From Carboxylicivirga sediminis (GTDB lineage Bacteria > Bacteroidota > Bacteroidia > Bacteroidales > Marinilabiliaceae), in NCBI RefSeq assembly GCF_018156225.1, contig NZ_JAGTAR010000007.1, positions 1 through 64,000 of the forward strand: DNA of 64,000 nucleotides, read 5' to 3'. The notes beneath the pieces are model-generated. The model was not told the origin of the DNA, ran no database searches, and saw nothing but the letters and a program-made list of their open reading frames with translations. Positions within the stretch are counted from its first letter, which is position 1. The number at the start of each line of letters is the position of its first letter. The translations under genes and the position numbers were made by a program. Below, piece after piece: positions 1 to 64,000 of this stretch.

Positions 1-54
1 TAGCGAGCTATGGTGAACAGATATGACGATGAAAATGAATATTTATAAGTGAAA

Positions 55-165
55 CTCTAAGCTTTTCCTTAAATAATCGATTTACTGCTTTAAATCTCAT
101 CACCGTAGCTCGCTACGCTTCTGAAATTCGCATTGTAAATCAGTTATTTAAGAAACTTTGAGCTC
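55..165. repeat. Imperfect long palindrome
   Basis: The outer arms (about 55-85 and 136-165) are near reverse complements: CTTAAATAATCGATTTAC on the left against GTAAATCAGTTATTTAAG on the right. The centre at 105-116 is the near-palindrome GTAGCTCGCTAC. The first ten bases of the window (TAGCGAGCTA) repeat the centre motif, so another degenerate copy may start before the window. It could be a MITE-like remnant or a structured leader. No gene is seen in 1-222. Confidence 0.5.
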
Positions 166-222
166 TGTAATTCTAATCGAACTCAGGTTTATACGAATCA
201 ACTTAAGCATAGATTATAGTCC

Positions 223-1062
223 ATGCCCAATACACATTTGCTAAACAGACCATTTAACCTGTTAATGTCCGTCAGGTCCAGATTATTTTTTGTAGCATTT
301 ATTATTATCTACCTGGTGCTGTTTCTCAATATTTATAAACCCTATAACCTTGAAACGTGGTATGTCTTTTCGAATAACAAGCAGGTATTTGAATTCGGAT
401 TATTAGGGCTTATTGGGGGATTATATTTCTGTTTTTCGCAGCTTTTATTACCCAAATTAATAAAGTTCAGAGTTAGCAAAGTGTGGCATTTTGCACTATG
501 GACTTTAACTGAGCTTGCTCTGCTGACTCTTTTACTCACAGTACTATATGATGATATAAGAAGTTTCTGGCAGTTTGTTGCTGAATACACCTCCAATTTA
601 AAGTACATAGGGTTGACATTGCTTCCGCCATATTGCTTTTTGTTAATACTATTGTCGTGGTATCAAAAACAACAAGCAATTAATGAGTTCCGGTAAAAAT
701 CTAAACATCATAAAGTTGCCAATACGCTGGTTCAGTTTCCTGATGAAAATGGGAATGTAAAGTTGTCCATACAGTTAAGTGATATCCTTTATCTGGTTTC
801 AATGGATAATTATGTGGAGATATATTATCAGATCGAAGGAGAGCAAGTTCGCAAAGAACTTTTGCGCAATTCACTTAAAAATCTGGAAGAACCCTTGCAG
901 CAATTACCCATCAGGCGATGTCATCGTTCTTATATGATTAATACCAGTAAGGTCACCATCATTAAAAGACTTGAAAAAAAGCAGGTGGCCATGCTTAAGG
1001 GAATTCAGGAACCTATTCCGATATCTAAAACCTACCACAGCCACTTTGAGTCATTTTTGTAA
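223..1062 (+). pseudogene. LytTR-family regulator with membrane domain, interrupted by in-frame stop
   Basis: The first part (223-696) encodes about four hydrophobic segments, as in Bacteroidota LytTR regulators with a membrane-embedded sensor. A TAA at 694-696 then interrupts the frame. The same frame continues without a shift through a linker (PDENGNVKLSIQ) into a LytTR DNA-binding domain with typical motifs (YLVSMDNYVEIYY, LRNSLKNLEE, RCHRSYMIN, PIPISKTYHSH). Because the two halves share a frame and the linker is conserved, one nonsense mutation explains the break. A TTG at 763 could restart the DNA-binding part alone. It lies just outside the left end of the island, so it is chromosomal. 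Sequencing error or stop readthrough cannot be excluded. Confidence 0.75.
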
Positions 1063-1078
1063 GTGAAGATAATACGGA

Positions 1079-1234
1079 TTGCCACTTAAGCTGTTGGGTG
1101 TGGCCATCATCGTATTCCTGGTGGTGACACAGCAAGAGTTTTTAACGGGTATTCAATCCATTCTTATTTCCATAGGGGCCATACTCACCTTTGCATTGCG
1201 TTTCTTTAATTTTTCTTTAAAGAGCGGAAGCTGA
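1079..1234 (+). other. Possible 51-residue membrane peptide or gene remnant
   Basis: A short frame from a TTG codon encodes two hydrophobic stretches (about residues 5-16 and 22-42) separated by a polar TQQEF turn, ending in a basic tail and TGA. I do not recognise it. There is no clear ribosome binding site and stops lie just upstream in frame, so it may be the decayed C-terminus of a membrane protein rather than a working gene. Confidence 0.25.
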
Positions 1235-1299
1235 TAGGTGTGTGTTAATAATACCTAGTGGATCTCTTAATGCAGATTCCCTCTTTTATGTGTTTTATG

Positions 1300-1320
1300 A
1301 TCTACTTTCCGATACAGAAA
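1300..1320. repeat. Left attachment site (attL)
   Basis: This is the distal copy of the 21-bp core that forms the mnmE 3' end at 30432-30452. It is read here without the gene body, as expected for the far junction of a recombinase-inserted island. Confidence 0.85.
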
Positions 1321-1387
1321 GTAAACAGTATTGATAATTAATGCATTACGAGGGATGAGGGACAAATTGGGGACGGGAAAGTTGAAA

Positions 1388-1449
1388 GAAAGTTGTAAAA
1401 GATACTACCAGAAACTTCATCCGTGTCAATTTCGCCGGTTATTTCGCCT
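1388..1449 (-). pseudogene. Diverged relic of the mnmE 3' end inside the left junction
   Basis: On the minus strand this stretch reads GEITGEIDTDEVSGSIFYNF, which aligns with the MnmE C-terminus GEITGQINTDEVLGNIFKNF encoded at 30458-30511. Similarity stops upstream of GEITG and before the final CIGK. Between this relic and attL (1321-1387) lies a short stretch with AGGGACAAAT and GGGGAC, also present beside the recombinase at 30303-30325. It looks like the remains of another element's right end from an earlier integration at the same site. The rest of 1450-1604 shows only a small palindrome. Confidence 0.7.
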
Positions 1450-1563
1450 TTAACAAATTTAAAAAATATACCCATACATATTTCCTTTGTTTGCAACTAG
1501 GTGATAAAGTAAAATAAGGTTGCTGGCTCCATCAATGTAAATTTGTCCATTCAGGAAATTAAT

Positions 1564-1581
1564 ATTGCTCGTACAAGCAAT
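1564..1581. repeat. Palindrome downstream of the WYL regulator gene
   Basis: ATTGCTCGTACAAGCAAT can form a six-base-pair stem (ATTGCT/AGCAAT). TTAATATTGC occurs on both sides of the loop. It lies about 25 bases past the end of the defence operon on the minus strand and may help end transcription, but no long T-run follows. Confidence 0.3.
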
Positions 1582-1604
1582 TTAATATTGCACGGTATTG
1601 TTGG

Positions 1605-2501
1605 TTAATATCTGTGTTCAATTTTTTCATTCAAATAATCCTTTAAAGCTTGTGGGTATATTACTTCGATTTCATCTGGTAATCCCAATACAAAACGACC
1701 AACGCCAATGAAGTTACCTACATCAGTTGTAAGAATGTATTTGTGGTCATCAGATTCTTTGATATACTTTTCGCTTAAAGGAAATTCTTCAATTAGTAGG
1801 TTATAAGCCAACATAGATAGTTTTAATTGTATAGCAATTGGCTCAAAGCTTTGCATCCGAAAAATATCGGTTATGCCTTTATGATGCTTTGGTTTATACT
1901 CCCAACAAGTATCAGTTAGAACCACTTCTTTTATCCGTGCTGTTTTAAAAATCTTATTACTTTGGTCTTCTGTATCATAACACCAAACGCCCATATAATT
2001 CACAGTAAAATCAATAGGCTCAACCAATCTGTCACGGATATTATTGCTATGACCTGATTTGTATTCTTTAAGAACAACTTGCTTTTGTTGCTTTATTGCC
2101 TGAATTATATTGAAAATATTATCGGTTTCTTCTTTTCTTGATATGGCATGAATAACCCGGTCAAAATCATACAGGCTATAAAGCTTCTTTGCAAGCTTAT
2201 CCTTTAATTCCGAACCATCTTCGATAGAATGAATAGCCTTACCCAAAATAAATGCTTCTTCTTCGGTAAAGTGAAGTAACTGACTTATATCTTTTGCAGA
2301 GGATTCTTCTTTATTGATTTTGAAAAAGCCATTTCTATTCTCAATCACAAAACCAACTTGTTTAAATGTATCAAAATAACGATATACCGTTCTTGGAGAA
2401 ACATCAAAGCGTTCAGATATTTCCTGAATGGTTCTGCCATACTTACAATCAAGCATTAACAGAATCTCCAACATTTTTTGAAACTTCGCTTGTTCTGCCA
2501 T
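1605..2501 (-). CDS. WYL-domain transcriptional regulator
   Basis: The 298-residue protein starts with a DeoR-like helix-turn-helix (about residues 8-62; TIQEISERFDVSPRTVYRYF). The middle, about 130-215, fits a WYL sensor domain (VEPIDFTVNYMGVWCYD), and the C-terminal part resembles WYL-associated domains. Such regulators (BrxR and CapW types are studied examples) commonly repress phage-defence genes until a ligand, probably a nucleic-acid product, releases them. It is the last gene of the minus-strand run, 11 bases after the 713-residue gene, so it is probably co-transcribed with the helicase module it may control. The ligand and operators are unknown. Confidence 0.85.
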   Translation of the reverse strand: MAEQAKFQKMLEILLMLDCKYGRTIQEISERFDVSPRTVYRYFDTFKQVGFVIENRNGFFKINKEESSAKDISQLLHFTEEEAFILGKAIHSIEDGSELKDKLAKKLYSLYDFDRVIHAISRKEETDNIFNIIQAIKQQKQVVLKEYKSGHSNNIRDRLVEPIDFTVNYMGVWCYDTEDQSNKIFKTARIKEVVLTDTCWEYKPKHHKGITDIFRMQSFEPIAIQLKLSMLAYNLLIEEFPLSEKYIKESDDHKYILTTDVGNFIGVGRFVLGLPDEIEVIYPQALKDYLNEKIEHRY

Positions 2502-2512
2502 ATATAGTTCTT

Positions 2513-4654
2513 TTAATTACCTTGATGATTTATTACCTTGTTGATTTTAAGATATTCTCTGATATATTTAAATGGAAAAGGTAGAACCGTTAAACCCTCA
2601 TGCTTTACAAAGTCAACGTTCATAGTTTCAATTAGCTCATTGAAAAGTACCGGAGAACCCTCAATAGGCAAAGCTTTTCTGATATTACAATAATTATTGA
2701 AGGATGCTTTTATTCCTTTGCTTTTATCTCCAACAAAGTATTCAACACCTTCGCTATTTGTTCTATGGACAATATCAATATTGGAACTAAAAAGCTCGTA
2801 TTTCTTTTCTTTACCTCGCAGAAAATTTCTTAGAATAATCCCTTTTTCCTCAAGTAAAACCTCATTTAGAAGTTCTTTTGCAAGATTAGGTTTGCTAAAT
2901 TTCAATCCTAGAGCTACTTCACGATTAATGATTGGTTCAGCTAATAAATTTAATTGATTTATAATATCATCAAGTACTTTACTCGATTCAGGTTCGTTTT
3001 TCTTCCACTCGTTAAGTATTTGAATTAGCTCATTTTTATCAAGCTCAAAATCTTCTGTCTCTTTAGCTAAAGCATTACCTACCTTTTTGAATGCCGGAAT
3101 AGCTCTAGTGTTAGTTAAACCAATAAGGTTGATGAATCCATCTTTTGTTTTTATTATTCCTTCCGGAGAGAAGTTTCCTTTTGTGTAAGGAGGTTCAAAA
3201 TACTTTTTATACTGCTCGTATTGAGACGCAACGAAAAGGTCGCTTAAATCCAAAACATCGAATTGAAGATTCCCATCAGGTGAAATTTTCAGAAAACCTA
3301 TCTGCTCAACATCTTTTGTGTCATCTTTCCATCCGAAAATCCAATCATTCTTATAGCCAGCAGACTTCCAATCTGTAATTGAAATTCTGTTGTTTAAAAT
3401 ATCATCCTTAATTACAATTTCTTTGAGAATATTCTTTATTGTTGCAAGAGCCGTGTTATTCTTTTTTTGCAGCCTTTTTTGGGTTTTCTCATCATGCTCA
3501 TTTATTTCCTTTTGTAAATAAAATTCAAATTGATTGGAAAAGTCTTGGAGTGTAATATGATGTGTTGCAATTTTTTTAGAAAAAAATTTGCCTACCGCTA
3601 AATATTGGTCAACATCCCCATCCTGGTTATCTTTATTATTAATCAGCCTAATACATAATTCACCGTCTTTAGGATTACCTTTTGTTTTTATAGTAATTTG
3701 TAACTGTTCTTTAAGAAAAACACTAAACCTTTTGCTAAAATTGCTGGAATCATTATTTAAAACTTCATCAACTAAAACAATTCTTTTTTCCTTAAATAAT
3801 TGGCTTATCCTTTCTTCCTTAAAGGCTGAATTAGTCTGTTTAAACTCAAGCCATTGAGCATTCGTCCATGAATCGAATTTAATATCAATATAATCTTTTA
3901 AATCAGTTGAGATTTTTGATAATAAGTAATGCCATGCACCGGCTTTTGAACTAAGAAATTTATCCCAAGATTTAAAATCAATTAATGGAATAGTATTTTT
4001 TTTAGCTCCTTTAACTTGTCGCATTATAAATACATCTTCATCCTTTTGATTTTCATCAGGGAGTTTCCGTTTTAAAGAGTAGTTTGTACTATTGAAATAA
4101 TAGCGAGGCAATTCGTGATATACTTTCTCTTTAATATTCATCCATTTCCTATTGGTAATAGATGTGAAAGTCGCAACAGAATCTTTTAGTATAAAGTCCT
4201 TTGTTACCTTGAACTGAAGTGTAGGTATTTGCCAAATGGTTTTCCCTTTTTTCTTAAACCAGCTCGGATGAGAATAATAAAACTTTCCTGAGAGGTTGTT
4301 GAAGCTGAATAACTTTGACTTGTTACTTGTAAGACTATTGATTAGAAGTTGAACCAAGTAATGTGGCTCAATTCTTTCAGGAGAGATAATCTCAGCACTT
4401 AATGAATCATGCTCTCTAATAATCTGCTCCACAATATTTACAGCTTCATCCTCAGTTACATTCATCATCGTATAAAACGAAGGTTCGTTTTCGTGAACTA
4501 TTGATTTAACGACTGGCTGTTTGACCAAGGCATCTAAATAAAGAGCGTTCCAATATCTTTTTTCACTGGATTTTATTTTGATGAAACTAAATGAACAATT
4601 TATTGCATCAAAATAAAATTTGACTGTTATTTTATTCGTATCAACTTTATGCAT
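2513..4654 (-). CDS. Large orphan protein of the helicase-nuclease defence module
   Basis: The 713-residue soluble protein has no motif I can assign. It is rich in aromatic and charged residues, begins with a beta-rich stretch (KFYFDAINCSFSFIKIK), has a coiled stretch near residues 380-420, and a central segment (about 480-540) with SPDGNLQFDVLDLSD and TKDGFINLIGL. Its start overlaps the end of the SF2 helicase gene by 8 bases and its end lies 11 bases before the WYL regulator. Strict coupling suggests a partner or specificity subunit of the two helicase-nucleases. I considered Argonaute-like folds but see no convincing catalytic set. Function unknown. Confidence 0.8.
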   Translation of the reverse strand: MHKVDTNKITVKFYFDAINCSFSFIKIKSSEKRYWNALYLDALVKQPVVKSIVHENEPSFYTMMNVTEDEAVNIVEQIIREHDSLSAEIISPERIEPHYLVQLLINSLTSNKSKLFSFNNLSGKFYYSHPSWFKKKGKTIWQIPTLQFKVTKDFILKDSVATFTSITNRKWMNIKEKVYHELPRYYFNSTNYSLKRKLPDENQKDEDVFIMRQVKGAKKNTIPLIDFKSWDKFLSSKAGAWHYLLSKISTDLKDYIDIKFDSWTNAQWLEFKQTNSAFKEERISQLFKEKRIVLVDEVLNNDSSNFSKRFSVFLKEQLQITIKTKGNPKDGELCIRLINNKDNQDGDVDQYLAVGKFFSKKIATHHITLQDFSNQFEFYLQKEINEHDEKTQKRLQKKNNTALATIKNILKEIVIKDDILNNRISITDWKSAGYKNDWIFGWKDDTKDVEQIGFLKISPDGNLQFDVLDLSDLFVASQYEQYKKYFEPPYTKGNFSPEGIIKTKDGFINLIGLTNTRAIPAFKKVGNALAKETEDFELDKNELIQILNEWKKNEPESSKVLDDIINQLNLLAEPIINREVALGLKFSKPNLAKELLNEVLLEEKGIILRNFLRGKEKKYELFSSNIDIVHRTNSEGVEYFVGDKSKGIKASFNNYCNIRKALPIEGSPVLFNELIETMNVDFVKHEGLTVLPFPFKYIREYLKINKVINHQGN

Positions 4655-7600
4655 TTATTACCTTGTTAATGAAGTTAAACGCCTCTAAAATCGGCTCACT
4701 AGATTCCAAATCAAATATTGCAGGAATCTCAATAATCCTATCGTCAATAGACTGCCTGAATACTGGTTTCTTACTCGATGCAATATTTATAATAAGAACT
4801 TTCTCAGCCGCTATTTTTTGCATCTTGTTATTGATATGCTCTAATATCTCATTTCGGTTCTCCCTTTCAAAAGCATCGTTCCATAGCTTAAAATCTATGT
4901 ATATGCCATTCTTTGTTTTAGCATCAAATTGTTCTAATTCCTCTCCATCGAGTTCTTGTAACAAAGCTTTTGGACAGTAGCATTTAATTAAATGCCATCC
5001 GATGACTTCTCCCAAGGCTCCTTTGTAAATATTGTTGTATAACACTGGTGTAAGAATATATTGGCCTTCTTTGAAATTAGTTGCAAAACCTTGTCGTTTA
5101 AACAGCTCAAATAGAGCTTTATTTTCTAAAAAAGACGGGAGGTGGCAATTGAAAGGAGATATATTTGCATTTTCGTCATTTGTAAATACAATATCTACAT
5201 GTTTGTAGTCCTGTTCCTGAGTGTAGTTGATATACTTATAATCACTTGGCAACTCCACATAATAGTCTTTCAACTTTACCGGAACAGCATCCGTTTCGTT
5301 AAATGTCGGGTGGGTTAATACAAAACGTCTAAGCTGCGCCCAACGCTCTTTGCGTTGCTCATTAAAAAGATATTTTAATTGTTGGTGGATATGATTATAA
5401 GCTCTTTGATTATTGTATTCACCTATTCCTTTTAATTCAGAGGTGTAATCTGTTTCATTTAACCCATTGCTGGCTTTCTTTACAAGTCCCTCAAACTCTT
5501 TTGTTAGAAGCTTATTGTGCAAATAGCTTTTTTGCAGATATTGAATATTCTCATCACTACTGTATATGTGAATGAGAGGGTTCTTTTGATTACATCTAGC
5601 CATTCTACCAATAGCCTGATTCAAAATTCGGGTTGCATTGTTTGATACATCAGGAAGACTGTATAGGTTATTCTCCGCTTTATCGAAAAAACCATGAGCC
5701 TTATATTCTGCTCCTGATAGCTTAGTAAATCCCTTTTTTATTTCATGCTTCAATTGCAGGTTACTTACCTGACCTTTTTGAGCAAGTGATTCCAATTGGA
5801 AAATACGTTCAACTACCTCTGTTTCTTTAACTTTTTGATTATTCACATTGACAATAAGGTAAGTTGGCTTGTCTACATAAATGGCATCAAAATCCTTTTC
5901 GTTTTCTTTATTAGCAAAATCATTAATCTTTACAAGGTTAATACCTTTAGGTGCCGGATATTGAAGATTCTGACCAGCCCCAACAGTTCTATATGTAGAA
6001 ATAACGAAAAGCTTAAAACCATTGGTTAGGGTAGATTGTATGTGAGTCTTTTTGCTATCAAAATCTGTACTATCTACAACGAAAATAGCATTTGAGGCAT
6101 CACCTTCTTTGTAATCTTCTTTATTGCCAAATAGTTCAATAATATGTTTTGCATACTCTTCAAACAAATCTATTCTAAAGTCCTTTTTCTTATTATCAGG
6201 CAGAGCCATACCTAGTGCTAAGAAGGATTTTATGTGTTCATTAACAACAAACTCTTTAAAGGCTTTGAAGTACCTAATATACCTGTCTATAACATGTTTT
6301 TTGGAGCTGCCTTTCTTTATTTCATTTAAGTAGTAGTTTGCTAATTCTGTTTCCTGGTCGAAAATATCAAGAAGCTCTTTTTCGTGATTCTTCACACCAA
6401 TAAAATCGACATTAATTTGAACCTGGCTGTATCCTTTAGTATTTGAATTGAATTGATTTTCAATGTCTTTAAGTTCTTCACTTTCCAATTGACGATACTT
6501 AACTCCTAATCGTTTTCTCAGGAAGTTTAAGTCATAATTCCCAACAACAGTTTGACTATCGGCAGTAGCTGAAATAGCTATTACATTGGCTTTATTTGCA
6601 ATGTTTAGCAGAAATTTTTCAGGAGTGTTTTCGTATTGGTACTGATAAATTTTAGACTTTAAATCATGGTCGTCACTATCAAAGAAATCGTAATACCTAA
6701 AGCCATTCATGTAAAAGTTTAAGTCCGCAATTTCTTCCTGGCTTTCAGTTTTAGAGAAATTACCGTCATTACTTAATATGGAATCAATAAGGTAATTTCG
6801 CCATTCAACAGGCAGATTAAACAAGTCTAACGTGGTGTGTAACGCACTTTCAATTGGAAATTCGTCATTATTCGGGCTTTGTTGTTTTTTTAACTGCTGA
6901 TAGTTGGATGCAATAAAAAATATTCCTTTTCGGAAATAGTAAAGGAATCCTTTTAATTGATTTATTAAACCTAAGACATTTCCATTTTCCTCAATTGGTT
7001 CTTTCTGAAAATGAATCTCATTAAGCATCCGTTCATCAGAGAATGATAGCCGTGCATAATTCTTCCCTTCACTTAAAATTGTATGAAACTCATCATCTTG
7101 AAACAGAAAGCTTCTAACTCTGTCTGGATTAACCGTTTTAAATGGTACAGTAATATTAAAGCGGTCATTTATTTTATTTACCTTTTCAGTAAAGGAACTG
7201 AATATATCAGATATTTTGGGGACATTTTTTTTTGCTTCCCTTAGCTTAATCCTGTCGTTTGATTCTTGGACAATATCCGTTGGAACTTGTAATGTTGATA
7301 AGCTTGAATACAGATGGGTAAACAGACCAATTAAATCAACCTTTTTGGAATAGCCATTTTCAATGATTTGATTTAGAATATGTGATTTTGTGGCATCAAA
7401 TTCATCTATAAATACAATTGCATCTTCCGTAATCTTATCATCCCAAAAATAATATGAAGGTCTTACGATAGTAGTGTTCTTTAAAAAGAACTTATCTACA
7501 CTCAAGAAAAAAATGCGCTTTTTTGAAGATAAAATCGGAGGGTAAAGCTCAATTAGCCAGGGGTGGTTTTTCTGTATGTAAGTAATTTTCTTCGATTCCG

Positions 7601-8102
7601 TTAAGTCGGTTTTGATGGCTTTTTTAAACTCATCATTTAACCAATCAGTTATAGCCCTGCGAAACTTAGGTTCATGAGTTTTACGAATGTCATCCTTGGC
7701 TTTCTCAATTAATTGCTTGGTAAACGCATCTTTGTTTTTTTGCTCGTCAAATCCTTGAACTAAAGTAATGCTATTGTGCAAAGCTTTATATTCAGGCATA
7801 TCAGTAATAAAGTGCGGGCAATATGTGTTTAGCAATGTTCCAATTATTGTATCAGCATTGGAATCTAAAGCAATAACATGCTTTTCAAAGTCGTTTCCTT
7901 TGCCAGCAGCTTCAAACTTAGTTTTCAATTCCGGAAGAGGAAGGTTCTTTTTTAAGTTAGTTATGAAGAAAATCTTACGGTTTTCTTTATAGTTCTTTAA
8001 AATGTACTCTAATACGTGGTACGTTTTTCCAATTCCTGTAGGCAATGGAAAAACGAAAAGACCATTCTGATGCTGGCAATATTTTTTTAGTATTTTCTGC
8101 AT
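4647..8102 (-). CDS. SF2 DEAD-like helicase with C-terminal PD-(D/E)xK nuclease domain
   Basis: The 1151-residue protein has a Walker A motif (PTGIGKT, 21-27), a Walker B box (VFIDEFDA, 230-237), a motif III-like AISATAD in the middle and a motif VI-like QAIGRMAR near 860, so it should be an ATP-driven SF2 translocase. The last 120 residues hold a likely nuclease core: E1032 in GALGE, D1060 and the D1070-F-K1072 triad in IYIDFKLW, followed by the strand KVLIINI. It begins 18 bases after the SF1 helicase gene and overlaps the 713-residue gene by 8 bases. The nuclease call is from motif spacing only; the helicase call is firm. Confidence 0.85.
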   Translation of the reverse strand: MQKILKKYCQHQNGLFVFPLPTGIGKTYHVLEYILKNYKENRKIFFITNLKKNLPLPELKTKFEAAGKGNDFEKHVIALDSNADTIIGTLLNTYCPHFITDMPEYKALHNSITLVQGFDEQKNKDAFTKQLIEKAKDDIRKTHEPKFRRAITDWLNDEFKKAIKTDLTESKKITYIQKNHPWLIELYPPILSSKKRIFFLSVDKFFLKNTTIVRPSYYFWDDKITEDAIVFIDEFDATKSHILNQIIENGYSKKVDLIGLFTHLYSSLSTLQVPTDIVQESNDRIKLREAKKNVPKISDIFSSFTEKVNKINDRFNITVPFKTVNPDRVRSFLFQDDEFHTILSEGKNYARLSFSDERMLNEIHFQKEPIEENGNVLGLINQLKGFLYYFRKGIFFIASNYQQLKKQQSPNNDEFPIESALHTTLDLFNLPVEWRNYLIDSILSNDGNFSKTESQEEIADLNFYMNGFRYYDFFDSDDHDLKSKIYQYQYENTPEKFLLNIANKANVIAISATADSQTVVGNYDLNFLRKRLGVKYRQLESEELKDIENQFNSNTKGYSQVQINVDFIGVKNHEKELLDIFDQETELANYYLNEIKKGSSKKHVIDRYIRYFKAFKEFVVNEHIKSFLALGMALPDNKKKDFRIDLFEEYAKHIIELFGNKEDYKEGDASNAIFVVDSTDFDSKKTHIQSTLTNGFKLFVISTYRTVGAGQNLQYPAPKGINLVKINDFANKENEKDFDAIYVDKPTYLIVNVNNQKVKETEVVERIFQLESLAQKGQVSNLQLKHEIKKGFTKLSGAEYKAHGFFDKAENNLYSLPDVSNNATRILNQAIGRMARCNQKNPLIHIYSSDENIQYLQKSYLHNKLLTKEFEGLVKKASNGLNETDYTSELKGIGEYNNQRAYNHIHQQLKYLFNEQRKERWAQLRRFVLTHPTFNETDAVPVKLKDYYVELPSDYKYINYTQEQDYKHVDIVFTNDENANISPFNCHLPSFLENKALFELFKRQGFATNFKEGQYILTPVLYNNIYKGALGEVIGWHLIKCYCPKALLQELDGEELEQFDAKTKNGIYIDFKLWNDAFERENRNEILEHINNKMQKIAAEKVLIINIASSKKPVFRQSIDDRIIEIPAIFDLESSEPILEAFNFINKVINA

Positions 8103-8120
8103 TAGATATTTCTACAAAAG

Positions 8121-11100
8121 TTATTGTAATTCCTTTATAATTCTGTCTATATCATTACTAAGACTTCCGCTCTCATAGGTTGTCAGTAATTTGTTTGGGA
8201 AATGCTTTTTATACCAAAGCTCTTTTTCTTCCCAATGAGCTTTATAATTAGGTAAATCCAATCTACCTACATGCTCCAAATAATATTCTTCCCCAGCAAG
8301 CATTACTGTAAAATCAGGTAAATAAAAAGTACCATCTGTGGCAAAAAGAGGTTTTTCGTACCAGAACGGAATATTCCTTTCAGTAAGCATATTCGCAATT
8401 ATTACCTCTGACTTTGAGCGAACCATGTATTCCGAAAGTGTTTCATGAATTTTCCCTACTTCGTACCAATCATTCATTATTAGCCATTCCTTCGGTAATG
8501 GATTAAACTCGAAAAGGGAAGAATTAATCTTTGATAATTTATTTGCTTCTGGTCTTGTAAGTTGTAGGAATGCTCCAATATCTTGCTCTGCAAAAACAGT
8601 AAGCTTTGTTTTTGCACGAGTAATTGCTGTATAAATTAACTCTTTTGATAGAAGGGCTTTTTTGTTTTTAGGTAATATCAAATATACCTCGTCAAACTCA
8701 CTGCCTTGTGATTTATGCACTGAAATAGCATATGCAAGTTCTAAATTGTTTTCTGGTTTTTCTTCCTTAAGCTCATTCCAATACCCCTTTGTATTTTTAT
8801 ACTTGCCTAGTTTTTTACCAAACGGGATATGAGCATCACGACCTTCAAGATTAACAATAAAATGCTCTAACCTAAAGAAAGGAGCTTTATACCTTGGATT
8901 ATACCAGGTATTTGTAGCTTCATCTTTTATTGCCTTTTTATCGTTATTATGCCAACGAGTAAATCCTAATTCCCCATTGTAAATTTGAATTGGGATAGTA
9001 GCCTTTTCTTTTGTTACATATGCAAGTATGGGGTCAGACTTTGTTCTGTTTCTAAATTGGATAATCTTATCGAATACACTTATACCGTCAACAAACCATT
9101 GCCTTTCAACACAATTCCTATTTAACTTTCTTTGTAAAAATACATTAAGAGCATCTGTGCCAAATAATTCTGAGCGATATGGAGATATTACCTGGAATTT
9201 ATCTGCCTTTTTACCATTAGGGCTATCTGAGTTTTCAAATACTTTATTTAAAAGTTCCCAATATTTTTCTTCATTGTATTCAATACCTGTCTCAAGCTCC
9301 AGGTTTTTTATTAATGTTGAAAATATTAGTTCATTGAGTTCTTCTTCATTATCCCAAAAGTGAACATCAATATCTTTTAGGTCATTATCAAACTCCAACT
9401 CCTGAATTTTCTTTAGCAAATCAGTCCTTTTTGCCTTAACTTCTGCTGTATCTTTTAAATCTTCATCAACACAAACGCTTTGTTTAAAAGTCGAGGCTAA
9501 ATCTAATATTCCAGTTCCCCTACCTTCAAGTTTATTTTCACGTTGACGTAAGTTTTCTTTTAACTCACCTTTATTTTCTTCGGGTAGCCAATCAATAAGG
9601 TCAGAAAATACTTTAGCATAACCAATAGGAGGTAGTTGGTTTGGGTCACCAACAAAAATGATTCTTTGAACAGTATTCCAATTTATAGCCCTAAACATTG
9701 TTGCCATTAGGGATTGATCAATCATAGAAGATTCGTCAATAATAAATATCCTGACATTTTCTTCTTGTTTACCGCCATTTCGCTTATAAGTGAAATTATC
9801 GTTCATCCAGCCTCTTTCAGCTAAGAAAGAGTGAATTGTTTGAGCTGATTTACCAGAACGTTCTCTTAGCCTATCTGCTGCTTTCCCTGTAGGAGCTAAA
9901 AGCAAAAATGATGTTCCAACTCCATGAGCCTTTTCAATACCTGATATAATTGACTTTACTACTGTTGTTTTCCCTGTACCTGCACCACCACTTATTACAC
10001 TCAACCCTTTACCAAATATTTTCTGACACACCTTGGCTTGCGCTGTAACAGCCTCTTTGTAATCATCAGGGTTAAGTTTTGATAGGTTAGAGGATGATAC
10101 ATAAAGGTAATCAAACCAATTCCGCTCGGTAACCGGACTTTTAAATTGAGTAATTTCACGATTCGCTAGTAGACGACAGTTTTCTTCTATCAACCGTTCA
10201 TCTTCAAAGATATTTTTTTGATAAAGGTGTAGATTATCAGACTTGTCTTTACGTTGAAATATGGCATTGTCAAGAACTTCTTTATAAGAGGTAAAGTTCT
10301 TCATTTTAAACTCAAACTGTCGCCATTCACTTAGATGAGAAATGTATTTATTTGTCTTTTGTAAAATTATCTCGGCAGCAGTAAATGTGTGAGGAGCAAT
10401 TCGCTTTAATTGGTCAATACAAAAGGCTCGAAAACGATAGGCTGAACCCTTTGATGTCATTGGCTTCAATCCCAAATCAGGTGAAGGAAGCATGCCGTGG
10501 TCTATTTTGCTTAATGAAATATGGTCATCAACATCATTACCTATATAATTTTCACAAATTAAATATGGGTTATCAACTAATTCTTTAAATGTAAATTCTA
10601 AACCATTATTAGCTCTGTTTACTGAACAGAGTTGACTAATTTGCTTTAAACGTTTCGTTTGTTCAAAGGCAAAACGAGGAAGAATCTGTAATAAGTATTC
10701 AATTTCTTCATCCTCCATTGTTGCAAAGTTATCCTGTACATCTGTTAACCTTTCCGAATCAACAACAACCGAAGGTATTGTTTCTTGTTTTAGTAGTAAA
10801 TCAAGTATTTGCTTGTAGTTTTCTTCCTCTGTATTATTTAAAACCCCCTCTTTGTAATGTGAAACCAATTCTGGTAAATCAAGATAATTTAAAACAGCAG
10901 GTAGCCCAGGGTAACATCCTCTGTTTTTCCAAAGTTCTGCTAAAAGACTTTGAAGCCATTTTCTTCTCAAACTCCAATCTTCAGTTGTATCTTTAATTTC
11001 ATACTCTAAAACATCGACAATTTCTAACGCTCTTTCAACCAGTTCCAAGGCATCATCATCAGAGACATGACGCATTGCGTACTTGAAGTTTCTTGCATTT

Positions 11101-11816
11101 TCTGGATAGAAGGCTATTTTTTCAAGTATTTCAGGATTGTCTTTGTACTTGTGATACGGTATTCTAAATCCCTCTTCTGGATAGTTTGATTGTATTGGAA
11201 CTTGCCAAACATAAGCACCTGCATATCTTTGTTTTTCTTCAACAGTGGTTTTATCGTACATAATTAAATCATGTACCTTTTTAACTCGACCAAAGCCTAC
11301 AATAGTATAGCGTTTTTCATCCTCTACAGATAAGGGATTGCTATAATTAGCATAGTAAAATATTAATGACGAATTCTCTTGAATCTCTTTTATAAATGCC
11401 TTTGCATTAGACATTCGTTTTTCATAATTAAACGTACCATCATCATTTTTATCATCATCATGATACATTTCTTCGTATGACCAAAGGCTAACGGTTGCAG
11501 GAGGTAAAGCCCATTGTTTAGTTTCTTGGTTAGTGTACCAATTAGGCGATTTTGTCTCCGCCTTTACTGTTTCATCTCCAAATGCATTAATACTCCATGA
11601 GCAAGGTGGAATGTACTCTTTCTGAATGCTATTGCAACTACATCCTGCAAATTTTTCAGCCTCTTTAACCTGTTCTGATTTCTTTTCATATAAACCACCA
11701 GGAAAAGAATATTGACCTGTACAATACGTGTTAGACAAAGGGTTACGACAAATTTTGCCATTCCAACCATCTGCATGCCAGGCAAGCCTTGCTGATATAT
11801 GTTTTACCTTGCTCAT
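8121..11816 (-). CDS. SF1 RecD-like helicase with Cys-rich N-terminus and C-terminal nuclease domain
   Basis: The 1231-residue protein has three parts. The N-terminus carries ARLAWHADGWNGKIC and several cysteines (23, 32, 59, 61, 72) that could bind metal. The centre is a RecD/UvrD-type helicase: Walker A GGAGTGKTT (610-618), PTGKAADRLRE (642-652), IIDESSMID (692-700), GDPNQLPP and a C-terminal UvrD-like block (AYAISVHKSQGSEFDEVYL, YTAITRAK). The last 100 residues look like a PD-(D/E)xK-type nuclease (E1137, P1167-D1168, E1181-H1182, as in helicases ending in a 'LEH' nuclease). It starts in an ATGA-type overlap with hsdR, so it is translationally coupled to the restriction subunit. Confidence 0.88.
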   Translation of the reverse strand: MSKVKHISARLAWHADGWNGKICRNPLSNTYCTGQYSFPGGLYEKKSEQVKEAEKFAGCSCNSIQKEYIPPCSWSINAFGDETVKAETKSPNWYTNQETKQWALPPATVSLWSYEEMYHDDDKNDDGTFNYEKRMSNAKAFIKEIQENSSLIFYYANYSNPLSVEDEKRYTIVGFGRVKKVHDLIMYDKTTVEEKQRYAGAYVWQVPIQSNYPEEGFRIPYHKYKDNPEILEKIAFYPENARNFKYAMRHVSDDDALELVERALEIVDVLEYEIKDTTEDWSLRRKWLQSLLAELWKNRGCYPGLPAVLNYLDLPELVSHYKEGVLNNTEEENYKQILDLLLKQETIPSVVVDSERLTDVQDNFATMEDEEIEYLLQILPRFAFEQTKRLKQISQLCSVNRANNGLEFTFKELVDNPYLICENYIGNDVDDHISLSKIDHGMLPSPDLGLKPMTSKGSAYRFRAFCIDQLKRIAPHTFTAAEIILQKTNKYISHLSEWRQFEFKMKNFTSYKEVLDNAIFQRKDKSDNLHLYQKNIFEDERLIEENCRLLANREITQFKSPVTERNWFDYLYVSSSNLSKLNPDDYKEAVTAQAKVCQKIFGKGLSVISGGAGTGKTTVVKSIISGIEKAHGVGTSFLLLAPTGKAADRLRERSGKSAQTIHSFLAERGWMNDNFTYKRNGGKQEENVRIFIIDESSMIDQSLMATMFRAINWNTVQRIIFVGDPNQLPPIGYAKVFSDLIDWLPEENKGELKENLRQRENKLEGRGTGILDLASTFKQSVCVDEDLKDTAEVKAKRTDLLKKIQELEFDNDLKDIDVHFWDNEEELNELIFSTLIKNLELETGIEYNEEKYWELLNKVFENSDSPNGKKADKFQVISPYRSELFGTDALNVFLQRKLNRNCVERQWFVDGISVFDKIIQFRNRTKSDPILAYVTKEKATIPIQIYNGELGFTRWHNNDKKAIKDEATNTWYNPRYKAPFFRLEHFIVNLEGRDAHIPFGKKLGKYKNTKGYWNELKEEKPENNLELAYAISVHKSQGSEFDEVYLILPKNKKALLSKELIYTAITRAKTKLTVFAEQDIGAFLQLTRPEANKLSKINSSLFEFNPLPKEWLIMNDWYEVGKIHETLSEYMVRSKSEVIIANMLTERNIPFWYEKPLFATDGTFYLPDFTVMLAGEEYYLEHVGRLDLPNYKAHWEEKELWYKKHFPNKLLTTYESGSLSNDIDRIIKELQ

Positions 11817-14800
11817 AAAATATATTGTCTGTTCTTTTTATAATTCTCTGCTTGATGGAAAATATCCTGATAAACCTCGTCTCTCTCAACCGGAGGATAA
11901 CCATGTTCATCTAAAAGCATGATTAAACCAACCTTTAACCCAAGTTTAATATCTTCTCTCTTGTTCCAATCAGGATAGTTTGCTTGCTCATCAACCAAAA
12001 CCTTTACTGCTTTGGCAAGTTCTATCATCTTATCATCAGGATATGTAAAATCATATTTTACACATAGCTGAAAAAGAATATCGAAAAAGGCTTTTTCTTC
12101 AAAGTCAATTCCCATTTCTTCTCCGGCAGAAAACTCCTTTTGAACTTCCCAAATCAGGTTGGTTATTTGTTCTGCCATTTCTTCGTACACTTCGCTTTTG
12201 AAAACATCGTTTTCGCTTCGTTCGTTGTAGCGTTCTACCAAAGCTTGCATCTTTCGTGTAAAGTCAATACCTCTTACTTGATTCACTTTCTTTATTTCTC
12301 CAATGGCTTTTGCAAGGAGTTTTTGAAGTAGCTTTATCTTGGTGTTGGGGAGTTTTATTTTATTAATCCTATCAATATAATCTTCATCGAAAATATCCTG
12401 AGTATTATCTTTTTCTTCGCCCATTTTGAATATTTCTTCAACACCATCACTAGCCAAAGCATCTTTAATCATCTCACGAACACGAGCATTCATTTGAGCT
12501 GTGTCCGGAGCATCACCTTTGGTTAGTTTAAATACAATAGAACGAATAGCTAAATAAAAATGCGTGTAATCTCTTTCTTCCTGTGTAAGCTTTTCACTTC
12601 CTGCACAAATATCGTAAGCAGCTTTAAGTCGCTTCACTAAACCCATAAAGCGTTTTTCCTTATCCTTGGTGTGCATAACAAATTCAGTACCTTCATTAAG
12701 GGTGTTAAGTTGTTGTAGTGGACTGCCATTAAAGTATTTGGAACTATCGAATTTATGAAACAGCTTGGCTAATAAATCAAGATGATTGCGAACAACAATC
12801 AATGATTCTCCAATATCTTCAAAATTATCTTCATCGCCTTTGTTATATTTTGCAAGAGCTAGATTCATTTGTTTTTTGATACCGATATAATCGACAACCA
12901 GACCCTTGTTTTTGCCTTCAAATTTCCGGTTTACACGAGAAATGGTTTGAATAAGGTTGTGTTGTTGAATAGGCTTATCAATGTAAATGGTATCAAGGAA
13001 AGGCACATCAAATCCTGTAAGCCACATATCTACAACAATGGCAATTTTAAAATTGGATTTAGAGTTTTTAAACTGACGGTCAAGTTCTTTGCGGTATTCT
13101 TTCGTGCCAAGCAGGTTATAAAGGGTTTCGTTATCATCTTTGCCACGAGTCATAATCATTTTAATACGCTCCATTGGCTTAATTTCTTTCTGCTCTTTTT
13201 CAGAAAGAACAGCACCTTCTTCGGCTACTCTTACTTCATTCCATTCAGGGCGTAGAGCAATTACATTTTTATAAAACTCATAGGCAATTTCACGAGTGCT
13301 GCATACAAACATTGCTTTGCCTTTAATTGAAGCACCTTCTGAAATCCGGTTTTCGTAATGAGTAACGAAATCCTCCGCTAATGCCTTTAAGCGGTCCGGG
13401 TCGCCAATAATCACATTCATATTGGCAACAGCTTTTTTACTTTCCTCTATCTGATAATCATTAGCACCTAATTCGGCAGCTTCTTCGTAGTATTGCTCAA
13501 TCTTCTCTAGCTCGCTGTTATGTAATGCAATTTTTGCAGCTCTACCTTCATAAACAATACGAACTGTAATTTCGTCTTTAACAGATTCTGTCATGGTATA
13601 GGCATCTACCACTTTACCAAAAACATCCAGAGTTGCATCTATTGGTGTGCCTGTAAAACCAACATAGGTAGCATTTGGTAAGGAATCATGCAGGTATTTT
13701 GCAAAGCCATAGGTTTTAGTCACCCCTTTTTCTGTAACACGAACTTTTTGGTCAAGGTTAACCTGACTTCGGTGTGCTTCATCGGAGATACAAATAACAT
13801 TAGTACGCTCAGTTAGAAGTTGCGTATCTTCGGTAAACTTGTGAATGGTGGTAAGAAATACGCCACCGCTTTGTCTGCCTTGTAGCAATTCCCTTAAATG
13901 AGAACGACTTTCTACACTTATAATATTGTTATCGCCAATGAACTTTTTTGCTTCACCAAATGTGTCTGAAAGTTGGTCATCTAAATCAGTACGGTCTGTA
14001 ATCAATACAATGGTAGGACTTTCAAAGTGCTTGCTTTTCATTAATAGGCGAGTGAGGAAAAGCATAGTGTAACTCTTACCGCACCCGGTAGCACCAAAGT
14101 AAGTTCCACCTTTACCATCACCTTTAGGTTGTTGTGCAACTTTAATATTTTCGTAAAGTCGATTGGCTGCATAATACTGCGGGTATCGGCAAACTATCTT
14201 GGCATCTTTTTTAGATGTGTCAGGAAGAAATATGAAATTGCGAATAATGTCACGTAAACGATTTTTATTCAGCATACCTTGTACCATTGTGTACATGCTG
14301 TCTATTCCATCAACATCTTTTGCGAGTCCTGCAATTCTTCGCCATGCATAGAAAAACTCATAAGGAGCGAAAAGGGAACCAGCCTTATTGTTTACACCGT
14401 CTGAAATAACGCAAAAACCATTGTATTTAAAAAGTTCCGGAATATCTCTGCGATAACGAACTGTTAATTGATTGAAAGCATCATGTATCGTTGCTTCTTC
14501 CCGAATAGCCGATTTAAACTCAAATACAACAATCGGTAAACCATTGATATATAAAATTCCATCAGGAATACGCATTTGATTATCTGTACCAGTAATTTCA
14601 AGCTGATTGACGAATTTATACTTGTTAAAATCGGGGGAATATTGCTCTTTAGGTTCAGCAACAATACTATCCAAGTCCTGGCTGTACAACTGAGCTTCCA
14701 AACCATTATAATCAATCAATTCAATATGAATATCCTTTTTACTGCGGTCTTCTCGTTTAAGAATAAAGCCATCAGCCAACCATCGCATAATGGTTTTATT

Positions 14801-15034
14801 GCTTTCATAAAGGTCGCTTGCCGGAAGAGTTTTTAATTGAAGAAGAATAGACTGTGCTTCTGTTTTTGTGAGCTGCTGATTCTCATACCGTGATAAAAGG
14901 TATTGAATTAAATCATATTCAATTATTACATCATCATCGGAACGAGTAAGGGTATTACCCAAGCGGTGTGGATAACCTTCTTGTTCAAGTAGCTCTATAT
15001 AAGCGTGTTCTAATTTTTCTTCTGTAAATTTCAT
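11813..15034 (-). CDS. hsdR: Type I restriction enzyme R subunit (HsdR)
   Basis: The 1073-residue protein has the standard HsdR order. The N-terminal nuclease has PD-ExK residues D158 and E172-F-K174 (RIPDGILY, VVFEFKS). The SF2 translocase follows with Walker A GATGCGKS near 315 and the DEAH-like box ISDEAHRSQ, then the helical C-terminal region that docks to the methylase. It cuts and translocates unmodified DNA together with HsdM and HsdS encoded upstream. It is separated from hsdS by five inserted or accessory genes, and its first 21 codons exist a second time at 18235-18293. Confidence 0.95.
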   Translation of the reverse strand: MKFTEEKLEHAYIELLEQEGYPHRLGNTLTRSDDDVIIEYDLIQYLLSRYENQQLTKTEAQSILLQLKTLPASDLYESNKTIMRWLADGFILKREDRSKKDIHIELIDYNGLEAQLYSQDLDSIVAEPKEQYSPDFNKYKFVNQLEITGTDNQMRIPDGILYINGLPIVVFEFKSAIREEATIHDAFNQLTVRYRRDIPELFKYNGFCVISDGVNNKAGSLFAPYEFFYAWRRIAGLAKDVDGIDSMYTMVQGMLNKNRLRDIIRNFIFLPDTSKKDAKIVCRYPQYYAANRLYENIKVAQQPKGDGKGGTYFGATGCGKSYTMLFLTRLLMKSKHFESPTIVLITDRTDLDDQLSDTFGEAKKFIGDNNIISVESRSHLRELLQGRQSGGVFLTTIHKFTEDTQLLTERTNVICISDEAHRSQVNLDQKVRVTEKGVTKTYGFAKYLHDSLPNATYVGFTGTPIDATLDVFGKVVDAYTMTESVKDEITVRIVYEGRAAKIALHNSELEKIEQYYEEAAELGANDYQIEESKKAVANMNVIIGDPDRLKALAEDFVTHYENRISEGASIKGKAMFVCSTREIAYEFYKNVIALRPEWNEVRVAEEGAVLSEKEQKEIKPMERIKMIMTRGKDDNETLYNLLGTKEYRKELDRQFKNSKSNFKIAIVVDMWLTGFDVPFLDTIYIDKPIQQHNLIQTISRVNRKFEGKNKGLVVDYIGIKKQMNLALAKYNKGDEDNFEDIGESLIVVRNHLDLLAKLFHKFDSSKYFNGSPLQQLNTLNEGTEFVMHTKDKEKRFMGLVKRLKAAYDICAGSEKLTQEERDYTHFYLAIRSIVFKLTKGDAPDTAQMNARVREMIKDALASDGVEEIFKMGEEKDNTQDIFDEDYIDRINKIKLPNTKIKLLQKLLAKAIGEIKKVNQVRGIDFTRKMQALVERYNERSENDVFKSEVYEEMAEQITNLIWEVQKEFSAGEEMGIDFEEKAFFDILFQLCVKYDFTYPDDKMIELAKAVKVLVDEQANYPDWNKREDIKLGLKVGLIMLLDEHGYPPVERDEVYQDIFHQAENYKKNRQYIL

Positions 15035-15037
15035 TTT
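14976..15037. repeat. 62-bp direct repeat, copy at the hsdR start
   Basis: This copy covers the first 20 or so codons of hsdR plus three bases upstream. It matches 18235-18296 in the same orientation with roughly eight mismatches. The two copies bracket the Septu-like gene pair and mark its insertion point. Confidence 0.8.
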
Positions 15038-15080
15038 GTCATAGATTCATTATTATTAAATCTTTAAGTGCTAAAGTAAT

Positions 15081-16031
15081 TTAGCTTATATCTTCATGTA
15101 TATCCTTAAAAAACTTTGCCAGAGGGGAATTTATGTACTCTTTTTCTTCATAAGGTTTTCCGAAAATATATTCATAAGCTTCTATTTCATCTTTAAACAG
15201 ATTTGGAAATGCATCCATTAATTCTTTTATGTACCCATCAGAATGTTTACTTTTTTTCTCAAGGATAAAGTTAAGTTCTGTGTGATGCATTGAATATTGT
15301 TGATTCAACCGGAATAAGTCTATATTCTTTTGGATTTTTTTACCGATTTGCGATTGGGGAGAATCGGGTTTAATGATTATATCACTATCAAATCCATCTT
15401 TTAAAGAATTATAACTTTTAGGCAAATATGAAAACTTAGCATGATTATCAAATCCCTCTTTATAAGGGTAAATATATTCCTCCAAATTTGTTGGTTTTTG
15501 ACCTTTTGCCCTTTGATTACATATTAAACATGAAGGAATTAGATTGTAAAAATTAAATCTTAGATATGGATATCTAGATTTTGGTAAAAAATGGTCAAAA
15601 TCAGCACGAGCAAATTTATTTTTATCATTTCCTAATGTTGTAATATAAGTGCGATTACAATATGGGCAGCAATGAATATCTAATTTTTTAATGATTTTAT
15701 AGGCACTCCATTTGTCATAACTTTCATAAAAGAACACGTATTGAAATGCAACCTTAAATGGGGAAGGAGTCTTAGGCTTTGTATTAACAAAGTGATTCTT
15801 TAGAATTGGTCTAAGGTTGTTTTCATGTGATTTTACACACTTCTCAACATCTCCAATAAGAAACTCCTTAAGGTGTTTCTCTAGATATTTTGTTAAATCA
15901 TATCCATTGGTCGTTTTTTGTATATTTAAATTTGCTTCCTCACAAGCAAGTCTATCCAACACTTCATTTTTAACTAAATCATAAAAATCCTGTGCCGTAT
16001 TTTTATGGTTGATATTTGATAAACTAATCAT
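15081..16031 (-). CDS. ptuB: HNH endonuclease, PtuB-like (Septu)
   Basis: The 316-residue protein has a zinc-stabilised HNH core: C122-x2-C125 (CCPYC), D146-H147 (DFDHFLPKSRYP), N163 in YNLIPSC, and C168-x2-C171. This arrangement is typical of the nuclease partner of PtuA ATPases in Septu systems and of the Ec78 retron effector pair. Its start overlaps the ATPase gene by 8 bases, so the two are co-translated. It should act as the DNA-cleaving effector once the ATPase senses phage infection. No reverse transcriptase lies nearby, so a retron is unlikely. Confidence 0.85.
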   Translation of the reverse strand: MISLSNINHKNTAQDFYDLVKNEVLDRLACEEANLNIQKTTNGYDLTKYLEKHLKEFLIGDVEKCVKSHENNLRPILKNHFVNTKPKTPSPFKVAFQYVFFYESYDKWSAYKIIKKLDIHCCPYCNRTYITTLGNDKNKFARADFDHFLPKSRYPYLRFNFYNLIPSCLICNQRAKGQKPTNLEEYIYPYKEGFDNHAKFSYLPKSYNSLKDGFDSDIIIKPDSPQSQIGKKIQKNIDLFRLNQQYSMHHTELNFILEKKSKHSDGYIKELMDAFPNLFKDEIEAYEYIFGKPYEEKEYINSPLAKFFKDIHEDIS

Positions 16032-18162
16032 CTAATTCTCTAAGTTTATTTGCGTAGTACTTTCTTAAAGCTTCTTTATGATTCTTTGCCGTAATATGAT
16101 AAAGCATTTTCAATAACTTCCCCCTAACCATTTCATCACCTATCAGTTCTATTGTATTTTCAATGGCGTTTTTTGCTTCTTTAGCCGATTTCTTTTTTTC
16201 TTCATTACCTGACATTGCCTCATATAACAGGTTAACAATTTTGTCAATTTTTTCTCTTGCAAATTCTCCAATATGTCCACTAGACATAAAAAAGGCATGG
16301 CGAAGCATATCATGGATATTTGCTCCAAATGTTTTTAAGTCACCTAAATATTTATAACTTTTTGAATCAGCTTTACCATCATTACCAATTTCAAGAAATA
16401 AGCATTGAGTTACTAATATATCAGATAGCACAAAGGGAGAATGTGTTGAAAACAAGATATTGAGATTGCTAATTCTGGGTATGTCTAACTGTTTTAAACC
16501 AGAGATTAATTCACTAACGAAATTTTGTTGAAACTCTGGGTGAAAATAAAGTTCAACTTCATCAAAGACGATATTTACATTTTTATATGTTACAGTCTTA
16601 TCCTGTATGGAGGTTCTGTCTGCAATGTCCTTTTCTGTTACAGAGTTCAGATTAATTAAATGATAATAAACTGTTTGTAGTGCATTAATTAGTTGCTGTT
16701 CGCCAGAACTTAGAAATTTAAAATCAGAATCTTCAAAAATAATATTAGGATTATAAAATGCTACAGGCATCATTCTTTCCCTATCCTCATTCGAATTAAG
16801 CCGTTTGGTCAACTCATTTAAAGTTAATTTAAGATTATTATTCTCCCATTTAATACCTTTAGTTTTATCTTCTCTTAAGATATCATATCTAACTATGTTA
16901 ATCGCCTGTCGAAGCTTTGTTGTTATATGGCTACTATCATCTTTTAATTTCCATAGCAATTTTATAAATCTTCGACTTTCTTGGGTACTATAAGCCTCTT
17001 TGGGGGAAATCTCATAATCTCTATAATCATCATAGGTACGAGTTATTTTCAGAACCTTTTTGAAAATATATAGTTTTAATAAATCAATATGTATGATTTT
17101 TTCATTTGAGAACTTTTCGCCTGTAATGCTTTTGTAAATCTTATTAAAAACTTTTTCTTTTAAATCAGCATTATATAAACTAACTAACTTATTATCATAA
17201 GAACGGTCAACATCTTTAACCTTATTCTCATCACATGTAAAAATAATTGCTTTAACCTCTTTTGCTTTTAAAAGTCTTTTTACTTTCATTGACTGGTCAA
17301 GTAAATTCAATAGAATTCTAGTTTGGCAAAGGTGTGTCTCTATGTTAATATCAAATCCACCTGATGTTCTCATTGGATTTATGACCATTGGTGTTTGATA
17401 GCCATCATTCTTGTGAAACAATTCTTCTATCCAAACTCCTATTGTTTCAGAGTTTAAACCATAAGCAGAATAGTTTAATGCGATATTATAAAAGAAGTCA
17501 TTTAATTTAAGTACATCCTCTTTTCCTTCAATATTTGCGAATAGATGAAGTATTTTATAATACCTATCTTGAGAAATATCTTTTGAAACGATTGGTATAT
17601 TATCCAATCGATTATTGTCAATTACTAAACAAAATATTGAATCATCAATAGAATAAAAAAGTTCAATCTTAAAGTTTTTCTCAAAATCTTCAATATCCGC
17701 AATTAGTCGTGTAAATCTTTCTATTTCATTTAATTGCTTTTGCTCTTTCTTTACATCAAGCTCTAATCCTTTTTCAGTTATTTCTTGTTTCCAATCATCA
17801 TACTGTAATTTAAGAGCTTGCCTTTTTGATATACAATCATCTAAATTGTCTAGTTTATTGGTTTTTACTCCAATAAGATACGTAGCAATAAAGAGTAACT
17901 CAATTAATGAACTCTTCCCAACTCCATTTTTGCCAACAAGAGCGGATATATTTATTGATGTTCCATCAATATTATATAAGTCTTCTCCTTCTATATTATT
18001 TGGAACAACATTAATAACTGATGAATGTATATCATTTTCATTATCACGAATAAAAGTATAGTCGTAAAACTTATATATATGTCCAAGTCGTAAAACTTTA
18101 GAAAATTTTTCCGCACACCCAACTAAAGGTCTTATCGCTATTAATTTAAAACCGTTGCTCAT
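16024..18162 (-). CDS. ptuA: ABC-type ATPase, PtuA-like (Septu)
   Basis: The protein (712 residues from the preferred start) has Walker A GKNGVGKSS (about 77-85), a long coiled insert, the signature LSSGEQQ, Walker B VNIVFDEVELYFHPE and the H-loop FSTHSPF, followed by TFGANIHDMLRHAFFMSSG, a block seen in Septu and retron-linked ATPases. The frame is open to an ATG at 18192, but the ATG at 18162 overlaps the stop of the hsdR relic as ATGA, which favours it. It should form the sensing ATPase of the pair with the HNH nuclease downstream. The pair sits as a cassette inside the hsdR 5' end. Confidence 0.85.
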   Translation of the reverse strand: MSNGFKLIAIRPLVGCAEKFSKVLRLGHIYKFYDYTFIRDNENDIHSSVINVVPNNIEGEDLYNIDGTSINISALVGKNGVGKSSLIELLFIATYLIGVKTNKLDNLDDCISKRQALKLQYDDWKQEITEKGLELDVKKEQKQLNEIERFTRLIADIEDFEKNFKIELFYSIDDSIFCLVIDNNRLDNIPIVSKDISQDRYYKILHLFANIEGKEDVLKLNDFFYNIALNYSAYGLNSETIGVWIEELFHKNDGYQTPMVINPMRTSGGFDINIETHLCQTRILLNLLDQSMKVKRLLKAKEVKAIIFTCDENKVKDVDRSYDNKLVSLYNADLKEKVFNKIYKSITGEKFSNEKIIHIDLLKLYIFKKVLKITRTYDDYRDYEISPKEAYSTQESRRFIKLLWKLKDDSSHITTKLRQAINIVRYDILREDKTKGIKWENNNLKLTLNELTKRLNSNEDRERMMPVAFYNPNIIFEDSDFKFLSSGEQQLINALQTVYYHLINLNSVTEKDIADRTSIQDKTVTYKNVNIVFDEVELYFHPEFQQNFVSELISGLKQLDIPRISNLNILFSTHSPFVLSDILVTQCLFLEIGNDGKADSKSYKYLGDLKTFGANIHDMLRHAFFMSSGHIGEFAREKIDKIVNLLYEAMSGNEEKKKSAKEAKNAIENTIELIGDEMVRGKLLKMLYHITAKNHKEALRKYYANKLRELDD

Positions 18163-18293
18163 AATTTTATTAATTCGTTTTGTCTTATACATTTCTCAGA
18201 GTCAAATAAAACACTTTCTAAATTACGAAAACGACCTTCTTGTTTCAGCAACTCTATATAAGCGTATTCTAATTTTTCTTCTGTGAACTTCAT
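18159..18293 (-). pseudogene. hsdR': Relic 5' end of hsdR, possibly a leader peptide for ptuA
   Basis: From an ATG at 18293 the frame reads MKFTEEKLEYAYIELLKQEG, nearly the same as the HsdR N-terminus MKFTEEKLEHAYIELLEQEG. After about 21 codons it diverges and runs 23 more codons to a TGA that overlaps the ptuA start (ATGA). It begins 4 bases after the ParB-like gene, so it marks where hsdR originally started before the Septu-like cassette entered. It may still be translated and couple ribosomes into ptuA. Confidence 0.8.
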
Positions 18294-18296
18294 TTT
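18235..18296. repeat. 62-bp direct repeat, relic copy
   Basis: Upstream copy of the hsdR 5' sequence also found at 14976-15037. The 15038-18234 interval between the copies holds only the PtuA/PtuB-like genes and short spacers. Confidence 0.8.
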
Positions 18297-18297
18297 A

Positions 18298-18798
18298 CTA
18301 ATTATCTTTAAATGAAATATCTATGTCTGTATTTATACTTTGCATCTGTTTCTTAAACTCCTTACTTCCATATTGTAAGAATTCATTTACTTCTATTTTA
18401 TCAATATTTGTTTCGAGAAGTTTTGCAATGCAAAGGCGGTGATTACCCTCAGCGATAAAATAGCTGTCGCCACATTTAATCAAAAGAATATTGTCTTGCT
18501 TATTGATATATTCGTTTGCAGAATTTGAATAAAATTGAGGTAAGCGATAAAATCTTTTTAAGTTTTCAAACATTTTTATCCAACTCCCTCCATAGTAATC
18601 GCAATGGGTAGAGCCTATTATTTTATCGGGATTAAAATCATACTCAAAATGAAAGTTTTGAGCATTAACAAACCCTTTCCCTTGAATAAAATCATCTAAT
18701 TCTAAAACTATATCGTTATGCCAGGAGCAATCTCTAAAATCAGGTTTAAAATGTTTTAAAACCTTTATTCTTTCCTCTAAACTATAATCCCTCTTCAT
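18298..18798 (-). CDS. Small ParB/Srx-fold protein
   Basis: The 166-residue protein has the signature of a ParB-like (ParB/sulfiredoxin) fold, GDSYFIAEGNHRLCIAKLL, in its second half; the GNHR block forms the nucleotide or phosphate-binding loop in this family. No helix-turn-helix is obvious, so it is not a classic partition protein. It overlaps the RloC-like gene by 17 bases and precedes the hsdR relic by 4. Position suggests an accessory or control partner of the anticodon-nuclease-like ATPase or of the restriction enzyme. The exact role is unknown. Confidence 0.65.
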   Translation of the reverse strand: MKRDYSLEERIKVLKHFKPDFRDCSWHNDIVLELDDFIQGKGFVNAQNFHFEYDFNPDKIIGSTHCDYYGGSWIKMFENLKRFYRLPQFYSNSANEYINKQDNILLIKCGDSYFIAEGNHRLCIAKLLETNIDKIEVNEFLQYGSKEFKKQMQSINTDIDISFKDN

Positions 18799-21460
18799 GA
18801 TTTAATCGGTTTTTTAACTCAGTTCCTGCATCAGTCAAACAATATTGCTTCTTTTTTCCTCGTTTTCGAGTCTCTTTGACAAGCCCATTCCCAATAGCAG
18901 GAGTCAAGTATTCATTCTGAAATATCTTATGATTACGAACACCTACAACATTTTTAAGCTCAAGAATAACACGATTACCATTAAACACTTTAACCAACTC
19001 TTTTTCGTGATTTGTAATTGTATTTACTACGGCACTATCACCATTAGTTGATTGCTGTGCAAAATCATCTGCCTCTTCTGTTTTTCCAATGCTTCTCAAT
19101 AAAGCTTCATATTGTTTTCTATCTGATTTAAGGCTATTAATTATTTTTTCAGCAGCTTTCTTCATCTCAGGAACTTCGACTACAGTACCTCCACGCTCAA
19201 AAACACCACTCAGGTGTGAGTATTCATTGTTTATCCTGTCGGTTAGAACAGCTGGAATATTCTCATCACCAAAGAACGTTTTCATTTTATCAGATTGTCC
19301 AGATGAATCAGGGTATTTGTAATACAAGAAGATTTCTAAAAATTTTCGAGCATTATTTCCGAAGTTGTAAAAAACGGTATAATTGCTATCGGTTACGTTA
19401 TCTATTTGTGAGCATTTATATATTTGGCTAAACAAGTAATTAAATTCTGTAACATATTCACGTAAGAATTCAGGCATTAATTTAAGCGTTGACTCATTGT
19501 CAATACGTTCTACAAGCAAATAGCGATATTTAGTTTTTGTTTCTTTTTTAGTTTCAGCTCCCGGTAGTCTTTTTAAGAACTTAAGAAACTCCAAATTATG
19601 AGTTGATATAAATAATTGCTCAAAATCTTCTTCACCAAATATTTGTGTGTTAATTAGTGTGTATATGAAAAATATATGATTGCTATCAAGACTAGAAATA
19701 GGGTCGTCAATCCAAATTATAGGTTTCTTAGTTTTTGTATCAACATCTTGAAGCTTTGCCATAAAATAGCAGAAAGCAATAAGGCTACACTCTCCTTCAC
19801 TAAGATGATGAGCTTTTTTATCCTCCCTGTGAATTTCAAAACGATACTTTTTATCGCCTGATTCACTATCGTTATATTCAACTGCTTTGAGTGTTAGGAA
19901 GTCATGTCCGAAAAAGTCATTCAAATATTCATTCACCTTATCAGCACCTTTGCTTTCATCTTTAAGTTCCTTTTGTTTTTCAGTGATTTGTGCTAAAATA
20001 TCGTCTATTTCAGATTGCTTTGACTTTTTCTTGTTTTCCTCAGTTTCTTCTTTTGTTTTGAGCGTTGCTATATTAGATATTTGGTCGTTGTAATTTATAT
20101 TTAACACAAAGTCATATACTTCTTTTAGTCGAAGATTTTTCTTCGCATCTTCCTGTTTAGTTGCTAATTGGTCTGAATAGTCATCTGATTTTTTCCTCAG
20201 TTCGTCAAAGCTTGTTCTTAGTTTTTCTAAATCCTCTATATGATTCTTAACTTCATCGAATATTTTTTCATTCAGTAAATCACTCTTCCTGTTATTTAAC
20301 TGTTCTTCAAGCAAATCAATAGAACTTATGTAATCTTCCTTTGTCGTTTTATATTCTTCTGACAGCTGTTCCAAATCCTTATGAAACTCAATATAAAAGT
20401 CATCTTTCTTTAATCCAGATGCACTACTAATTTGCTGTTTTTCGCTTGTTAGTTTAGACAATAGGTTATTAATATCCTTTTCCAAAATATTTGATTCTTC
20501 ATCGAAGTGTCTATCTAATTCACTCCATCTTTCGGCTGTAATCTCATTATTACAAAAGGCACATATTTTACGTTCTGCTTGATGTAGTTTTTTACCCTCA
20601 CTTACCCAACGATTTAAAACCGCATTTTTAACCAGTTCCTCAATTTTATCAGACTTGCCAATTTTTCGAGTTACTATTTCTTTAGTTAAATCAGAATAAG
20701 CCTTAAAGTTTAACTGAAGTTGGGGCAATCCTTTAATGGGGTCTTTCTTTTTCTCCGTAAGTATTTCTTCAGTTTCTTTCTTTTCTGTATCTGTTAAAGG
20801 TTTAAAATCATCTTTAAGAACTAGTTGTATTTCCTTTTCAAGCTTTCTAACCGAATAGTTTTGGTCTCCAAACTTTTCAGATTTGTATTTTATTCCCGAT
20901 TGCCTATCTAATGCCTTTGTTTTTATTTGATTATTAAGAGTGTCGGTGGCAGTTTTATGATTTGTTTTTGCTCCTTGGCAAAGGTCATTTAAACTTTTTA
21001 GTTCTTGATATAGCTTAGTCTCACCACCTTCCTCGTTCGAACCAAGCTTATCTTTTAAATCGTTTATTTCTTGTTCTATTATATTATTATCACCGCCAAG
21101 TATTGCAAATGGTTGGATACTCTCATCAGGATTAACAATAAATTTCAGATTATCCTTTATAAAGTCTTCATTAAATACACGAATAGTTTTATCATGGCTA
21201 CTAAAGTCACTATGAGTAACATCAGCATTATCTTTTACTTTAATATTTAGTTCAGGATTTTCATATTTGTCAGAAATACCACCTGTTTCCAATGCTCGTA
21301 CAACCCTTGACAGAGTTGTTTTTCCAGAGTAATTACGTCCATAAATGATATTTACCTTTTTGAAGTCAAAAACATTACTTTCTGCATCGACAACTGCGGT
21401 GTTCCAATCAAAATTTTTAAATACAGCTAGGTTCTTTATGGAAGTAATTCTTTCAATCAT
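18782..21460 (-). CDS. RloC/PrrC-like AAA ATPase, candidate anticodon nuclease, with C-terminal winged helix
   Basis: The 892-residue protein has Walker A GRNYSGKTT (41-49), two long coiled coils around a zinc-hook-like C300-A-F-C303, the signature LSEGE (553-557) and Walker B IIWIDDPISSLD (581-592). This matches the AAA_13 family that includes RloC and PrrC. Beyond the ATPase, R705, E709 and H749 (NNARKFLE, NNEYSH) have the Arg-x3-Glu...His order of the PrrC catalytic triad. A winged-helix-like tail (about 810-890) is added. It lies between hsdS and hsdR as prrC does in the EcoprrI locus, so it may cut tRNA when restriction is inhibited. The catalytic role is inferred. Confidence 0.78.
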   Translation of the reverse strand: MIERITSIKNLAVFKNFDWNTAVVDAESNVFDFKKVNIIYGRNYSGKTTLSRVVRALETGGISDKYENPELNIKVKDNADVTHSDFSSHDKTIRVFNEDFIKDNLKFIVNPDESIQPFAILGGDNNIIEQEINDLKDKLGSNEEGGETKLYQELKSLNDLCQGAKTNHKTATDTLNNQIKTKALDRQSGIKYKSEKFGDQNYSVRKLEKEIQLVLKDDFKPLTDTEKKETEEILTEKKKDPIKGLPQLQLNFKAYSDLTKEIVTRKIGKSDKIEELVKNAVLNRWVSEGKKLHQAERKICAFCNNEITAERWSELDRHFDEESNILEKDINNLLSKLTSEKQQISSASGLKKDDFYIEFHKDLEQLSEEYKTTKEDYISSIDLLEEQLNNRKSDLLNEKIFDEVKNHIEDLEKLRTSFDELRKKSDDYSDQLATKQEDAKKNLRLKEVYDFVLNINYNDQISNIATLKTKEETEENKKKSKQSEIDDILAQITEKQKELKDESKGADKVNEYLNDFFGHDFLTLKAVEYNDSESGDKKYRFEIHREDKKAHHLSEGECSLIAFCYFMAKLQDVDTKTKKPIIWIDDPISSLDSNHIFFIYTLINTQIFGEEDFEQLFISTHNLEFLKFLKRLPGAETKKETKTKYRYLLVERIDNESTLKLMPEFLREYVTEFNYLFSQIYKCSQIDNVTDSNYTVFYNFGNNARKFLEIFLYYKYPDSSGQSDKMKTFFGDENIPAVLTDRINNEYSHLSGVFERGGTVVEVPEMKKAAEKIINSLKSDRKQYEALLRSIGKTEEADDFAQQSTNGDSAVVNTITNHEKELVKVFNGNRVILELKNVVGVRNHKIFQNEYLTPAIGNGLVKETRKRGKKKQYCLTDAGTELKNRLNHEEGL

Positions 21461-21472
21461 ATCGAATAGGCT

Positions 21473-22723
21473 TTAGTTTTCTATGGTTGCTATTTTGGAA
21501 AGAAGCAAATTTTTCAGTTGTGATAGATTTTGATTTTCTTGGTTCTTATATTCAATTAGTTTTGAAATTCCCATTGTAGTCTTATTAAATATTGATTCCC
21601 ATCCTCTTGGCGGAATTAGAATGCATATTTTTTTTAGTTCAGACAGCTTTATTCCTGAAACAGTTGTTCCTGATGAGCGTCCTTCCAAATCTCTTTTGGC
21701 TAGAGGTGTATTAAGCCACAAATACAAAAACCAACCTGAGATTTTTTCTTTTTTTGTTCTCAATGCAAAGAGCCTTTGACTTAATGCATATTCCGAATTA
21801 ATTGCTAAATAATATGTTTCCCCTAATGGTGCTTCAGATGTCAATAATACATCATCAACTTCAAGTTTTGGGTTCATCCATTCATCAAAATCTATATTGT
21901 TTACGTATGGAATTGTATCATACTTTACTATCTTTCCATTACTAATGTTCATTGCTGAAATAACTGGATACTTATATTCCTTACTAAATTGCTGCAAATC
22001 CATAAGTGATTTACTTTTTCCTCGTTTTGAAATGAAACATTCAATAACTTCATCTAAAGCACTAATTCCACACCCCTCCGGAATCTCCTTCTCCAACTCC
22101 TCATTCCAAACCATTTTACCGCCTGAACTCTTATAAGGCTTTCCTTTCTCATTTGGAAACTCAAAATCAACAAACCATTGCTTGTAAATAGCTTGTGCAG
22201 TTTCTTCTAATTTTTGAATAAGCTGATTGTTTAATGCAATTCGGTTCTTTATTGTGTTGTATTCTTTTACAATTTCGTTTTGCTTGTCAGGAGAGGGTAA
22301 TGGGAATTTCATATTGCAGAAATCTTCCCATTCTAAACTACCGCGAACTCCACCTACAGCATGAAAACAAGCTTCACGGTCAAACTCTGCACGAGAAAAC
22401 CACATCATCAAATAGTCTGGTAAAAGCTCTTTTTCATTTTTAACCTCAAATAGCGGATAGGCTTGTGAAATAATAGCTTCTTCATAATCTTGCAATAAAG
22501 CTACTGGCATTTTCTTGTCTCGCCTTACTTGCATTGTGCTACATGCAAACTGATTTTTGCGTATTATTTTATAGTTACGCATATCTGTTCCAACCGTGTT
22601 GGCAACCGATGGGATAAACTGTTTATTGATGGTTAGCCCTAAAAGGGTATCAATTGCTAAATCTTTGTTACGCTCATCGACAAGTCGTATGTAATCTCCA
22701 ATAGGTTTATAGTTCGATTGCAT
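21473..22723 (-). CDS. hsdS: Type I restriction enzyme specificity subunit (HsdS)
   Basis: The 416-residue protein has two target-recognition regions and two conserved helical regions. The central helical region is visible as LPSPDKQNEIVKEYNTIKNR with the following NQLIQKLEETAQAIYKQWF, and the C-terminal one ends LSQLKNLLLSKIATIEN. It sets the DNA target for methylation and cutting. It overlaps hsdM by 17 bases and is followed 12 bases later by the RloC-like gene. The bipartite target cannot be read from sequence. Confidence 0.92.
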   Translation of the reverse strand: MQSNYKPIGDYIRLVDERNKDLAIDTLLGLTINKQFIPSVANTVGTDMRNYKIIRKNQFACSTMQVRRDKKMPVALLQDYEEAIISQAYPLFEVKNEKELLPDYLMMWFSRAEFDREACFHAVGGVRGSLEWEDFCNMKFPLPSPDKQNEIVKEYNTIKNRIALNNQLIQKLEETAQAIYKQWFVDFEFPNEKGKPYKSSGGKMVWNEELEKEIPEGCGISALDEVIECFISKRGKSKSLMDLQQFSKEYKYPVISAMNISNGKIVKYDTIPYVNNIDFDEWMNPKLEVDDVLLTSEAPLGETYYLAINSEYALSQRLFALRTKKEKISGWFLYLWLNTPLAKRDLEGRSSGTTVSGIKLSELKKICILIPPRGWESIFNKTTMGISKLIEYKNQENQNLSQLKNLLLSKIATIEN

Positions 22724-24275
22724 ACCCTAACTCTTTAAAAACATTTAATAAATCCTTTTTTGATTGTTCTTCAGCTTTCAATAAGTCAGTAAACTCAGAC
22801 TGCAAAGCTTTCATTTTATCATTAAAGTCGATGTTCTCATCTCTGTTTACAAACTCTATATATTTACTTGGAACAAGAGAGAAGTCTTTCTTTTGAATTT
22901 CTTCAAATGAGGCAGAATAGCAATATTCAGGAGTATTTTCATATCCTTTATCAGTCTGTTGCCACTTGTGGTATGTGTTTGCTATTTCTGCAATATGGTC
23001 AGCATTGAATTGAGTGAACTTCTTTTCAAAGGGTTCACCCATTTGTCGTAAATCTAAAAACAAGACTTCCTTTTCTCGATTACGGTAGTGCCTTGTTTCA
23101 TCACCTACTTGCTTGGTTTGTTCTTTTTTGTTCTTATTAAGAATCCAAACAGTTACACTAATGTTAGTTGTATAGAACATATCCTGGGGAAGTATTAAAA
23201 TTGCTTCCACTAAATTGTTCTCAATTAGTTTTCGCCTAATTTTATGCTCATCACCGCCACCGCTTAATGCTCCATTTGCCAAAACAAATCCGGCAGTTCC
23301 ATCTTCTGAAAGTTTAGAAGCCATATTTAAAATCCAACCATAATTGGCATTGCTTTTAGGCGGAACATCGTAACCACGCCAACGAGGGTCATCGTTTAAT
23401 TCATTTTCCGCTCTCCAATCTTTTTGGTTGAAAGGAGGATTAGCCATGATATAATCGGCTTTCAGGTCGGGGTGTTGGTCGTTGTGGAAAGTATCGGCAG
23501 CACGTTCTCCCAAATTACCGGAAATACCACGAATAGCCAGGTTCATTTTGGCTAGTTTGTAGGTGGTGTTGGTGTATTCCTGCCCATAAATGGAAATCTC
23601 CTTTTTGTTTCCATGATGGCTCTCAATAAACTTAATGGATTGAACAAACATACCACCTGAACCACAAGCAGGGTCGTAGATTATTCCTCTGTATGGCTCA
23701 ATCATTTCTGCAATCAGGTTTACAATACTCTTTGGAGTGTAGAATTCTCCTTTTCCTTTTCCTTCTGCCAAAGCAAATTTTGAAAGGAAGTATTCATACA
23801 CACGTCCTACAATATCCTGCTGTTTGTCCTTTAAGGTGTCAATATCGTTAATGGTATCAAGCAGGGAACTAAGCTTTGTAATATCCAAGCCTAATCGAGA
23901 GAAGTAATTGTCAGGCAAAGCACCTTTTAGGGCTTTGTTGTTCTTCTCGATATTGTGTAGAGCTGTATCAATCTTTAAAGCAATATCGTTTTGCTTTGAG
24001 TTTTTAATGATATATGACCATCGGGAAACCTCGTCCAGATAAAACACGTTAGACATGCCATAAAAATCGGGCATGTCTATATATTTTTCTTTTCCTTCGT
24101 CTATCAGCTTTTTACGGTGTTCCTCAAACTTATCGCTTGCAAATTTTAGGAATATCAATCCTAATACTACATGTTTGTACTCGGCTGGCTCAACACTACC
24201 TCTGAGCTTGTTTGCCGAATCCCATAACGACTCTTCGATGCTTTTCTCTTTGCCGTTTCCGTTCTTTTTAGCCAT
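22707..24275 (-). CDS. hsdM: Type I restriction enzyme adenine methyltransferase (HsdM)
   Basis: The 522-residue protein has an N-terminal HsdM helical domain (SLWDSANKLRGSVEPAEYKH), the SAM-binding motif DPACGSGGMF near 200-210 and the N6-adenine catalytic motif NPPF near 275-280. It methylates the target set by HsdS and forms the core of the restriction complex with HsdR. It begins 17 bases after the rmuC stop and overlaps hsdS. Confidence 0.95.
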   Translation of the reverse strand: MAKKNGNGKEKSIEESLWDSANKLRGSVEPAEYKHVVLGLIFLKFASDKFEEHRKKLIDEGKEKYIDMPDFYGMSNVFYLDEVSRWSYIIKNSKQNDIALKIDTALHNIEKNNKALKGALPDNYFSRLGLDITKLSSLLDTINDIDTLKDKQQDIVGRVYEYFLSKFALAEGKGKGEFYTPKSIVNLIAEMIEPYRGIIYDPACGSGGMFVQSIKFIESHHGNKKEISIYGQEYTNTTYKLAKMNLAIRGISGNLGERAADTFHNDQHPDLKADYIMANPPFNQKDWRAENELNDDPRWRGYDVPPKSNANYGWILNMASKLSEDGTAGFVLANGALSGGGDEHKIRRKLIENNLVEAILILPQDMFYTTNISVTVWILNKNKKEQTKQVGDETRHYRNREKEVLFLDLRQMGEPFEKKFTQFNADHIAEIANTYHKWQQTDKGYENTPEYCYSASFEEIQKKDFSLVPSKYIEFVNRDENIDFNDKMKALQSEFTDLLKAEEQSKKDLLNVFKELGYAIEL

Positions 24276-24292
24276 ATAAATATTTAAAGTCT

Positions 24293-25618
24293 TTAATCTT
24301 CTGTTTCTAATTCAATTGCTTCACCCAATACTGCGGTTGCTTCTGCTGATGGCAGTTCTTCAACCGTTTTTAATTTTGATAACATTACATTAGTTCGGGT
24401 AGTCACTAATTTTTCAATTTCACCGTCTGCCTGTCTGATTTTTTCCTGTGCTTTTTTCAATACAGTTCCAAACTCACCAAATTGCTTTTTAACCGCACCA
24501 AGAATTTGCCATACTTCGCTACTTCTTTTCTGAATAGCCAGGGTTTTGAATCCCATTTGAAGGCTGTTCAACATTGCTGCCAATGTGGTAGGACCAGTTA
24601 TAATGATTTTAAATTCACGTTGTAATAATGCCACTAAATCAGGCTGGCGAACTATCTCTGCATATAAACCTTCAATTGGTAAAAACATGATGCCAAAATC
24701 AGTTGTATGAGGTGGGTCAAGGTATTTGTCGCTTATATCTTTGGCAAACTTCTTAATAGATTGGATTAAAGCTTTGTTGGCTTTGTCAATGCCATCAATG
24801 TCACCTTCATCATAAGCAGTCTGTAAACGAATGTAATCCTCTTGTGGGAATTTGGCATCAATAGGTAGGAATACTTCTTTACCAAAATCATCTTTACCCG
24901 GAAGTTTGATTGCAAATTCCACATGGTCATTTGAGCCCTGCTTTGTTTTTACATTTGCCTCATATTGCTCTGGAGCCATAATTTGCTCCAAGATATTTCC
25001 AAGTTGTATTTCACCTAAAACACCACGAGTTTTAACATTGCTTAAAACCTTTTTCAAATCACCAACACCGTTAGCCAGGTTCTGCATCTCGCCAAGTCCT
25101 TTCTGTACGGCTTCTAAACGCTCACTTACAATTTTAAAGGACTGACCAAGGCGTTCTTCAAGAGTTTTGTGTAGTTTCTCATCAACAGTCTCGCGCACTT
25201 TCTCCAACTTCAATTCAGTTGTCTTAACCAATTCATCTTGCTTGGTTGCCATTGCATCGAATTTCTGCTTTTGGAGGTCGTTGAAATCCTTCACATTTTT
25301 GGAGAATGTATCACTAAAGTCTTTTAACGAACGTGTAAGTTCTTCACGATTTTCTTTACCGTTCTTATTTAGACCATCGCTTATTACAGTAAGTTTTTCT
25401 TCAAGCTTTTGTGTAAGCTTATCCAAACCATTCGATAATTCCTCTCTGTTTTCTTTTAAAGAAACCGATAATTCCGAACGGTTATCTTTTAATTCTCTTT
25501 GCAATAATTGTTGTACCGCCTCAATAACAGGATTAACGTTGTTTTCCTTCTTTCTAAACACTAATATGGCCAATAAAACCAGGCATAGAGCTGAAATAAT
25601 GATTGCAATAATTTCCAT
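24293..25618 (-). CDS. rmuC: RmuC-like DNA recombination protein
   Basis: From the preferred ATG the 441-residue protein starts with a membrane helix (MEIIAIIISALCLVLLAILVF). A long coiled coil (about 40-190) follows, then the RmuC nuclease-like core (GVLGEIQLGNILEQ, LPIDAKFPQEDY, FLPIEGLYAE). RmuC limits DNA rearrangement in E. coli, and homologues often travel with type I restriction genes. An earlier ATG at 25672 is in frame but lies upstream of a good promoter -7 box at 25638-25645, so 25618 is preferred. It is the first gene of the defence run, 17 bases before hsdM. Confidence 0.85.
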   Translation of the reverse strand: MEIIAIIISALCLVLLAILVFRKKENNVNPVIEAVQQLLQRELKDNRSELSVSLKENREELSNGLDKLTQKLEEKLTVISDGLNKNGKENREELTRSLKDFSDTFSKNVKDFNDLQKQKFDAMATKQDELVKTTELKLEKVRETVDEKLHKTLEERLGQSFKIVSERLEAVQKGLGEMQNLANGVGDLKKVLSNVKTRGVLGEIQLGNILEQIMAPEQYEANVKTKQGSNDHVEFAIKLPGKDDFGKEVFLPIDAKFPQEDYIRLQTAYDEGDIDGIDKANKALIQSIKKFAKDISDKYLDPPHTTDFGIMFLPIEGLYAEIVRQPDLVALLQREFKIIITGPTTLAAMLNSLQMGFKTLAIQKRSSEVWQILGAVKKQFGEFGTVLKKAQEKIRQADGEIEKLVTTRTNVMLSKLKTVEELPSAEATAVLGEAIELETED

Positions 25619-25622
25619 ATAA

Positions 25623-25673
25623 TTTGTCATTTTTTGACAAAGGTAGAATGTCGCATTGTCAAGTAATGTCAAA
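25623..25673 (-). promoter_or_regulatory. Candidate promoter and operator of the defence run
   Basis: On the minus strand TACCTTTG (25645-25638) fits the Bacteroidota -7 consensus TAnnTTTG. A TTTG at 25673-25670 is a possible -33 element, though the 24-base spacing is long. A perfect 7-bp inverted repeat, TTTGTCA/TGACAAA (25623-25629 and 25635-25641), overlaps the -7 box, and further TGTC(A) half-sites follow at about 25649-25671. This looks like a repressor site; the WYL regulator is a candidate binder. Confidence 0.5.
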
Positions 25674-25832
25674 TTTAGAAAAATATCTCATTAAACAGTA
25701 ACTAAAAGGTAAATCATATGCTTAAACTAAGTTTAACATGATAATTGTAACCCTAATGTGCATATCTTGTATTTATGGGATTCGTTGCATTGGAGTATAT
25801 TTGAAAAGTCATTAGACTTAAACTTTTGATGC

Positions 25833-25861
25833 AAAAAATCCCAGTATTACTACCGGGATTT
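25833..25861 (-). terminator. Rho-independent terminator after the zinc-finger protein gene
   Basis: On the minus strand a 7-bp stem (AAATCCC/GGGATTT) ends in a short run of Ts. It lies directly downstream of the gene ending at 25871 and separates it from the rmuC promoter. Confidence 0.7.
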
Positions 25862-25870
25862 GTCAAGACT

Positions 25871-26599
25871 CTATGAAACTAAAACCCGTTCCAAGCGCAG
25901 GATTCGGGTTTGATAAAATGCAATTTGCTGTTGTATTTCCTTTAATTTGTCATTATTGCGCTTAATCGATAGTTCCATATTTTCTATCGCTTGCTTTATA
26001 GTATTCACTTGACCGTCATAAACAATAATCTGATTGTTTAATTTGCTCCGGTATTCTGCAATCAGAGCACGAATATTTGCATTAGAAGGAAAGGAGAGGA
26101 CATCCTCAGAGAGCAATTTGGTTTTGGCAAATTTGTCGTTCTGTTTTTTAGCGGATAAATATTCACCGTTTAAAAACTGATTGTATAGGTTAGTGTCGGT
26201 TTGCTGTAACATAAACCTTAGCTTACCCATCCTTTTTACATCAATATCGAGAATTTGCGCTTTTAGTTCGTTTATTTCCTCAATTTTGTGCTGGTTTTGC
26301 GCATTTATAGTGCTTGTTGCAGAGTGTAGTTGTTCAAGTTGATGTTCGCATTTCTTGATAATTTCAAGAATATCATCGACAGAAATGGTTCCTTCTATGA
26401 GAATTTGCGCATTTTCAACACTCTTATCTGTGAGATTATTCGTTGAATTATCCAGTCCAGTATCTGGTGAAACGGTGAAATTATCCTTCCTTTTTCTCAT
26501 TTGATAATTAGCTTTTGCCCGACATTTTTCAGAGCAATATTGTGCATCCGAACGTTTCGCTTCGAACTCAGATGCGCATAAAATGCATGTTCTTGTCAT
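25871..26599 (-). CDS. Zinc-finger coiled-coil protein of the island
   Basis: The 242-residue protein begins with a treble-clef-like zinc motif (CILC near residues 5-8, YCSEKCR near 21-27), as in short DNA- or protein-binding fingers of mobile elements. The rest is polar and then a long coiled coil (about 80-240) with heptads to the end. I cannot assign a function. It has its own terminator and a strong hairpin upstream, so it is probably transcribed apart from the defence run. Similar layouts occur beside replication or excision genes in Bacteroidota elements, which fits its place next to the DnaD-like gene. Confidence 0.65.
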   Translation of the reverse strand: MTRTCILCASEFEAKRSDAQYCSEKCRAKANYQMRKRKDNFTVSPDTGLDNSTNNLTDKSVENAQILIEGTISVDDILEIIKKCEHQLEQLHSATSTINAQNQHKIEEINELKAQILDIDVKRMGKLRFMLQQTDTNLYNQFLNGEYLSAKKQNDKFAKTKLLSEDVLSFPSNANIRALIAEYRSKLNNQIIVYDGQVNTIKQAIENMELSIKRNNDKLKEIQQQIAFYQTRILRLERVLVS

Positions 26600-26621
26600 C
26601 TTTAAAATACTGAGTTGATGG

Positions 26622-26647
26622 CAAAGCCAGGCAAACGCCTGGCTTTG
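26622..26647. terminator. Strong 11-bp hairpin between two island genes
   Basis: CAAAGCCAGGC, loop AAAC, GCCTGGCTTTG form a perfect stem just past the stop of the gene ending at 26651 (minus strand). No clear T-run follows on the minus strand; on the plus strand it is followed by CTTTTAA. It probably ends or stabilises the upstream transcript. Confidence 0.55.
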
Positions 26648-26650
26648 CTT

Positions 26651-27139
26651 TTAATTCGTAATACATTGATTATCTCGCTTTCTAATGAAGCGAGATATTT
26701 TTTCATTCTTATAAATAATGTCACCTCTTTCTTTCATATAGAGTCTTGCCCATTCACCAATCGTCATAATATCCATTTGACCATAGAATTGGCCATATTT
26801 ACCAGAGCTAAATTTTCTAATCATATCAGCAAGTTCGGAAATTGTTATTCCATTACATCGCATTAGAATATTTAAAGCGCAAGTACTTAGTTGTATATTA
26901 TTTAATTTTGCATCTTCTTTAATGTTTAGTAAATCGCAAAAGTTAATTAGATAGGCAATTACAAAGTTTTTTGCGACACCTTTCCCATATATTTTGTCAA
27001 TTTCGCATAATCTAATGGCGGAAGAATATATTAACTCTTCTTGTGGTAAGTGACCTTTATGCTCAATTATGTGACTATAGTTGGCAGCCATAAAAAATTC
27101 TGTAATCGTTGGGAATTTCTGCTTATAAAAGTCTATCAT
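26651..27139 (-). CDS. Unknown island protein following the DnaD-like gene
   Basis: The product is about 162 residues from the ATG at 27139 (MIDFYKQKFPT), which overlaps the DnaD-like stop by 17 bases. An in-frame ATG at 27250 would give 199 residues but a 128-base overlap, so the shorter form is preferred. The protein is mostly helical, with IIEHKGHLPQEELIYSS and a possible small helix-turn-helix-like segment near the end (NGITISELADMIRKFSSGKYGQ). No family is recognised. Coupling suggests it works with the replication-type protein upstream. Confidence 0.6.
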   Translation of the reverse strand: MIDFYKQKFPTITEFFMAANYSHIIEHKGHLPQEELIYSSAIRLCEIDKIYGKGVAKNFVIAYLINFCDLLNIKEDAKLNNIQLSTCALNILMRCNGITISELADMIRKFSSGKYGQFYGQMDIMTIGEWARLYMKERGDIIYKNEKISRFIRKRDNQCITN

Positions 27140-27902
27140 CCATTGCCGCCACGCTGGCAAGGAGGTTTCGTTTTGCTTGCTCTGTGCGGGTAAGCTTTGG
27201 TTCTTGAGTTGTATTAACTGATTTTTGACCTCTAATTTTATTTGTTTCATAGTTTGTTGCTTTAATTTGGTTGAAAGAAGAAGAACGTATCATCCAGTTT
27301 TTTGCTGCAGATTTCCAATTCTGCATTTTGCTATTTCCTATCATCCAGCCATTCCCTGTATAATGGTTCATGAATTTTTCAGCTTCTTCTTGTAAACTTT
27401 CATTTTCTATGAAGAAAGAAATAATGGTTTCAAGTGTGGGAGGGGTAAACTCTCCATTTTCATTATTAACCTTATTTTCTTTTTTCTTCTTATTGTTAGG
27501 TGACGTTTGGCGGTCGTTCGACAAACGGTTGCCGGTTGCCTGTTGGTTCACGTTTTGATAAAGTGAATAATTAACGACTGTAATAATGGAAGTTAGATGG
27601 TTCTTTTGTTGAACTATCTGTTTATCTTTTTCGAGTTCGTTAAAAAAACGTCTAACCTTACCTGTAGACCAGTTCCACCGCCTGGCTAGTTCTGTTTTTG
27701 ACCAACCAAGTTGACCTCTTTTAATATCAACTCGATTTCCTCTTACACGTAAGTAACCGTCAGCATGGTTGGTAAGCAATAACATATCAACCCATGCTTG
27801 TCCTCTGGTAAATGTTTCAGCTAACCATAGTGGGGAATTGGCAAGTGAGCGATAAATGCTCACCCATCCATTTGCGATATTCAATTTAGTTTGACTTGCC
27901 AT
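27123..27902 (-). CDS. DnaD-like replication initiation protein
   Basis: The 259-residue protein has an N-terminal winged-helix part (GWVSIYRSLANSPLWLAE; GQLGWSKTELARRWNWSTGKVRRFF) as in phage and plasmid DnaD/replication-initiator proteins. A polar linker rich in N and K follows, then a DnaD-like C-terminal domain ending AAKNWMIRSS. Such proteins load the helicase at an element's own origin. It lies 3 bases after the excisionase-like gene. No origin with clear iterons is seen nearby. Confidence 0.75.
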   Translation of the reverse strand: MASQTKLNIANGWVSIYRSLANSPLWLAETFTRGQAWVDMLLLTNHADGYLRVRGNRVDIKRGQLGWSKTELARRWNWSTGKVRRFFNELEKDKQIVQQKNHLTSIITVVNYSLYQNVNQQATGNRLSNDRQTSPNNKKKKENKVNNENGEFTPPTLETIISFFIENESLQEEAEKFMNHYTGNGWMIGNSKMQNWKSAAKNWMIRSSSFNQIKATNYETNKIRGQKSVNTTQEPKLTRTEQAKRNLLASVAAMDDRLL

Positions 27903-27905
27903 ACC

Positions 27906-28196
27906 TTACCTATTTAATGAAGCGTTCATATTATAGGTAGCGGCTGCCCGGCTGATATCAGCTTTTGAAAAGCCGCGGTTTGCCAGAAGCCAGTCTTCAA
28001 GCTCTAAACGGTCAAAGAAAAGCTTGCCAGCTTGTTTGTAGTGCGGTATCTCCCCAAGAGAGGTTTTTTTGTAGATAGTTCGCTCTGTTAAATCTGTGAA
28101 GACAGATGCTTCCTTTATTGTTAATGCTTTTTTAGTAAAAGGGAGTATTTCTTCTTTTATAATGTCCCTAAGTTCTTTTCTCTCTAAATCAGTCAT
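27906..28196 (-). CDS. Helix-turn-helix excisionase-like protein
   Basis: The 96-residue protein has a MerR/HTH_17-type DNA-binding domain (LTIKEASVFTDLTERTIYKKTSLGEI, then PHYKQAGKLFFDRLELEDWL, about residues 24-72). This fold is common in recombination directionality factors of Bacteroidota mobile elements. Placed between the recombinase side and the DnaD-like gene, it could control excision or the replication genes. Confidence 0.8.
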   Translation of the reverse strand: MTDLERKELRDIIKEEILPFTKKALTIKEASVFTDLTERTIYKKTSLGEIPHYKQAGKLFFDRLELEDWLLANRGFSKADISRAAATYNMNASLNR

Positions 28197-28304
28197 TTTT
28201 TTACTGTTTAAGAATTAATGAAAATGACTGTGCGCACAGTTGTTGACTTTCAACAGTGCAAACATAGAGTAAGTGGAAGGGTAAAATATTGTAATGGAAG
28301 GTGT

Positions 28305-28338
28305 AAAAAAAGGAGTTGTTTTTTCAAACCAACTCCTT
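28305..28338 (-). terminator. Rho-independent terminator
   Basis: On the minus strand AAGGAGTTG and CAACTCCTT (28338-28330 and 28318-28310) make a 9-bp stem with an 11-base loop, followed by a T-run. It ends the recombinase-side transcript just past the gene that stops at 28370. Confidence 0.85.
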
Positions 28339-28369
28339 CCTATGTAAACACTACTTTTGAGATATTTTA

Positions 28370-29125
28370 CTATTCTTTTATGAATTCTTGGAAATACTCA
28401 GAATTAGCATGAAATTTCATAATTTCTTTAAAAGATTTCTTTTCCGCTGCGTAATAATATTTAATTCTTTCATAAATAATAGTACGTCCATCCTTAAACC
28501 GCTCTATTTTTTCACCTTCACTTGTTTTCTTACGATGAATCCTGTCTGCTTCCCTGTTTGCTTCTTCAAGAGTCATAAAAGGATGTTTATCATGGATACA
28601 AAGCGTATTCAATACTTCACTAATAATAACTGCTTTGTCTTTTTCTTCATCAGTTCTAATACAATACCTCATTACGCATATTATATGTGCTATAGAGTTT
28701 GAAAGGTCAAGTAATTTAAGCGATTCATAAAGGCTTTGCATTTCGGGTCTAATGCTTTCACTATTTTGGACATAAGGATTATTTAGCGCTTCTGTTATTG
28801 TTCTTATATGTTTCTTTAAATTTTGAGGTTTTATGTGTTTAACAAGTCCAGTCAGGAATACAGAAATATAAAAGAATTCACCGCTTGTTGTACCTAAGTG
28901 CTCGAATGTATTGTACAGGTATGGATATAACTTAGAGTACAAGTTGTCTTTTAGGACTTCTGTAAATGATGATGCAGTAAGATTTCCAATTCCCTTCTCT
29001 CGAATTGTCCGTAGAATTGCTGACTGATCAGTCAAGGCTATTTGGTCTTTTTGTGTATTATTAATCTTTATGATTTTAAGTAATATGACCTTTATAAATT
29101 CTGAGTAGTTAATTGTGTCGCTCAT
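28370..29125 (-). CDS. Unknown protein next to the recombinase
   Basis: The 251-residue soluble, mainly helical protein has no motif I recognise. Visible features are a hydrophobic middle (TTSGEFFYISVFLTGLV), a segment with LDLSNSIAHIICVMRYC, and a charged C-terminus rich in K, E and R. It starts 5 bases after the recombinase stop and ends before a strong terminator, so the two form an operon. It could assist integration or be cargo. Confidence 0.65.
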   Translation of the reverse strand: MSDTINYSEFIKVILLKIIKINNTQKDQIALTDQSAILRTIREKGIGNLTASSFTEVLKDNLYSKLYPYLYNTFEHLGTTSGEFFYISVFLTGLVKHIKPQNLKKHIRTITEALNNPYVQNSESIRPEMQSLYESLKLLDLSNSIAHIICVMRYCIRTDEEKDKAVIISEVLNTLCIHDKHPFMTLEEANREADRIHRKKTSEGEKIERFKDGRTIIYERIKYYYAAEKKSFKEIMKFHANSEYFQEFIKE

Positions 29126-29130
29126 ATTGT

Positions 29131-30222
29131 TTAAATGCTAATGTCAGGCAATAAGTTTACAGCTTCTCTTTTCTTTTGGTCAACAATTTTGGCATACACC
29201 ATAGTCGTTTTAATTTCACTATGACCAAGTAGTTCTGAAACAGTAAATATATCCACGCCAGCATTCAACAGGAGAATAGCATGTGTATGTCTGGCACAGT
29301 GGAAGGTTATTTTTTTAGGTATGCCTGCGCTGACTACCCAGCTTAATAACGCTGCATTGTGCCAACCAGAATATTTAAGACCAACAAAGACTTTTTCTCT
29401 GCCTGCTCCACGTTTACCCAGATAGCCTAATGCACTTGCTTTAACAGGAAGGTATTCCTGTCGCTTTACTTTCTTTTGCTTGAAAATGATTTTATAACCG
29501 TGCTCATCCTGGTGTATTTCACCCCAGGTAAGTTTTTCAAGGTCGCTCCATCGTATGCCAGTCAAGCAAGAAAATAGAAAAGCTTGTTTTAAAACAGGGA
29601 TAGTACATTCAGTATCCTTTAGGATTTTTAGTTCTTCAATTGTCAAGTGTTGCTTTTCAACTTCATCCGGTTTGATGGCTTTTACGTATTCTGCGTAATT
29701 TTCATGGATGAGTTTCAATCGGTGTGCTTCTTTTATTGAAGCTTTGAACTTATTCAGGTATGAGCTTTGGCTATTTTGGGAGAGAGGCTTGTCTGATTTT
29801 GTCCGGGCTTGCTTGATCAGGTAATGTTTAAAGCCTTCGCAGAAATTAGTGTCAATATCTTTAAATGAAATATTGTCTCCTTTGTACTTAATCAGGTGTT
29901 TGTACACACTATCCCAATTACCAGCATTACCATTGGTATCAGCCTTTATTCTTTGCTCGACGAGTTTTTTGAAAAAATCAAGATACGATGCATCTAAATC
30001 AATTGTTTTTGGAAGGTCGAACTTGTTTTCCCGGATGCCCAATAAACGTTTTGCTTTAATATCTTCAGCCAATGCCAATGTTGCTTTGTTTTGGGCTTTG
30101 CTTTTTGGTTCCAGGTAAAGTTTAAGGTATTCTTTTGAACGCTTGCCATCTGTTACGATATCCAGATATAAACTTTTTCTGCCATCAGCCAGTTTCTTTT
30201 CGCGGATTGAGATTTTTGCCAT
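29131..30222 (-). CDS. int: Tyrosine recombinase (island integrase)
   Basis: The 363-residue protein has a SAM-like core-binding domain (about 90-185) and a catalytic domain with Arg in TGIRWSDL, His-x-x-Arg in HCARHTH, a later His in LLGHSEIKTTMVYAK and the nucleophile Tyr in that block. The N-terminus resembles the Arm-binding domain of Bacteroidota integrases (KISIREKKLADGRKSLYLDI). It lies about 210 bases from attR and points away from it, the usual layout, and should act on the mnmE 3' core. Confidence 0.93.
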   Translation of the reverse strand: MAKISIREKKLADGRKSLYLDIVTDGKRSKEYLKLYLEPKSKAQNKATLALAEDIKAKRLLGIRENKFDLPKTIDLDASYLDFFKKLVEQRIKADTNGNAGNWDSVYKHLIKYKGDNISFKDIDTNFCEGFKHYLIKQARTKSDKPLSQNSQSSYLNKFKASIKEAHRLKLIHENYAEYVKAIKPDEVEKQHLTIEELKILKDTECTIPVLKQAFLFSCLTGIRWSDLEKLTWGEIHQDEHGYKIIFKQKKVKRQEYLPVKASALGYLGKRGAGREKVFVGLKYSGWHNAALLSWVVSAGIPKKITFHCARHTHAILLLNAGVDIFTVSELLGHSEIKTTMVYAKIVDQKKREAVNLLPDISI

Positions 30223-30276
30223 AGTAATGGTTTGGTTTCTATTTACACTTTATTTGTCTCTTTTTCCATCAATTTT

Positions 30277-30320
30277 GTCCCCCGTGTCCCCCGTGACGAT
30301 TTGGGGGACATTCTAGGGAC
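30277..30320. repeat. Repeated GTCCCCC/GGGGGAC motifs, probable recombinase arm sites
   Basis: GTCCCCC occurs at 30277-30283 and 30286-30292 and inverted at 30303-30309, with GGGAC again at 30316-30320. AGGGACAAAT near 30315-30324 is repeated at the left end near 1358-1367. The position between integrase and core fits arm-type binding sites. The rest of 30223-30431 is AT-rich with no gene. Confidence 0.5.
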
Positions 30321-30431
30321 AAATATAAGTGAAAAATTGGTATAATAGAGTGTTAAGGGAAATTTGTAAAAACCTCTTAAGTTCCTTATAGTAAAGGATT
30401 GTGTAAATAAAATGTTAATAAAAAATTGGCT

Positions 30432-30452
30432 ATCTACTTTCCGATACAGAAA
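30432..30452. repeat. Right attachment site (attR)
   Basis: The 21-bp core forms the last codons and stop of mnmE on the minus strand and is repeated at 1300-1320. The gene stays intact at this junction. Confidence 0.88.
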
Positions 30453-31843
30453 TTCTTAAAGATATTACCTAACACTTCATCTGTGTTGATTTGCCCGGTT
30501 ATCTCGCCCAGAAAGTGAAGCACTTCGCGAATGTCCTGAGCAAGAAAATCACCTGTAATACCTGATTGCAGGCCATCAACCACCCGTTGGATGGCTTCGT
30601 GTGATTTTTGCAGCGCCTCGTAATGGCGTACGTTAGTAACAATCACCTCGTCATTGTCTATAGCTGAGAGATTAACGGTTTTGAGCAGAGCGGCTGTTAA
30701 AGCATCGATATTCAATTGTTGCTTAGCTGAGATGGGCACTATGGCATCGGTGCCGGATAACTCTTTGAAGCTGCTCTTCTGGAAGCGCTCCTGAACACCT
30801 TCATTGGCCAAATCGGTCTTATTAATCACCACAATCAGCTGCTGATGCTCGTCCATGCGTTTTTTTACATCAGTAATGGCATCATGTATCTTATTATCCG
30901 GATCGTTAACATCAAGCATGAGTAAGATAATGGTTGCCTTACTGATTTTAGCATAAGTGCGTTCAATACCAAGATTTTCGATCTCATCTTGAGTAGCACG
31001 TATGCCTGCGGTATCAATAAAACGGAAGCTGATGCCTTCAATGTTTATGGTATCCTCAATTACATCGCGAGTGGTGCCGTGGATGTCCGATACAATGGCA
31101 CGCTCTTCCTGCAATAAGGTATTCAGAAGTGTTGATTTGCCGGCGTTGGTATGTCCGACAATAGCAACTGGTATTCCATTTTTAATGGCATTTCCCAAAG
31201 AGAATGAGTTAACCAGCTTTTTCAGTACCGATTCAATTTCAGCAACCAGTTTAGTAAGTTCATTGCGATTGGCAAACTCCACATCCTCTTCGCTAAAATC
31301 CAGTTCCAGTTCAATAAGCGAAATGAAGTTGAGTAGTTGCATGCGAAGATTAATCAATTCACTTGAAAAACCGCCACGCATTTGTTGCAGTGCAACACGT
31401 CGGGCTGCTTCGCTTCGTGAGGCGATTAAATCTGCCACAGCTTCAGCTTGCGACAGGTCCATTTTGCCATTGATAAACGCACGTTGGGTAAACTCACCAG
31501 CTGTAGCCAGTCGGGCACCATTTCTCGTGATAAGTTGTAATATCTGCTGCTGAATATAGGGCGCACCATGGCAAGCTATTTCAATAATATCCTCGCCTGT
31601 AAACGAATGTGGTGTTTTAAAGATGCTTACCAATACTTCGTCTATGTCTTTGTCGCCATCAGTAATACTGCCAAAATGAATGGTGTTAGCCTTTTGTTCA
31701 GCTAATTTCTTACCGGTTTTAGCTGGTCTGAATATTCTTTCGCAAATAGCAATTGATTGGTCACCAGATAGTCGGATAACAGCAATGGCACCCATCCCCT
31801 GGGCAGTTGATATGGCGCAAATGGTATCTTTTTCGCTTAGCAT
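30434..31843 (-). CDS. mnmE: tRNA modification GTPase MnmE
   Basis: The 469-residue protein has the N-terminal tetrahydrofolate-binding TrmE domain, a GTPase inserted in a helical domain (GHTNAGKSTLLN near 226-237, GTTRD, DTAG, NKTD) and the conserved C-terminus FCIGK with its catalytic-site Cys. With MnmG it modifies the wobble uridine of several tRNAs. The length is normal for the family. Its 3' end serves as the island's integration site and reads through without change. A TATATTTG box upstream (31914-31907) may be its promoter -7 element. Confidence 0.97.
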   Translation of the reverse strand: MLSEKDTICAISTAQGMGAIAVIRLSGDQSIAICERIFRPAKTGKKLAEQKANTIHFGSITDGDKDIDEVLVSIFKTPHSFTGEDIIEIACHGAPYIQQQILQLITRNGARLATAGEFTQRAFINGKMDLSQAEAVADLIASRSEAARRVALQQMRGGFSSELINLRMQLLNFISLIELELDFSEEDVEFANRNELTKLVAEIESVLKKLVNSFSLGNAIKNGIPVAIVGHTNAGKSTLLNTLLQEERAIVSDIHGTTRDVIEDTINIEGISFRFIDTAGIRATQDEIENLGIERTYAKISKATIILLMLDVNDPDNKIHDAITDVKKRMDEHQQLIVVINKTDLANEGVQERFQKSSFKELSGTDAIVPISAKQQLNIDALTAALLKTVNLSAIDNDEVIVTNVRHYEALQKSHEAIQRVVDGLQSGITGDFLAQDIREVLHFLGEITGQINTDEVLGNIFKNFCIGK

Positions 31844-31906
31844 CTTTTTGGTCTTTCAAACCAGTGCAGAGGCGCTGGTTATGCGTTAGAATCTTTAATA
31901 ATGGTG

Positions 31907-31914
31907 CAAATATA
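31907..31914 (-). promoter_or_regulatory. Possible mnmE promoter -7 box
   Basis: TATATTTG on the minus strand fits TAnnTTTG and lies about 65 bases before the mnmE start. No clear -33 TTTG is seen at the right distance. Confidence 0.4.
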
Positions 31915-31962
31915 CGCAATTGAGCTCTTATAGCATTCATTAAAGAAAAATGTCCTCATCGG

Positions 31963-31992
31963 TTTGGCGATAGCAAAATTGTATTACATTTG
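31963..31992 (+). promoter_or_regulatory. Promoter of the cobalamin operon
   Basis: TTTG (31963-31966) and TACATTTG (31985-31992), 18 bases apart, match the Bacteroidota sigma factor consensus (TTTG, then TAnnTTTG). Transcription would begin just before the cobalamin riboswitch. Confidence 0.75.
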
Positions 31993-31998
31993 CGACCA

Positions 31999-32175
31999 TA
32001 AATGGTGAGTCAAAGTCAACCTATTCGGACTTTGGCGGAAAGAGGGAATCCGGTGTGAATCCGGAGCTGTACCCGCAGCTGTAAGCTCTGTTAACTCCAT
32101 TGCATAAGGTCACTGTCCGCTTTTAGCGGGTGGGAAGGCGCAATCAGGAGGGAGTAAGTCAGAAAACCTGCCATG
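31999..32175 (+). promoter_or_regulatory. Cobalamin riboswitch
   Basis: The B12-box landmarks appear in order: GGGAATCCGGTGTGAATCC, GGAGCTGTACCCGCAGCTGT, CACTG, GGGAAGG and GTAAGTCAGAAAACCTGCC. It should sense adenosylcobalamin or a related corrinoid and lower expression of the biosynthesis operon that starts at 32462. About 285 bases lie between the aptamer and the first gene. They hold a further stem-loop (32285-32323), but no T-run that would mark a simple terminator. Confidence 0.95.
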
Positions 32176-32284
32176 TAATAAATAATTATTAATCAAAGCT
32201 TTCGGGTTTAAAAGTTTGATACATGAATAAAAAGCATTTCAATAGTTACGGCGCTTAACAGGTGCAGATAGTAATGGCGACAGG

Positions 32285-32323
32285 CCGTTTCAGATGGGTT
32301 ATTAACCAATTTGACTGAAACGG
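32285..32323 (+). promoter_or_regulatory. Stem-loop in the riboswitch leader
   Basis: CCGTTTCAG (32285-32293) pairs with CTGAAACGG (32315-32323), and GGTT/AACC pair inside the loop. It lies between the aptamer and the first cob gene and may be part of the expression platform, or a separate mRNA stability element. Confidence 0.5.
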
Positions 32324-32461
32324 ATGGTTGCAGGATGTTGTGTGCTTTTTATGCATTTCACTTTCATTCCGGGGCGTTAAAGTGCGCTATGAATAAACAT
32401 TTTAAGGGCTTGATGAATCAAGAGGACAGAACAGGTGTTTTAAATACCAAACAGGCTTAAT

Positions 32462-33058
32462 ATGCAGTTCTATCCGATTCATATCAATATAAAAGATAAA
32501 GCTTGTTTAGTTGTTGGTGGCGGTAAAGTTGCACAACGAAAAGTGAATAAATTGCTGTCTGCCGGTGCTGCCGTAACTGTCATTTCCAAAGAATTAACAC
32601 CGGCTTTGCAGGAGTTGCTTGGTGATAACAGGATGAAGCATATCAACCGTTGTTATAACAACAACGACGTAGTTGGCTTTTTCCTGGTATTTGCCGCTAC
32701 CAATAACAAAACAATCAATCAGCAAATCATCTCAGAGGCACAAAAGAATGGTGTACTGGCAAATAGTGTGGATGGGGCCGATAAGGGCAATTTTATAATC
32801 CCTGCCAGTTGTCAGGTTGGGCATCTGAATGTGGGAATTACAACCGAAGGAACTTCTCCTGCATTATCTGCTCGTTTGCGTAAGTACTTAATGGCCAAAT
32901 TGACAGCAGTTTCGCCTGAAGCGATAGAGCAGATTGGTGCAAAACGGAAGCAATATCTTGAAACCGGTAACCTGGCCTGTCAGGATGAAATGAATGCTTT
33001 GATTGATGAGTTAATCAGTCAGATAGAAAATTACAATGTAAACCTTAACTCAATATAA
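32462..33058 (+). CDS. Precorrin-2 dehydrogenase / siroheme-type protein (CysG N-terminal type)
   Basis: The 198-residue protein has a Rossmann NAD-binding start (ACLVVGGGKVAQRKVNKLLSAGA) and the sirohydrochlorin-type core (NSVDGADKGNFIIPASCQVG, NVGITTEGTSPALS). It oxidises precorrin-2 to sirohydrochlorin, the substrate of the cobalt chelatase encoded two genes later; some family members also insert Fe. It is the first gene of the riboswitch-controlled operon, and cobA begins directly after its stop. Confidence 0.93.
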   Translation: MQFYPIHINIKDKACLVVGGGKVAQRKVNKLLSAGAAVTVISKELTPALQELLGDNRMKHINRCYNNNDVVGFFLVFAATNNKTINQQIISEAQKNGVLANSVDGADKGNFIIPASCQVGHLNVGITTEGTSPALSARLRKYLMAKLTAVSPEAIEQIGAKRKQYLETGNLACQDEMNALIDELISQIENYNVNLNSI

Positions 33059-33838
33059 ATGAATCCCAACTACGGTAAAGTATGGTTGGTTGGTGCCGGT
33101 CCCGGCGATGCCGATTTAATCAGCGTAAAAGCTGTGAAGTTGCTCAAACAGGCAGATATCGTTTTATACGACTACCTGGTTAATAAAGAATTACTTGACT
33201 ATTGCCCTGATTCTTGCGAAATGGTTTACGTGGGGAAGAAGAAGGATAAGCACACTTTTCCACAGGAAGAACTAAATGAGTTAATCGCCCATTATGCTTC
33301 GAAAGGTCAGAATATTGTGCGTTTAAAAGGTGGTGATCCTTTTGTATTTGGACGAGGAGTGGAGGAAATAATGACCCTTATCGAATATGGAATTGATTAT
33401 GAGGTGGTTCCCGGTATTACTTCGGGTGTAGCCGTACCTGCATACATGGGAATTCCTGTAACAGCGCGTCATGTGGCATCGTCAGTAACATTCGTAACCG
33501 GGCACCCAGCAAAAGGAAACAATTCTGTTGATTGGCAAGCCTTGGCAAAAGCATCAGATACATTGGTAGTGTATATGGGCGTGAGTAATGCGCAACGCAT
33601 CGCCAATGAATTGATTATTGGCGGTAAAAAGCAGGAGACTCCGGTGGCCCTGATTCGCTGGGGAACTTACCCGCAACAAGAAATGCTGACAGCTACGCTT
33701 AAAACCATTGGCGACGTTATGGAGGACAACGGATTTCAGCCTCCTGCTTTAATGGTGATTGGCGAAGTAGTCAACTTTTCCGAACAACTCAAACCGGTTA
33801 TTCAATCTGTTAAACCTCAAGAATTAATACATGTCTAA
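33059..33838 (+). CDS. cobA: Uroporphyrinogen-III C-methyltransferase
   Basis: The 259-residue protein has the tetrapyrrole methylase motifs VGAGPGDADLISVKA, RLKGGDPFVFGRGVEE and VPGITSGVAVPAYMGIPVTAR. It uses SAM to methylate uroporphyrinogen III at C2 and C7, giving precorrin-2 for the dehydrogenase upstream. Normal length for a SUMT not fused to CysG. It overlaps cbiX by 8 bases. Confidence 0.96.
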   Translation: MNPNYGKVWLVGAGPGDADLISVKAVKLLKQADIVLYDYLVNKELLDYCPDSCEMVYVGKKKDKHTFPQEELNELIAHYASKGQNIVRLKGGDPFVFGRGVEEIMTLIEYGIDYEVVPGITSGVAVPAYMGIPVTARHVASSVTFVTGHPAKGNNSVDWQALAKASDTLVVYMGVSNAQRIANELIIGGKKQETPVALIRWGTYPQQEMLTATLKTIGDVMEDNGFQPPALMVIGEVVNFSEQLKPVIQSVKPQELIHV

Positions 33839-34709
33839 AAAAGGAGTTTTAATCTGTGGTCATGGTACCCGTGTGAAAAGAGGCGAAGAGGCCTTTTTAA
33901 AATACACAAAACAAATAGAGGCTTTATTACCCGATTATGAAGTAGAAGCTGGTTTTCTCGAGTTATCGGAACCTGGTTTTGAGGAGGGAGTAAAACGTTT
34001 GGTTCAGCGCGGTGTAACAGAGATTGTTGCTGTTCCTGTGTTTTTGTTTACCGGGGTGCATATTCAAAAGGATATTCCTTGCATGCTCTATCAGTTGCAG
34101 GCTAAGTACAACTTATCTATTAAGATGGCGCACTACATTGGCGATTGCGATGAGATGCTGCACCTGTCAAATGATTTGATTAGTAAAGCGCTGAACGGAG
34201 CTGAAGTGGAGGCGAATGATACATTACTGTTTGGCTTGGGCGTTGGTGCTTCAAAAATTGCAGCTAATGGCGATTTGGCACGATTAACACGTATGGTTCA
34301 GGAGACGAATAAGTACGCTTTTAGCATAAATGGTTACTGTAGCCGGATGACTTATCCATCAGTGGCTGAGGCATTGTCTATTTGCGAAAAGTTACCATAT
34401 AAAAATATAATAGTCGTTCCTTATGTGTTTTTTCCTGGCGTTTACATGGATAAAGCACAGGATTTACTGGACGAATTTTCAAAACAGCATCCTGATCGTA
34501 AGGTATTTATGGCACCATTGTTAAGTGAATCGGATCATCTTGCGCAAATATTAATTAAGCGTTTGGAGAGTGCTGAACGTGGTGAAATGGATATGATTTC
34601 GTCCGTAGATAAGGAAACGTTGGAGAATTATGAGCCACATCACCATCATGGGCATGCTCACGGTCATCACCATCATCACGGACACGATTGTTGTGGGCAT
34701 CATCACTAA
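33831..34709 (+). CDS. cbiX: Sirohydrochlorin cobaltochelatase with His-rich tail (CbiX)
   Basis: The 292-residue protein has the CbiX start ICGHGTRVKRGEEAF with the catalytic His of GHGTR, a second metal-site His in FLFTGVHIQKDIP, and a duplicated chelatase half ending PYVFFPGVYMDKAQDLL. The last 25 residues are almost all His, Gly and Cys (HHHHGHAHGHHHHHGHDCC), a likely cobalt or nickel store. It inserts Co2+ into sirohydrochlorin, so this is the early-cobalt (anaerobic) route. It is followed 9 bases later by cbiL. Confidence 0.93.
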   Translation: MSKKGVLICGHGTRVKRGEEAFLKYTKQIEALLPDYEVEAGFLELSEPGFEEGVKRLVQRGVTEIVAVPVFLFTGVHIQKDIPCMLYQLQAKYNLSIKMAHYIGDCDEMLHLSNDLISKALNGAEVEANDTLLFGLGVGASKIAANGDLARLTRMVQETNKYAFSINGYCSRMTYPSVAEALSICEKLPYKNIIVVPYVFFPGVYMDKAQDLLDEFSKQHPDRKVFMAPLLSESDHLAQILIKRLESAERGEMDMISSVDKETLENYEPHHHHGHAHGHHHHHGHDCCGHHH

Positions 34710-34718
34710 TTAATAGAC

Positions 34719-35444
34719 ATGAAACAAACAATATACGGTGTGGCACTTGGTCCCGGCGATCCCGAGTTAATCACCATTAAGGCACTTAAATCATTACAGC
34801 AGGCGGATGTCATTTATTATCCTGAAACAACCAATGAAAAAGGGATGAAGAGTTCGATGGCAATGCGTGTACTTGGCTCGTTGGAGATTGATGAGACAAA
34901 GTTTCGTCCGGTTTCAGTGGCGATGAAATACGATCGTTCAGAGGTGAATGAAACGTATAGTCAGTTGGCCGCTAAGTGCATTCAACATGCCGAGGCAGGA
35001 GAGATGGTGGCCGTTGTCAGTGAAGGAGATATTGCTTTTTACAGCACATTTGCCTACTTGATTGATGATTTTAAAAAGGCCGGTGTGAATTACGAAATGA
35101 TTCCGGGTGTGCCGGCATTTATTTTAGGAGGATCATTAGGGCTAGAGCCAATTTGTAAGCAAACAGATAAAGTACTGGTTGTTCCCGAAGTGAAGAGTGA
35201 AATTCAACTTGGTGAGTATGTCAGTGCTAATGAAACGGTGGTGATTATGAAGGTGTCAAAGTTAAAAGACTGGATTGCTGGATTTTTGCAGAAGCATCAG
35301 CTTGACTTCTTCTATGGCGAATACATGGGCACAGATAAGCAGTTTACAACCAGAGATGTATCTGTCTTAACCGAGCGAAGGATACCCTATTTTTCAATCA
35401 TCATTATCCGTAACGAGGAGCTAATTAAGCTAACTAATAGCTGA
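34719..35444 (+). CDS. cbiL: Cobalt-precorrin-2 C20-methyltransferase
   Basis: The 241-residue protein has tetrapyrrole methylase motifs (YGVALGPGDPELITIKALK, VAVVSEGDIAFYSTFAYL, MIPGVPAFILGGSLGLEP). It adds the C20 methyl group in the corrin pathway. The early-cobalt context favours CbiL over CobI. It sits between cbiX and the cbiH-cbiC fusion. Confidence 0.94.
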   Translation: MKQTIYGVALGPGDPELITIKALKSLQQADVIYYPETTNEKGMKSSMAMRVLGSLEIDETKFRPVSVAMKYDRSEVNETYSQLAAKCIQHAEAGEMVAVVSEGDIAFYSTFAYLIDDFKKAGVNYEMIPGVPAFILGGSLGLEPICKQTDKVLVVPEVKSEIQLGEYVSANETVVIMKVSKLKDWIAGFLQKHQLDFFYGEYMGTDKQFTTRDVSVLTERRIPYFSIIIIRNEELIKLTNS

Positions 35445-35464
35445 GCAAAAATAAGTAATTACTC

Positions 35465-36856
35465 ATGAGCAATATAAAAGTAATAGGTTTAGGGCCAGGG
35501 AATCCAGAGTTGTTTTTAAAACCGGCCATTGATGCCATTAAAGAGGCAGATGTGGTGATAGGCTACAAATATTATTTCCAGTTTATTCAATGTTACCTGG
35601 CCGAAGGGACTGATTGCATTGATACTGGTATGCGTCAGGAGGTGGAACGTGCAAAAATCGCCTTTGAAAAAGCTGAAGCGGGTCAGAGAGTCGCTGTTAT
35701 CAGTTCGGGTGATGCCGGTATTTATGGCATGGCTTCGCTTATTTTGGAGATGGCCGATAAGCGCCAAACGACAATTCCTGTAGAAGTAGTGCCTGGTATT
35801 TCTGCGTTTCAGGCCGCTGCAGCCAAACTGGGAGCTCCCTTGAGTCACGATTTTGTGATTTTATCGCTTTCGGACTTATTAACGCCGTGGAAACTGATTG
35901 AAAAACGGATGAAAGCCGCTGCAATGGGCGATTTTGTCACAGTTTTGTATAATCCACGCAGTAAGAAACGCTATTGGCAGCTGTATCGCTTACAAGAGCT
36001 GTTTCTCGAAGAGCGTTCACCCTCTACTCCGGTAGCTGTGTTGCGACAGGTTGAACGTGAAGAGGAGCATATTACATTAACTACTTTGTGTGAGTTTGAT
36101 CCAGAGATTGTGGATATGTTTTCCATCGTTGTGATTGGAAATTCACAAAGCTATGTGTCCAATAACAAGTTTATCACGCCGCGCGGTTATTACTCCAAAT
36201 ATGAGCAGGAAGGCGCTCCGGGTCCGTTAATTATGCAGGAGAGCTTTCGAACCATTGCCGGGCAATTGGCCGATTTGGATATTTCTCACGAGGAGAAATG
36301 GGTGATGATGCACTGCATTCACACAACGGCTGATTTTGAGATTAAACAGCTCTTACGCGTTAAAAATGATGCGGTGGCACGTATGAATGAGTACCTGCTA
36401 AAGGGCGGAACCATTATTACCGATGTTACCATGGTGCAGAGTGGCATCCGCAAAAAAGCGTGTGAGCGTTATGGCATTACTGTTAAATGCTATCTGCACG
36501 ATGAGCGTACGACAGCTTTGGCGCAGGAAAAAAACATTACGCGCACCCAGGCAGGTATTCGCCTGGCGGTTGAGGAACATCCCGATGCTTTATATGTGTT
36601 TGGCAATGCGCCAACGGCATTGATTGAATTGACAGAGCTAATGCGCAGAAAAGACTTTCAGCCGGCTGGTATCATTGGTGCGCCTGTAGGTTTTGTTAAT
36701 GTGGAGGAATCCAAGCATCGCTTGATGACATTTAATAATCTGCCATACATTAGTATTGAAGGGCGCAAAGGCGGCTCTAATCTGGCAGCTACAATCGTTA
36801 ATGCGGTACTGAGTCGCGATGAAGCTGTTACACTTAAACCTGGTCGTGATGTGTAG
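35465..36856 (+). CDS. cbiHC: Fused cobalt-precorrin-3 C17-methyltransferase and precorrin-8X methylmutase (CbiH-CbiC)
   Basis: In the 463-residue protein, residues 1-240 are the CbiH/CobJ methylase (VIGLGPGNPELFLKPAIDAI, VISSGDAGIYGMASL, VPGISAFQAAAAKLGAPLSHD, YNPRSKKR). Residues 245-455 are CbiC/CobH (ESFRTIAGQLADLDIS, HCIHTTADFE, DVTMVQSGI, VFGNAPTALIEL, GFVNVEESK). The two steps ring-contract and move a methyl group in the corrin. The fusion saves a gene in a tightly packed operon; the next gene overlaps its stop by 8 bases. Confidence 0.95.
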   Translation: MSNIKVIGLGPGNPELFLKPAIDAIKEADVVIGYKYYFQFIQCYLAEGTDCIDTGMRQEVERAKIAFEKAEAGQRVAVISSGDAGIYGMASLILEMADKRQTTIPVEVVPGISAFQAAAAKLGAPLSHDFVILSLSDLLTPWKLIEKRMKAAAMGDFVTVLYNPRSKKRYWQLYRLQELFLEERSPSTPVAVLRQVEREEEHITLTTLCEFDPEIVDMFSIVVIGNSQSYVSNNKFITPRGYYSKYEQEGAPGPLIMQESFRTIAGQLADLDISHEEKWVMMHCIHTTADFEIKQLLRVKNDAVARMNEYLLKGGTIITDVTMVQSGIRKKACERYGITVKCYLHDERTTALAQEKNITRTQAGIRLAVEEHPDALYVFGNAPTALIELTELMRRKDFQPAGIIGAPVGFVNVEESKHRLMTFNNLPYISIEGRKGGSNLAATIVNAVLSRDEAVTLKPGRDV

Positions 36857-38042
36857 TTTTCGTGTAGTTGGCATCAGCGACGAAGCAAGGCCTGTCTTTA
36901 GTGATGAAGTGAATGGCATCATTGCATCTGCTCATTACTTCTCCGGTGCTGCACGTCATTATGATCTTGTGAAGCACTTATTGCCGGCTAATCATCAATG
37001 GATGGAAGTAGTGGTGCCATTGCAGCTTACGTTTGAGCAATATCGTGCGCTGAATGAAGAGATAGTGGTATTTGCTTCGGGCGATCCGCTCTTTTTCGGA
37101 ATTGCCAACACACTGAAACGCGATTTCCCGGATGCATCACTGAAGGTGTATCCTACATTTAACAGCCTGCAGATGCTGGCGCATCATTGTCATCTGCCCT
37201 ATGGCTTGATGAAGGTGGCAACATTAACCGGTCGACCATGGCCTAACCTCGATAAAGAATTGGTGCAAGGCTCTGATTTTATCGGTGTATTGACGGATAA
37301 AAATAAAACACCTGCTGCAATTGGTCAGAGAATGAAAGAGGCTGGTTTGCTCAATTACAAGGTGTATCTTGGTGAGCGTATGGGAGGTGAGCTGCAAGTG
37401 GTTCGTGAGTTGTCGGTTGATGAACTGGCATCTGTTGAAAGCATCATGCCCAATTGTTTAATTCTTGAAAAAACAGTTCATTTTGAGCGTACTTTTGGCA
37501 TTCCCGAAGAGGGTTTTCACCATCTTGAGGGAAGACCTAAGATGATAACCAAGCGCAGCATTCGTCTGATGACTTTATCCATGCTTAAATTGGATACGGC
37601 CAAAGTATTGTGGGATATCGGTTTTTGTACAGGTTCGGTTTCCATCGAAGCCAAACAGATGGCGCCGCAAATGGAGGTTTTTTCCATCGAGAAGCGTAAG
37701 GAATCGAGAGCCTTAATACAGAAGAATCAACAGAAATTCCGTATTCCGGGCATTAAATATTGCATCGATGATTTTTACACTTTCGATCTATCGAAATGGA
37801 AAGTACCCGACAGGATTTTTATTGGCGGACATGGCGGACGTTTGAAAGAAATGGTTGCCCGTCTGGAAACTTACTTACAACCGGGAGGCATCATGGTTTT
37901 TAATGCAGTGAGTGATGAAACTGCTACTGCGTTTAAGGAAGCCATCGAAGCTGTATCGATGACCATAAGCGATAAGATGCCTATACAGCAGGATGACCAT
38001 AATCCTGTTACCCTTTATCAGGCAATAAAAAATAATAGCTAG
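36849..38042 (+). CDS. cbiET: Precorrin-6Y C5,15-methyltransferase, decarboxylating (CbiE-CbiT)
   Basis: The protein is about 397 residues from the ATG at 36849, which overlaps the previous stop. The first half is the CbiE methylase (FRVVGISDEARPVF, FASGDPLFFGIANTL). The second half is CbiT, a Rossmann SAM methylase (DIGFCTGSVSIEAKQ, SIEKRKESRALIQKN, DRIFIGGHGGRLKEM). It adds methyls at C5 and C15 and removes the acetate carboxyl. An in-frame ATG at 36819 is less likely because it would add a 30-base overlap. Confidence 0.94.
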   Translation: MCSFRVVGISDEARPVFSDEVNGIIASAHYFSGAARHYDLVKHLLPANHQWMEVVVPLQLTFEQYRALNEEIVVFASGDPLFFGIANTLKRDFPDASLKVYPTFNSLQMLAHHCHLPYGLMKVATLTGRPWPNLDKELVQGSDFIGVLTDKNKTPAAIGQRMKEAGLLNYKVYLGERMGGELQVVRELSVDELASVESIMPNCLILEKTVHFERTFGIPEEGFHHLEGRPKMITKRSIRLMTLSMLKLDTAKVLWDIGFCTGSVSIEAKQMAPQMEVFSIEKRKESRALIQKNQQKFRIPGIKYCIDDFYTFDLSKWKVPDRIFIGGHGGRLKEMVARLETYLQPGGIMVFNAVSDETATAFKEAIEAVSMTISDKMPIQQDDHNPVTLYQAIKNNS

Positions 38043-38057
38043 CACAAGTTTTTTAAT

Positions 38058-39884
38058 ATGAACAAAACAGCAATCATTATAAATAATCGCCATGCCTTGC
38101 CTTTGGCCAATACGCTTCAACAAGAGCTTGATGCAGTCATTTATTCAACAAGTGGCTATGATGGTACGCAGGCGATTGAGTCCTTATCTGGTTTCATAGT
38201 AGCACATTTTAATCAGTTGGATAGCCTGATTTTCATAGGAGCATTAGGAATTACGGTTCGATCAATTGCACCAGTTTTGGGAAGCAAACAAACTGATCCT
38301 GCTGTACTTAATATTGATATACACGGACGGTTCATTCAGCCTGTGGTATCTGGTCATAAAGGCGGTGCCAATGAGCTGGCTAAACGAGTGGCACGTATTA
38401 CAGGCGGTCAGGCTATTGTGACTACAGCGAGTGATTCCCTTGACTTATGGCCTTTGGATATTATCGGTAATAACTTTGGCTGGGTTAATGAGTATCAGGG
38501 AATAAGCGAAAATGAGTTTATTGCTCGCTTTGTGAATGGGGCTCCAACGGCATTGGTACTTGAAACAAAAGATGCGGGAACGCTGCATCTCGAAAATACT
38601 TTGCCCGAACATGTAACCTTGTTTTATCATTTTAGTGAAGTAAGGCAAGCGCAGTTTGATTTGATTATTGCTGTATCGCCATTTATAAGCGAAACGGAAA
38701 TCCCCAGTTTGTTCTTCCGGCCAAAATGTTTGGTGCTGGGAGCTGGTTCGCAAAAGGGTTTGTGCTCTGAATATTTCAATAAGGCCGTGTGTGTTCTGCT
38801 AGAGGAAGAAGGATTAAGTTGTGCATCGGTAAAGAAGCTGCATACCATAGATATTAAAAAGGAAGAGCAGGCGTTTATTGATGTAGCACAGCTGAGAAAT
38901 ATTAGTCTGGTAACTCATTCGGCAAGCGATTTAAACCGTGTGGCTGATAAACTGGAGATATCAGAAGCGGCACTTAACGCAACCGGTGCAAGTAATGTGT
39001 CAGAAGCTGCTGCTTTATTGGGTTCTGGTAATCTTAATCTGTTGCTCGAAAAAACTAAAGGTTGCGATGAAGCAGGGAAGCATTTTACATTGGCGATTGC
39101 TATGGATTTGGCACAGGAACGACGCGGACAAGTGGTGATTGTGGGTGCTGGTCCTGGTGACCCTGAATTAGTTTCGGTGAAGGGAAAACGCTTGTTACAG
39201 GCTGCTGATCTGATTCTTTATGCGGGCAGTTTGGTGCCTGAGCAATTGACGCATTATGCCAAGGAAGGTTGTGTGGTGTGCAATTCGGCACAAATGGATT
39301 TAGAAGAGCAGTTCGACACCATGAAAGAGACCTACGATAAAGGAGGTTTGGTGGTACGTTTGCATACAGGTGATCCATGTATTTATGGGGCGATTCAGGA
39401 GCAAATGAATTTCTTCGATCAACACAATATGCCATACGAGATTGTACCGGGTATTTCATCGTTTCAGGCTGCCGCTGCCCGACTTCAATCGCAGTTTACG
39501 ATTCCGGAGCGTATTCAAACAATAATACTCACTCGTGGAGAAGGCCGTACGCCAATGCCGCCGCGCGAAAAGCTTTCGGAGCTGGCCAAGTTCCAAAGTA
39601 CGATCTGTCTGTTCTTGAGTGTTAGTCTGATTGACGAGATGCAGCGCCAGTTGCTGGAAGGTTATCCACCCGAGACACCTGTTGCGGTTTGTTATAAACT
39701 AACCTGGAAAGAAGAAAAGATATGGCGCGGTCAGTTGAAGGATTTGGCTAAGATTGTTAAGGAGAATAACCTAACGCTAACCGTTATGATTGTAGTTGGC
39801 GAAGCCATCGATAATCGCGATAACCGTTCCAAGTTGTACGATCGTAAATTCACCCATTTATTTCGTCAGGGCAAGGATGAATAA
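38058..39884 (+). CDS. cbiGF: Fused CbiG hydrolase and CbiF C11-methyltransferase
   Basis: In the 608-residue protein, residues 1-330 are CbiG (GALGITVRSIAPVL, SGHKGGANELAKRVARITGG, TGASNVSEAAAL), which opens the lactone ring of cobalt-precorrin-5A and is specific to the anaerobic route. Residues 350-600 are CbiF/CobM (IVGAGPGDPELVSVKGKRLL, LHTGDPCIYGAIQEQM, EIVPGISSFQAAAARL). The domain order is CbiG then CbiF. The cbiJ-cbiD gene overlaps its end by 8 bases. Confidence 0.95.
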   Translation: MNKTAIIINNRHALPLANTLQQELDAVIYSTSGYDGTQAIESLSGFIVAHFNQLDSLIFIGALGITVRSIAPVLGSKQTDPAVLNIDIHGRFIQPVVSGHKGGANELAKRVARITGGQAIVTTASDSLDLWPLDIIGNNFGWVNEYQGISENEFIARFVNGAPTALVLETKDAGTLHLENTLPEHVTLFYHFSEVRQAQFDLIIAVSPFISETEIPSLFFRPKCLVLGAGSQKGLCSEYFNKAVCVLLEEEGLSCASVKKLHTIDIKKEEQAFIDVAQLRNISLVTHSASDLNRVADKLEISEAALNATGASNVSEAAALLGSGNLNLLLEKTKGCDEAGKHFTLAIAMDLAQERRGQVVIVGAGPGDPELVSVKGKRLLQAADLILYAGSLVPEQLTHYAKEGCVVCNSAQMDLEEQFDTMKETYDKGGLVVRLHTGDPCIYGAIQEQMNFFDQHNMPYEIVPGISSFQAAAARLQSQFTIPERIQTIILTRGEGRTPMPPREKLSELAKFQSTICLFLSVSLIDEMQRQLLEGYPPETPVAVCYKLTWKEEKIWRGQLKDLAKIVKENNLTLTVMIVVGEAIDNRDNRSKLYDRKFTHLFRQGKDE

Positions 39885-41733
39885 TACGCCTTTCATATTA
39901 TTATTTGGTGGCACTACCGAAGGTAAGGCGGCGGCTAACTGGTTAAATGATATGGGTTTTACCTATTATTATTCGACTAAAACAGCAACCTCTTTCGAAG
40001 TGTATGATGGTTGCATTAAGCTGGAGCAGGCCTTGCTGGTGGATAAGATGACTGATTTCTGTAAAGAAAAGGAGATCACTCTGATCGTTGATGCAGCGCA
40101 TCCGTATGCCAGGGACTTGCATTGGAATATACATGCTTGCTGTGCGAAGCTGGATTTGGCACACATCCGTATTGAGCGCTCATTTACCGACAAAAAGCAA
40201 GCTGATAATGTGCATTATCATGAGTCGTTGGATGCAATGATTCAGGCTTGTAAAGCGACGGGCTACAATAGGATTTTGTCACTGATGGGTGTTAAAAGTG
40301 TAGCGAAGCTGCACGGTAGTCTGGATGATGCTCAGGTGTGGTATCGCATATTGGATCGTCCCTTGTCGTGGGATAAGGCTTTGGCTTGTGGAGTGAGCCA
40401 GGATAAAATCATGGGTTCATTGGCATTTGATAACTTCACAGATGCTGAAGACCTGATTGAGCAGCAAAAGATACAAGTGTTACTTACAAAAGATAGTGGA
40501 CATAATGGTTTGTTTGAACAGAAAGTGGCTTTAGCGCAAAAGTATCAGTTGCCACTGCTTGTGCTCGAACAACCTACATTGCCTGAATTCACCAAAGTGT
40601 TTAAATGCCGGGCCGAGTTACGTCAGTACATGGAGGCGAACTATAGCCTGACAAAGCCAGACTTAGCACATGGATATACAAGCGGTACTTGTGCGACCAT
40701 TTGTGCCAAAGCTGCTGCAACATTGCTGCTCACAGGTGAGTGTAACAATAAAATTGCTATTCGTTTGCCCGATGGTGAGCAGGTAAGTATGCCACTACAT
40801 ACCAAGGCCAAGGAATCATATTCTGCTTATGCCACAGTTATAAAAAACAGCGGCGATGACCCGGATTTAATGGATGGTTTGGTCATCGGCTGTCGTGTTT
40901 ATCTGAATCAATCGGCGGGTATTCGATTCGTTAAGGGCGAAGGTGTTGGTATTGTTAAGCTGCCCGGTTTGGGCCTGCCGCTTAATGAGCCAGCTGTAAA
41001 TAAGGTGCCACGCGCGATGATAAAGTCTGAGCTGGAACGCTTGCTTGATGAACATGGTTTGCCAAATGCTGGATTTGACGTAGAGGTGTTTATTCCGCAG
41101 GGCCAACAATTGGCTCTTAAAACCTTTAATCCACGGCTGGGTATCGAAGGCGGTTTATCCATTATTGGCAGTACGGGGCGTATCAAGCCATTCTCGTCTG
41201 AAGTCTATGTGGCAACCATTCACCGGCAGCTTGATGTGGTTGAGCAAAACAATGCAGATCAGGTCGTATTTAACTCTGGTGGCCGAAGCGAGCGTTACCT
41301 GAAAGAGCATTTTAAGCATCTACCTCCTTATTGTTTTGTGCAATATGGCAATTACATTGGAGAGGCTTTGAACGCGGCATCACAGCGGAATATTAAAGTG
41401 GCGCATTTGGGTATCATGATTGGCAAAGCCGTTAAATTGGCAGCCGGGCATTTAGATACGCATAGTCGGAATGTGGTGATGGATAAAGATTTTTTGGCTG
41501 ATTTAGCCACAGAAGCCGGGTACTCTGAAGAGCAAATAGAGCAGGTGAGGGGCATCACCCTTGCCCGTGAACTGGAGCAAATATTCCCGTTCAAATTGGA
41601 GGAACCCTTTTTTAGCTTATTGAGCCAACGCTGTGAATCAGCTGCCAGTAATGTTGTTGAGGGCTATCAATTGCGCCTGATTCTGATTAATAATGAAGGA
41701 GAGATGTTACTTAATGATGAACAAGAGAAATAG
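39877..41733 (+). CDS. cbiJD: Fused CbiJ precorrin-6A reductase and CbiD C1-methyltransferase
   Basis: The protein is about 618 residues from the ATG at 39877 (MNNTPFILLFGGTTEGKAAA). The first 245 residues are CbiJ (VDAAHPYARDLHWNIHACC, SLMGVKSVAKLH), an NADPH-dependent reductase. The rest is CbiD (HGYTSGTCATICAKAAA, IKNSGDDPDLMDG, NPRLGIEGGLSIIGSTG, HLGIMIGKAVKLAAGHLDTH), the C1 methylase of the anaerobic route. A longer start at 39796 would overlap the previous gene by 89 bases and is unlikely. Confidence 0.94.
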   Translation: MNNTPFILLFGGTTEGKAAANWLNDMGFTYYYSTKTATSFEVYDGCIKLEQALLVDKMTDFCKEKEITLIVDAAHPYARDLHWNIHACCAKLDLAHIRIERSFTDKKQADNVHYHESLDAMIQACKATGYNRILSLMGVKSVAKLHGSLDDAQVWYRILDRPLSWDKALACGVSQDKIMGSLAFDNFTDAEDLIEQQKIQVLLTKDSGHNGLFEQKVALAQKYQLPLLVLEQPTLPEFTKVFKCRAELRQYMEANYSLTKPDLAHGYTSGTCATICAKAAATLLLTGECNNKIAIRLPDGEQVSMPLHTKAKESYSAYATVIKNSGDDPDLMDGLVIGCRVYLNQSAGIRFVKGEGVGIVKLPGLGLPLNEPAVNKVPRAMIKSELERLLDEHGLPNAGFDVEVFIPQGQQLALKTFNPRLGIEGGLSIIGSTGRIKPFSSEVYVATIHRQLDVVEQNNADQVVFNSGGRSERYLKEHFKHLPPYCFVQYGNYIGEALNAASQRNIKVAHLGIMIGKAVKLAAGHLDTHSRNVVMDKDFLADLATEAGYSEEQIEQVRGITLARELEQIFPFKLEEPFFSLLSQRCESAASNVVEGYQLRLILINNEGEMLLNDEQEK

Positions 41734-42508
41734 ACAATTAATGATAACTAAAGCTAATTGGTTAGTATTGCTGATGGTTTTGATGCCATTGCAAGCCTTT
41801 GGCATGCATATTATGGAAGGTTATTTACCTGCTCAGTGGTCACTTGCCTGGAGTGTGGTGTTTATACCTTTTTTGTTATTGGGCATCAAAAGCGTCAGGC
41901 AACAACTGGCGCAGTCACCGGAGCGAAGAATGATACTGGCGATGGTGGTGGCTTTCGCATTTGTGTTGTCTTCGCTTAAACTGCCATCAGTAACCGGAAG
42001 TAGCTCACACGCTACGGGAATGGGTTTTGGTGCCGCTCTGGTTGGACCTATGGCTATGTCGGTAGTCGGATGCATCGTATTGCTCTTCCAGGTGTTTTTA
42101 CTGGCACATGGTGGCATTACTACACTTGGCGCTAATGCTTTTGCCATGGCTTGTGTGGGACCAATCATTACCGTCCTGGTTTTTAAAATTCTAAAAAAGA
42201 GCAGGTGCTCGTTGAGAGTGGCTTTGTTTTTCGCCACGGTCATCGGAAACCTGGCCACCTACATGGTAACATCCGTACAGTTGGCTTTGGCTCATCCCGA
42301 TGCATCCAGCGGTGTATGGGGAGCGTTTCTGAAGTTTATTGGCATCTTTGGCTTAACGCAGGTGCCTGTGGCTATTGTGGAAGGGCTTTTAACAGTCATG
42401 GTAATCAATATATTGGTGCAGAACGACTTTATTAAAGCATCATCCATTTTTTCGATGAATAGTGTTAAATCATTTAAAAAGAAGGGACTGGCTCATGAAA
42501 AACGCTAA
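41714..42508 (+). CDS. cbiM: Cobalt ECF transporter substrate-binding membrane protein CbiM
   Basis: The product, about 264 residues from the ATG at 41714, has a signal-like first helix that ends in GMHIMEGYLPAQWSL; the GMHIMEG block is the Co2+-binding N-terminus exposed after processing. Six or seven membrane helices follow, with SVTGSSSHATGMGFGA and ALVGPMAMSVVG. It selects cobalt for CbiN, CbiQ and CbiO, which are encoded next. Another start (41741) would begin 8 bases after the previous stop. Confidence 0.93.
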   Translation: MMNKRNRQLMITKANWLVLLMVLMPLQAFGMHIMEGYLPAQWSLAWSVVFIPFLLLGIKSVRQQLAQSPERRMILAMVVAFAFVLSSLKLPSVTGSSSHATGMGFGAALVGPMAMSVVGCIVLLFQVFLLAHGGITTLGANAFAMACVGPIITVLVFKILKKSRCSLRVALFFATVIGNLATYMVTSVQLALAHPDASSGVWGAFLKFIGIFGLTQVPVAIVEGLLTVMVINILVQNDFIKASSIFSMNSVKSFKKKGLAHEKR

Positions 42509-42794
42509 CAGCCTGAAAAGACAAAATTACTTGCTGCTGATAGGCATATTGCTTATTCCAACACTGGCTTTATGGATGGGAGGTAATTCTGAGTTTGGTG
42601 GTGCTGACACCATGGCGTCTGAACTTATTGATAAATCTGAAGGTTATACGCCCTGGTTTGAATCTGTCTGGGCGCCACCAGGAGGTGAAACGGAGAGCTT
42701 GCTTTTTGCACTACAGGCAGCATTGGGAGCTGGCATATTGTGTTATTTCATTGGGTATATAAGAGGTAAGAAAGCAACGGCCAATGACAAATAG
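42495..42794 (+). CDS. cbiN: Cobalt transport accessory protein CbiN
   Basis: The 99-residue protein has two membrane helices (LLLIGILLIPTLALWMG and LQAALGAGILCYFIGYI) around an extracytoplasmic loop with FGGADTMASELI and YTPWFESVW, the CbiN pattern. CbiN is needed with CbiM for metal loading. The ATG at 42495 overlaps cbiM by 14 bases and its stop overlaps the cbiQ start. Confidence 0.9.
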   Translation: MKNANSLKRQNYLLLIGILLIPTLALWMGGNSEFGGADTMASELIDKSEGYTPWFESVWAPPGGETESLLFALQAALGAGILCYFIGYIRGKKATANDK

Positions 42795-43542
42795 AAGCGC
42801 CATTGCTTATGCCTGGTTAAAAGGAACTACCGAAAAAGTGTTGCTAGTGGTATCCTGGCTGGCGCTAGCTGTTGGCATACATCACTGGCTCACACAGATA
42901 CTTCTGTTATTGGCAGGTTTGCTGTTAATTCATTTGCGGAGAAGGAACCGGAGCAAAAAATGGCGATTTCTTTTATTTGGTGCTGCCTTCATCCTGGGCG
43001 GAACAATAGGTTTGATATCTGAAACGGGAGAAAGGGCACCTAAGGCATTTGTGCAGTTTGAGTTATTGGAGGTTTGGTGGAATATCACTTCTCAGAGCTT
43101 AATGCATGCCACTATGACTGCTTTGAAAGCTCTGAATGGTCTGTTTGCTATACAAATAGCCATCTGTTCCCTGTCGTTTGCTGAAGGTATAACCCTGGCC
43201 CGTCGTATCGGCATACCTGAGGTGTTTATAGAGCTGTTAATCTTGTCGTATCGCTATCTGTTTGGTGTAAAGAAATGCGCCACTGAAGTGTTGTTGGCAC
43301 AGCGTCAGCGTTTAGGGTATTCCGGAATCAGAAATGGCCTCCAGTCCTTTGCCGGCATGCTGTCGGCGGTGTTTATTAAAAGCTTGCGTTTGTCACTTCA
43401 GAACTACCAGGCCATGCAGGTGCGGGCTTATCACGGGCGAACCTATTGTCCGGAGCAATGGGAAAAGAGTTCGCACGCTGGAATTTGTCTGATTGTGGGA
43501 GTAGTAATGTGTTTTGTAGGGTTATCTTTTATTCAGTTTTGA
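42784..43542 (+). CDS. cbiQ: Cobalt ECF transporter membrane protein CbiQ
   Basis: The 252-residue membrane protein has several hydrophobic segments and the EcfT-type coupling helices near the end (AQRQRLGYSGIRN and AMQVRAYHGRTYC, with the typical A-R-G-like motifs). It couples ATP hydrolysis by CbiO to cobalt uptake by CbiM. It overlaps cbiN by 11 bases and ends one base before cbiO. Confidence 0.92.
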   Translation: MTNRSAIAYAWLKGTTEKVLLVVSWLALAVGIHHWLTQILLLLAGLLLIHLRRRNRSKKWRFLLFGAAFILGGTIGLISETGERAPKAFVQFELLEVWWNITSQSLMHATMTALKALNGLFAIQIAICSLSFAEGITLARRIGIPEVFIELLILSYRYLFGVKKCATEVLLAQRQRLGYSGIRNGLQSFAGMLSAVFIKSLRLSLQNYQAMQVRAYHGRTYCPEQWEKSSHAGICLIVGVVMCFVGLSFIQF

Positions 43543-43543
43543 T

Positions 43544-44299
43544 ATGTCTGTCATTCAACTTTGTAATATTGCATATACGTATCCATCAGGAATCACAGCT
43601 TTAAAGGCAATTTCGTTGTCCATCAAGCAAGGTGAGAAGGTGGTTTTAATGGGTAGTAACGGTTCCGGTAAATCAAGCTTATGCCTGTTGCTGGCTGGTG
43701 TTATCAAGCCGGATGAGGGCGATTATTTAATTAAGGGTCAACGCTTCCGCTATTGCCGAAAGCATCGTCAGCAGCTGTGTCGCAGCATTGGCTATGTGTT
43801 TCAGGATCCGGATGTGCAGGTGGTGGCAACACATGTTGATGAGGATGTGGCTTTTGGCTTACGAAATATAGGATTGAAAGAAGAGGAAGTGCAGCAGCGC
43901 ATCACCGAGTATTTGGAGTTAACCGGCATAAGTGAGCTGAGAAAGAAGGCTGTTCATACCTTAAGTTATGGACAAAAGAAACAGGTGGCGCTGGCTGGTG
44001 TGTTGGCCATGGAGCCGGAGATTGTGATGCTTGACGAGCCCTTTGCCTGGTTGGATTATCGTCAATCGCAACGTTTACTGGCTGTTTTAAGCCAGTTAAG
44101 CGAAAGTGGAAAAACAGTTATTGTAAGTACGCACGATTCACAGTTTGCTCATGAATGGGCCGACAGAGCTTTGATAATGCAAAATGGACAATTGAAAGCC
44201 GATGGTTCAGTCAGAGAAGTGTTTGCCAGGGAGCAGCTTTTGGAGGAATTGGATATTGCGCCGGTAAAGCAAAACATGTCGTGCCTTCACCACTCATAG
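43544..44299 (+). CDS. cbiO: Cobalt ECF transporter ATPase CbiO
   Basis: The 251-residue ABC ATPase has Walker A GSNGSGKSS (36-44), the Q-loop QDPDVQ, the signature LSYGQKKQVALAGVLAM and Walker B EIVMLDEPFAWLD. It powers the CbiMNQ cobalt importer. Its final residues (LHHS and stop) lie inside the left copy of a repeat that flanks the transposase at 44617, so the natural C-terminus may have been changed by that insertion. Confidence 0.94.
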   Translation: MSVIQLCNIAYTYPSGITALKAISLSIKQGEKVVLMGSNGSGKSSLCLLLAGVIKPDEGDYLIKGQRFRYCRKHRQQLCRSIGYVFQDPDVQVVATHVDEDVAFGLRNIGLKEEEVQQRITEYLELTGISELRKKAVHTLSYGQKKQVALAGVLAMEPEIVMLDEPFAWLDYRQSQRLLAVLSQLSESGKTVIVSTHDSQFAHEWADRALIMQNGQLKADGSVREVFAREQLLEELDIAPVKQNMSCLHHS

Positions 44300-44569
44300 A
44301 GTTATGGCTGGTTAGTACAGGTCTGTCGACCTGTCTTGATACGCTATTGCCTTTCAGGCAATTTGATAATATTAAGATGTTGCCCTGAAAGGGCTTAAGG
44401 TATCAATATTACCTTAGGCCGTCTTGAATCTCTTTTGTTAGCTGTTTGCCTTTTGGCAAGATATTACCGTTAATTAATCAGCTCTGTAAGAGCGGAATGT
44501 ATCAGAATAGGCCAAAGGCCTGTTTGACTTTGCATAATGTGAATTGGAGGGCTGAAGGCCCGATGTGTC
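44291..44569. repeat. Left hairpin-chain repeat
   Basis: It starts CACTCATAGAGTTATGGCTG, like the right copy, and ends GGGCTGAAGGCCC. It holds a chain of small GC-rich hairpins: ACAGGTC/GACCTGT, TTGCC/GGCAA, GCCC/GGGC, TAAGGTA/TACCTTA, GCTC/GAGC, AGGCC/GGCCT and GGGC/GCCC. About 90 bases in the middle are absent from the right copy. No gene is seen in 44300-44616. Confidence 0.8.
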
Positions 44570-44616
44570 ATTTGAGAAATATTTATGTAAATTGGATCCA
44601 ACCAAACCAATTTATT

Positions 44617-45063
44617 ATGTCACAATCATTATCCAAGGTGTATGTTCACATCGTTTTTTCAACAAAACAGCGTCAAGAATTGATAAATGAAGGAGTAAGA
44701 AAAGAACTTCAGGCCTATATGGTTGCTACATTTTCTCAATTAAGCTCTTATGTTGAGGCGATATATGCCAATCCTGAACATGTCCATGTTTTAGCTACAC
44801 TACCTCGAATACTCAGCATTGCCTCTTTGGTGTCAAAGGTTAAATCATCATCCTCTAAATGGATGAAGGGCAAGGGCATTCAGGATTTCTTTTGGCAGGA
44901 TGGCTATGCTATTTTCTCAGTAAGTGCTTCTAAGGTTGAAACGGTAAAACAGTATATCCTCAAGCAGAAGCAACATCATCAGAGGACCTATTTTAAAGAT
45001 GAGTTGCGCGAGTTTCTCAAAAGATATAATGTTGAGTTTGATGAGCGATATGTGTGGGATTAA
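44617..45063 (+). CDS. REP-associated tyrosine transposase (IS200-like, RAYT)
   Basis: The protein is 148 residues from the ATG at 44617 (MSQSLSKVYVHIVFSTK). It has the HUH-type signature as NPEHVHVLATLP and the catalytic Tyr in the VETVKQYILKQKQHH helix, plus FFWQDGYAIFSVS, typical of the Y1 transposase family. An open frame reaches back to 44446 but runs through the repeat, so the later start is preferred. RAYTs act on hairpin ends like those on both sides. The full catalytic set is present, so it may be active. Confidence 0.88.
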   Translation: MSQSLSKVYVHIVFSTKQRQELINEGVRKELQAYMVATFSQLSSYVEAIYANPEHVHVLATLPRILSIASLVSKVKSSSSKWMKGKGIQDFFWQDGYAIFSVSASKVETVKQYILKQKQHHQRTYFKDELREFLKRYNVEFDERYVWD

Positions 45064-45080
45064 ATATATCGTGACTTCAG

Positions 45081-45260
45081 CACTCATAGAGTTATGGCTG
45101 TTTAGAACAGGTCTGTCGACCAGTCTTGATACACTATTGCCTTTCAGGCAAAATGTTACAGTTAATATAATAGCTCTGAAAGAGCGGAATGTATCAGAAC
45201 AGGCCAAAGGCCTGTTTTATGATGTATAATGAGAATATGAGGGCTGAAGGCCCGGTATGT
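45081..45260. repeat. Right hairpin-chain repeat
   Basis: Direct, shorter copy of 44291-44569, with the same start and the same terminal hairpins (CAGGCCAAAGGCCTG, GGGCTGAAGGCCC). It ends 3 bases before the stop codon of the gene at 45263. Confidence 0.8.
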
Positions 45261-45262
45261 CT

Positions 45263-45955
45263 TTACAAAAACTCCAGTAATTCTTTCAAATCACTAATCT
45301 CATAGGTGATGTCTTCTTTACAGGCAACCTGTTTGGTGTTAAAAAATACCTGGTCAATACCTGCTTTTTTGGCACCCATAATATCAGCTTCCAGACTGTC
45401 ACCAATAACTAAACACTCTTTGCGTTTGGCGTGGCAGCTTTTAACTGTGTAATCAAAGAAATAACGGTTGGGCTTTTGAACACCAATCAGCTCAGATATG
45501 TAGATATTGGTAAAGAACTGGCGTAACCCGCTGTTATTCAGTTTTTGTGTCTGCACCTCCTTAAAGCCATTGGTGATGATGTGCAGTTGATAGTCCTTTT
45601 GTAGCTGTTCCAGTACTTCCAGGGTGTTGGGAAACAAAAGTGTTTTAGTGGCGCTGATGGAAAGATAATCGCTGGCAAATTGCCTGGCTACGGTTAAATC
45701 ATCAAAGCCCACTTCGGCAAAGGGGAGGTAGAAACGTTGTGTATTCAACGTTTTCTTATCCACCTTGTTTCTGCGGTACTGCGCCCAAAGATAGAGGTTA
45801 TGTACCTCGTAGCGCTGATGAAAATCTTCGTAATCTTTAAAAAAGCGCGATAGCTTATAGGATACAAACATCTCCTTTAAAGTGGCTTCAGAATTAGCTT
45901 CGAAATCCCAAAGTGTATGGTCCAGATCAAAAAAGAGATGTTTGTATTGTTTCAT
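45263..45955 (-). CDS. yjjG: HAD hydrolase, YjjG-type pyrimidine nucleotidase
   Basis: The 230-residue protein has the HAD motifs FFDLDHTLWDF (nucleophile D10, D12), ITNGF (motif II), the motif III Lys in VQKPN, and IGDSLEADIMGAKKAG. The long helical cap and the DHTLWDFEANS start are typical of the YjjG nucleotidase group, which cleans up non-canonical pyrimidine monophosphates. Transcription is convergent with the transposase; the right hairpin repeat abuts its stop. Confidence 0.85.
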   Translation of the reverse strand: MKQYKHLFFDLDHTLWDFEANSEATLKEMFVSYKLSRFFKDYEDFHQRYEVHNLYLWAQYRRNKVDKKTLNTQRFYLPFAEVGFDDLTVARQFASDYLSISATKTLLFPNTLEVLEQLQKDYQLHIITNGFKEVQTQKLNNSGLRQFFTNIYISELIGVQKPNRYFFDYTVKSCHAKRKECLVIGDSLEADIMGAKKAGIDQVFFNTKQVACKEDITYEISDLKELLEFL

Positions 45956-46013
45956 ATCTGATTAGTCGAATTAACAGGCTCTAGTTGAGTGGAGAAGCCC
46001 GTTTGTTATCAAA

Positions 46014-46889
46014 TTACTTACTTACCTGGATTACTAAATGACGACTCATGCTCCAAAAACTCTCCTTGTCTGATATCTTAAGCACCATTGCGCCTTCTTC
46101 ACTCGCTTCAAGTGTATATGACGATTCAGGATGGTTCGAAAGAATTTTAGCCTTTGCCATATACACATTCAATGAGTCCAGCTCACGATAGTCGATGGTT
46201 GTGAAATAGTCTTGCGAGTAACCTTCTGCCAGAAGTTTTGCCTTGCTCAAGAAGCCATCATTCGATAATATTTCCTGCTCTTTCAATTCTTTTTTTGTAC
46301 CAAACACATAATAGGCGCGGTACAGCTTTTCTGTTGTTTCGTCAAGCGCTTGTTGCGTGGCGTATTTTACCCCTTCCAGAGAGTCAAGAACAATTTGTAA
46401 GCCTTCGATGGTGAAATTTAAATCATCAATCTGTAAACTCTGACTTTCGAGTTTTTGTTGCAGCCTGATGATTTCAACCGTCTTATCTTTAAGTTGTGAA
46501 TTAAGTCGCTTCACCAGCTTATTCAGATTGGTATTGTTAGCACCTGATTGCTGCAGCTGTTTTTCCAGCTTGCTTATCTGTTCTTTATTTTGAAGCATCA
46601 GGTCATATATTACCTGTATATCGCGGTTGATTCGCTCTTCAAGCGCTTCACCGCCTGTTTCGTTACTGGCTACATTCAGTGTTATCAGGTTTTCTTTTTC
46701 TTTTATAGCCTGCAGGTTATCATCTATTTCAATTAAGGCAGCTACTAAGTTGTTCATCTGGCGATCTTTTTCCATTGAAAGCATTCTTAGTGAATCCATT
46801 TCTTTATCAGAATCAGATGAGCCATTTTTTTGCTGACAGCCAAACAGTGCCAGTAGCAGCGAAAGGGTAAGTAAATATCTCATTTGCAA
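46014..46889 (-). CDS. Coiled-coil lipoprotein
   Basis: The 291-residue protein has a lipoprotein signal peptide (LLTLSLLLALFGC with Cys18 as lipid anchor). A long coiled coil follows (about 30-190; ISKLEKQLQQSG, LKDKTVEIIRLQQKLE), then a short C-terminal domain with SYTLEASEEGAMVLKISDKE. It should sit on the inner face of the outer membrane or the periplasm. I do not know its job. It lies upstream of yjjG and downstream of rsmI on the same strand. Confidence 0.8.
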   Translation of the reverse strand: MQMRYLLTLSLLLALFGCQQKNGSSDSDKEMDSLRMLSMEKDRQMNNLVAALIEIDDNLQAIKEKENLITLNVASNETGGEALEERINRDIQVIYDLMLQNKEQISKLEKQLQQSGANNTNLNKLVKRLNSQLKDKTVEIIRLQQKLESQSLQIDDLNFTIEGLQIVLDSLEGVKYATQQALDETTEKLYRAYYVFGTKKELKEQEILSNDGFLSKAKLLAEGYSQDYFTTIDYRELDSLNVYMAKAKILSNHPESSYTLEASEEGAMVLKISDKESFWSMSRHLVIQVSK

Positions 46890-46914
46890 AGTGTTTAAGT
46901 GTTTTTATGATGAC

Positions 46915-47634
46915 TTAATGTGAATTGGTTTTTACTTGTTTATGTTCCTTCTTCTTTTTCTCTTCACTTTTCCCCTCAACAATCACAACTATCTCTCCTT
47001 TAACGGTCTTTGATGAAAAATATTGCATAAGTTCATCGAGCGTTCCTTGCTTGTTTTCTTCGTGAAGCTTACTTAGCTCCCTGGATACCGAGGCTTTTCG
47101 ATCTGCGCCGAAATGTTCAATAAATTGGCCAAGGGTTTTTACCAACCTGAATGGCGATTCATAAAACACCAAAGTGCGTGTTTCTTCTGCCAATAGTTCC
47201 AGTCTTGTTTTTCTGCCCTTTTTTTGTGGTAGAAATCCTTCAAAACAAAAGCGGTCATTTGGTAAGCCTGAATTGACCAATGCCGGTACAAAGGCTGTTG
47301 GACCAGGCAAACATTCTACCTCAATGCCTTCTTCAACACATTTTTTGACCATCAGGTATCCCGGATCTGATATGGCCGGTGTACCGGCATCAGAAACCAA
47401 AGCGCCTGTTTCACCAGCTTTTAGTCGTTCTGCCACCTTATCAACAGACGAGTGCTCGTTAAATTTATGATGCGAAAACATGCGTGTAGAAATATCCAGG
47501 TGCTTTAACAGAAAGCCTGTGGTGCGTGTGTCCTCAGCCAATATAAAATCCGCTTCTTTCAATATGCGAATGGCTCTTAAGGTTATGTCTTCCAGATTGC
47601 CAATAGGTGTTGGAACTATATATAGTTTGCTCAT
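46915..47634 (-). CDS. rsmI: 16S rRNA (cytidine-1402-2'-O)-methyltransferase
   Basis: The 239-residue protein starts LYIVPTPIGNLEDITLRAIR and has AEDTRTTGFLL, LVSDAGTPAISDPGYLMV and LPGPTAFVPALVNSGLP, the RsmI pattern of the tetrapyrrole-methylase fold. It methylates C1402 in the ribosomal decoding site using SAM. The charged tail (EEKKKKEHKQVKT) is a Bacteroidota-type extension. Confidence 0.96.
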   Translation of the reverse strand: MSKLYIVPTPIGNLEDITLRAIRILKEADFILAEDTRTTGFLLKHLDISTRMFSHHKFNEHSSVDKVAERLKAGETGALVSDAGTPAISDPGYLMVKKCVEEGIEVECLPGPTAFVPALVNSGLPNDRFCFEGFLPQKKGRKTRLELLAEETRTLVFYESPFRLVKTLGQFIEHFGADRKASVSRELSKLHEENKQGTLDELMQYFSSKTVKGEIVVIVEGKSEEKKKKEHKQVKTNSH

Positions 47635-47727
47635 TTATCAGATTGTTGAGTTGCTCATTTGTTCATCTGTACAATTGCCCCGAAATCTCAATTCAAATTA
47701 GCAGGTAAAGGCATTAACAGATTACCA

Positions 47728-48714
47728 TTAAATAAAACGTCTTTTTATACTTTTGTAAAAGGATTCACTGGCTTCATTATCTGCTGGCCAGTTATAGTTC
47801 GAACGTAAAAAACTGATAGCCGAATCGTATGAGTCCAGATGGTTTATTTGTTCCAGTGTTTGGTTAAACAAGTCGGCATTGTTGCTGAATAGCTCGCGCT
47901 GATAGTAGAAGCGATCATTTAAACCAAAAGCTTTTCTGACATCATCAACGGGTTTGCCAATTTGCTTGATATCTTCTACTGATTCTTTGCGGCTGGCAAT
48001 GGCCTCATTGACTGATGCGCCTTCTTTTCGAATCACTTCACCCAATACCGATGCTTTGGAGGCTGGTTTAGCCCCTTTCATAGCATTGCTTGAGGTTGTT
48101 GGAGTATTTACATTCATCTCTGTAGGCTTGTCAGTGGTATTTGATTCACTTTCAGGATGATTTGTTTGACTGTCATTCTCCAATGTTACGTGTTCATCTG
48201 ACATTGTTGTATTAACAGCTGCCATTGTTTCAGTGTCAGATGCCTTTGCTTCACTTGCGGGAGCGATTGTTTGCTTGTCAGCCTTCAATGCTTGAGGTTC
48301 ACTTGCCTTTGTTTGTGTGTCAGCAGCGCTTGTTTGACCTGCAGCAGCTATTGTTTCTTCGTCAGTTTTAGTTGCTGTGCCGGCATCATCATTATCAATG
48401 TCAACAGCCTCGATTGCACTATATGATTCGCCCTCGGCAAAACGGCTTGATGATTCGGCATAAGCCACACTATCATTGCCATTTGAAGTCATAAGGGCTT
48501 CAGATGTTAGCGATGATTCAGTATTGAGTAGTTGTTTTTTTTCAGTATTAAGTTGCTCCAACAGGCTTAACTCCTCACTAATGTTTGCTATTTTAGTGCG
48601 GGTTAAGTTGATAAAAGCTGCATTGATCTCATTTTTACCTTTAAAGGTGTTAACCAATGCGTGAACTTCTTTAATGTCATTCAGGATTATATCAATGAGT
48701 GCTTCTTTTTCCAT
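47728..48714 (-). CDS. Low-complexity protein with conserved C-terminal domain, function unknown
   Basis: The 328-residue protein has a helical start (1-60), a middle (about 85-215) rich in Thr, Ala, Ser and Glu with near-repeats (ADTQTKASEPQA, ADKQTIAPASEA, ASDTETMAAVNT), and a folded end (about 230-328; VDDVRKAFGLNDRFYYQREL, AISFLRSNYNWP). The repeats look like a flexible linker. There is no signal peptide, so it is probably cytoplasmic. It is divergent from tdk, with a 68-base shared upstream region. Confidence 0.7.
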   Translation of the reverse strand: MEKEALIDIILNDIKEVHALVNTFKGKNEINAAFINLTRTKIANISEELSLLEQLNTEKKQLLNTESSLTSEALMTSNGNDSVAYAESSSRFAEGESYSAIEAVDIDNDDAGTATKTDEETIAAAGQTSAADTQTKASEPQALKADKQTIAPASEAKASDTETMAAVNTTMSDEHVTLENDSQTNHPESESNTTDKPTEMNVNTPTTSSNAMKGAKPASKASVLGEVIRKEGASVNEAIASRKESVEDIKQIGKPVDDVRKAFGLNDRFYYQRELFSNNADLFNQTLEQINHLDSYDSAISFLRSNYNWPADNEASESFYKSIKRRFI

Positions 48715-48782
48715 AGCAGTACAGCAGTTTTTACATACCTGACAAAGTTAACGATTGCAATTAAAAAATTAGGATACGCTAA

Positions 48783-49358
48783 ATGTTTCTTGAAAATAAG
48801 GCCAATAGGGATTCACAGAAAGGATGGATCGAAGTCATTGTAGGGTCGATGTTTTCGGGTAAAACCGAAGAGTTATTACGTCGGCTGAAACGCGCAAAAA
48901 TAGCACGTCAGAAGGTGGAAATATTTAAACCATTGGTGGATGTGCGTTATAGTGAAGAAGAGGTGGTGTCGCACGATGCCAATGCAATTCGTTCCACACC
49001 GGTTGAGTCCTCAGGCAATATTATGCTGCTGAGCAGTAATGTGAATGTGGTAGGGATTGACGAAGCACAGTTTTTCGATAGCGGACTCACCAATGTTTGT
49101 CATCAGCTGGCCAATCAGGGCATTCGCGTCATTGTGGCGGGATTGGATATGGATTTCAAAGGCAAACCTTTTGGGCCAATTCCCTCGTTGTTAGCAACGG
49201 CTGAATATGTTACTAAAGTGCATGCCATCTGTATGCGATGTGGCGATTTGGCGCAATTTTCGCATCGTTTGTCTAAGGAGGAAAAACTGGTGGTACTTGG
49301 TGAGAAAAACGAGTACGAGCCCTTGTGTCGTTGTTGTTTCATGAAAGCAAATACCTGA
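48783..49358 (+). CDS. tdk: Thymidine kinase
   Basis: The 191-residue protein has the P-loop [18 protein letters not shown], the Walker B-like [11 protein letters not shown] and a zinc site made of CMRCG and CRCC. It phosphorylates thymidine to dTMP in salvage. It ends one base before murF-alr, so the two form an operon. Confidence 0.96.
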
Positions 49359-49359
49359 T

Positions 49360-51813
49360 ATGTTTCATTCACTCAGTCAACTGGCTAAATGGTCTTCGGC
49401 AAAAGTTATTGGCAATACTGATTTAATGATTCAGAAAATTGCCTATGACAGTCGTAAGACATTCGTTGCTGACCAAACATTGTTTGTGGCTATTAAAAGT
49501 GTCAATAATGATGGCCATGTTTACATCCCGGAATTATACGAAAAAGGGATGAGAGCTTTTCTGGTTGAAGAACAGGCGCAGGTAAACTATTCCGTATACC
49601 CCGATGCCGGCTTTATTATCTGTAATAATACGGTTGCTGGCCTGCAGGCCATTGCAGCGGCTGTCAGGCAATCATTGACTATACCTTTTATTGGTATTAC
49701 TGGTAGCAACGGCAAAACCATTGTGAAAGAGTGGCTGGCACGTTTACTCGAAAGTCATTACAGAGTAGGGCGTTCTCCTCGTAGTTTTAATAGCCAGCTA
49801 GGTGTGCCTCTATCCATCTGGATGATGGAGCAGGATATAGAAATGGCTATTATTGAAGCGGGTATCTCTCAACCAGGAGAGATGAAAGCTTTGGCCGATT
49901 GCATTGCCCCCGATTTTGGCATTTTCACCAATATTGGTCGCGCTCATCAGGAGAATTTTGCTTCTATTGATGAGAAGCTGGAAGAGAAATTAAAGCTTTT
50001 TGAATCGGCTCACACCATTTTTTTTCACGGTGATGATGCGCTGATTGGTGAAGCATTATTAAGTCGTTATCCTGAAAAGAAATTGCTTAGCTGTGGTAAA
50101 GGTGATGGTAATGCATTGCAACTACTGTTGCAGGATTCAGGTTCCGAAGGTGCGGTACTTCAGCTTAGCTGGAATGGACAGCCTTTTACTCTGCATTTTC
50201 CTTACCAGGATGTGATAGCCATTGATAACCTGCTGTTGGTTGTACTGGTGGCATTAGAGTTGGAGCTTCCGCTGCAGAATGTTATTAACGAAGTGCCCAA
50301 ACTGCAGGCCATTGCCATGCGACTGGAGCAGAAGGAAGGCATTAACAATTGCCTGCTGATTGATGATGGATATAATGCCGACCTGACTGCTTTGGAGTTG
50401 GGGCTCGATTTTCTGAACCAGATGGGTGCCAAGCGTGGTTTATCCAAAACACTGATCCTATCAGATATTTATCAGAGTGGCATGCACCATCAGGAACTTT
50501 ATGCACAGATTCAAAAGTTGGCTAACGAAAAAGGTGTTGAGAAGCTGATTGGCATTGGCGAGCATCTCTATACCGCCATGGATGGTGTTAATGCCTACCG
50601 CACAACAGCCGATTTTTTGGCGAAAGTGGATGTGAATAGTTATAAAAATGAGGCCATATTACTGAAAGGATCGCGTCAGTTTGCTTTTGAACAGATCTCG
50701 GCTTTATTGGAGCAGCGTCGGCACAAAACAGTATTGGAGATTAATCTCAATGCATTGGCTTATAATGTTCAGTATTTCAGGTCGAAACTGAAGAAAGAAA
50801 CCCGGTTGTTGGCCATGGTCAAAGCTTTCTCATACGGAACAGGCGCCTTTGAAATAGCCAACCTGTTGCAGCATCAAAAAGTTGATTACCTGGGAGTGGC
50901 CTTCGCCGACGAAGGCATTGAACTGCGCAAAGCAGGCATAACATTGCCCATCATTGTGATGAATCCGGAACTGAGCAGTTTCCCTATGATGCTCGAATAT
51001 GAGCTGGAACCGGAGATTTATAGTTTTCAGGTATTGGATGCCTATTTAACTGCCGTGCAGCGGCAAGGATTAACCAATGTGCCTGTCCATATTAAGATAG
51101 ATACCGGTATGAACCGCCTGGGTTTTGTGCCTTCTGAAATACCTCAGCTGATAGAACAACTAAGAAGCACCCATCAGCTGATGGTGAGCAGTGTATTTTC
51201 GCATCTGGCAGGCAGTGATGAAGCCCTTCATGATGGGTTTACTCAAAAGCAGATAGACCGTTTTAAGCAGGCATGCGAAACCATGCAAAATGGCTTAGGA
51301 CGTGGATTTATACGTCACCTGCTTAATTCAGCCGGTATTGAACGGTTCGCCGATGCGCAGTTTGATATGGTGCGTCTGGGTATTGGTATGTATGGAGTGT
51401 CAGCTATCCATGATGAAGCACTGAAGCAGGTGAATACCTTAAAATCGTATGTGTCGCAGATAAAAGAGGTAACGGCCGGTGAAACAGTTGGCTACAGCCG
51501 CAAAGGACAGGCAGAATCAGCTAGGCGCATTGCAGTCATTCCCATTGGTTATGCTGATGGATATAATCGCCGTTTGAGTAACGGTGTGGGACAGGTATTG
51601 ATTAATGGGCATAGAGCACCCGTTATCGGCAATATCTGTATGGATATGTGTATGGCTGATGTAACACAAATACATGTTCAGGAAGGTGACGAAGTAGAAA
51701 TTTTTGGAGCAGGCATCAGCATCAGCGAAGTGGCTGAAAAACTAGACACGATTCCCTACGAAATTTTAACCAGTATTAGCCGGAGAGTGAAGCGTGTTTA
51801 TGTAATGGAATAG
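49360..51813 (+). CDS. murF-alr: Fused MurF ligase and alanine racemase
   Basis: In the 817-residue protein, residues 1-450 are MurF-like (ITGSNGKTIVKEW, DDGYNADLTALELGLD), which adds D-Ala-D-Ala to the UDP-muramoyl tripeptide. Residues 455-817 are alanine racemase with the PLP lysine in MVKAFSYGTG, KIDTGMNRLGF, and the second catalytic Tyr in RLGIGMYGVS. The fusion makes and uses D-alanine in one protein and is known in Bacteroidota. The first part has a reduced ligase domain compared with free MurF. Confidence 0.94.
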   Translation: MFHSLSQLAKWSSAKVIGNTDLMIQKIAYDSRKTFVADQTLFVAIKSVNNDGHVYIPELYEKGMRAFLVEEQAQVNYSVYPDAGFIICNNTVAGLQAIAAAVRQSLTIPFIGITGSNGKTIVKEWLARLLESHYRVGRSPRSFNSQLGVPLSIWMMEQDIEMAIIEAGISQPGEMKALADCIAPDFGIFTNIGRAHQENFASIDEKLEEKLKLFESAHTIFFHGDDALIGEALLSRYPEKKLLSCGKGDGNALQLLLQDSGSEGAVLQLSWNGQPFTLHFPYQDVIAIDNLLLVVLVALELELPLQNVINEVPKLQAIAMRLEQKEGINNCLLIDDGYNADLTALELGLDFLNQMGAKRGLSKTLILSDIYQSGMHHQELYAQIQKLANEKGVEKLIGIGEHLYTAMDGVNAYRTTADFLAKVDVNSYKNEAILLKGSRQFAFEQISALLEQRRHKTVLEINLNALAYNVQYFRSKLKKETRLLAMVKAFSYGTGAFEIANLLQHQKVDYLGVAFADEGIELRKAGITLPIIVMNPELSSFPMMLEYELEPEIYSFQVLDAYLTAVQRQGLTNVPVHIKIDTGMNRLGFVPSEIPQLIEQLRSTHQLMVSSVFSHLAGSDEALHDGFTQKQIDRFKQACETMQNGLGRGFIRHLLNSAGIERFADAQFDMVRLGIGMYGVSAIHDEALKQVNTLKSYVSQIKEVTAGETVGYSRKGQAESARRIAVIPIGYADGYNRRLSNGVGQVLINGHRAPVIGNICMDMCMADVTQIHVQEGDEVEIFGAGISISEVAEKLDTIPYEILTSISRRVKRVYVME

Positions 51814-51913
51814 TGTTACTTATGCGCAAACGTAAGAATAATGCGGCTTTGGGGTACGCGTATTAGCTCCGTTAATTGTCTTATTGATGGACTTAAATAT
51901 TATTTTTGCCACC

Positions 51914-52222
51914 ATGAATAAGACATCAGGTGATATTTCCGAATTAATAAAGGCGCATATTCAGGCTTTGGATCCCTATGCTGAGGTCATTATATTGTTT
52001 CCTCAGGGAACAGGTTTGCATGAAGAAATACAAGTATATGTATTCACCAATGAGAAGGTGGATTTTAGTCTGGAACAGCAATACATGGATGCACGCTATA
52101 AGGTGGAAATACAATCCGGCCAATCACTTTCTTTATATACTTATTCGAAAGAAGAGTGGCATCAGCAATTTAGTGAAACCCCTATTTACCAGCGTGTTCA
52201 TTGCGAAGGCGTATGTTTGTAG
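51914..52222 (+). CDS. Decayed nucleotidyltransferase-like protein
   Basis: The protein is about 102 residues from the ATG at 51914; starts at 51884-51887 are also in frame. It resembles minimal nucleotidyltransferases (LIKAHIQALDPYAEVIILF, LYTYSKEEWHQQFSETPIYQRVHCEG). The position where the family has the active-site Gly-Ser and paired Asp is replaced by FPQGTGLHEEIQVYV. It therefore looks catalytically dead. It may keep a partner-binding role or be on its way to loss. Codon use is like its neighbours. Confidence 0.6.
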   Translation: MNKTSGDISELIKAHIQALDPYAEVIILFPQGTGLHEEIQVYVFTNEKVDFSLEQQYMDARYKVEIQSGQSLSLYTYSKEEWHQQFSETPIYQRVHCEGVCL

Positions 52223-52313
52223 TGGTTAGCATATCACCCCTGAATTTCGGATCGTGTTAAGATGTTTTCTTAAAAATCGTTAAATTGCGCACTCTCTAAA
52301 AGGTAAATGGCGA

Positions 52314-52883
52314 GTGGGCATACACGAAGAAGATACTATCAGGCGATTAAAAAAAGGTGATGATCAGGCATTTGAATTACTCTATCACAGATATTTCAGG
52401 AAGTTGTGTGCATTCACCAATAAATACCTCAATGACTATGAAGCAACACAAGAGGTGGTTCAGGAAGTTTTTTATAGCATCTGGAAAAACAGGGCCGAAC
52501 TTAATGCTCATAAATCAATAACTGCTTACCTTTTTCAGCTGGCCAAGAACAAGAGTTTAAATATTATTAAACACTCTCAGGTTGAGGATAAGTACTTAAA
52601 TGTGATTAAATCAGCCTATCTGCAGGGTGATTTTGTGGACTCTCATGATTCTTTACTGGCCAAAGAAATAGACATTAAAACACAGGAGGTCATTGATTCT
52701 CTGCCCGCACAATGTCGTAAAATCTTTCTGATGAGTCGGCATGAAGGGAAAAAACACAAAGAAATTGCTGAGGAACTTAATATCTCGGTGAAAACAGTTG
52801 AAACGCAGATAGGGCGTGCCTTAAAAGTATTCCGTAAAGAGTTGAAGGAATACCTTACTACAGTATTGTTGACCTTTATTTAA
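52314..52883 (+). CDS. ECF RNA polymerase sigma factor
   Basis: The 189-residue protein has sigma region 2 (FELLYHRYFRKLCAFTNKYL, VVQEVFYSIWKN) and region 4 (IDSLPAQCRKIFLMSRHEGKKHKEIAEELNISVKTVETQIGRALKV, split here at 20 by nature of the motif list: LPAQCRKIF; EIAEELNISVKTVE). It starts at GTG. With the FecR gene 77 bases downstream it forms a surface-signalling pair that should control the SusC/SusD genes that follow. Confidence 0.93.
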   Translation: MGIHEEDTIRRLKKGDDQAFELLYHRYFRKLCAFTNKYLNDYEATQEVVQEVFYSIWKNRAELNAHKSITAYLFQLAKNKSLNIIKHSQVEDKYLNVIKSAYLQGDFVDSHDSLLAKEIDIKTQEVIDSLPAQCRKIFLMSRHEGKKHKEIAEELNISVKTVETQIGRALKVFRKELKEYLTTVLLTFI

Positions 52884-52960
52884 TCTTTATTTACATTTTT
52901 TTAATTTTCATGTAGGGGTAAAACTCTTCTTCATTGTACTACCTGTAAGAAAGGCAAAAA

Positions 52961-53971
52961 ATGAAGGAAGATATAGACTACAGAAACCTTATGGTTCGGT
53001 TTTTTGACAAAACTGCCACGGATGATGAATTACAAAAATTATCGGAGTGGTTGAAAGAGTCGGATGAAAATAAGCAGCTCTTTAATGAGTTTAACGAAAG
53101 CTATCAGTTTGCCGACATTAGTGTTAAAGGTTGGATATATGATACAGATGCTAACTGGAAGCAATTAAAGAACCGCATTCAGTCTAAACAAAAGTCAGGT
53201 AAAATAAGGATGCTAACAAGCCGCCAGTACAACTGGCTGAGTGTAGCAGCTATTATCACCTTGTTATTAATGGTGGGATCAATGGCTCGTTTACTGATGA
53301 ATCAGTCACAAACTGAGTTCAATAATCAAAAGCTTAGTGTAATTGCACCCCCGGGACAGAAAAGCCAGGTGGTATTGCAGGATGGCACCAGGGTTTGGCT
53401 AAACTCAGGCACTGAACTAACTTATAAATATGATGTAGACGACAATAAAAGAATTGTGACGCTGGATGGTGAAGCTTTTTTTGATGTGGCCAAGGATAAA
53501 GAGCGACCTTTTATTGTACAGACATATGGTATTGATTTAGTCGTTTATGGAACCCGTTTTAATGTGTATTCCTATAAGGATGAAAGGATCATTGAAACAA
53601 CGCTTGAGGAGGGAAGTGTTGGTGTAAAAGTGCATGCCAGTGGCAAAGAATGGTTAATGAAGCCAGGACAACAATGTATTTATAATAAAGAATTGCAGGC
53701 AGTGAAAATGGAAGAGACAAACGTTAGTTTCTATACTGCCTGGACCAACAATAAGCTCATATTTGATGACAATACCTTTATTGAGGTAGTAAGAAAGCTG
53801 GAGAGGTGGTATGGTGTTCACATAGAACTGGATGAAGAATTATTTACTTCTGAGCGATTTACCCTAACCATAACGCACGAAAGTCTTACCGAAGTAATGG
53901 AACTAATTAAAGTGGTTGCACCAATACAATATACTATCAATGAACGAAATGTACGAATAACCAAACAGTAA
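52961..53971 (+). CDS. FecR-type anti-sigma factor
   Basis: The 336-residue protein has an N-terminal cytoplasmic sigma-binding part, one membrane helix (LSVAAIITLLLMVGSMARLL, about 92-112) and a periplasmic FecR domain (GQKSQVVLQDGTRVWLNSG, DGEAFFDVAKDKERPFIV, VYGTRFNVYSY). The C-terminal part (WYGVHIELDEELF) is an STN-like domain that contacts the SusC partner. It holds the ECF sigma factor until the transporter signals substrate. Confidence 0.93.
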   Translation: MKEDIDYRNLMVRFFDKTATDDELQKLSEWLKESDENKQLFNEFNESYQFADISVKGWIYDTDANWKQLKNRIQSKQKSGKIRMLTSRQYNWLSVAAIITLLLMVGSMARLLMNQSQTEFNNQKLSVIAPPGQKSQVVLQDGTRVWLNSGTELTYKYDVDDNKRIVTLDGEAFFDVAKDKERPFIVQTYGIDLVVYGTRFNVYSYKDERIIETTLEEGSVGVKVHASGKEWLMKPGQQCIYNKELQAVKMEETNVSFYTAWTNNKLIFDDNTFIEVVRKLERWYGVHIELDEELFTSERFTLTITHESLTEVMELIKVVAPIQYTINERNVRITKQ

Positions 53972-53985
53972 TGAAGTAAAGAAAA

Positions 53986-54036
53986 GGGAAGTGCTACAAC
54001 ACTTCCCAATGTTTAACACTCGTGCTACAACACGAG
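53986..54036 (+). promoter_or_regulatory. Two tandem hairpins with the same loop upstream of susC
   Basis: GGGAAGTG-CTACAA-CACTTCCC (53986-54007) and CTCGTG-CTACAA-CACGAG (54019-54036) form perfect 8-bp and 6-bp stems around the same six-base loop. They lie between fecR and susC. They may end part of the fecR transcript, bind a protein or protect the susC mRNA. No long T-run follows. Confidence 0.6.
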
Positions 54037-54064
54037 GTATTATTAACAATAACAATTCAAATCT

Positions 54065-57000
54065 ATGAAAAAAAAACTGATGTTTAACGTCAGCAGGGAG
54101 AATTATACCTTGTTGAGATGGTTTCGGATTATGAAATTAATAACCTGTATACTTTTAATTGGCCTCATGCCAATATCCGCAAGTGTTTATTCACAAGAGA
54201 ACGAAATCAATATTAAAACCATGAGGTCTTCTATTAAGGATGTGCTACGTCAAATAGAAGAAGTAAGTGACTATTCCTTTGTATACAATGATGCCACCAT
54301 TGATGTAAACCAAGTTGTTGCGTTACAAGGTAAGAATCAGAGTATTGTGGAGTTACTCGATGGACTGCTGGAAGGAACGAATATTGTGTACAAAATTGTA
54401 GATAACAAAATTATCTTGCATGCCGCTTTACCTCAAATTCAGAGTAACCAGCAGCAAAAGATGTTAACAATTGTAGGTATTGTTACTGATAACACAGGCG
54501 AACCACTACCAGGTGTAAATGTGTTTGAAGAGGGAAATCCTACCAATGGGGTTATTACCGGTATTGATGGAAAGTACGCAATAACAGTTAGTTCAGAAGA
54601 AGCTCAGATTACTTTTTCTTATATCGGCTTTGAGAAGCAAACTGTGCAGGTGGCAGCCCGCAGCACAATTGATATTGTGTTACTTGAAAATATAAGAGGA
54701 TTAGACGAGGTTGTTGTAGTAGGATTTGGTTCTGCCAAAAAGGAGAATATTACTGGTGCAACTTCTTTTGTGAAAATGGATCAGATTGTCAAAGATCGTC
54801 CAATAACAAATTCAGCCCAGGCATTACAGGGTGTATCAGCAGGTTTACAAGTTGTATCAAGCTCTGGACAGCCAGGTAGTACATCAACCAGTCTTAATAT
54901 CAGGGGAATGACGTCTATCAATGGTGGCTCGCCATTAGTATTGGTTAATAACGTGCCAATTGATGACTTGAATGATATTAATCCGCGTGATATTGAGTCA
55001 GTGTCAGTACTCAAAGACGCTGCAGCATCATCCATCTATGGTGCTAGAGCTGCATTCGGTGTTATATTGATTACCACAAAAAGTGCGGAAAAGAATCAAC
55101 CAATGAAGTTTCAATACGCTACTACAACCAGCTTAAGCTCGCCAATGGAACTTCCTGAGAAGGCTACAACACGACAGTTTGTGGATGCGCTTCAGGATTT
55201 TGGGGTATATGAGTATTTTGCCGGACAGGATGTAGATACCTGGTCATCATATTTGGATACATATGAAAATAATCCTGAACAACTCACCTATGTAAAAGAC
55301 CCGGTTAGCGGAAAGGATTATGCCATTGTTGTTGACGAATCTGGTCAGTATTACCCATTGGCAGACACTGATGTGATTGGTGATTTTTTGAATGATTTTG
55401 GTTATTCCACTATCCATAACTTCACTATGAGTGGTGGTGCTGAAAAAATTAGTTATCGTGTTAATGCCGGATATAGCTATGAGGACGGAGTTATGGTAAC
55501 AGATAAAGATTCGTACGAGAACTTTAATGTTAATGCCTTGCTGAATGCTGATTTAACAGCGCGTTTGAGATCATCAACAAATATTATCTTTAGGAGTAGT
55601 CTGCGATCGCAGCCACAAGCTCAGTATAGCAATGCGATCCAATTAAGAATGTTTGATCCAATTGGTCACATAGATTTACTTGATCCTACTGGAGTTTTGG
55701 GGCTTTCAACAAGTAATGTGCTGCCTTTTGATACGCCGGGAAATGTGGTTCGTTATTCAGAACCAGGTATTACTAATAATGATAATATTCGAATTTTTCA
55801 GAAACTGGAGTTGGATGTGATAAAGAACCTAACATTAACAGGCGAATATACCTTTGAAAAAGGGTATTATAAATATAGCAGGGTAGAGGAACAAGCTGGA
55901 TTTGCCAGTTCGTTTAAGTTTGTTGAAAACAGTACCCCTCAGCAGCGCTACGATAATACTAAGCTCTTTCGCAGTACTTCCGACAATGTGTACCATGGAT
56001 TAAATATTTACGCAAAGTATAAAGTGAACTTCAATAGTCACTCCCTAAACTTTTTAGCAGGTTATAACCGTGAGAAGAAGACTTATAATGCCTTTAATGT
56101 AAATAGAAATACATTAATAACAGTTGATCAGCCTTCGCTTAACCTTGGGCTCGGGGAGTTTGATGGAGGCGATAACTATTACGATTGGGCTGTTTTAGGA
56201 TATTTCGGACGAATTAATTACAACTACAACGATAAGTACTTCATCGAAGTTAACGGTCGTTACGATGGTTCATCGAGTTTTGCCGAAGATGATCGTTTTG
56301 TCTTACTACCTTCTGTATCTGGAGGATGGAATATAGCCAAAGAAGGTTTTATGTCCTCATTCAATGCCCTGTCAATGTTTAAGCTGCGTGCCTCCTGGGG
56401 GGAGATTGGTAACCAATTGGTTCGGACCAATGGCGCACGCGATTATTACCCATACATTGCCGGCTATGAGCAGTATAATCCATATTGGATTGACCGTAGC
56501 TTAAACATGCGTTATACCTCCTTTAATCCTGCTCAATTGGTGAGCGGCGGTTTTACCTGGGAAAAAGTACAGACGACCAATGTTGGTTTAGATGTAAGCT
56601 TCTTCGATAATCGTCTGGGAGCCAATGTGGATTTATATTCACGTAAAACTTTAGGAATGCTCAATGCCGGTGTACAATTGCCAGCTGTGTTGGGTACCGA
56701 TGCTCCTAAACAAAACATCGCGGATTTAGAGGTGCGAGGATGGGAAGTAGAATTGAAATGGAATGATCGCATTGGCCAACTGCGGTATGGTATCAATGTC
56801 AACCTTTCTAATTCTGATGGTAAAATTACGAAGTTTCTAAATGAAGGAGGCTTGATTAACCAGTATTATGTGGGACAGAAAATAGGTGAAATTTGGGGCT
56901 ATGTGACAGATGGCTATTATACAGCAGACGATTTTATTGAAGGTACATTGGATGCACATCTTTATGGTGATAACCGTGAGTTGAAAGAGGGTGTAGTATA

Positions 57001-57661
57001 TATTGAGAATGCCCCAACACCATTGCCAGGTGATGTAAAATACAAAGATTTAAATGGTGATGGTGTTATTAATACTGGAAATGGAACCATCTATCCTGAA
57101 TTCGATGAGGAAGGCAATTTAATACCTCATACCGGACCTGGCGATCGTAAAGTAATTGGCAACAACACTCGTAAATACCAGTTTGGTGTCAATGGATTTG
57201 CCGAATATAAAGGTTTTGATTTCTCATTTGTATTAAGCGGCGTTGGTAAACGTGATTTGAACTTGAATTCAGATCTGATTTGGCCTTATCCAAGCCAGTT
57301 TGATCATATTTATGCACATCAGCTCGATTATTGGACACCTGATAATCAGGATGCTTTTTATCCAAGAATATATGGAAATCCAGAAGGTAATACCAATAGT
57401 AATTATGGCCGTAATCGTTATACACAAACGAAATATTTATCTGATGGTAGCTACTTAAGAATTCAAAATATTACGCTTGGTTATACTATTCCTAAAGGTA
57501 TAGTGAATAAAATCGGGATTAATAACCTAAGGGTTTTTGTGGCAGGCGATAATATTTACACATTTGATCATCTGCCTAAGGGAATGGATCCGGATCAAAG
57601 TGCCAATGGAGCATACCCATTTATGCGCAATTTCTCTATGGGCTTAAATCTGACATTCTAA
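54065..57661 (+). CDS. SusC-type TonB-dependent transporter with STN domain
   Basis: The 1198-residue outer-membrane protein has a signal peptide (about 1-44, ending SVYSQ), an STN domain (about 48-118) that signals to FecR, a carboxypeptidase-like beta-sandwich (about 130-215), the TonB box region (DEVVVVGFG), the plug (about 225-345; LNIRGMTSINGG, VLKDAAASSIYGARAAFGVILI) and a 22-strand barrel ending NFSMGLNLTF. It imports oligosaccharides with the SusD lipoprotein. Presence of STN fits regulation by the ECF/FecR pair upstream. Confidence 0.95.
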   Translation: MKKKLMFNVSRENYTLLRWFRIMKLITCILLIGLMPISASVYSQENEINIKTMRSSIKDVLRQIEEVSDYSFVYNDATIDVNQVVALQGKNQSIVELLDGLLEGTNIVYKIVDNKIILHAALPQIQSNQQQKMLTIVGIVTDNTGEPLPGVNVFEEGNPTNGVITGIDGKYAITVSSEEAQITFSYIGFEKQTVQVAARSTIDIVLLENIRGLDEVVVVGFGSAKKENITGATSFVKMDQIVKDRPITNSAQALQGVSAGLQVVSSSGQPGSTSTSLNIRGMTSINGGSPLVLVNNVPIDDLNDINPRDIESVSVLKDAAASSIYGARAAFGVILITTKSAEKNQPMKFQYATTTSLSSPMELPEKATTRQFVDALQDFGVYEYFAGQDVDTWSSYLDTYENNPEQLTYVKDPVSGKDYAIVVDESGQYYPLADTDVIGDFLNDFGYSTIHNFTMSGGAEKISYRVNAGYSYEDGVMVTDKDSYENFNVNALLNADLTARLRSSTNIIFRSSLRSQPQAQYSNAIQLRMFDPIGHIDLLDPTGVLGLSTSNVLPFDTPGNVVRYSEPGITNNDNIRIFQKLELDVIKNLTLTGEYTFEKGYYKYSRVEEQAGFASSFKFVENSTPQQRYDNTKLFRSTSDNVYHGLNIYAKYKVNFNSHSLNFLAGYNREKKTYNAFNVNRNTLITVDQPSLNLGLGEFDGGDNYYDWAVLGYFGRINYNYNDKYFIEVNGRYDGSSSFAEDDRFVLLPSVSGGWNIAKEGFMSSFNALSMFKLRASWGEIGNQLVRTNGARDYYPYIAGYEQYNPYWIDRSLNMRYTSFNPAQLVSGGFTWEKVQTTNVGLDVSFFDNRLGANVDLYSRKTLGMLNAGVQLPAVLGTDAPKQNIADLEVRGWEVELKWNDRIGQLRYGINVNLSNSDGKITKFLNEGGLINQYYVGQKIGEIWGYVTDGYYTADDFIEGTLDAHLYGDNRELKEGVVYIENAPTPLPGDVKYKDLNGDGVINTGNGTIYPEFDEEGNLIPHTGPGDRKVIGNNTRKYQFGVNGFAEYKGFDFSFVLSGVGKRDLNLNSDLIWPYPSQFDHIYAHQLDYWTPDNQDAFYPRIYGNPEGNTNSNYGRNRYTQTKYLSDGSYLRIQNITLGYTIPKGIVNKIGINNLRVFVAGDNIYTFDHLPKGMDPDQSANGAYPFMRNFSMGLNLTF

Positions 57662-57680
57662 ATCTTAAAAACTGAAAGAA

Positions 57681-59495
57681 ATGAGACAAATAAAATATAT
57701 ATCAGTACTCTTTTTACTGTTGCTGTTTAATGTTGGGTGTAACGACGATTTTCTGAACCTGGCACCAAAAGATGAATTGTCTGAAGCGACAATGTTTTCA
57801 ACCTACGACAATTGTAAAGTATTTGCCTGGGGGTTTTATGAGAATCTTAACCCTTATCCAATGGGTGGACAAAATGGCAGTTACTATACTCCTCTTTCAT
57901 GGGATGCAAGTGGTGACTTAATTGAAAATGGCTATGCCACTAATGGAGATGCCTATTTATGGGAGCGTACAAATATTCCGGCAACAGATATGGATTGGAC
58001 GAATAGGTACGAGAGCATACGCAGGGCAAATTTATTAATTGACAATGTACCAAATGCCAACATGTCAAATGCAGAAAAGGCTCACTGGCGAGGGGTAGGT
58101 TTGTTTTTTAGATCCTATGAGTACATGAAACTGTTAGCTAAGTTTGGTGGTGTACCATGGGTTGAAAACGCATTAACCGATGCCGATGCAGATATACTGT
58201 TTGGACCTAGAGCCTCACGCGATGTGGTGGCAGATAATATTTTAAGAGATTTGAAAGAAGCTGTTGAAAGCGTAAAAGAAGAAGGTGACGGTGAAAATAC
58301 AATTAATTCAAATGTCGTAAGAGCATTGCTTTCTCGTTTTGGCTTATTCGAAGGAACCTGGCGTAAATATCATGGTTTGGATGACTATACAAAATTCTTG
58401 GAAGCCAGTATTGCCGCATCAGAGAAGCTGATCGTTGATTATCCAGATTTAATACCTGTTTATGATCAGATTTTTAACAGTGAAGATTTACAAGGTAAAC
58501 CAGGTATAATTTTGTATCGTCATTACATTGAAGATGATGCTGGTTACCATATTATGTCAACCAATACGCGTTCAACCAACCATAAATATGATGTGACGCG
58601 CAAGGGAGTTGACAAGTTTTTGTGTAAAGATGGACAAACTATTTGGAATAGCCCTTTATATCAGGGTGATAAAGATGCCTATGCTGAATTTAGAGATCGT
58701 GATACACGATTGTTAATTATGACCCCTCCGCCATATAAAGTTAATTCATCAGGCACTGGCGTTTGGACACCCACTGGGAATCCAGCTGATGAAGAATGGA
58801 TAGATGAAATGGCACGTGTTAGTGGTGCAGATGGAAATAGCATGGAAACTCAGTATAAATTTTTACCAGATCGTAACTGGTCTGACAGAATAACAACAGA
58901 AGTACCAAATTTCGAAGGGTTATTACCTACGCAGACAGCATCTGGGTACCGTTTCTGGAAATACTTCAGTAATGTGAGTTACCGAACATCGTCGAGAGAC
59001 TTTAATGATGGACCTATCTTCCGAATGGGTGAAATTTTGATAAACCATGCAGAAGCGAAATTTGAGCTCGGGGAGTTTAACCAGGCAGTGGCGGATGAAA
59101 CCATCAATAAGTTAAGAGAACGTGGTGAGGTAGCTGCGATGAATGTTTCCGCTATTGCATCAGATTTTGATCCAACGCGCGACCCTTCAGTTAATGAAAT
59201 ATTGTGGGAGATACGTAGAGAACGTGCCATCGAGTTAATGGGCGAAGGTTTTCGACGCGATGATCTTAGAAGATGGAAGAAAATGAGCTATGCCTCAGCA
59301 CCAAAGTTAGGACGTTGGATCAAGCAAAGTGATTATAAGAAAGTAATTCCGATACAAGGTGGTGCAGCCGAAGGGTATATACAACTGGTGCCAGGTACTC
59401 CTCCTTTATTCCCTGAGCATTACTATTTATTTCCGCTTCCAAGTGAAGAGTTGGTGCTAAATGATGCTTTAGAACAAAATCCGGGTTGGGAGTAG
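57681..59495 (+). CDS. SusD-family glycan-binding lipoprotein
   Basis: The 604-residue protein has a lipoprotein signal (LLLLFNVGC with Cys20), the RagB/SusD start DDFLNLAPKDELSEATMF, TPR-like helices (YESIRRANLLIDNVP) and the C-terminal block EIRRERAIELMGEGFRRDDL with LFPLPSEELVLN. It sits on the cell surface as the lid of the SusC transporter. It is 19 bases downstream of susC. Confidence 0.95.
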   Translation: MRQIKYISVLFLLLLFNVGCNDDFLNLAPKDELSEATMFSTYDNCKVFAWGFYENLNPYPMGGQNGSYYTPLSWDASGDLIENGYATNGDAYLWERTNIPATDMDWTNRYESIRRANLLIDNVPNANMSNAEKAHWRGVGLFFRSYEYMKLLAKFGGVPWVENALTDADADILFGPRASRDVVADNILRDLKEAVESVKEEGDGENTINSNVVRALLSRFGLFEGTWRKYHGLDDYTKFLEASIAASEKLIVDYPDLIPVYDQIFNSEDLQGKPGIILYRHYIEDDAGYHIMSTNTRSTNHKYDVTRKGVDKFLCKDGQTIWNSPLYQGDKDAYAEFRDRDTRLLIMTPPPYKVNSSGTGVWTPTGNPADEEWIDEMARVSGADGNSMETQYKFLPDRNWSDRITTEVPNFEGLLPTQTASGYRFWKYFSNVSYRTSSRDFNDGPIFRMGEILINHAEAKFELGEFNQAVADETINKLRERGEVAAMNVSAIASDFDPTRDPSVNEILWEIRRERAIELMGEGFRRDDLRRWKKMSYASAPKLGRWIKQSDYKKVIPIQGGAAEGYIQLVPGTPPLFPEHYYLFPLPSEELVLNDALEQNPGWE

Positions 59496-59503
59496 CAATG
59501 TTA

Positions 59504-59592
59504 CTGGCAGTTACATTGGTAGCTGCCAGGTTATCGAAAAATATGAGTAATTGATGGTAAATAATGAGGATTCTAAAGAATCAATTTACCAT
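59504..59592 (+). promoter_or_regulatory. Two hairpins between susD and the LamG gene
   Basis: CTGGCAG/CTGCCAG (59504-59510 and 59523-59529) form one stem. ATGGTAAAT/ATTTACCAT (59554-59562 and 59584-59592), with an inner GATTCT/AGAATC, form another. They may limit readthrough or stabilise the susCD transcript. No T-run is seen. Confidence 0.5.
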
Positions 59593-59617
59593 GAGCTTAA
59601 AATAAAACCTTGAGATC

Positions 59618-60592
59618 ATGATAAAAATTAAATTATATAAATATATACTAGTATTAAGCATTATAAGCTTATTGTTTATTCAATGTTCAGAAGATGATAA
59701 GCCATATATTGGCGCAAAACCTGTTGCTGATTTTATGTCAGATGATGATGATATGACGGTTGAAGTAGGAACGATAGTTACTTTTACAGATGCCTCTACC
59801 AATGAACCATCTTTATTTACATGGAGAATTCCGGGTGGTAATCCAACATACAGTAATAAAAGTAGTGTTGAAGTAGAATTTCTTGCGGAAGGAGATCAAC
59901 CAGTTACTTTAACCGTTCGTAACGATGCTGGTGCCGACGAAATAACAAAAACCGTAAAAGTTAACCCATTAGTTATTCCTGACTTAGAAGGTGTGAAGCC
60001 GACAGTAAAAATGACCTTTGATAATAATCTTGAAAACCAAGGTTCAGTAGGAGGTCTAGGTACTGGCGGATCTTCTAGTTACGAGCCAAGATCAAAATAC
60101 GGTGGTATGGCATTAAAGTTAAATGCCACAGCAGGCCAGGATGTGAAGTTGGAAAATTATTCGGGAGTAAATGGAAGTAATGCTCGCACGGTTGCATGCT
60201 GGGTTAAAACAGATGCAGCAGCAACAAGTGGTCTTGTGCATTGGGGAGCATCAGGAACATATAGCCGGGCATCATTTAAGATGCAGTCCACGGGTGTCAT
60301 TCGCTTTGAGTGGCAAGGAGGCGGTCTGAATGCAGCAACAATTGTCAATGATAATAACTGGCACCATGTTGCATATACCTATGATGGGAGTACTGTTAAA
60401 TTATACGTTGATGGTGTATTAGATGCTTCAGTGGCAACCACAGCTATTAATACAGGTGTGGCTGGCGAAACAGGCATTTATATTGGGTCACAGTTAGGTG
60501 GTTCTTTATACGAAGGATTAATTGACGATGTTCGTATCTATGAAACGGCACTTGATGCTGATCAGCTTAGCTTTTTAGCAGGTATACAATAA
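59618..60592 (+). CDS. Surface lipoprotein with PKD and LamG domains
   Basis: The 324-residue protein has a lipobox (SLLFIQC, Cys23). A PKD-like domain follows (about 35-115; ADFMSDDDDMTVEVGTIVTF, WRIPGGNPTYSNKSSVEVEF), then a LamG/concanavalin-like domain (about 125-324; ARTVACWVKTD, NNWHHVAYTYDGSTVKLYVD, GLIDDVRIYETALDADQL). It is probably a surface glycan-binding protein helping the SusCD pair. Position right after susD fits this. Confidence 0.88.
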   Translation: MIKIKLYKYILVLSIISLLFIQCSEDDKPYIGAKPVADFMSDDDDMTVEVGTIVTFTDASTNEPSLFTWRIPGGNPTYSNKSSVEVEFLAEGDQPVTLTVRNDAGADEITKTVKVNPLVIPDLEGVKPTVKMTFDNNLENQGSVGGLGTGGSSSYEPRSKYGGMALKLNATAGQDVKLENYSGVNGSNARTVACWVKTDAAATSGLVHWGASGTYSRASFKMQSTGVIRFEWQGGGLNAATIVNDNNWHHVAYTYDGSTVKLYVDGVLDASVATTAINTGVAGETGIYIGSQLGGSLYEGLIDDVRIYETALDADQLSFLAGIQ

Positions 60593-60695
60593 TGTAAAGG
60601 AATAAAAGAGATCTGGCAAAAGTGAGTATGGAATTGCATACCCATTATTCATGTAATTCCATGCTTCTGTCTTTTTGGCCTAAATAATCAACCCC

Positions 60696-62405
60696 ATGAA
60701 AAATGATTATTCCTTAAAATATAATAATAAATTATACATGTTTGGAATGCTTGGTAAAATCGCTTTATTGTTAATGTTTTGCCAATGTAATAATGCAGAT
60801 ATTTCTGAAGAAAGTATAAGAGGAAATGTGCCCATTGTATCTGACACACTAACGTTCACTACTAATGAAAGCTTTTTTTCGCCTGTCGGGACATTAAGCG
60901 CGCACCTGGTTGATAAATCCTCTGGAGAAGAATACAATAAGTTTGAGTTTTACGATTATATCTATAAGTGGAAGCAGCCTAATGACACCATCTTATTCGG
61001 GGTGACCATTCAAAAGGAAGGAAATCTTTTTATTCATCCCGAAATGAGTTTACCCGATAGCCAGGACGGATCTGAACTATATGTCTACCTTAACGATGAA
61101 CGAAAATCGCATATTATCACTTCAACAGGAGGTGATGATAAATATGAAATTCAGAATGGGGTTGAATTTGTTGATGTGAAACCAGGTTTTTATATGGTGA
61201 AGCTCCAGATAAAAATGGCTAAAAGTGAAGGGACTGAGATCGGCCAACTAAAAAATGTACACCTGATTGGTTCAGCTGTGAAAGATGCCAAAATTGAGAT
61301 GCGTCGATATCGACCATTTGCTGTTCATGGCAAATGGCAAACCGAAAGTACAAACCCTGTTGAAATCTGTGTACATGAGCTCACGGTCATGAATAGATCC
61401 GTTAACTGTTATCAGCCAATAACAACTCCTTTTGGTTATACGGGCTCTCCGTGGTCTCTTGATACAAGAACCTTTGGGGGCTATAACTTTTCATTGTGGT
61501 CATATGGCCAGAATGATCAGGTGCCACCATTTTACCAGGAGAGCCATTTGATAGCTGTTGGTCCCGGCCTGACATTCGGAGCTTACGGGCATGAGGGGAC
61601 AGGTGTTAAACCTCGTGGAAACCACCCTTATATGGATGTTGAAACTAATACTCAGGTTGTTGCAGTAAGAATGCAACCGGGAGAAATATATAATACGTAT
61701 TGGAGTTATTACTTAGATCCTGTTGATAGTCATTGGAAACTTTATGGATGTGGAAAAAAATACAATAAGACAGGAGCCACTAAGTACCTTGAAACAGGTG
61801 CATTTGTTGAAGTTGCAGGACCTGCATCTACAGAACGTAGTGGCCATGAATTGAGAGAAACCCAATACCGAGGCTGGCAGATGGATACAGATAAAAACTG
61901 GTATCCGATAAATAAACTGATTGGTAGTTCTTCAGTTAATGAACTTAGTTATCGCAATTGGCGTACGGTCGGTAATAAATTTTCGATGCAGATGGGAGGA
62001 TGGGGTGAAGTTGGAACACCTGCTAAAACAGTTACATTGAGTAATCCGGATCCGGTGCCTTATTACCTGAAGGGAGACTATCTGGCTGAATTATACAGGA
62101 TGCCTGCTACATTTGAAGATGGTACTGTCCAAAATATTACAGCTAATTCAGCTGAATTATCACTGACCATTTTAGATTTAGGAACTAACGCTCAGGGATA
62201 CCTGTTCTGGGGCAGGGAAGAAGGCTTAACAAAAGAAGATAAGTGGGAAAATAATAAATCAATTGAAATGACCTATGGAAAGCAATCCTTTTGTCTTGAA
62301 GAACTGCAAGCCGATACAGAGTATTATTATCGAATTAAAATTAAGAATGATCAAGGTATTACTTGGTCTTTCGATACACAAAAGTTCAGGACTTTAAAAG
62401 AATAG
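60696..62405 (+). CDS. DUF3472-type lipoprotein
   Basis: The 569-residue protein has a lipobox-like signal ([10 protein letters not shown]). A beta-rich N-terminal part follows (about 35-205), then a DUF3472 region (about 235-400; [43 protein letters not shown]) and a fibronectin-III-like end (about 470-569; [20 protein letters not shown]). DUF3472 proteins are common in glycan-use loci and may bind or modify sugars; the activity is not known. It lies between the LamG gene and the sulfatase. Confidence 0.8.
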
Positions 62406-62461
62406 GAGTATTAGCTGCCTATTGATTGTAAGAATTTAAAATTAATATCAGAACCAGCAGA

Positions 62462-64000
62462 ATGAGAACAATTACACTATTAGCGTTAGTTGCATTGTTT
62501 ACCATTTCATTAAATGGATGCCTTACGACTAACACGAAGCAGACAAAGGAAGCCAATAAGCCAAATATCATCTATATTCTTGCAGATGATCTGGGTTATG
62601 GAGAATTAGGCTGTTATGGGCAAAAACAGATTGAAACACCACATATCGATGCCCTCGCAGCAAGTGGAATGCTTTTTAAACAGCATTATTCTGGTGCTCC
62701 GGTATGTGCGCCATCGCGTTGCGTTTTAATGACAGGAAAGCATATGGGACACTCATATGTGCGCGGAAATGATGAATGGAAAGAGCGAGGCGATGTGTGG
62801 AACTACAAAGCCCAGATTGCTGATTCAACACTTGAAGGACAAAGGCCATTACCCAAAGAAACACAAACAATTGGCAGGTTATTACAGTCGAATGGTTATA
62901 AAACGGCAGTTGTTGGTAAATGGGGGTTAGGAGCGCCACATACAGATGGTATTCCTACAAAGCAGGGATTTGATTATTTCTTTGGGTATAATTGTCAGCG
63001 TCAGGCACATACCTACTATCCCGTGCATCTTTATGAAAATGAAAACCGATTTTATCTTAATAATGACACTGTTGCTCCAGGCACAAAGTTAGCCGATGGT
63101 GCCGACCCATATGATATAGATAATTATAAACCTTACAATTTAAATGAATATTCACCTGATTTAATGTTTGGCCGTATAACCAATTTCATTGAGCATTCGA
63201 AGGATGAGCCTTTCTTTCTCTATTGGGCAACACCTATACCGCACGCTCCTATCCAGGCCCCTCAGCATTGGGTAGATTATTATACACAAAAGTTTGGCGA
63301 TGAAGAGCCTTATGATGGTAATCGAGGTTATTTTCCACACCGATATCCACATGCAGGTTATGCTGCTATGGTATCATACCTCGATGAACGTGTTGGTCAG
63401 CTTATTGCACAGTTAAAAGAACTGGGACAATACGAAAATACCATTATCATCTTCAGTTCTGATAATGGCCCTACATATAATGGAGGTACAGATTCTCCAT
63501 GGTTTAATAGCGGAGGCCCGTTCAATAGTAAGTATGGCAGTGGTAAAGGTTTTTTGCATGAAGGAGGGATTCGTGTACCAATGATTGCTTCCTGGCCAGG
63601 TCATATAAAAGCAGGTTCGGAAAGTGAACATATATCAGCGTTCTGGGATGTCTTGCCAACGTTGTGTGATATAGGAGGTGTAGAAAAGCCAGAAGATACA
63701 GATGGAATAAGTTTTTTACCTGAGTTAATGGGTGAACAACAGGAAGTCCATCAGTACCTGTATTGGGAATACCCCGAATACGGAGGGCAGCTCGCTGTTC
63801 GACTTGGTAATTTTAAGGCAATTTGTAAGAACGTTAGAAAGGAAAACAATACTCAATTTGAGTTATATAACCTTGAGCTGGATCCGCAAGAACAAAATAA
63901 CATAGCAGCCAGTCACCCTGAAATTTTGGTTCAAGTTGGCCAGATTTTAAATGATGAACATATTGAATCTTGGAATAACAGATGGAAATTTATGCAATTA
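62462..64000 (+). CDS. Sulfatase, S1 family (partial, runs off the window)
   Basis: The visible 513 residues start with a signal (MRTITLLALVALFTISLNGC, likely lipidated at Cys20). The arylsulfatase pattern follows: NIIYILADDLGYGELGCYG with metal-binding Asp residues, then C82-A-P-S-R, the Cys that a maturase converts to formylglycine, GKWGLGAPH and later SSDNGPTYNG. It removes sulfate esters from glycans in the periplasm or at the surface. It is the last gene seen in the locus and shows that the substrate is probably sulfated. An anaerobic maturase (anSME) must act elsewhere. The end is not in the window. Confidence 0.94.
   Translation, partial: MRTITLLALVALFTISLNGCLTTNTKQTKEANKPNIIYILADDLGYGELGCYGQKQIETPHIDALAASGMLFKQHYSGAPVCAPSRCVLMTGKHMGHSYVRGNDEWKERGDVWNYKAQIADSTLEGQRPLPKETQTIGRLLQSNGYKTAVVGKWGLGAPHTDGIPTKQGFDYFFGYNCQRQAHTYYPVHLYENENRFYLNNDTVAPGTKLADGADPYDIDNYKPYNLNEYSPDLMFGRITNFIEHSKDEPFFLYWATPIPHAPIQAPQHWVDYYTQKFGDEEPYDGNRGYFPHRYPHAGYAAMVSYLDERVGQLIAQLKELGQYENTIIIFSSDNGPTYNGGTDSPWFNSGGPFNSKYGSGKGFLHEGGIRVPMIASWPGHIKAGSESEHISAFWDVLPTLCDIGGVEKPEDTDGISFLPELMGEQQEVHQYLYWEYPEYGGQLAVRLGNFKAICKNVRKENNTQFELYNLELDPQEQNNIAASHPEILVQVGQILNDEHIESWNNRWKFMQL

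Follow-up and report, generated by a model that had tools for sequence, protein, structure and literature searches.

The window, by which is meant the whole stretch of 64,000 nucleotides analysed here, contains an array of genes running from hsdM to a WYL gene, all on the minus strand and starting at position 24275, in which no gap exceeds 105 bases and the successive spacings are -17, 12, -17, 105, -8, 46, -4, 18, -8 and 11 bases. The methyltransferase subunit HsdM (22707..24275, PADLOC MTase_I 3.2e-146) is followed by the specificity subunit HsdS (21473..22723, PADLOC Specificity_I 7.3e-61) and by a PrrC/RloC-like PDC-S06 protein (18782..21460) that matches the PADLOC PDC-S06 model with 1016.7 bits and PrrC at 1.5e-10, and that we take to resemble RloC. 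Then come a 166-aa gene (18298-18798) that matches no PADLOC model at 1e-6 and, still between hsdS and hsdR, an AAA ATPase like PtuA of Septu (PDC-M62A, 16024..18192, PADLOC 1.1e-45) and a PtuB-like HNH protein (PDC-M62B, 15081..16031, PADLOC 3.9e-64). The restriction subunit HsdR is encoded at 11813..15034 (TIGR00348 1.9e-139, PADLOC REase_I 1309 bits). Beyond it lie the four genes that the sequence-only reading had taken together as one module, and all four reading frames are found where it had placed them: PDC-S68, a RecD2-like SF1 helicase with a C-terminal nuclease motif (8121..11816, 1231 aa), DdmD, an SF2 helicase with a C-terminal PD-(D/E)xK nuclease (4647..8102, 1151 aa), DdmE, a long Argonaute-like guide-binding protein (2513..4654, 713 aa), and a WYL/WCX-domain transcriptional regulator (1605..2501, 298 aa). 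The coordinates also agree with the spacing given there: the PDC-S68 start overlaps the hsdR stop by 4 bases (ATGA), suggesting translational coupling of the two, a gap of 18 bases separates PDC-S68 from DdmD, the DdmD and DdmE genes share 8 bases, and 11 bases lie between DdmE and the WYL gene. The proposed defence-island setting is borne out. Scans for σ70 promoters and terminators gave results at chance level, with a σ70 consensus that may not suit this host.

The protein of 1151 residues matches the PADLOC model of DdmD at 3.6e-32, and solved DdmD chains in the PDB at 1.1e-53 and 2e-32. Residues D233, E234, D236, Q829, G832, R833 and R836 are invariant in all 65 aligned sequences and the Walker A residue K26 is found in 64 of them, and the C-terminal nuclease residues E1032, D1060, D1070 and K1072 are likewise present in 65 of 65. 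Both the SF2 helicase and the C-terminal PD-(D/E)xK nuclease expected of a DdmD can be recognized, with intact active motifs. A search of viral contigs with the DdmD query alone found nothing, and among 395 genomes of the window's phylum the gene was found in one, the window's own, in a scan that considered no more than two first-look candidates per genome and may have missed copies.

The 713-residue protein shows no Pfam or PADLOC family at E 1 or better and had been described as an orphan, a description that now gives way to DdmE. As a single sequence it matches DdmE of L. casei in the PDB at 5.4e-11 and that of V. cholerae at about 1.8e-05, and with a profile of 64 sequences (its own and 63 relatives, broken, short or near-duplicate DdmE loci being omitted) the values are 1.9e-64 and about 4e-39. 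An AlphaFold2 model built from the same alignment (pLDDT 88.2, pTM 0.88) has a predicted long Argonaute-like fold, and its six top PDB matches are all DdmE or DdmDE chains (9ixm, 9iw3, 9bgk, 9ezy, 8u3k and 8u0j, TM 0.58–0.75), with other Argonautes next. The PADLOC and PDB matches of DdmD, the DdmE profile and the matches of the DdmE model together indicate that the SF2 helicase and the 713-residue protein are the named pair DdmDE. By analogy with its solved relatives, the DdmE of the window is expected to be catalytically inactive. An inactive DdmE would be without the conserved form of the DEDX tetrad, and from residue 330 onward the columns with at least 80% D or E are 349, 370, 412, 418 and 700 only, as read from a sequence alignment that is not structure-mapped to the tetrad. 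Among 60 close relatives of the genome, DdmE was found in one, again the window's own.

With a five-sequence DdmD alignment as query, 116 loci were confirmed in the genome_contigs collection (84,980 species), and the 80 best of them were used. DdmE follows directly after DdmD in 76 of these 80, and in the remaining four (L036, L048, L065 and L089) the sequence stops 79 to 567 bases past DdmD; L065 has a 185-aa ORF 13 bases after DdmD that was not recognized as DdmE. The two genes thus adjoin in one operon, as they do in the window. Among the 80 best of the 116 loci the family is also present in cyanobacteria, Clostridia, spirochaetes and archaea. The archaeal pairs belong to Methanoculleus, Methanolobus, Methanoperedens (twice) and Methanosarcina (L038, L040, L041, L067 and L104), and DdmDE is not mentioned in the main text of a 2026 archaeal defence survey. 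Treponema bryantii carries three separate DdmDE loci in one genome (L061, L073 and L074). Plasmids of Nostoc, Cetobacterium, Persicobacter and Lactobacillus intestinalis also carry a DdmD-like gene, and in each case a second gene comes directly after it. That of the Nostoc plasmid matches the DdmE of the window at 2e-41; those of the other three were not recognized by phmmer with this query and are assigned to DdmE solely from where they lie. The Persicobacter plasmid, in which the DdmD-like gene and the gene in the DdmE position lie at L019:8360-21944, also has cas1 and cas2.

The regulator assigned to the last gene of the array by the sequence-only reading is supported by an HTH_11 domain (2.2e-07), a WCX domain over the Pfam cut-off (3.6e-05) and the PADLOC WYL model (2.4e-18), the Pfam WYL match itself (0.01) being below the cut-off. 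When the nearest genes flanking DdmDE were compared at 84 other loci (the 80 best of the 116 genome loci and 4 plasmids), the largest cluster was a WYL-type regulator, found at 7 of the 84, mostly in gut Firmicutes by title and therefore not independent of each other. Flanking genes on the same strand, within 800 bases and of no more than 700 aa were also scanned with Pfam, and among 80 scanned of the 90 that passed this filter there were 7 WCX and 6 WYL matches. The WYL protein of the window itself has no phmmer match at 1e-5 in the 80 best of the 116 DdmD loci, and the link between WYL genes and DdmDE thus rests on the clustering and the Pfam matches. In all seven loci the WYL-type gene is upstream of DdmDE; in the window it is downstream. 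In V. cholerae a WYL gene (VC1772) lies upstream of ddmDE and a regulatory role is suggested for it, according to PMC12409362. The seven loci, the Pfam matches and the V. cholerae case indicate that a WYL gene is a familiar, though not constant, neighbour of DdmDE, and the WYL protein probably regulates DdmDE or the island.

The 1231-residue protein matches the PADLOC model PDC-S68 over its full length (residues 4-1229, E=0, 1707.5 bits). PADLOC carries no description for this model, and the PDC names reportedly come from a preprint of Payne et al. on embedded defences. The motor region matches TIGR01448 (RecD2) at 3.2e-76, with 257 bits against a curated cut-off of 500, which places the protein outside the RecD2 equivalog. 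The two helicases do therefore belong to different superfamilies as had been proposed, SF1 for PDC-S68 and SF2 for DdmD. A nuclease had been predicted at both C-termini; it is supported in DdmD by solved homologues and conserved residues, and in PDC-S68 at the level of a motif, E1137, D1168, E1181 and K1198, present in 14 of 14 members. For these 14 members no nuclease is among the 25 Pfam families listed, no PDB match to the C-terminal nuclease is better than E 0.26, and a profile comparison of the C-terminal nuclease regions of DdmD and PDC-S68 gave no homology signal. The N-terminal domain, which has no assigned family, may be a YTH/EVE/ASCH (PUA-like) base reader, as a weak resemblance in fold hints. 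In a profile comparison of this region with EVE profiles (L217, in which no ORF passed the filter, being left out of the set) homology to EVE did not rise above the controls, with values of 6.8–7.4% for PDC-S68 and 8.3% for the DdmE C-terminal region, one of nine controls. A search of 40 genomes related to that of the window found no EVE gene. The name PDC-S68 was not found in the literature searched, and in PADLOC the family is a candidate for phage defence. The PDC families are described as candidates by guilt-by-embedding, most of them still to be assayed (PMC12988326).

PDC-S68 is present in 9 of 395 genomes of the phylum and 3 of 295 of the order (own genome included in both, E 1e-100) and in none of 369 genomes of the class of the Methylobacter genome at 1e-90, in scans under the same limit of two first-look candidates per genome, which may likewise have missed copies. 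Nineteen loci were counted (L004-L006, L022-L031, L113-L116, L118 and L197). Not counted were partial matches (L117 and L119-L193), a match to the first 105 residues only (L195), shorter versions of the window or of a locus already included (L007-L017 and L112), matches on contigs already counted (L194, L196, L198 and L199), a match on a Vibrio fluvialis plasmid with 24% identity and the phage record MT837260.1. The HsdR and HsdM queries of the window find matches at 1e-5 in 10 of these 19 loci, compared with 1 of the 80 best of the 116 DdmD loci (Fisher p 5.9e-8, a guide only, since the loci share ancestry, the stretches are of unequal length and both queries were taken from the window). The link of the SF1 gene to restriction that had been hinted at from the ATGA overlap is thus upheld in ten relatives, although in one of them, L114, the hsd match is weak and about 9 kb away, and in L006 the hsd genes are on the other strand. 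Further restriction neighbours are seen by Pfam or annotation, namely a type ISP gene 18 bases upstream in L005, an Eco57I methylase in L026 and an N6/N4 methylase in L004, and the HsdR of L022 and L115 is of the EcoEI type. With L114 left aside, 12 of 19 loci have a gene for restriction or for a methyltransferase close to PDC-S68. None was counted in the other seven (L023, L025, L027, L029, L113, L114 and L197), which were searched by phmmer with HsdR and HsdM of the window and, except for L197, by Pfam in a few chosen neighbours, some of the loci being viewed briefly.

L025:3050-13490 and L114:2896-13714 share one gene order, a HEPN_Swt1/SNF2 helicase, a TmtA-like Sacsin-domain protein and PDC-S68, and the N-termini of their PDC-S68 proteins look closely similar; the helicase of L025 is DrmD-like by PADLOC, and that of L114 was scanned with Pfam only. 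L027:2600-7979 encodes, on the other strand beside PDC-S68, a protein of 1565 aa that ends in a DarT domain, and the start of the following gene looks like a macrodomain by reading of the sequence.

It is conceivable, and we hold it tentatively, that PDC-S68 is a finishing nuclease which would load where HsdR has left double-strand ends and digest the resulting fragments, in place of RecBCD/AddAB or as a backup to it. The RecD2-like motor and the conserved nuclease motif would suit such a role, as would the fact that it immediately adjoins hsdR or hsdM in the window and in 6 of the 19 loci (L022, L028, L031, L115, L116 and L118), but the gene also accompanies systems other than type I, namely the type ISP gene of L005 and the SNF2-type helicase with a TmtA-like protein of L025 and L114. 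Somewhat more doubtful is a modification-dependent, type IV-like helicase-nuclease whose N-terminus would read a modified base, and which would attack foreign DNA that escapes restriction or spare self DNA marked by the methylase. One particular form of it is unlikely: here a YTH/EVE-like reader at the N-terminus would sense either a base modification of a phage or the state of adenine methylation set by the host's own HsdM, and the protein, encoded in the same operon, would provide a second line of defence behind type I restriction that depends on modification.

The sequence-only reading had suggested that the four genes may form one new system and that its families should then occur together elsewhere. 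PDC-S68 is present in none of the 80 best of the 116 DdmD loci, within the DNA covered (17.8 kb on average), as many of these loci end at contig ends, and conversely neither DdmD nor DdmE is found in any of the 19 PDC-S68 loci. The sole PDC-S68-like match near a DdmD, about 4 kb away in L059, scores 94 bits, compared with 201 bits for the weakest counted PDC-S68 locus. Anywhere in the genome, PDC-S68 was found in 1 of 30 DdmDE-bearing genomes at 1e-80 (30 of the 80 loci) and, at 1e-100, in 8 of the 394 phylum genomes other than the window's own. No recurrent co-occurrence of a single four-gene system is thus seen. Both outcomes that the sequence-only reading had named as counting against it are observed: two of the proteins belong to a named system, DdmDE, and the families do not occur together in the loci covered. 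The closest relative of the DdmDE pair, L032 on an Aquimarina contig, has 72% DNA identity over 5 kb, and this match ends at base 8103 of the window, a single base upstream of the start codon of DdmD, indicating that DdmDE is separable from what precedes it. With the gene order of the window, the 445 bases upstream of DdmD in L032 would hold the end of PDC-S68, and they show no significant match to any protein of the window, PDC-S68 included, in what is the only sequence-close relative for this junction and a broken copy. At L032:446-6908 the DdmD gene is divided between two reading frames, and the DdmE gene is disrupted by what looks, from its sequence, to be a transposase gene. No PDC-S68-like gene was found in the shown stretches of the four plasmids either.

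One related operon, L030:3475-15054, encodes hsdM, hsdS, hsdR, a 732-aa Argonaute (PADLOC pAgo 1.6e-214) and PDC-S68, so that a second kind of Argonaute occurs in an operon with hsd genes and PDC-S68. A scan of 395 genomes, again limited to two first-look candidates in each and liable to miss copies, gave relatives of this Argonaute in 12 of them, at 15 loci, of which L201 and L213 are pieces of one gene. A partnership of Argonaute and PDC-S68 was considered from L030 and is not supported, as none of the 15 loci matches any of twelve window proteins within flanks of up to 1.5 kb, some of which end at contig ends, with a positive control that worked. One integrated new system, with both helicase-nucleases, DdmE and the WYL protein acting together, would be favoured by the adjacency and overlaps in the window and by the L030 operon, which likewise joins hsdMSR, an Argonaute and PDC-S68, but it is highly improbable in view of the co-occurrence counts, the upstream bases of L032 and the flanks of the L030-type Argonautes.

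The array is instead, with high confidence, shared by two independent defence units in an operon-like arrangement, DdmDE with the WYL gene and the restriction-linked PDC-S68. The tight spacing, with a 4-base overlap and an 18-base gap, speaks against two units and would fit one co-regulated system. Of the earlier proposal the four genes are real, yet they are not one new system. In the two-unit arrangement, DdmE would bind a short DNA guide, locate foreign DNA such as an invading plasmid and bring in DdmD, which would load on the displaced strand, translocate and cut. Guide-directed plasmid elimination by this pair is inferred from the solved homologues, and what is shown here is the predicted DdmE fold, the conservation of the DdmD catalytic residues and the gene pairing. 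PDC-S68 would most likely unwind and degrade DNA that has been cut or missed by the restriction system, and the DdmDE cassette probably joined the hsd array at its 3' end.

The pair resembles DdmDE of V. cholerae and L. casei in gene pairing, in the SF2 helicase with PD-(D/E)xK nuclease of DdmD and in the DdmE fold, and V. cholerae also in the WYL gene, VC1772, that adjoins the operon. It differs in that its DdmE shows 16–18% identity to solved DdmE in fold alignments, in that the WYL gene is downstream of DdmE and not upstream, and in that the pair is appended to a type I hsd array. A candidate new system is thereby removed, and its place is taken by a DdmDE pair distant from those of V. cholerae and L. 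casei. The remaining interest lies in PDC-S68, a putative helicase-nuclease that appears tied to restriction operons; it matches the PADLOC candidate over its full length with no marked difference, and shares the SF1B motor core with RecD2 but falls far below the equivalog cut-off and has extra N- and C-terminal regions. Type I operons with embedded defence genes are described for DarTG2, between hsdS and hsdR (PMC12255303), and for PrrC in EcoPrrI (PMC12707154). The window likewise carries other defence genes inside and after its hsd genes, and unlike those operons it stacks PDC-S06, PDC-M62, PDC-S68 and DdmDE in one array.
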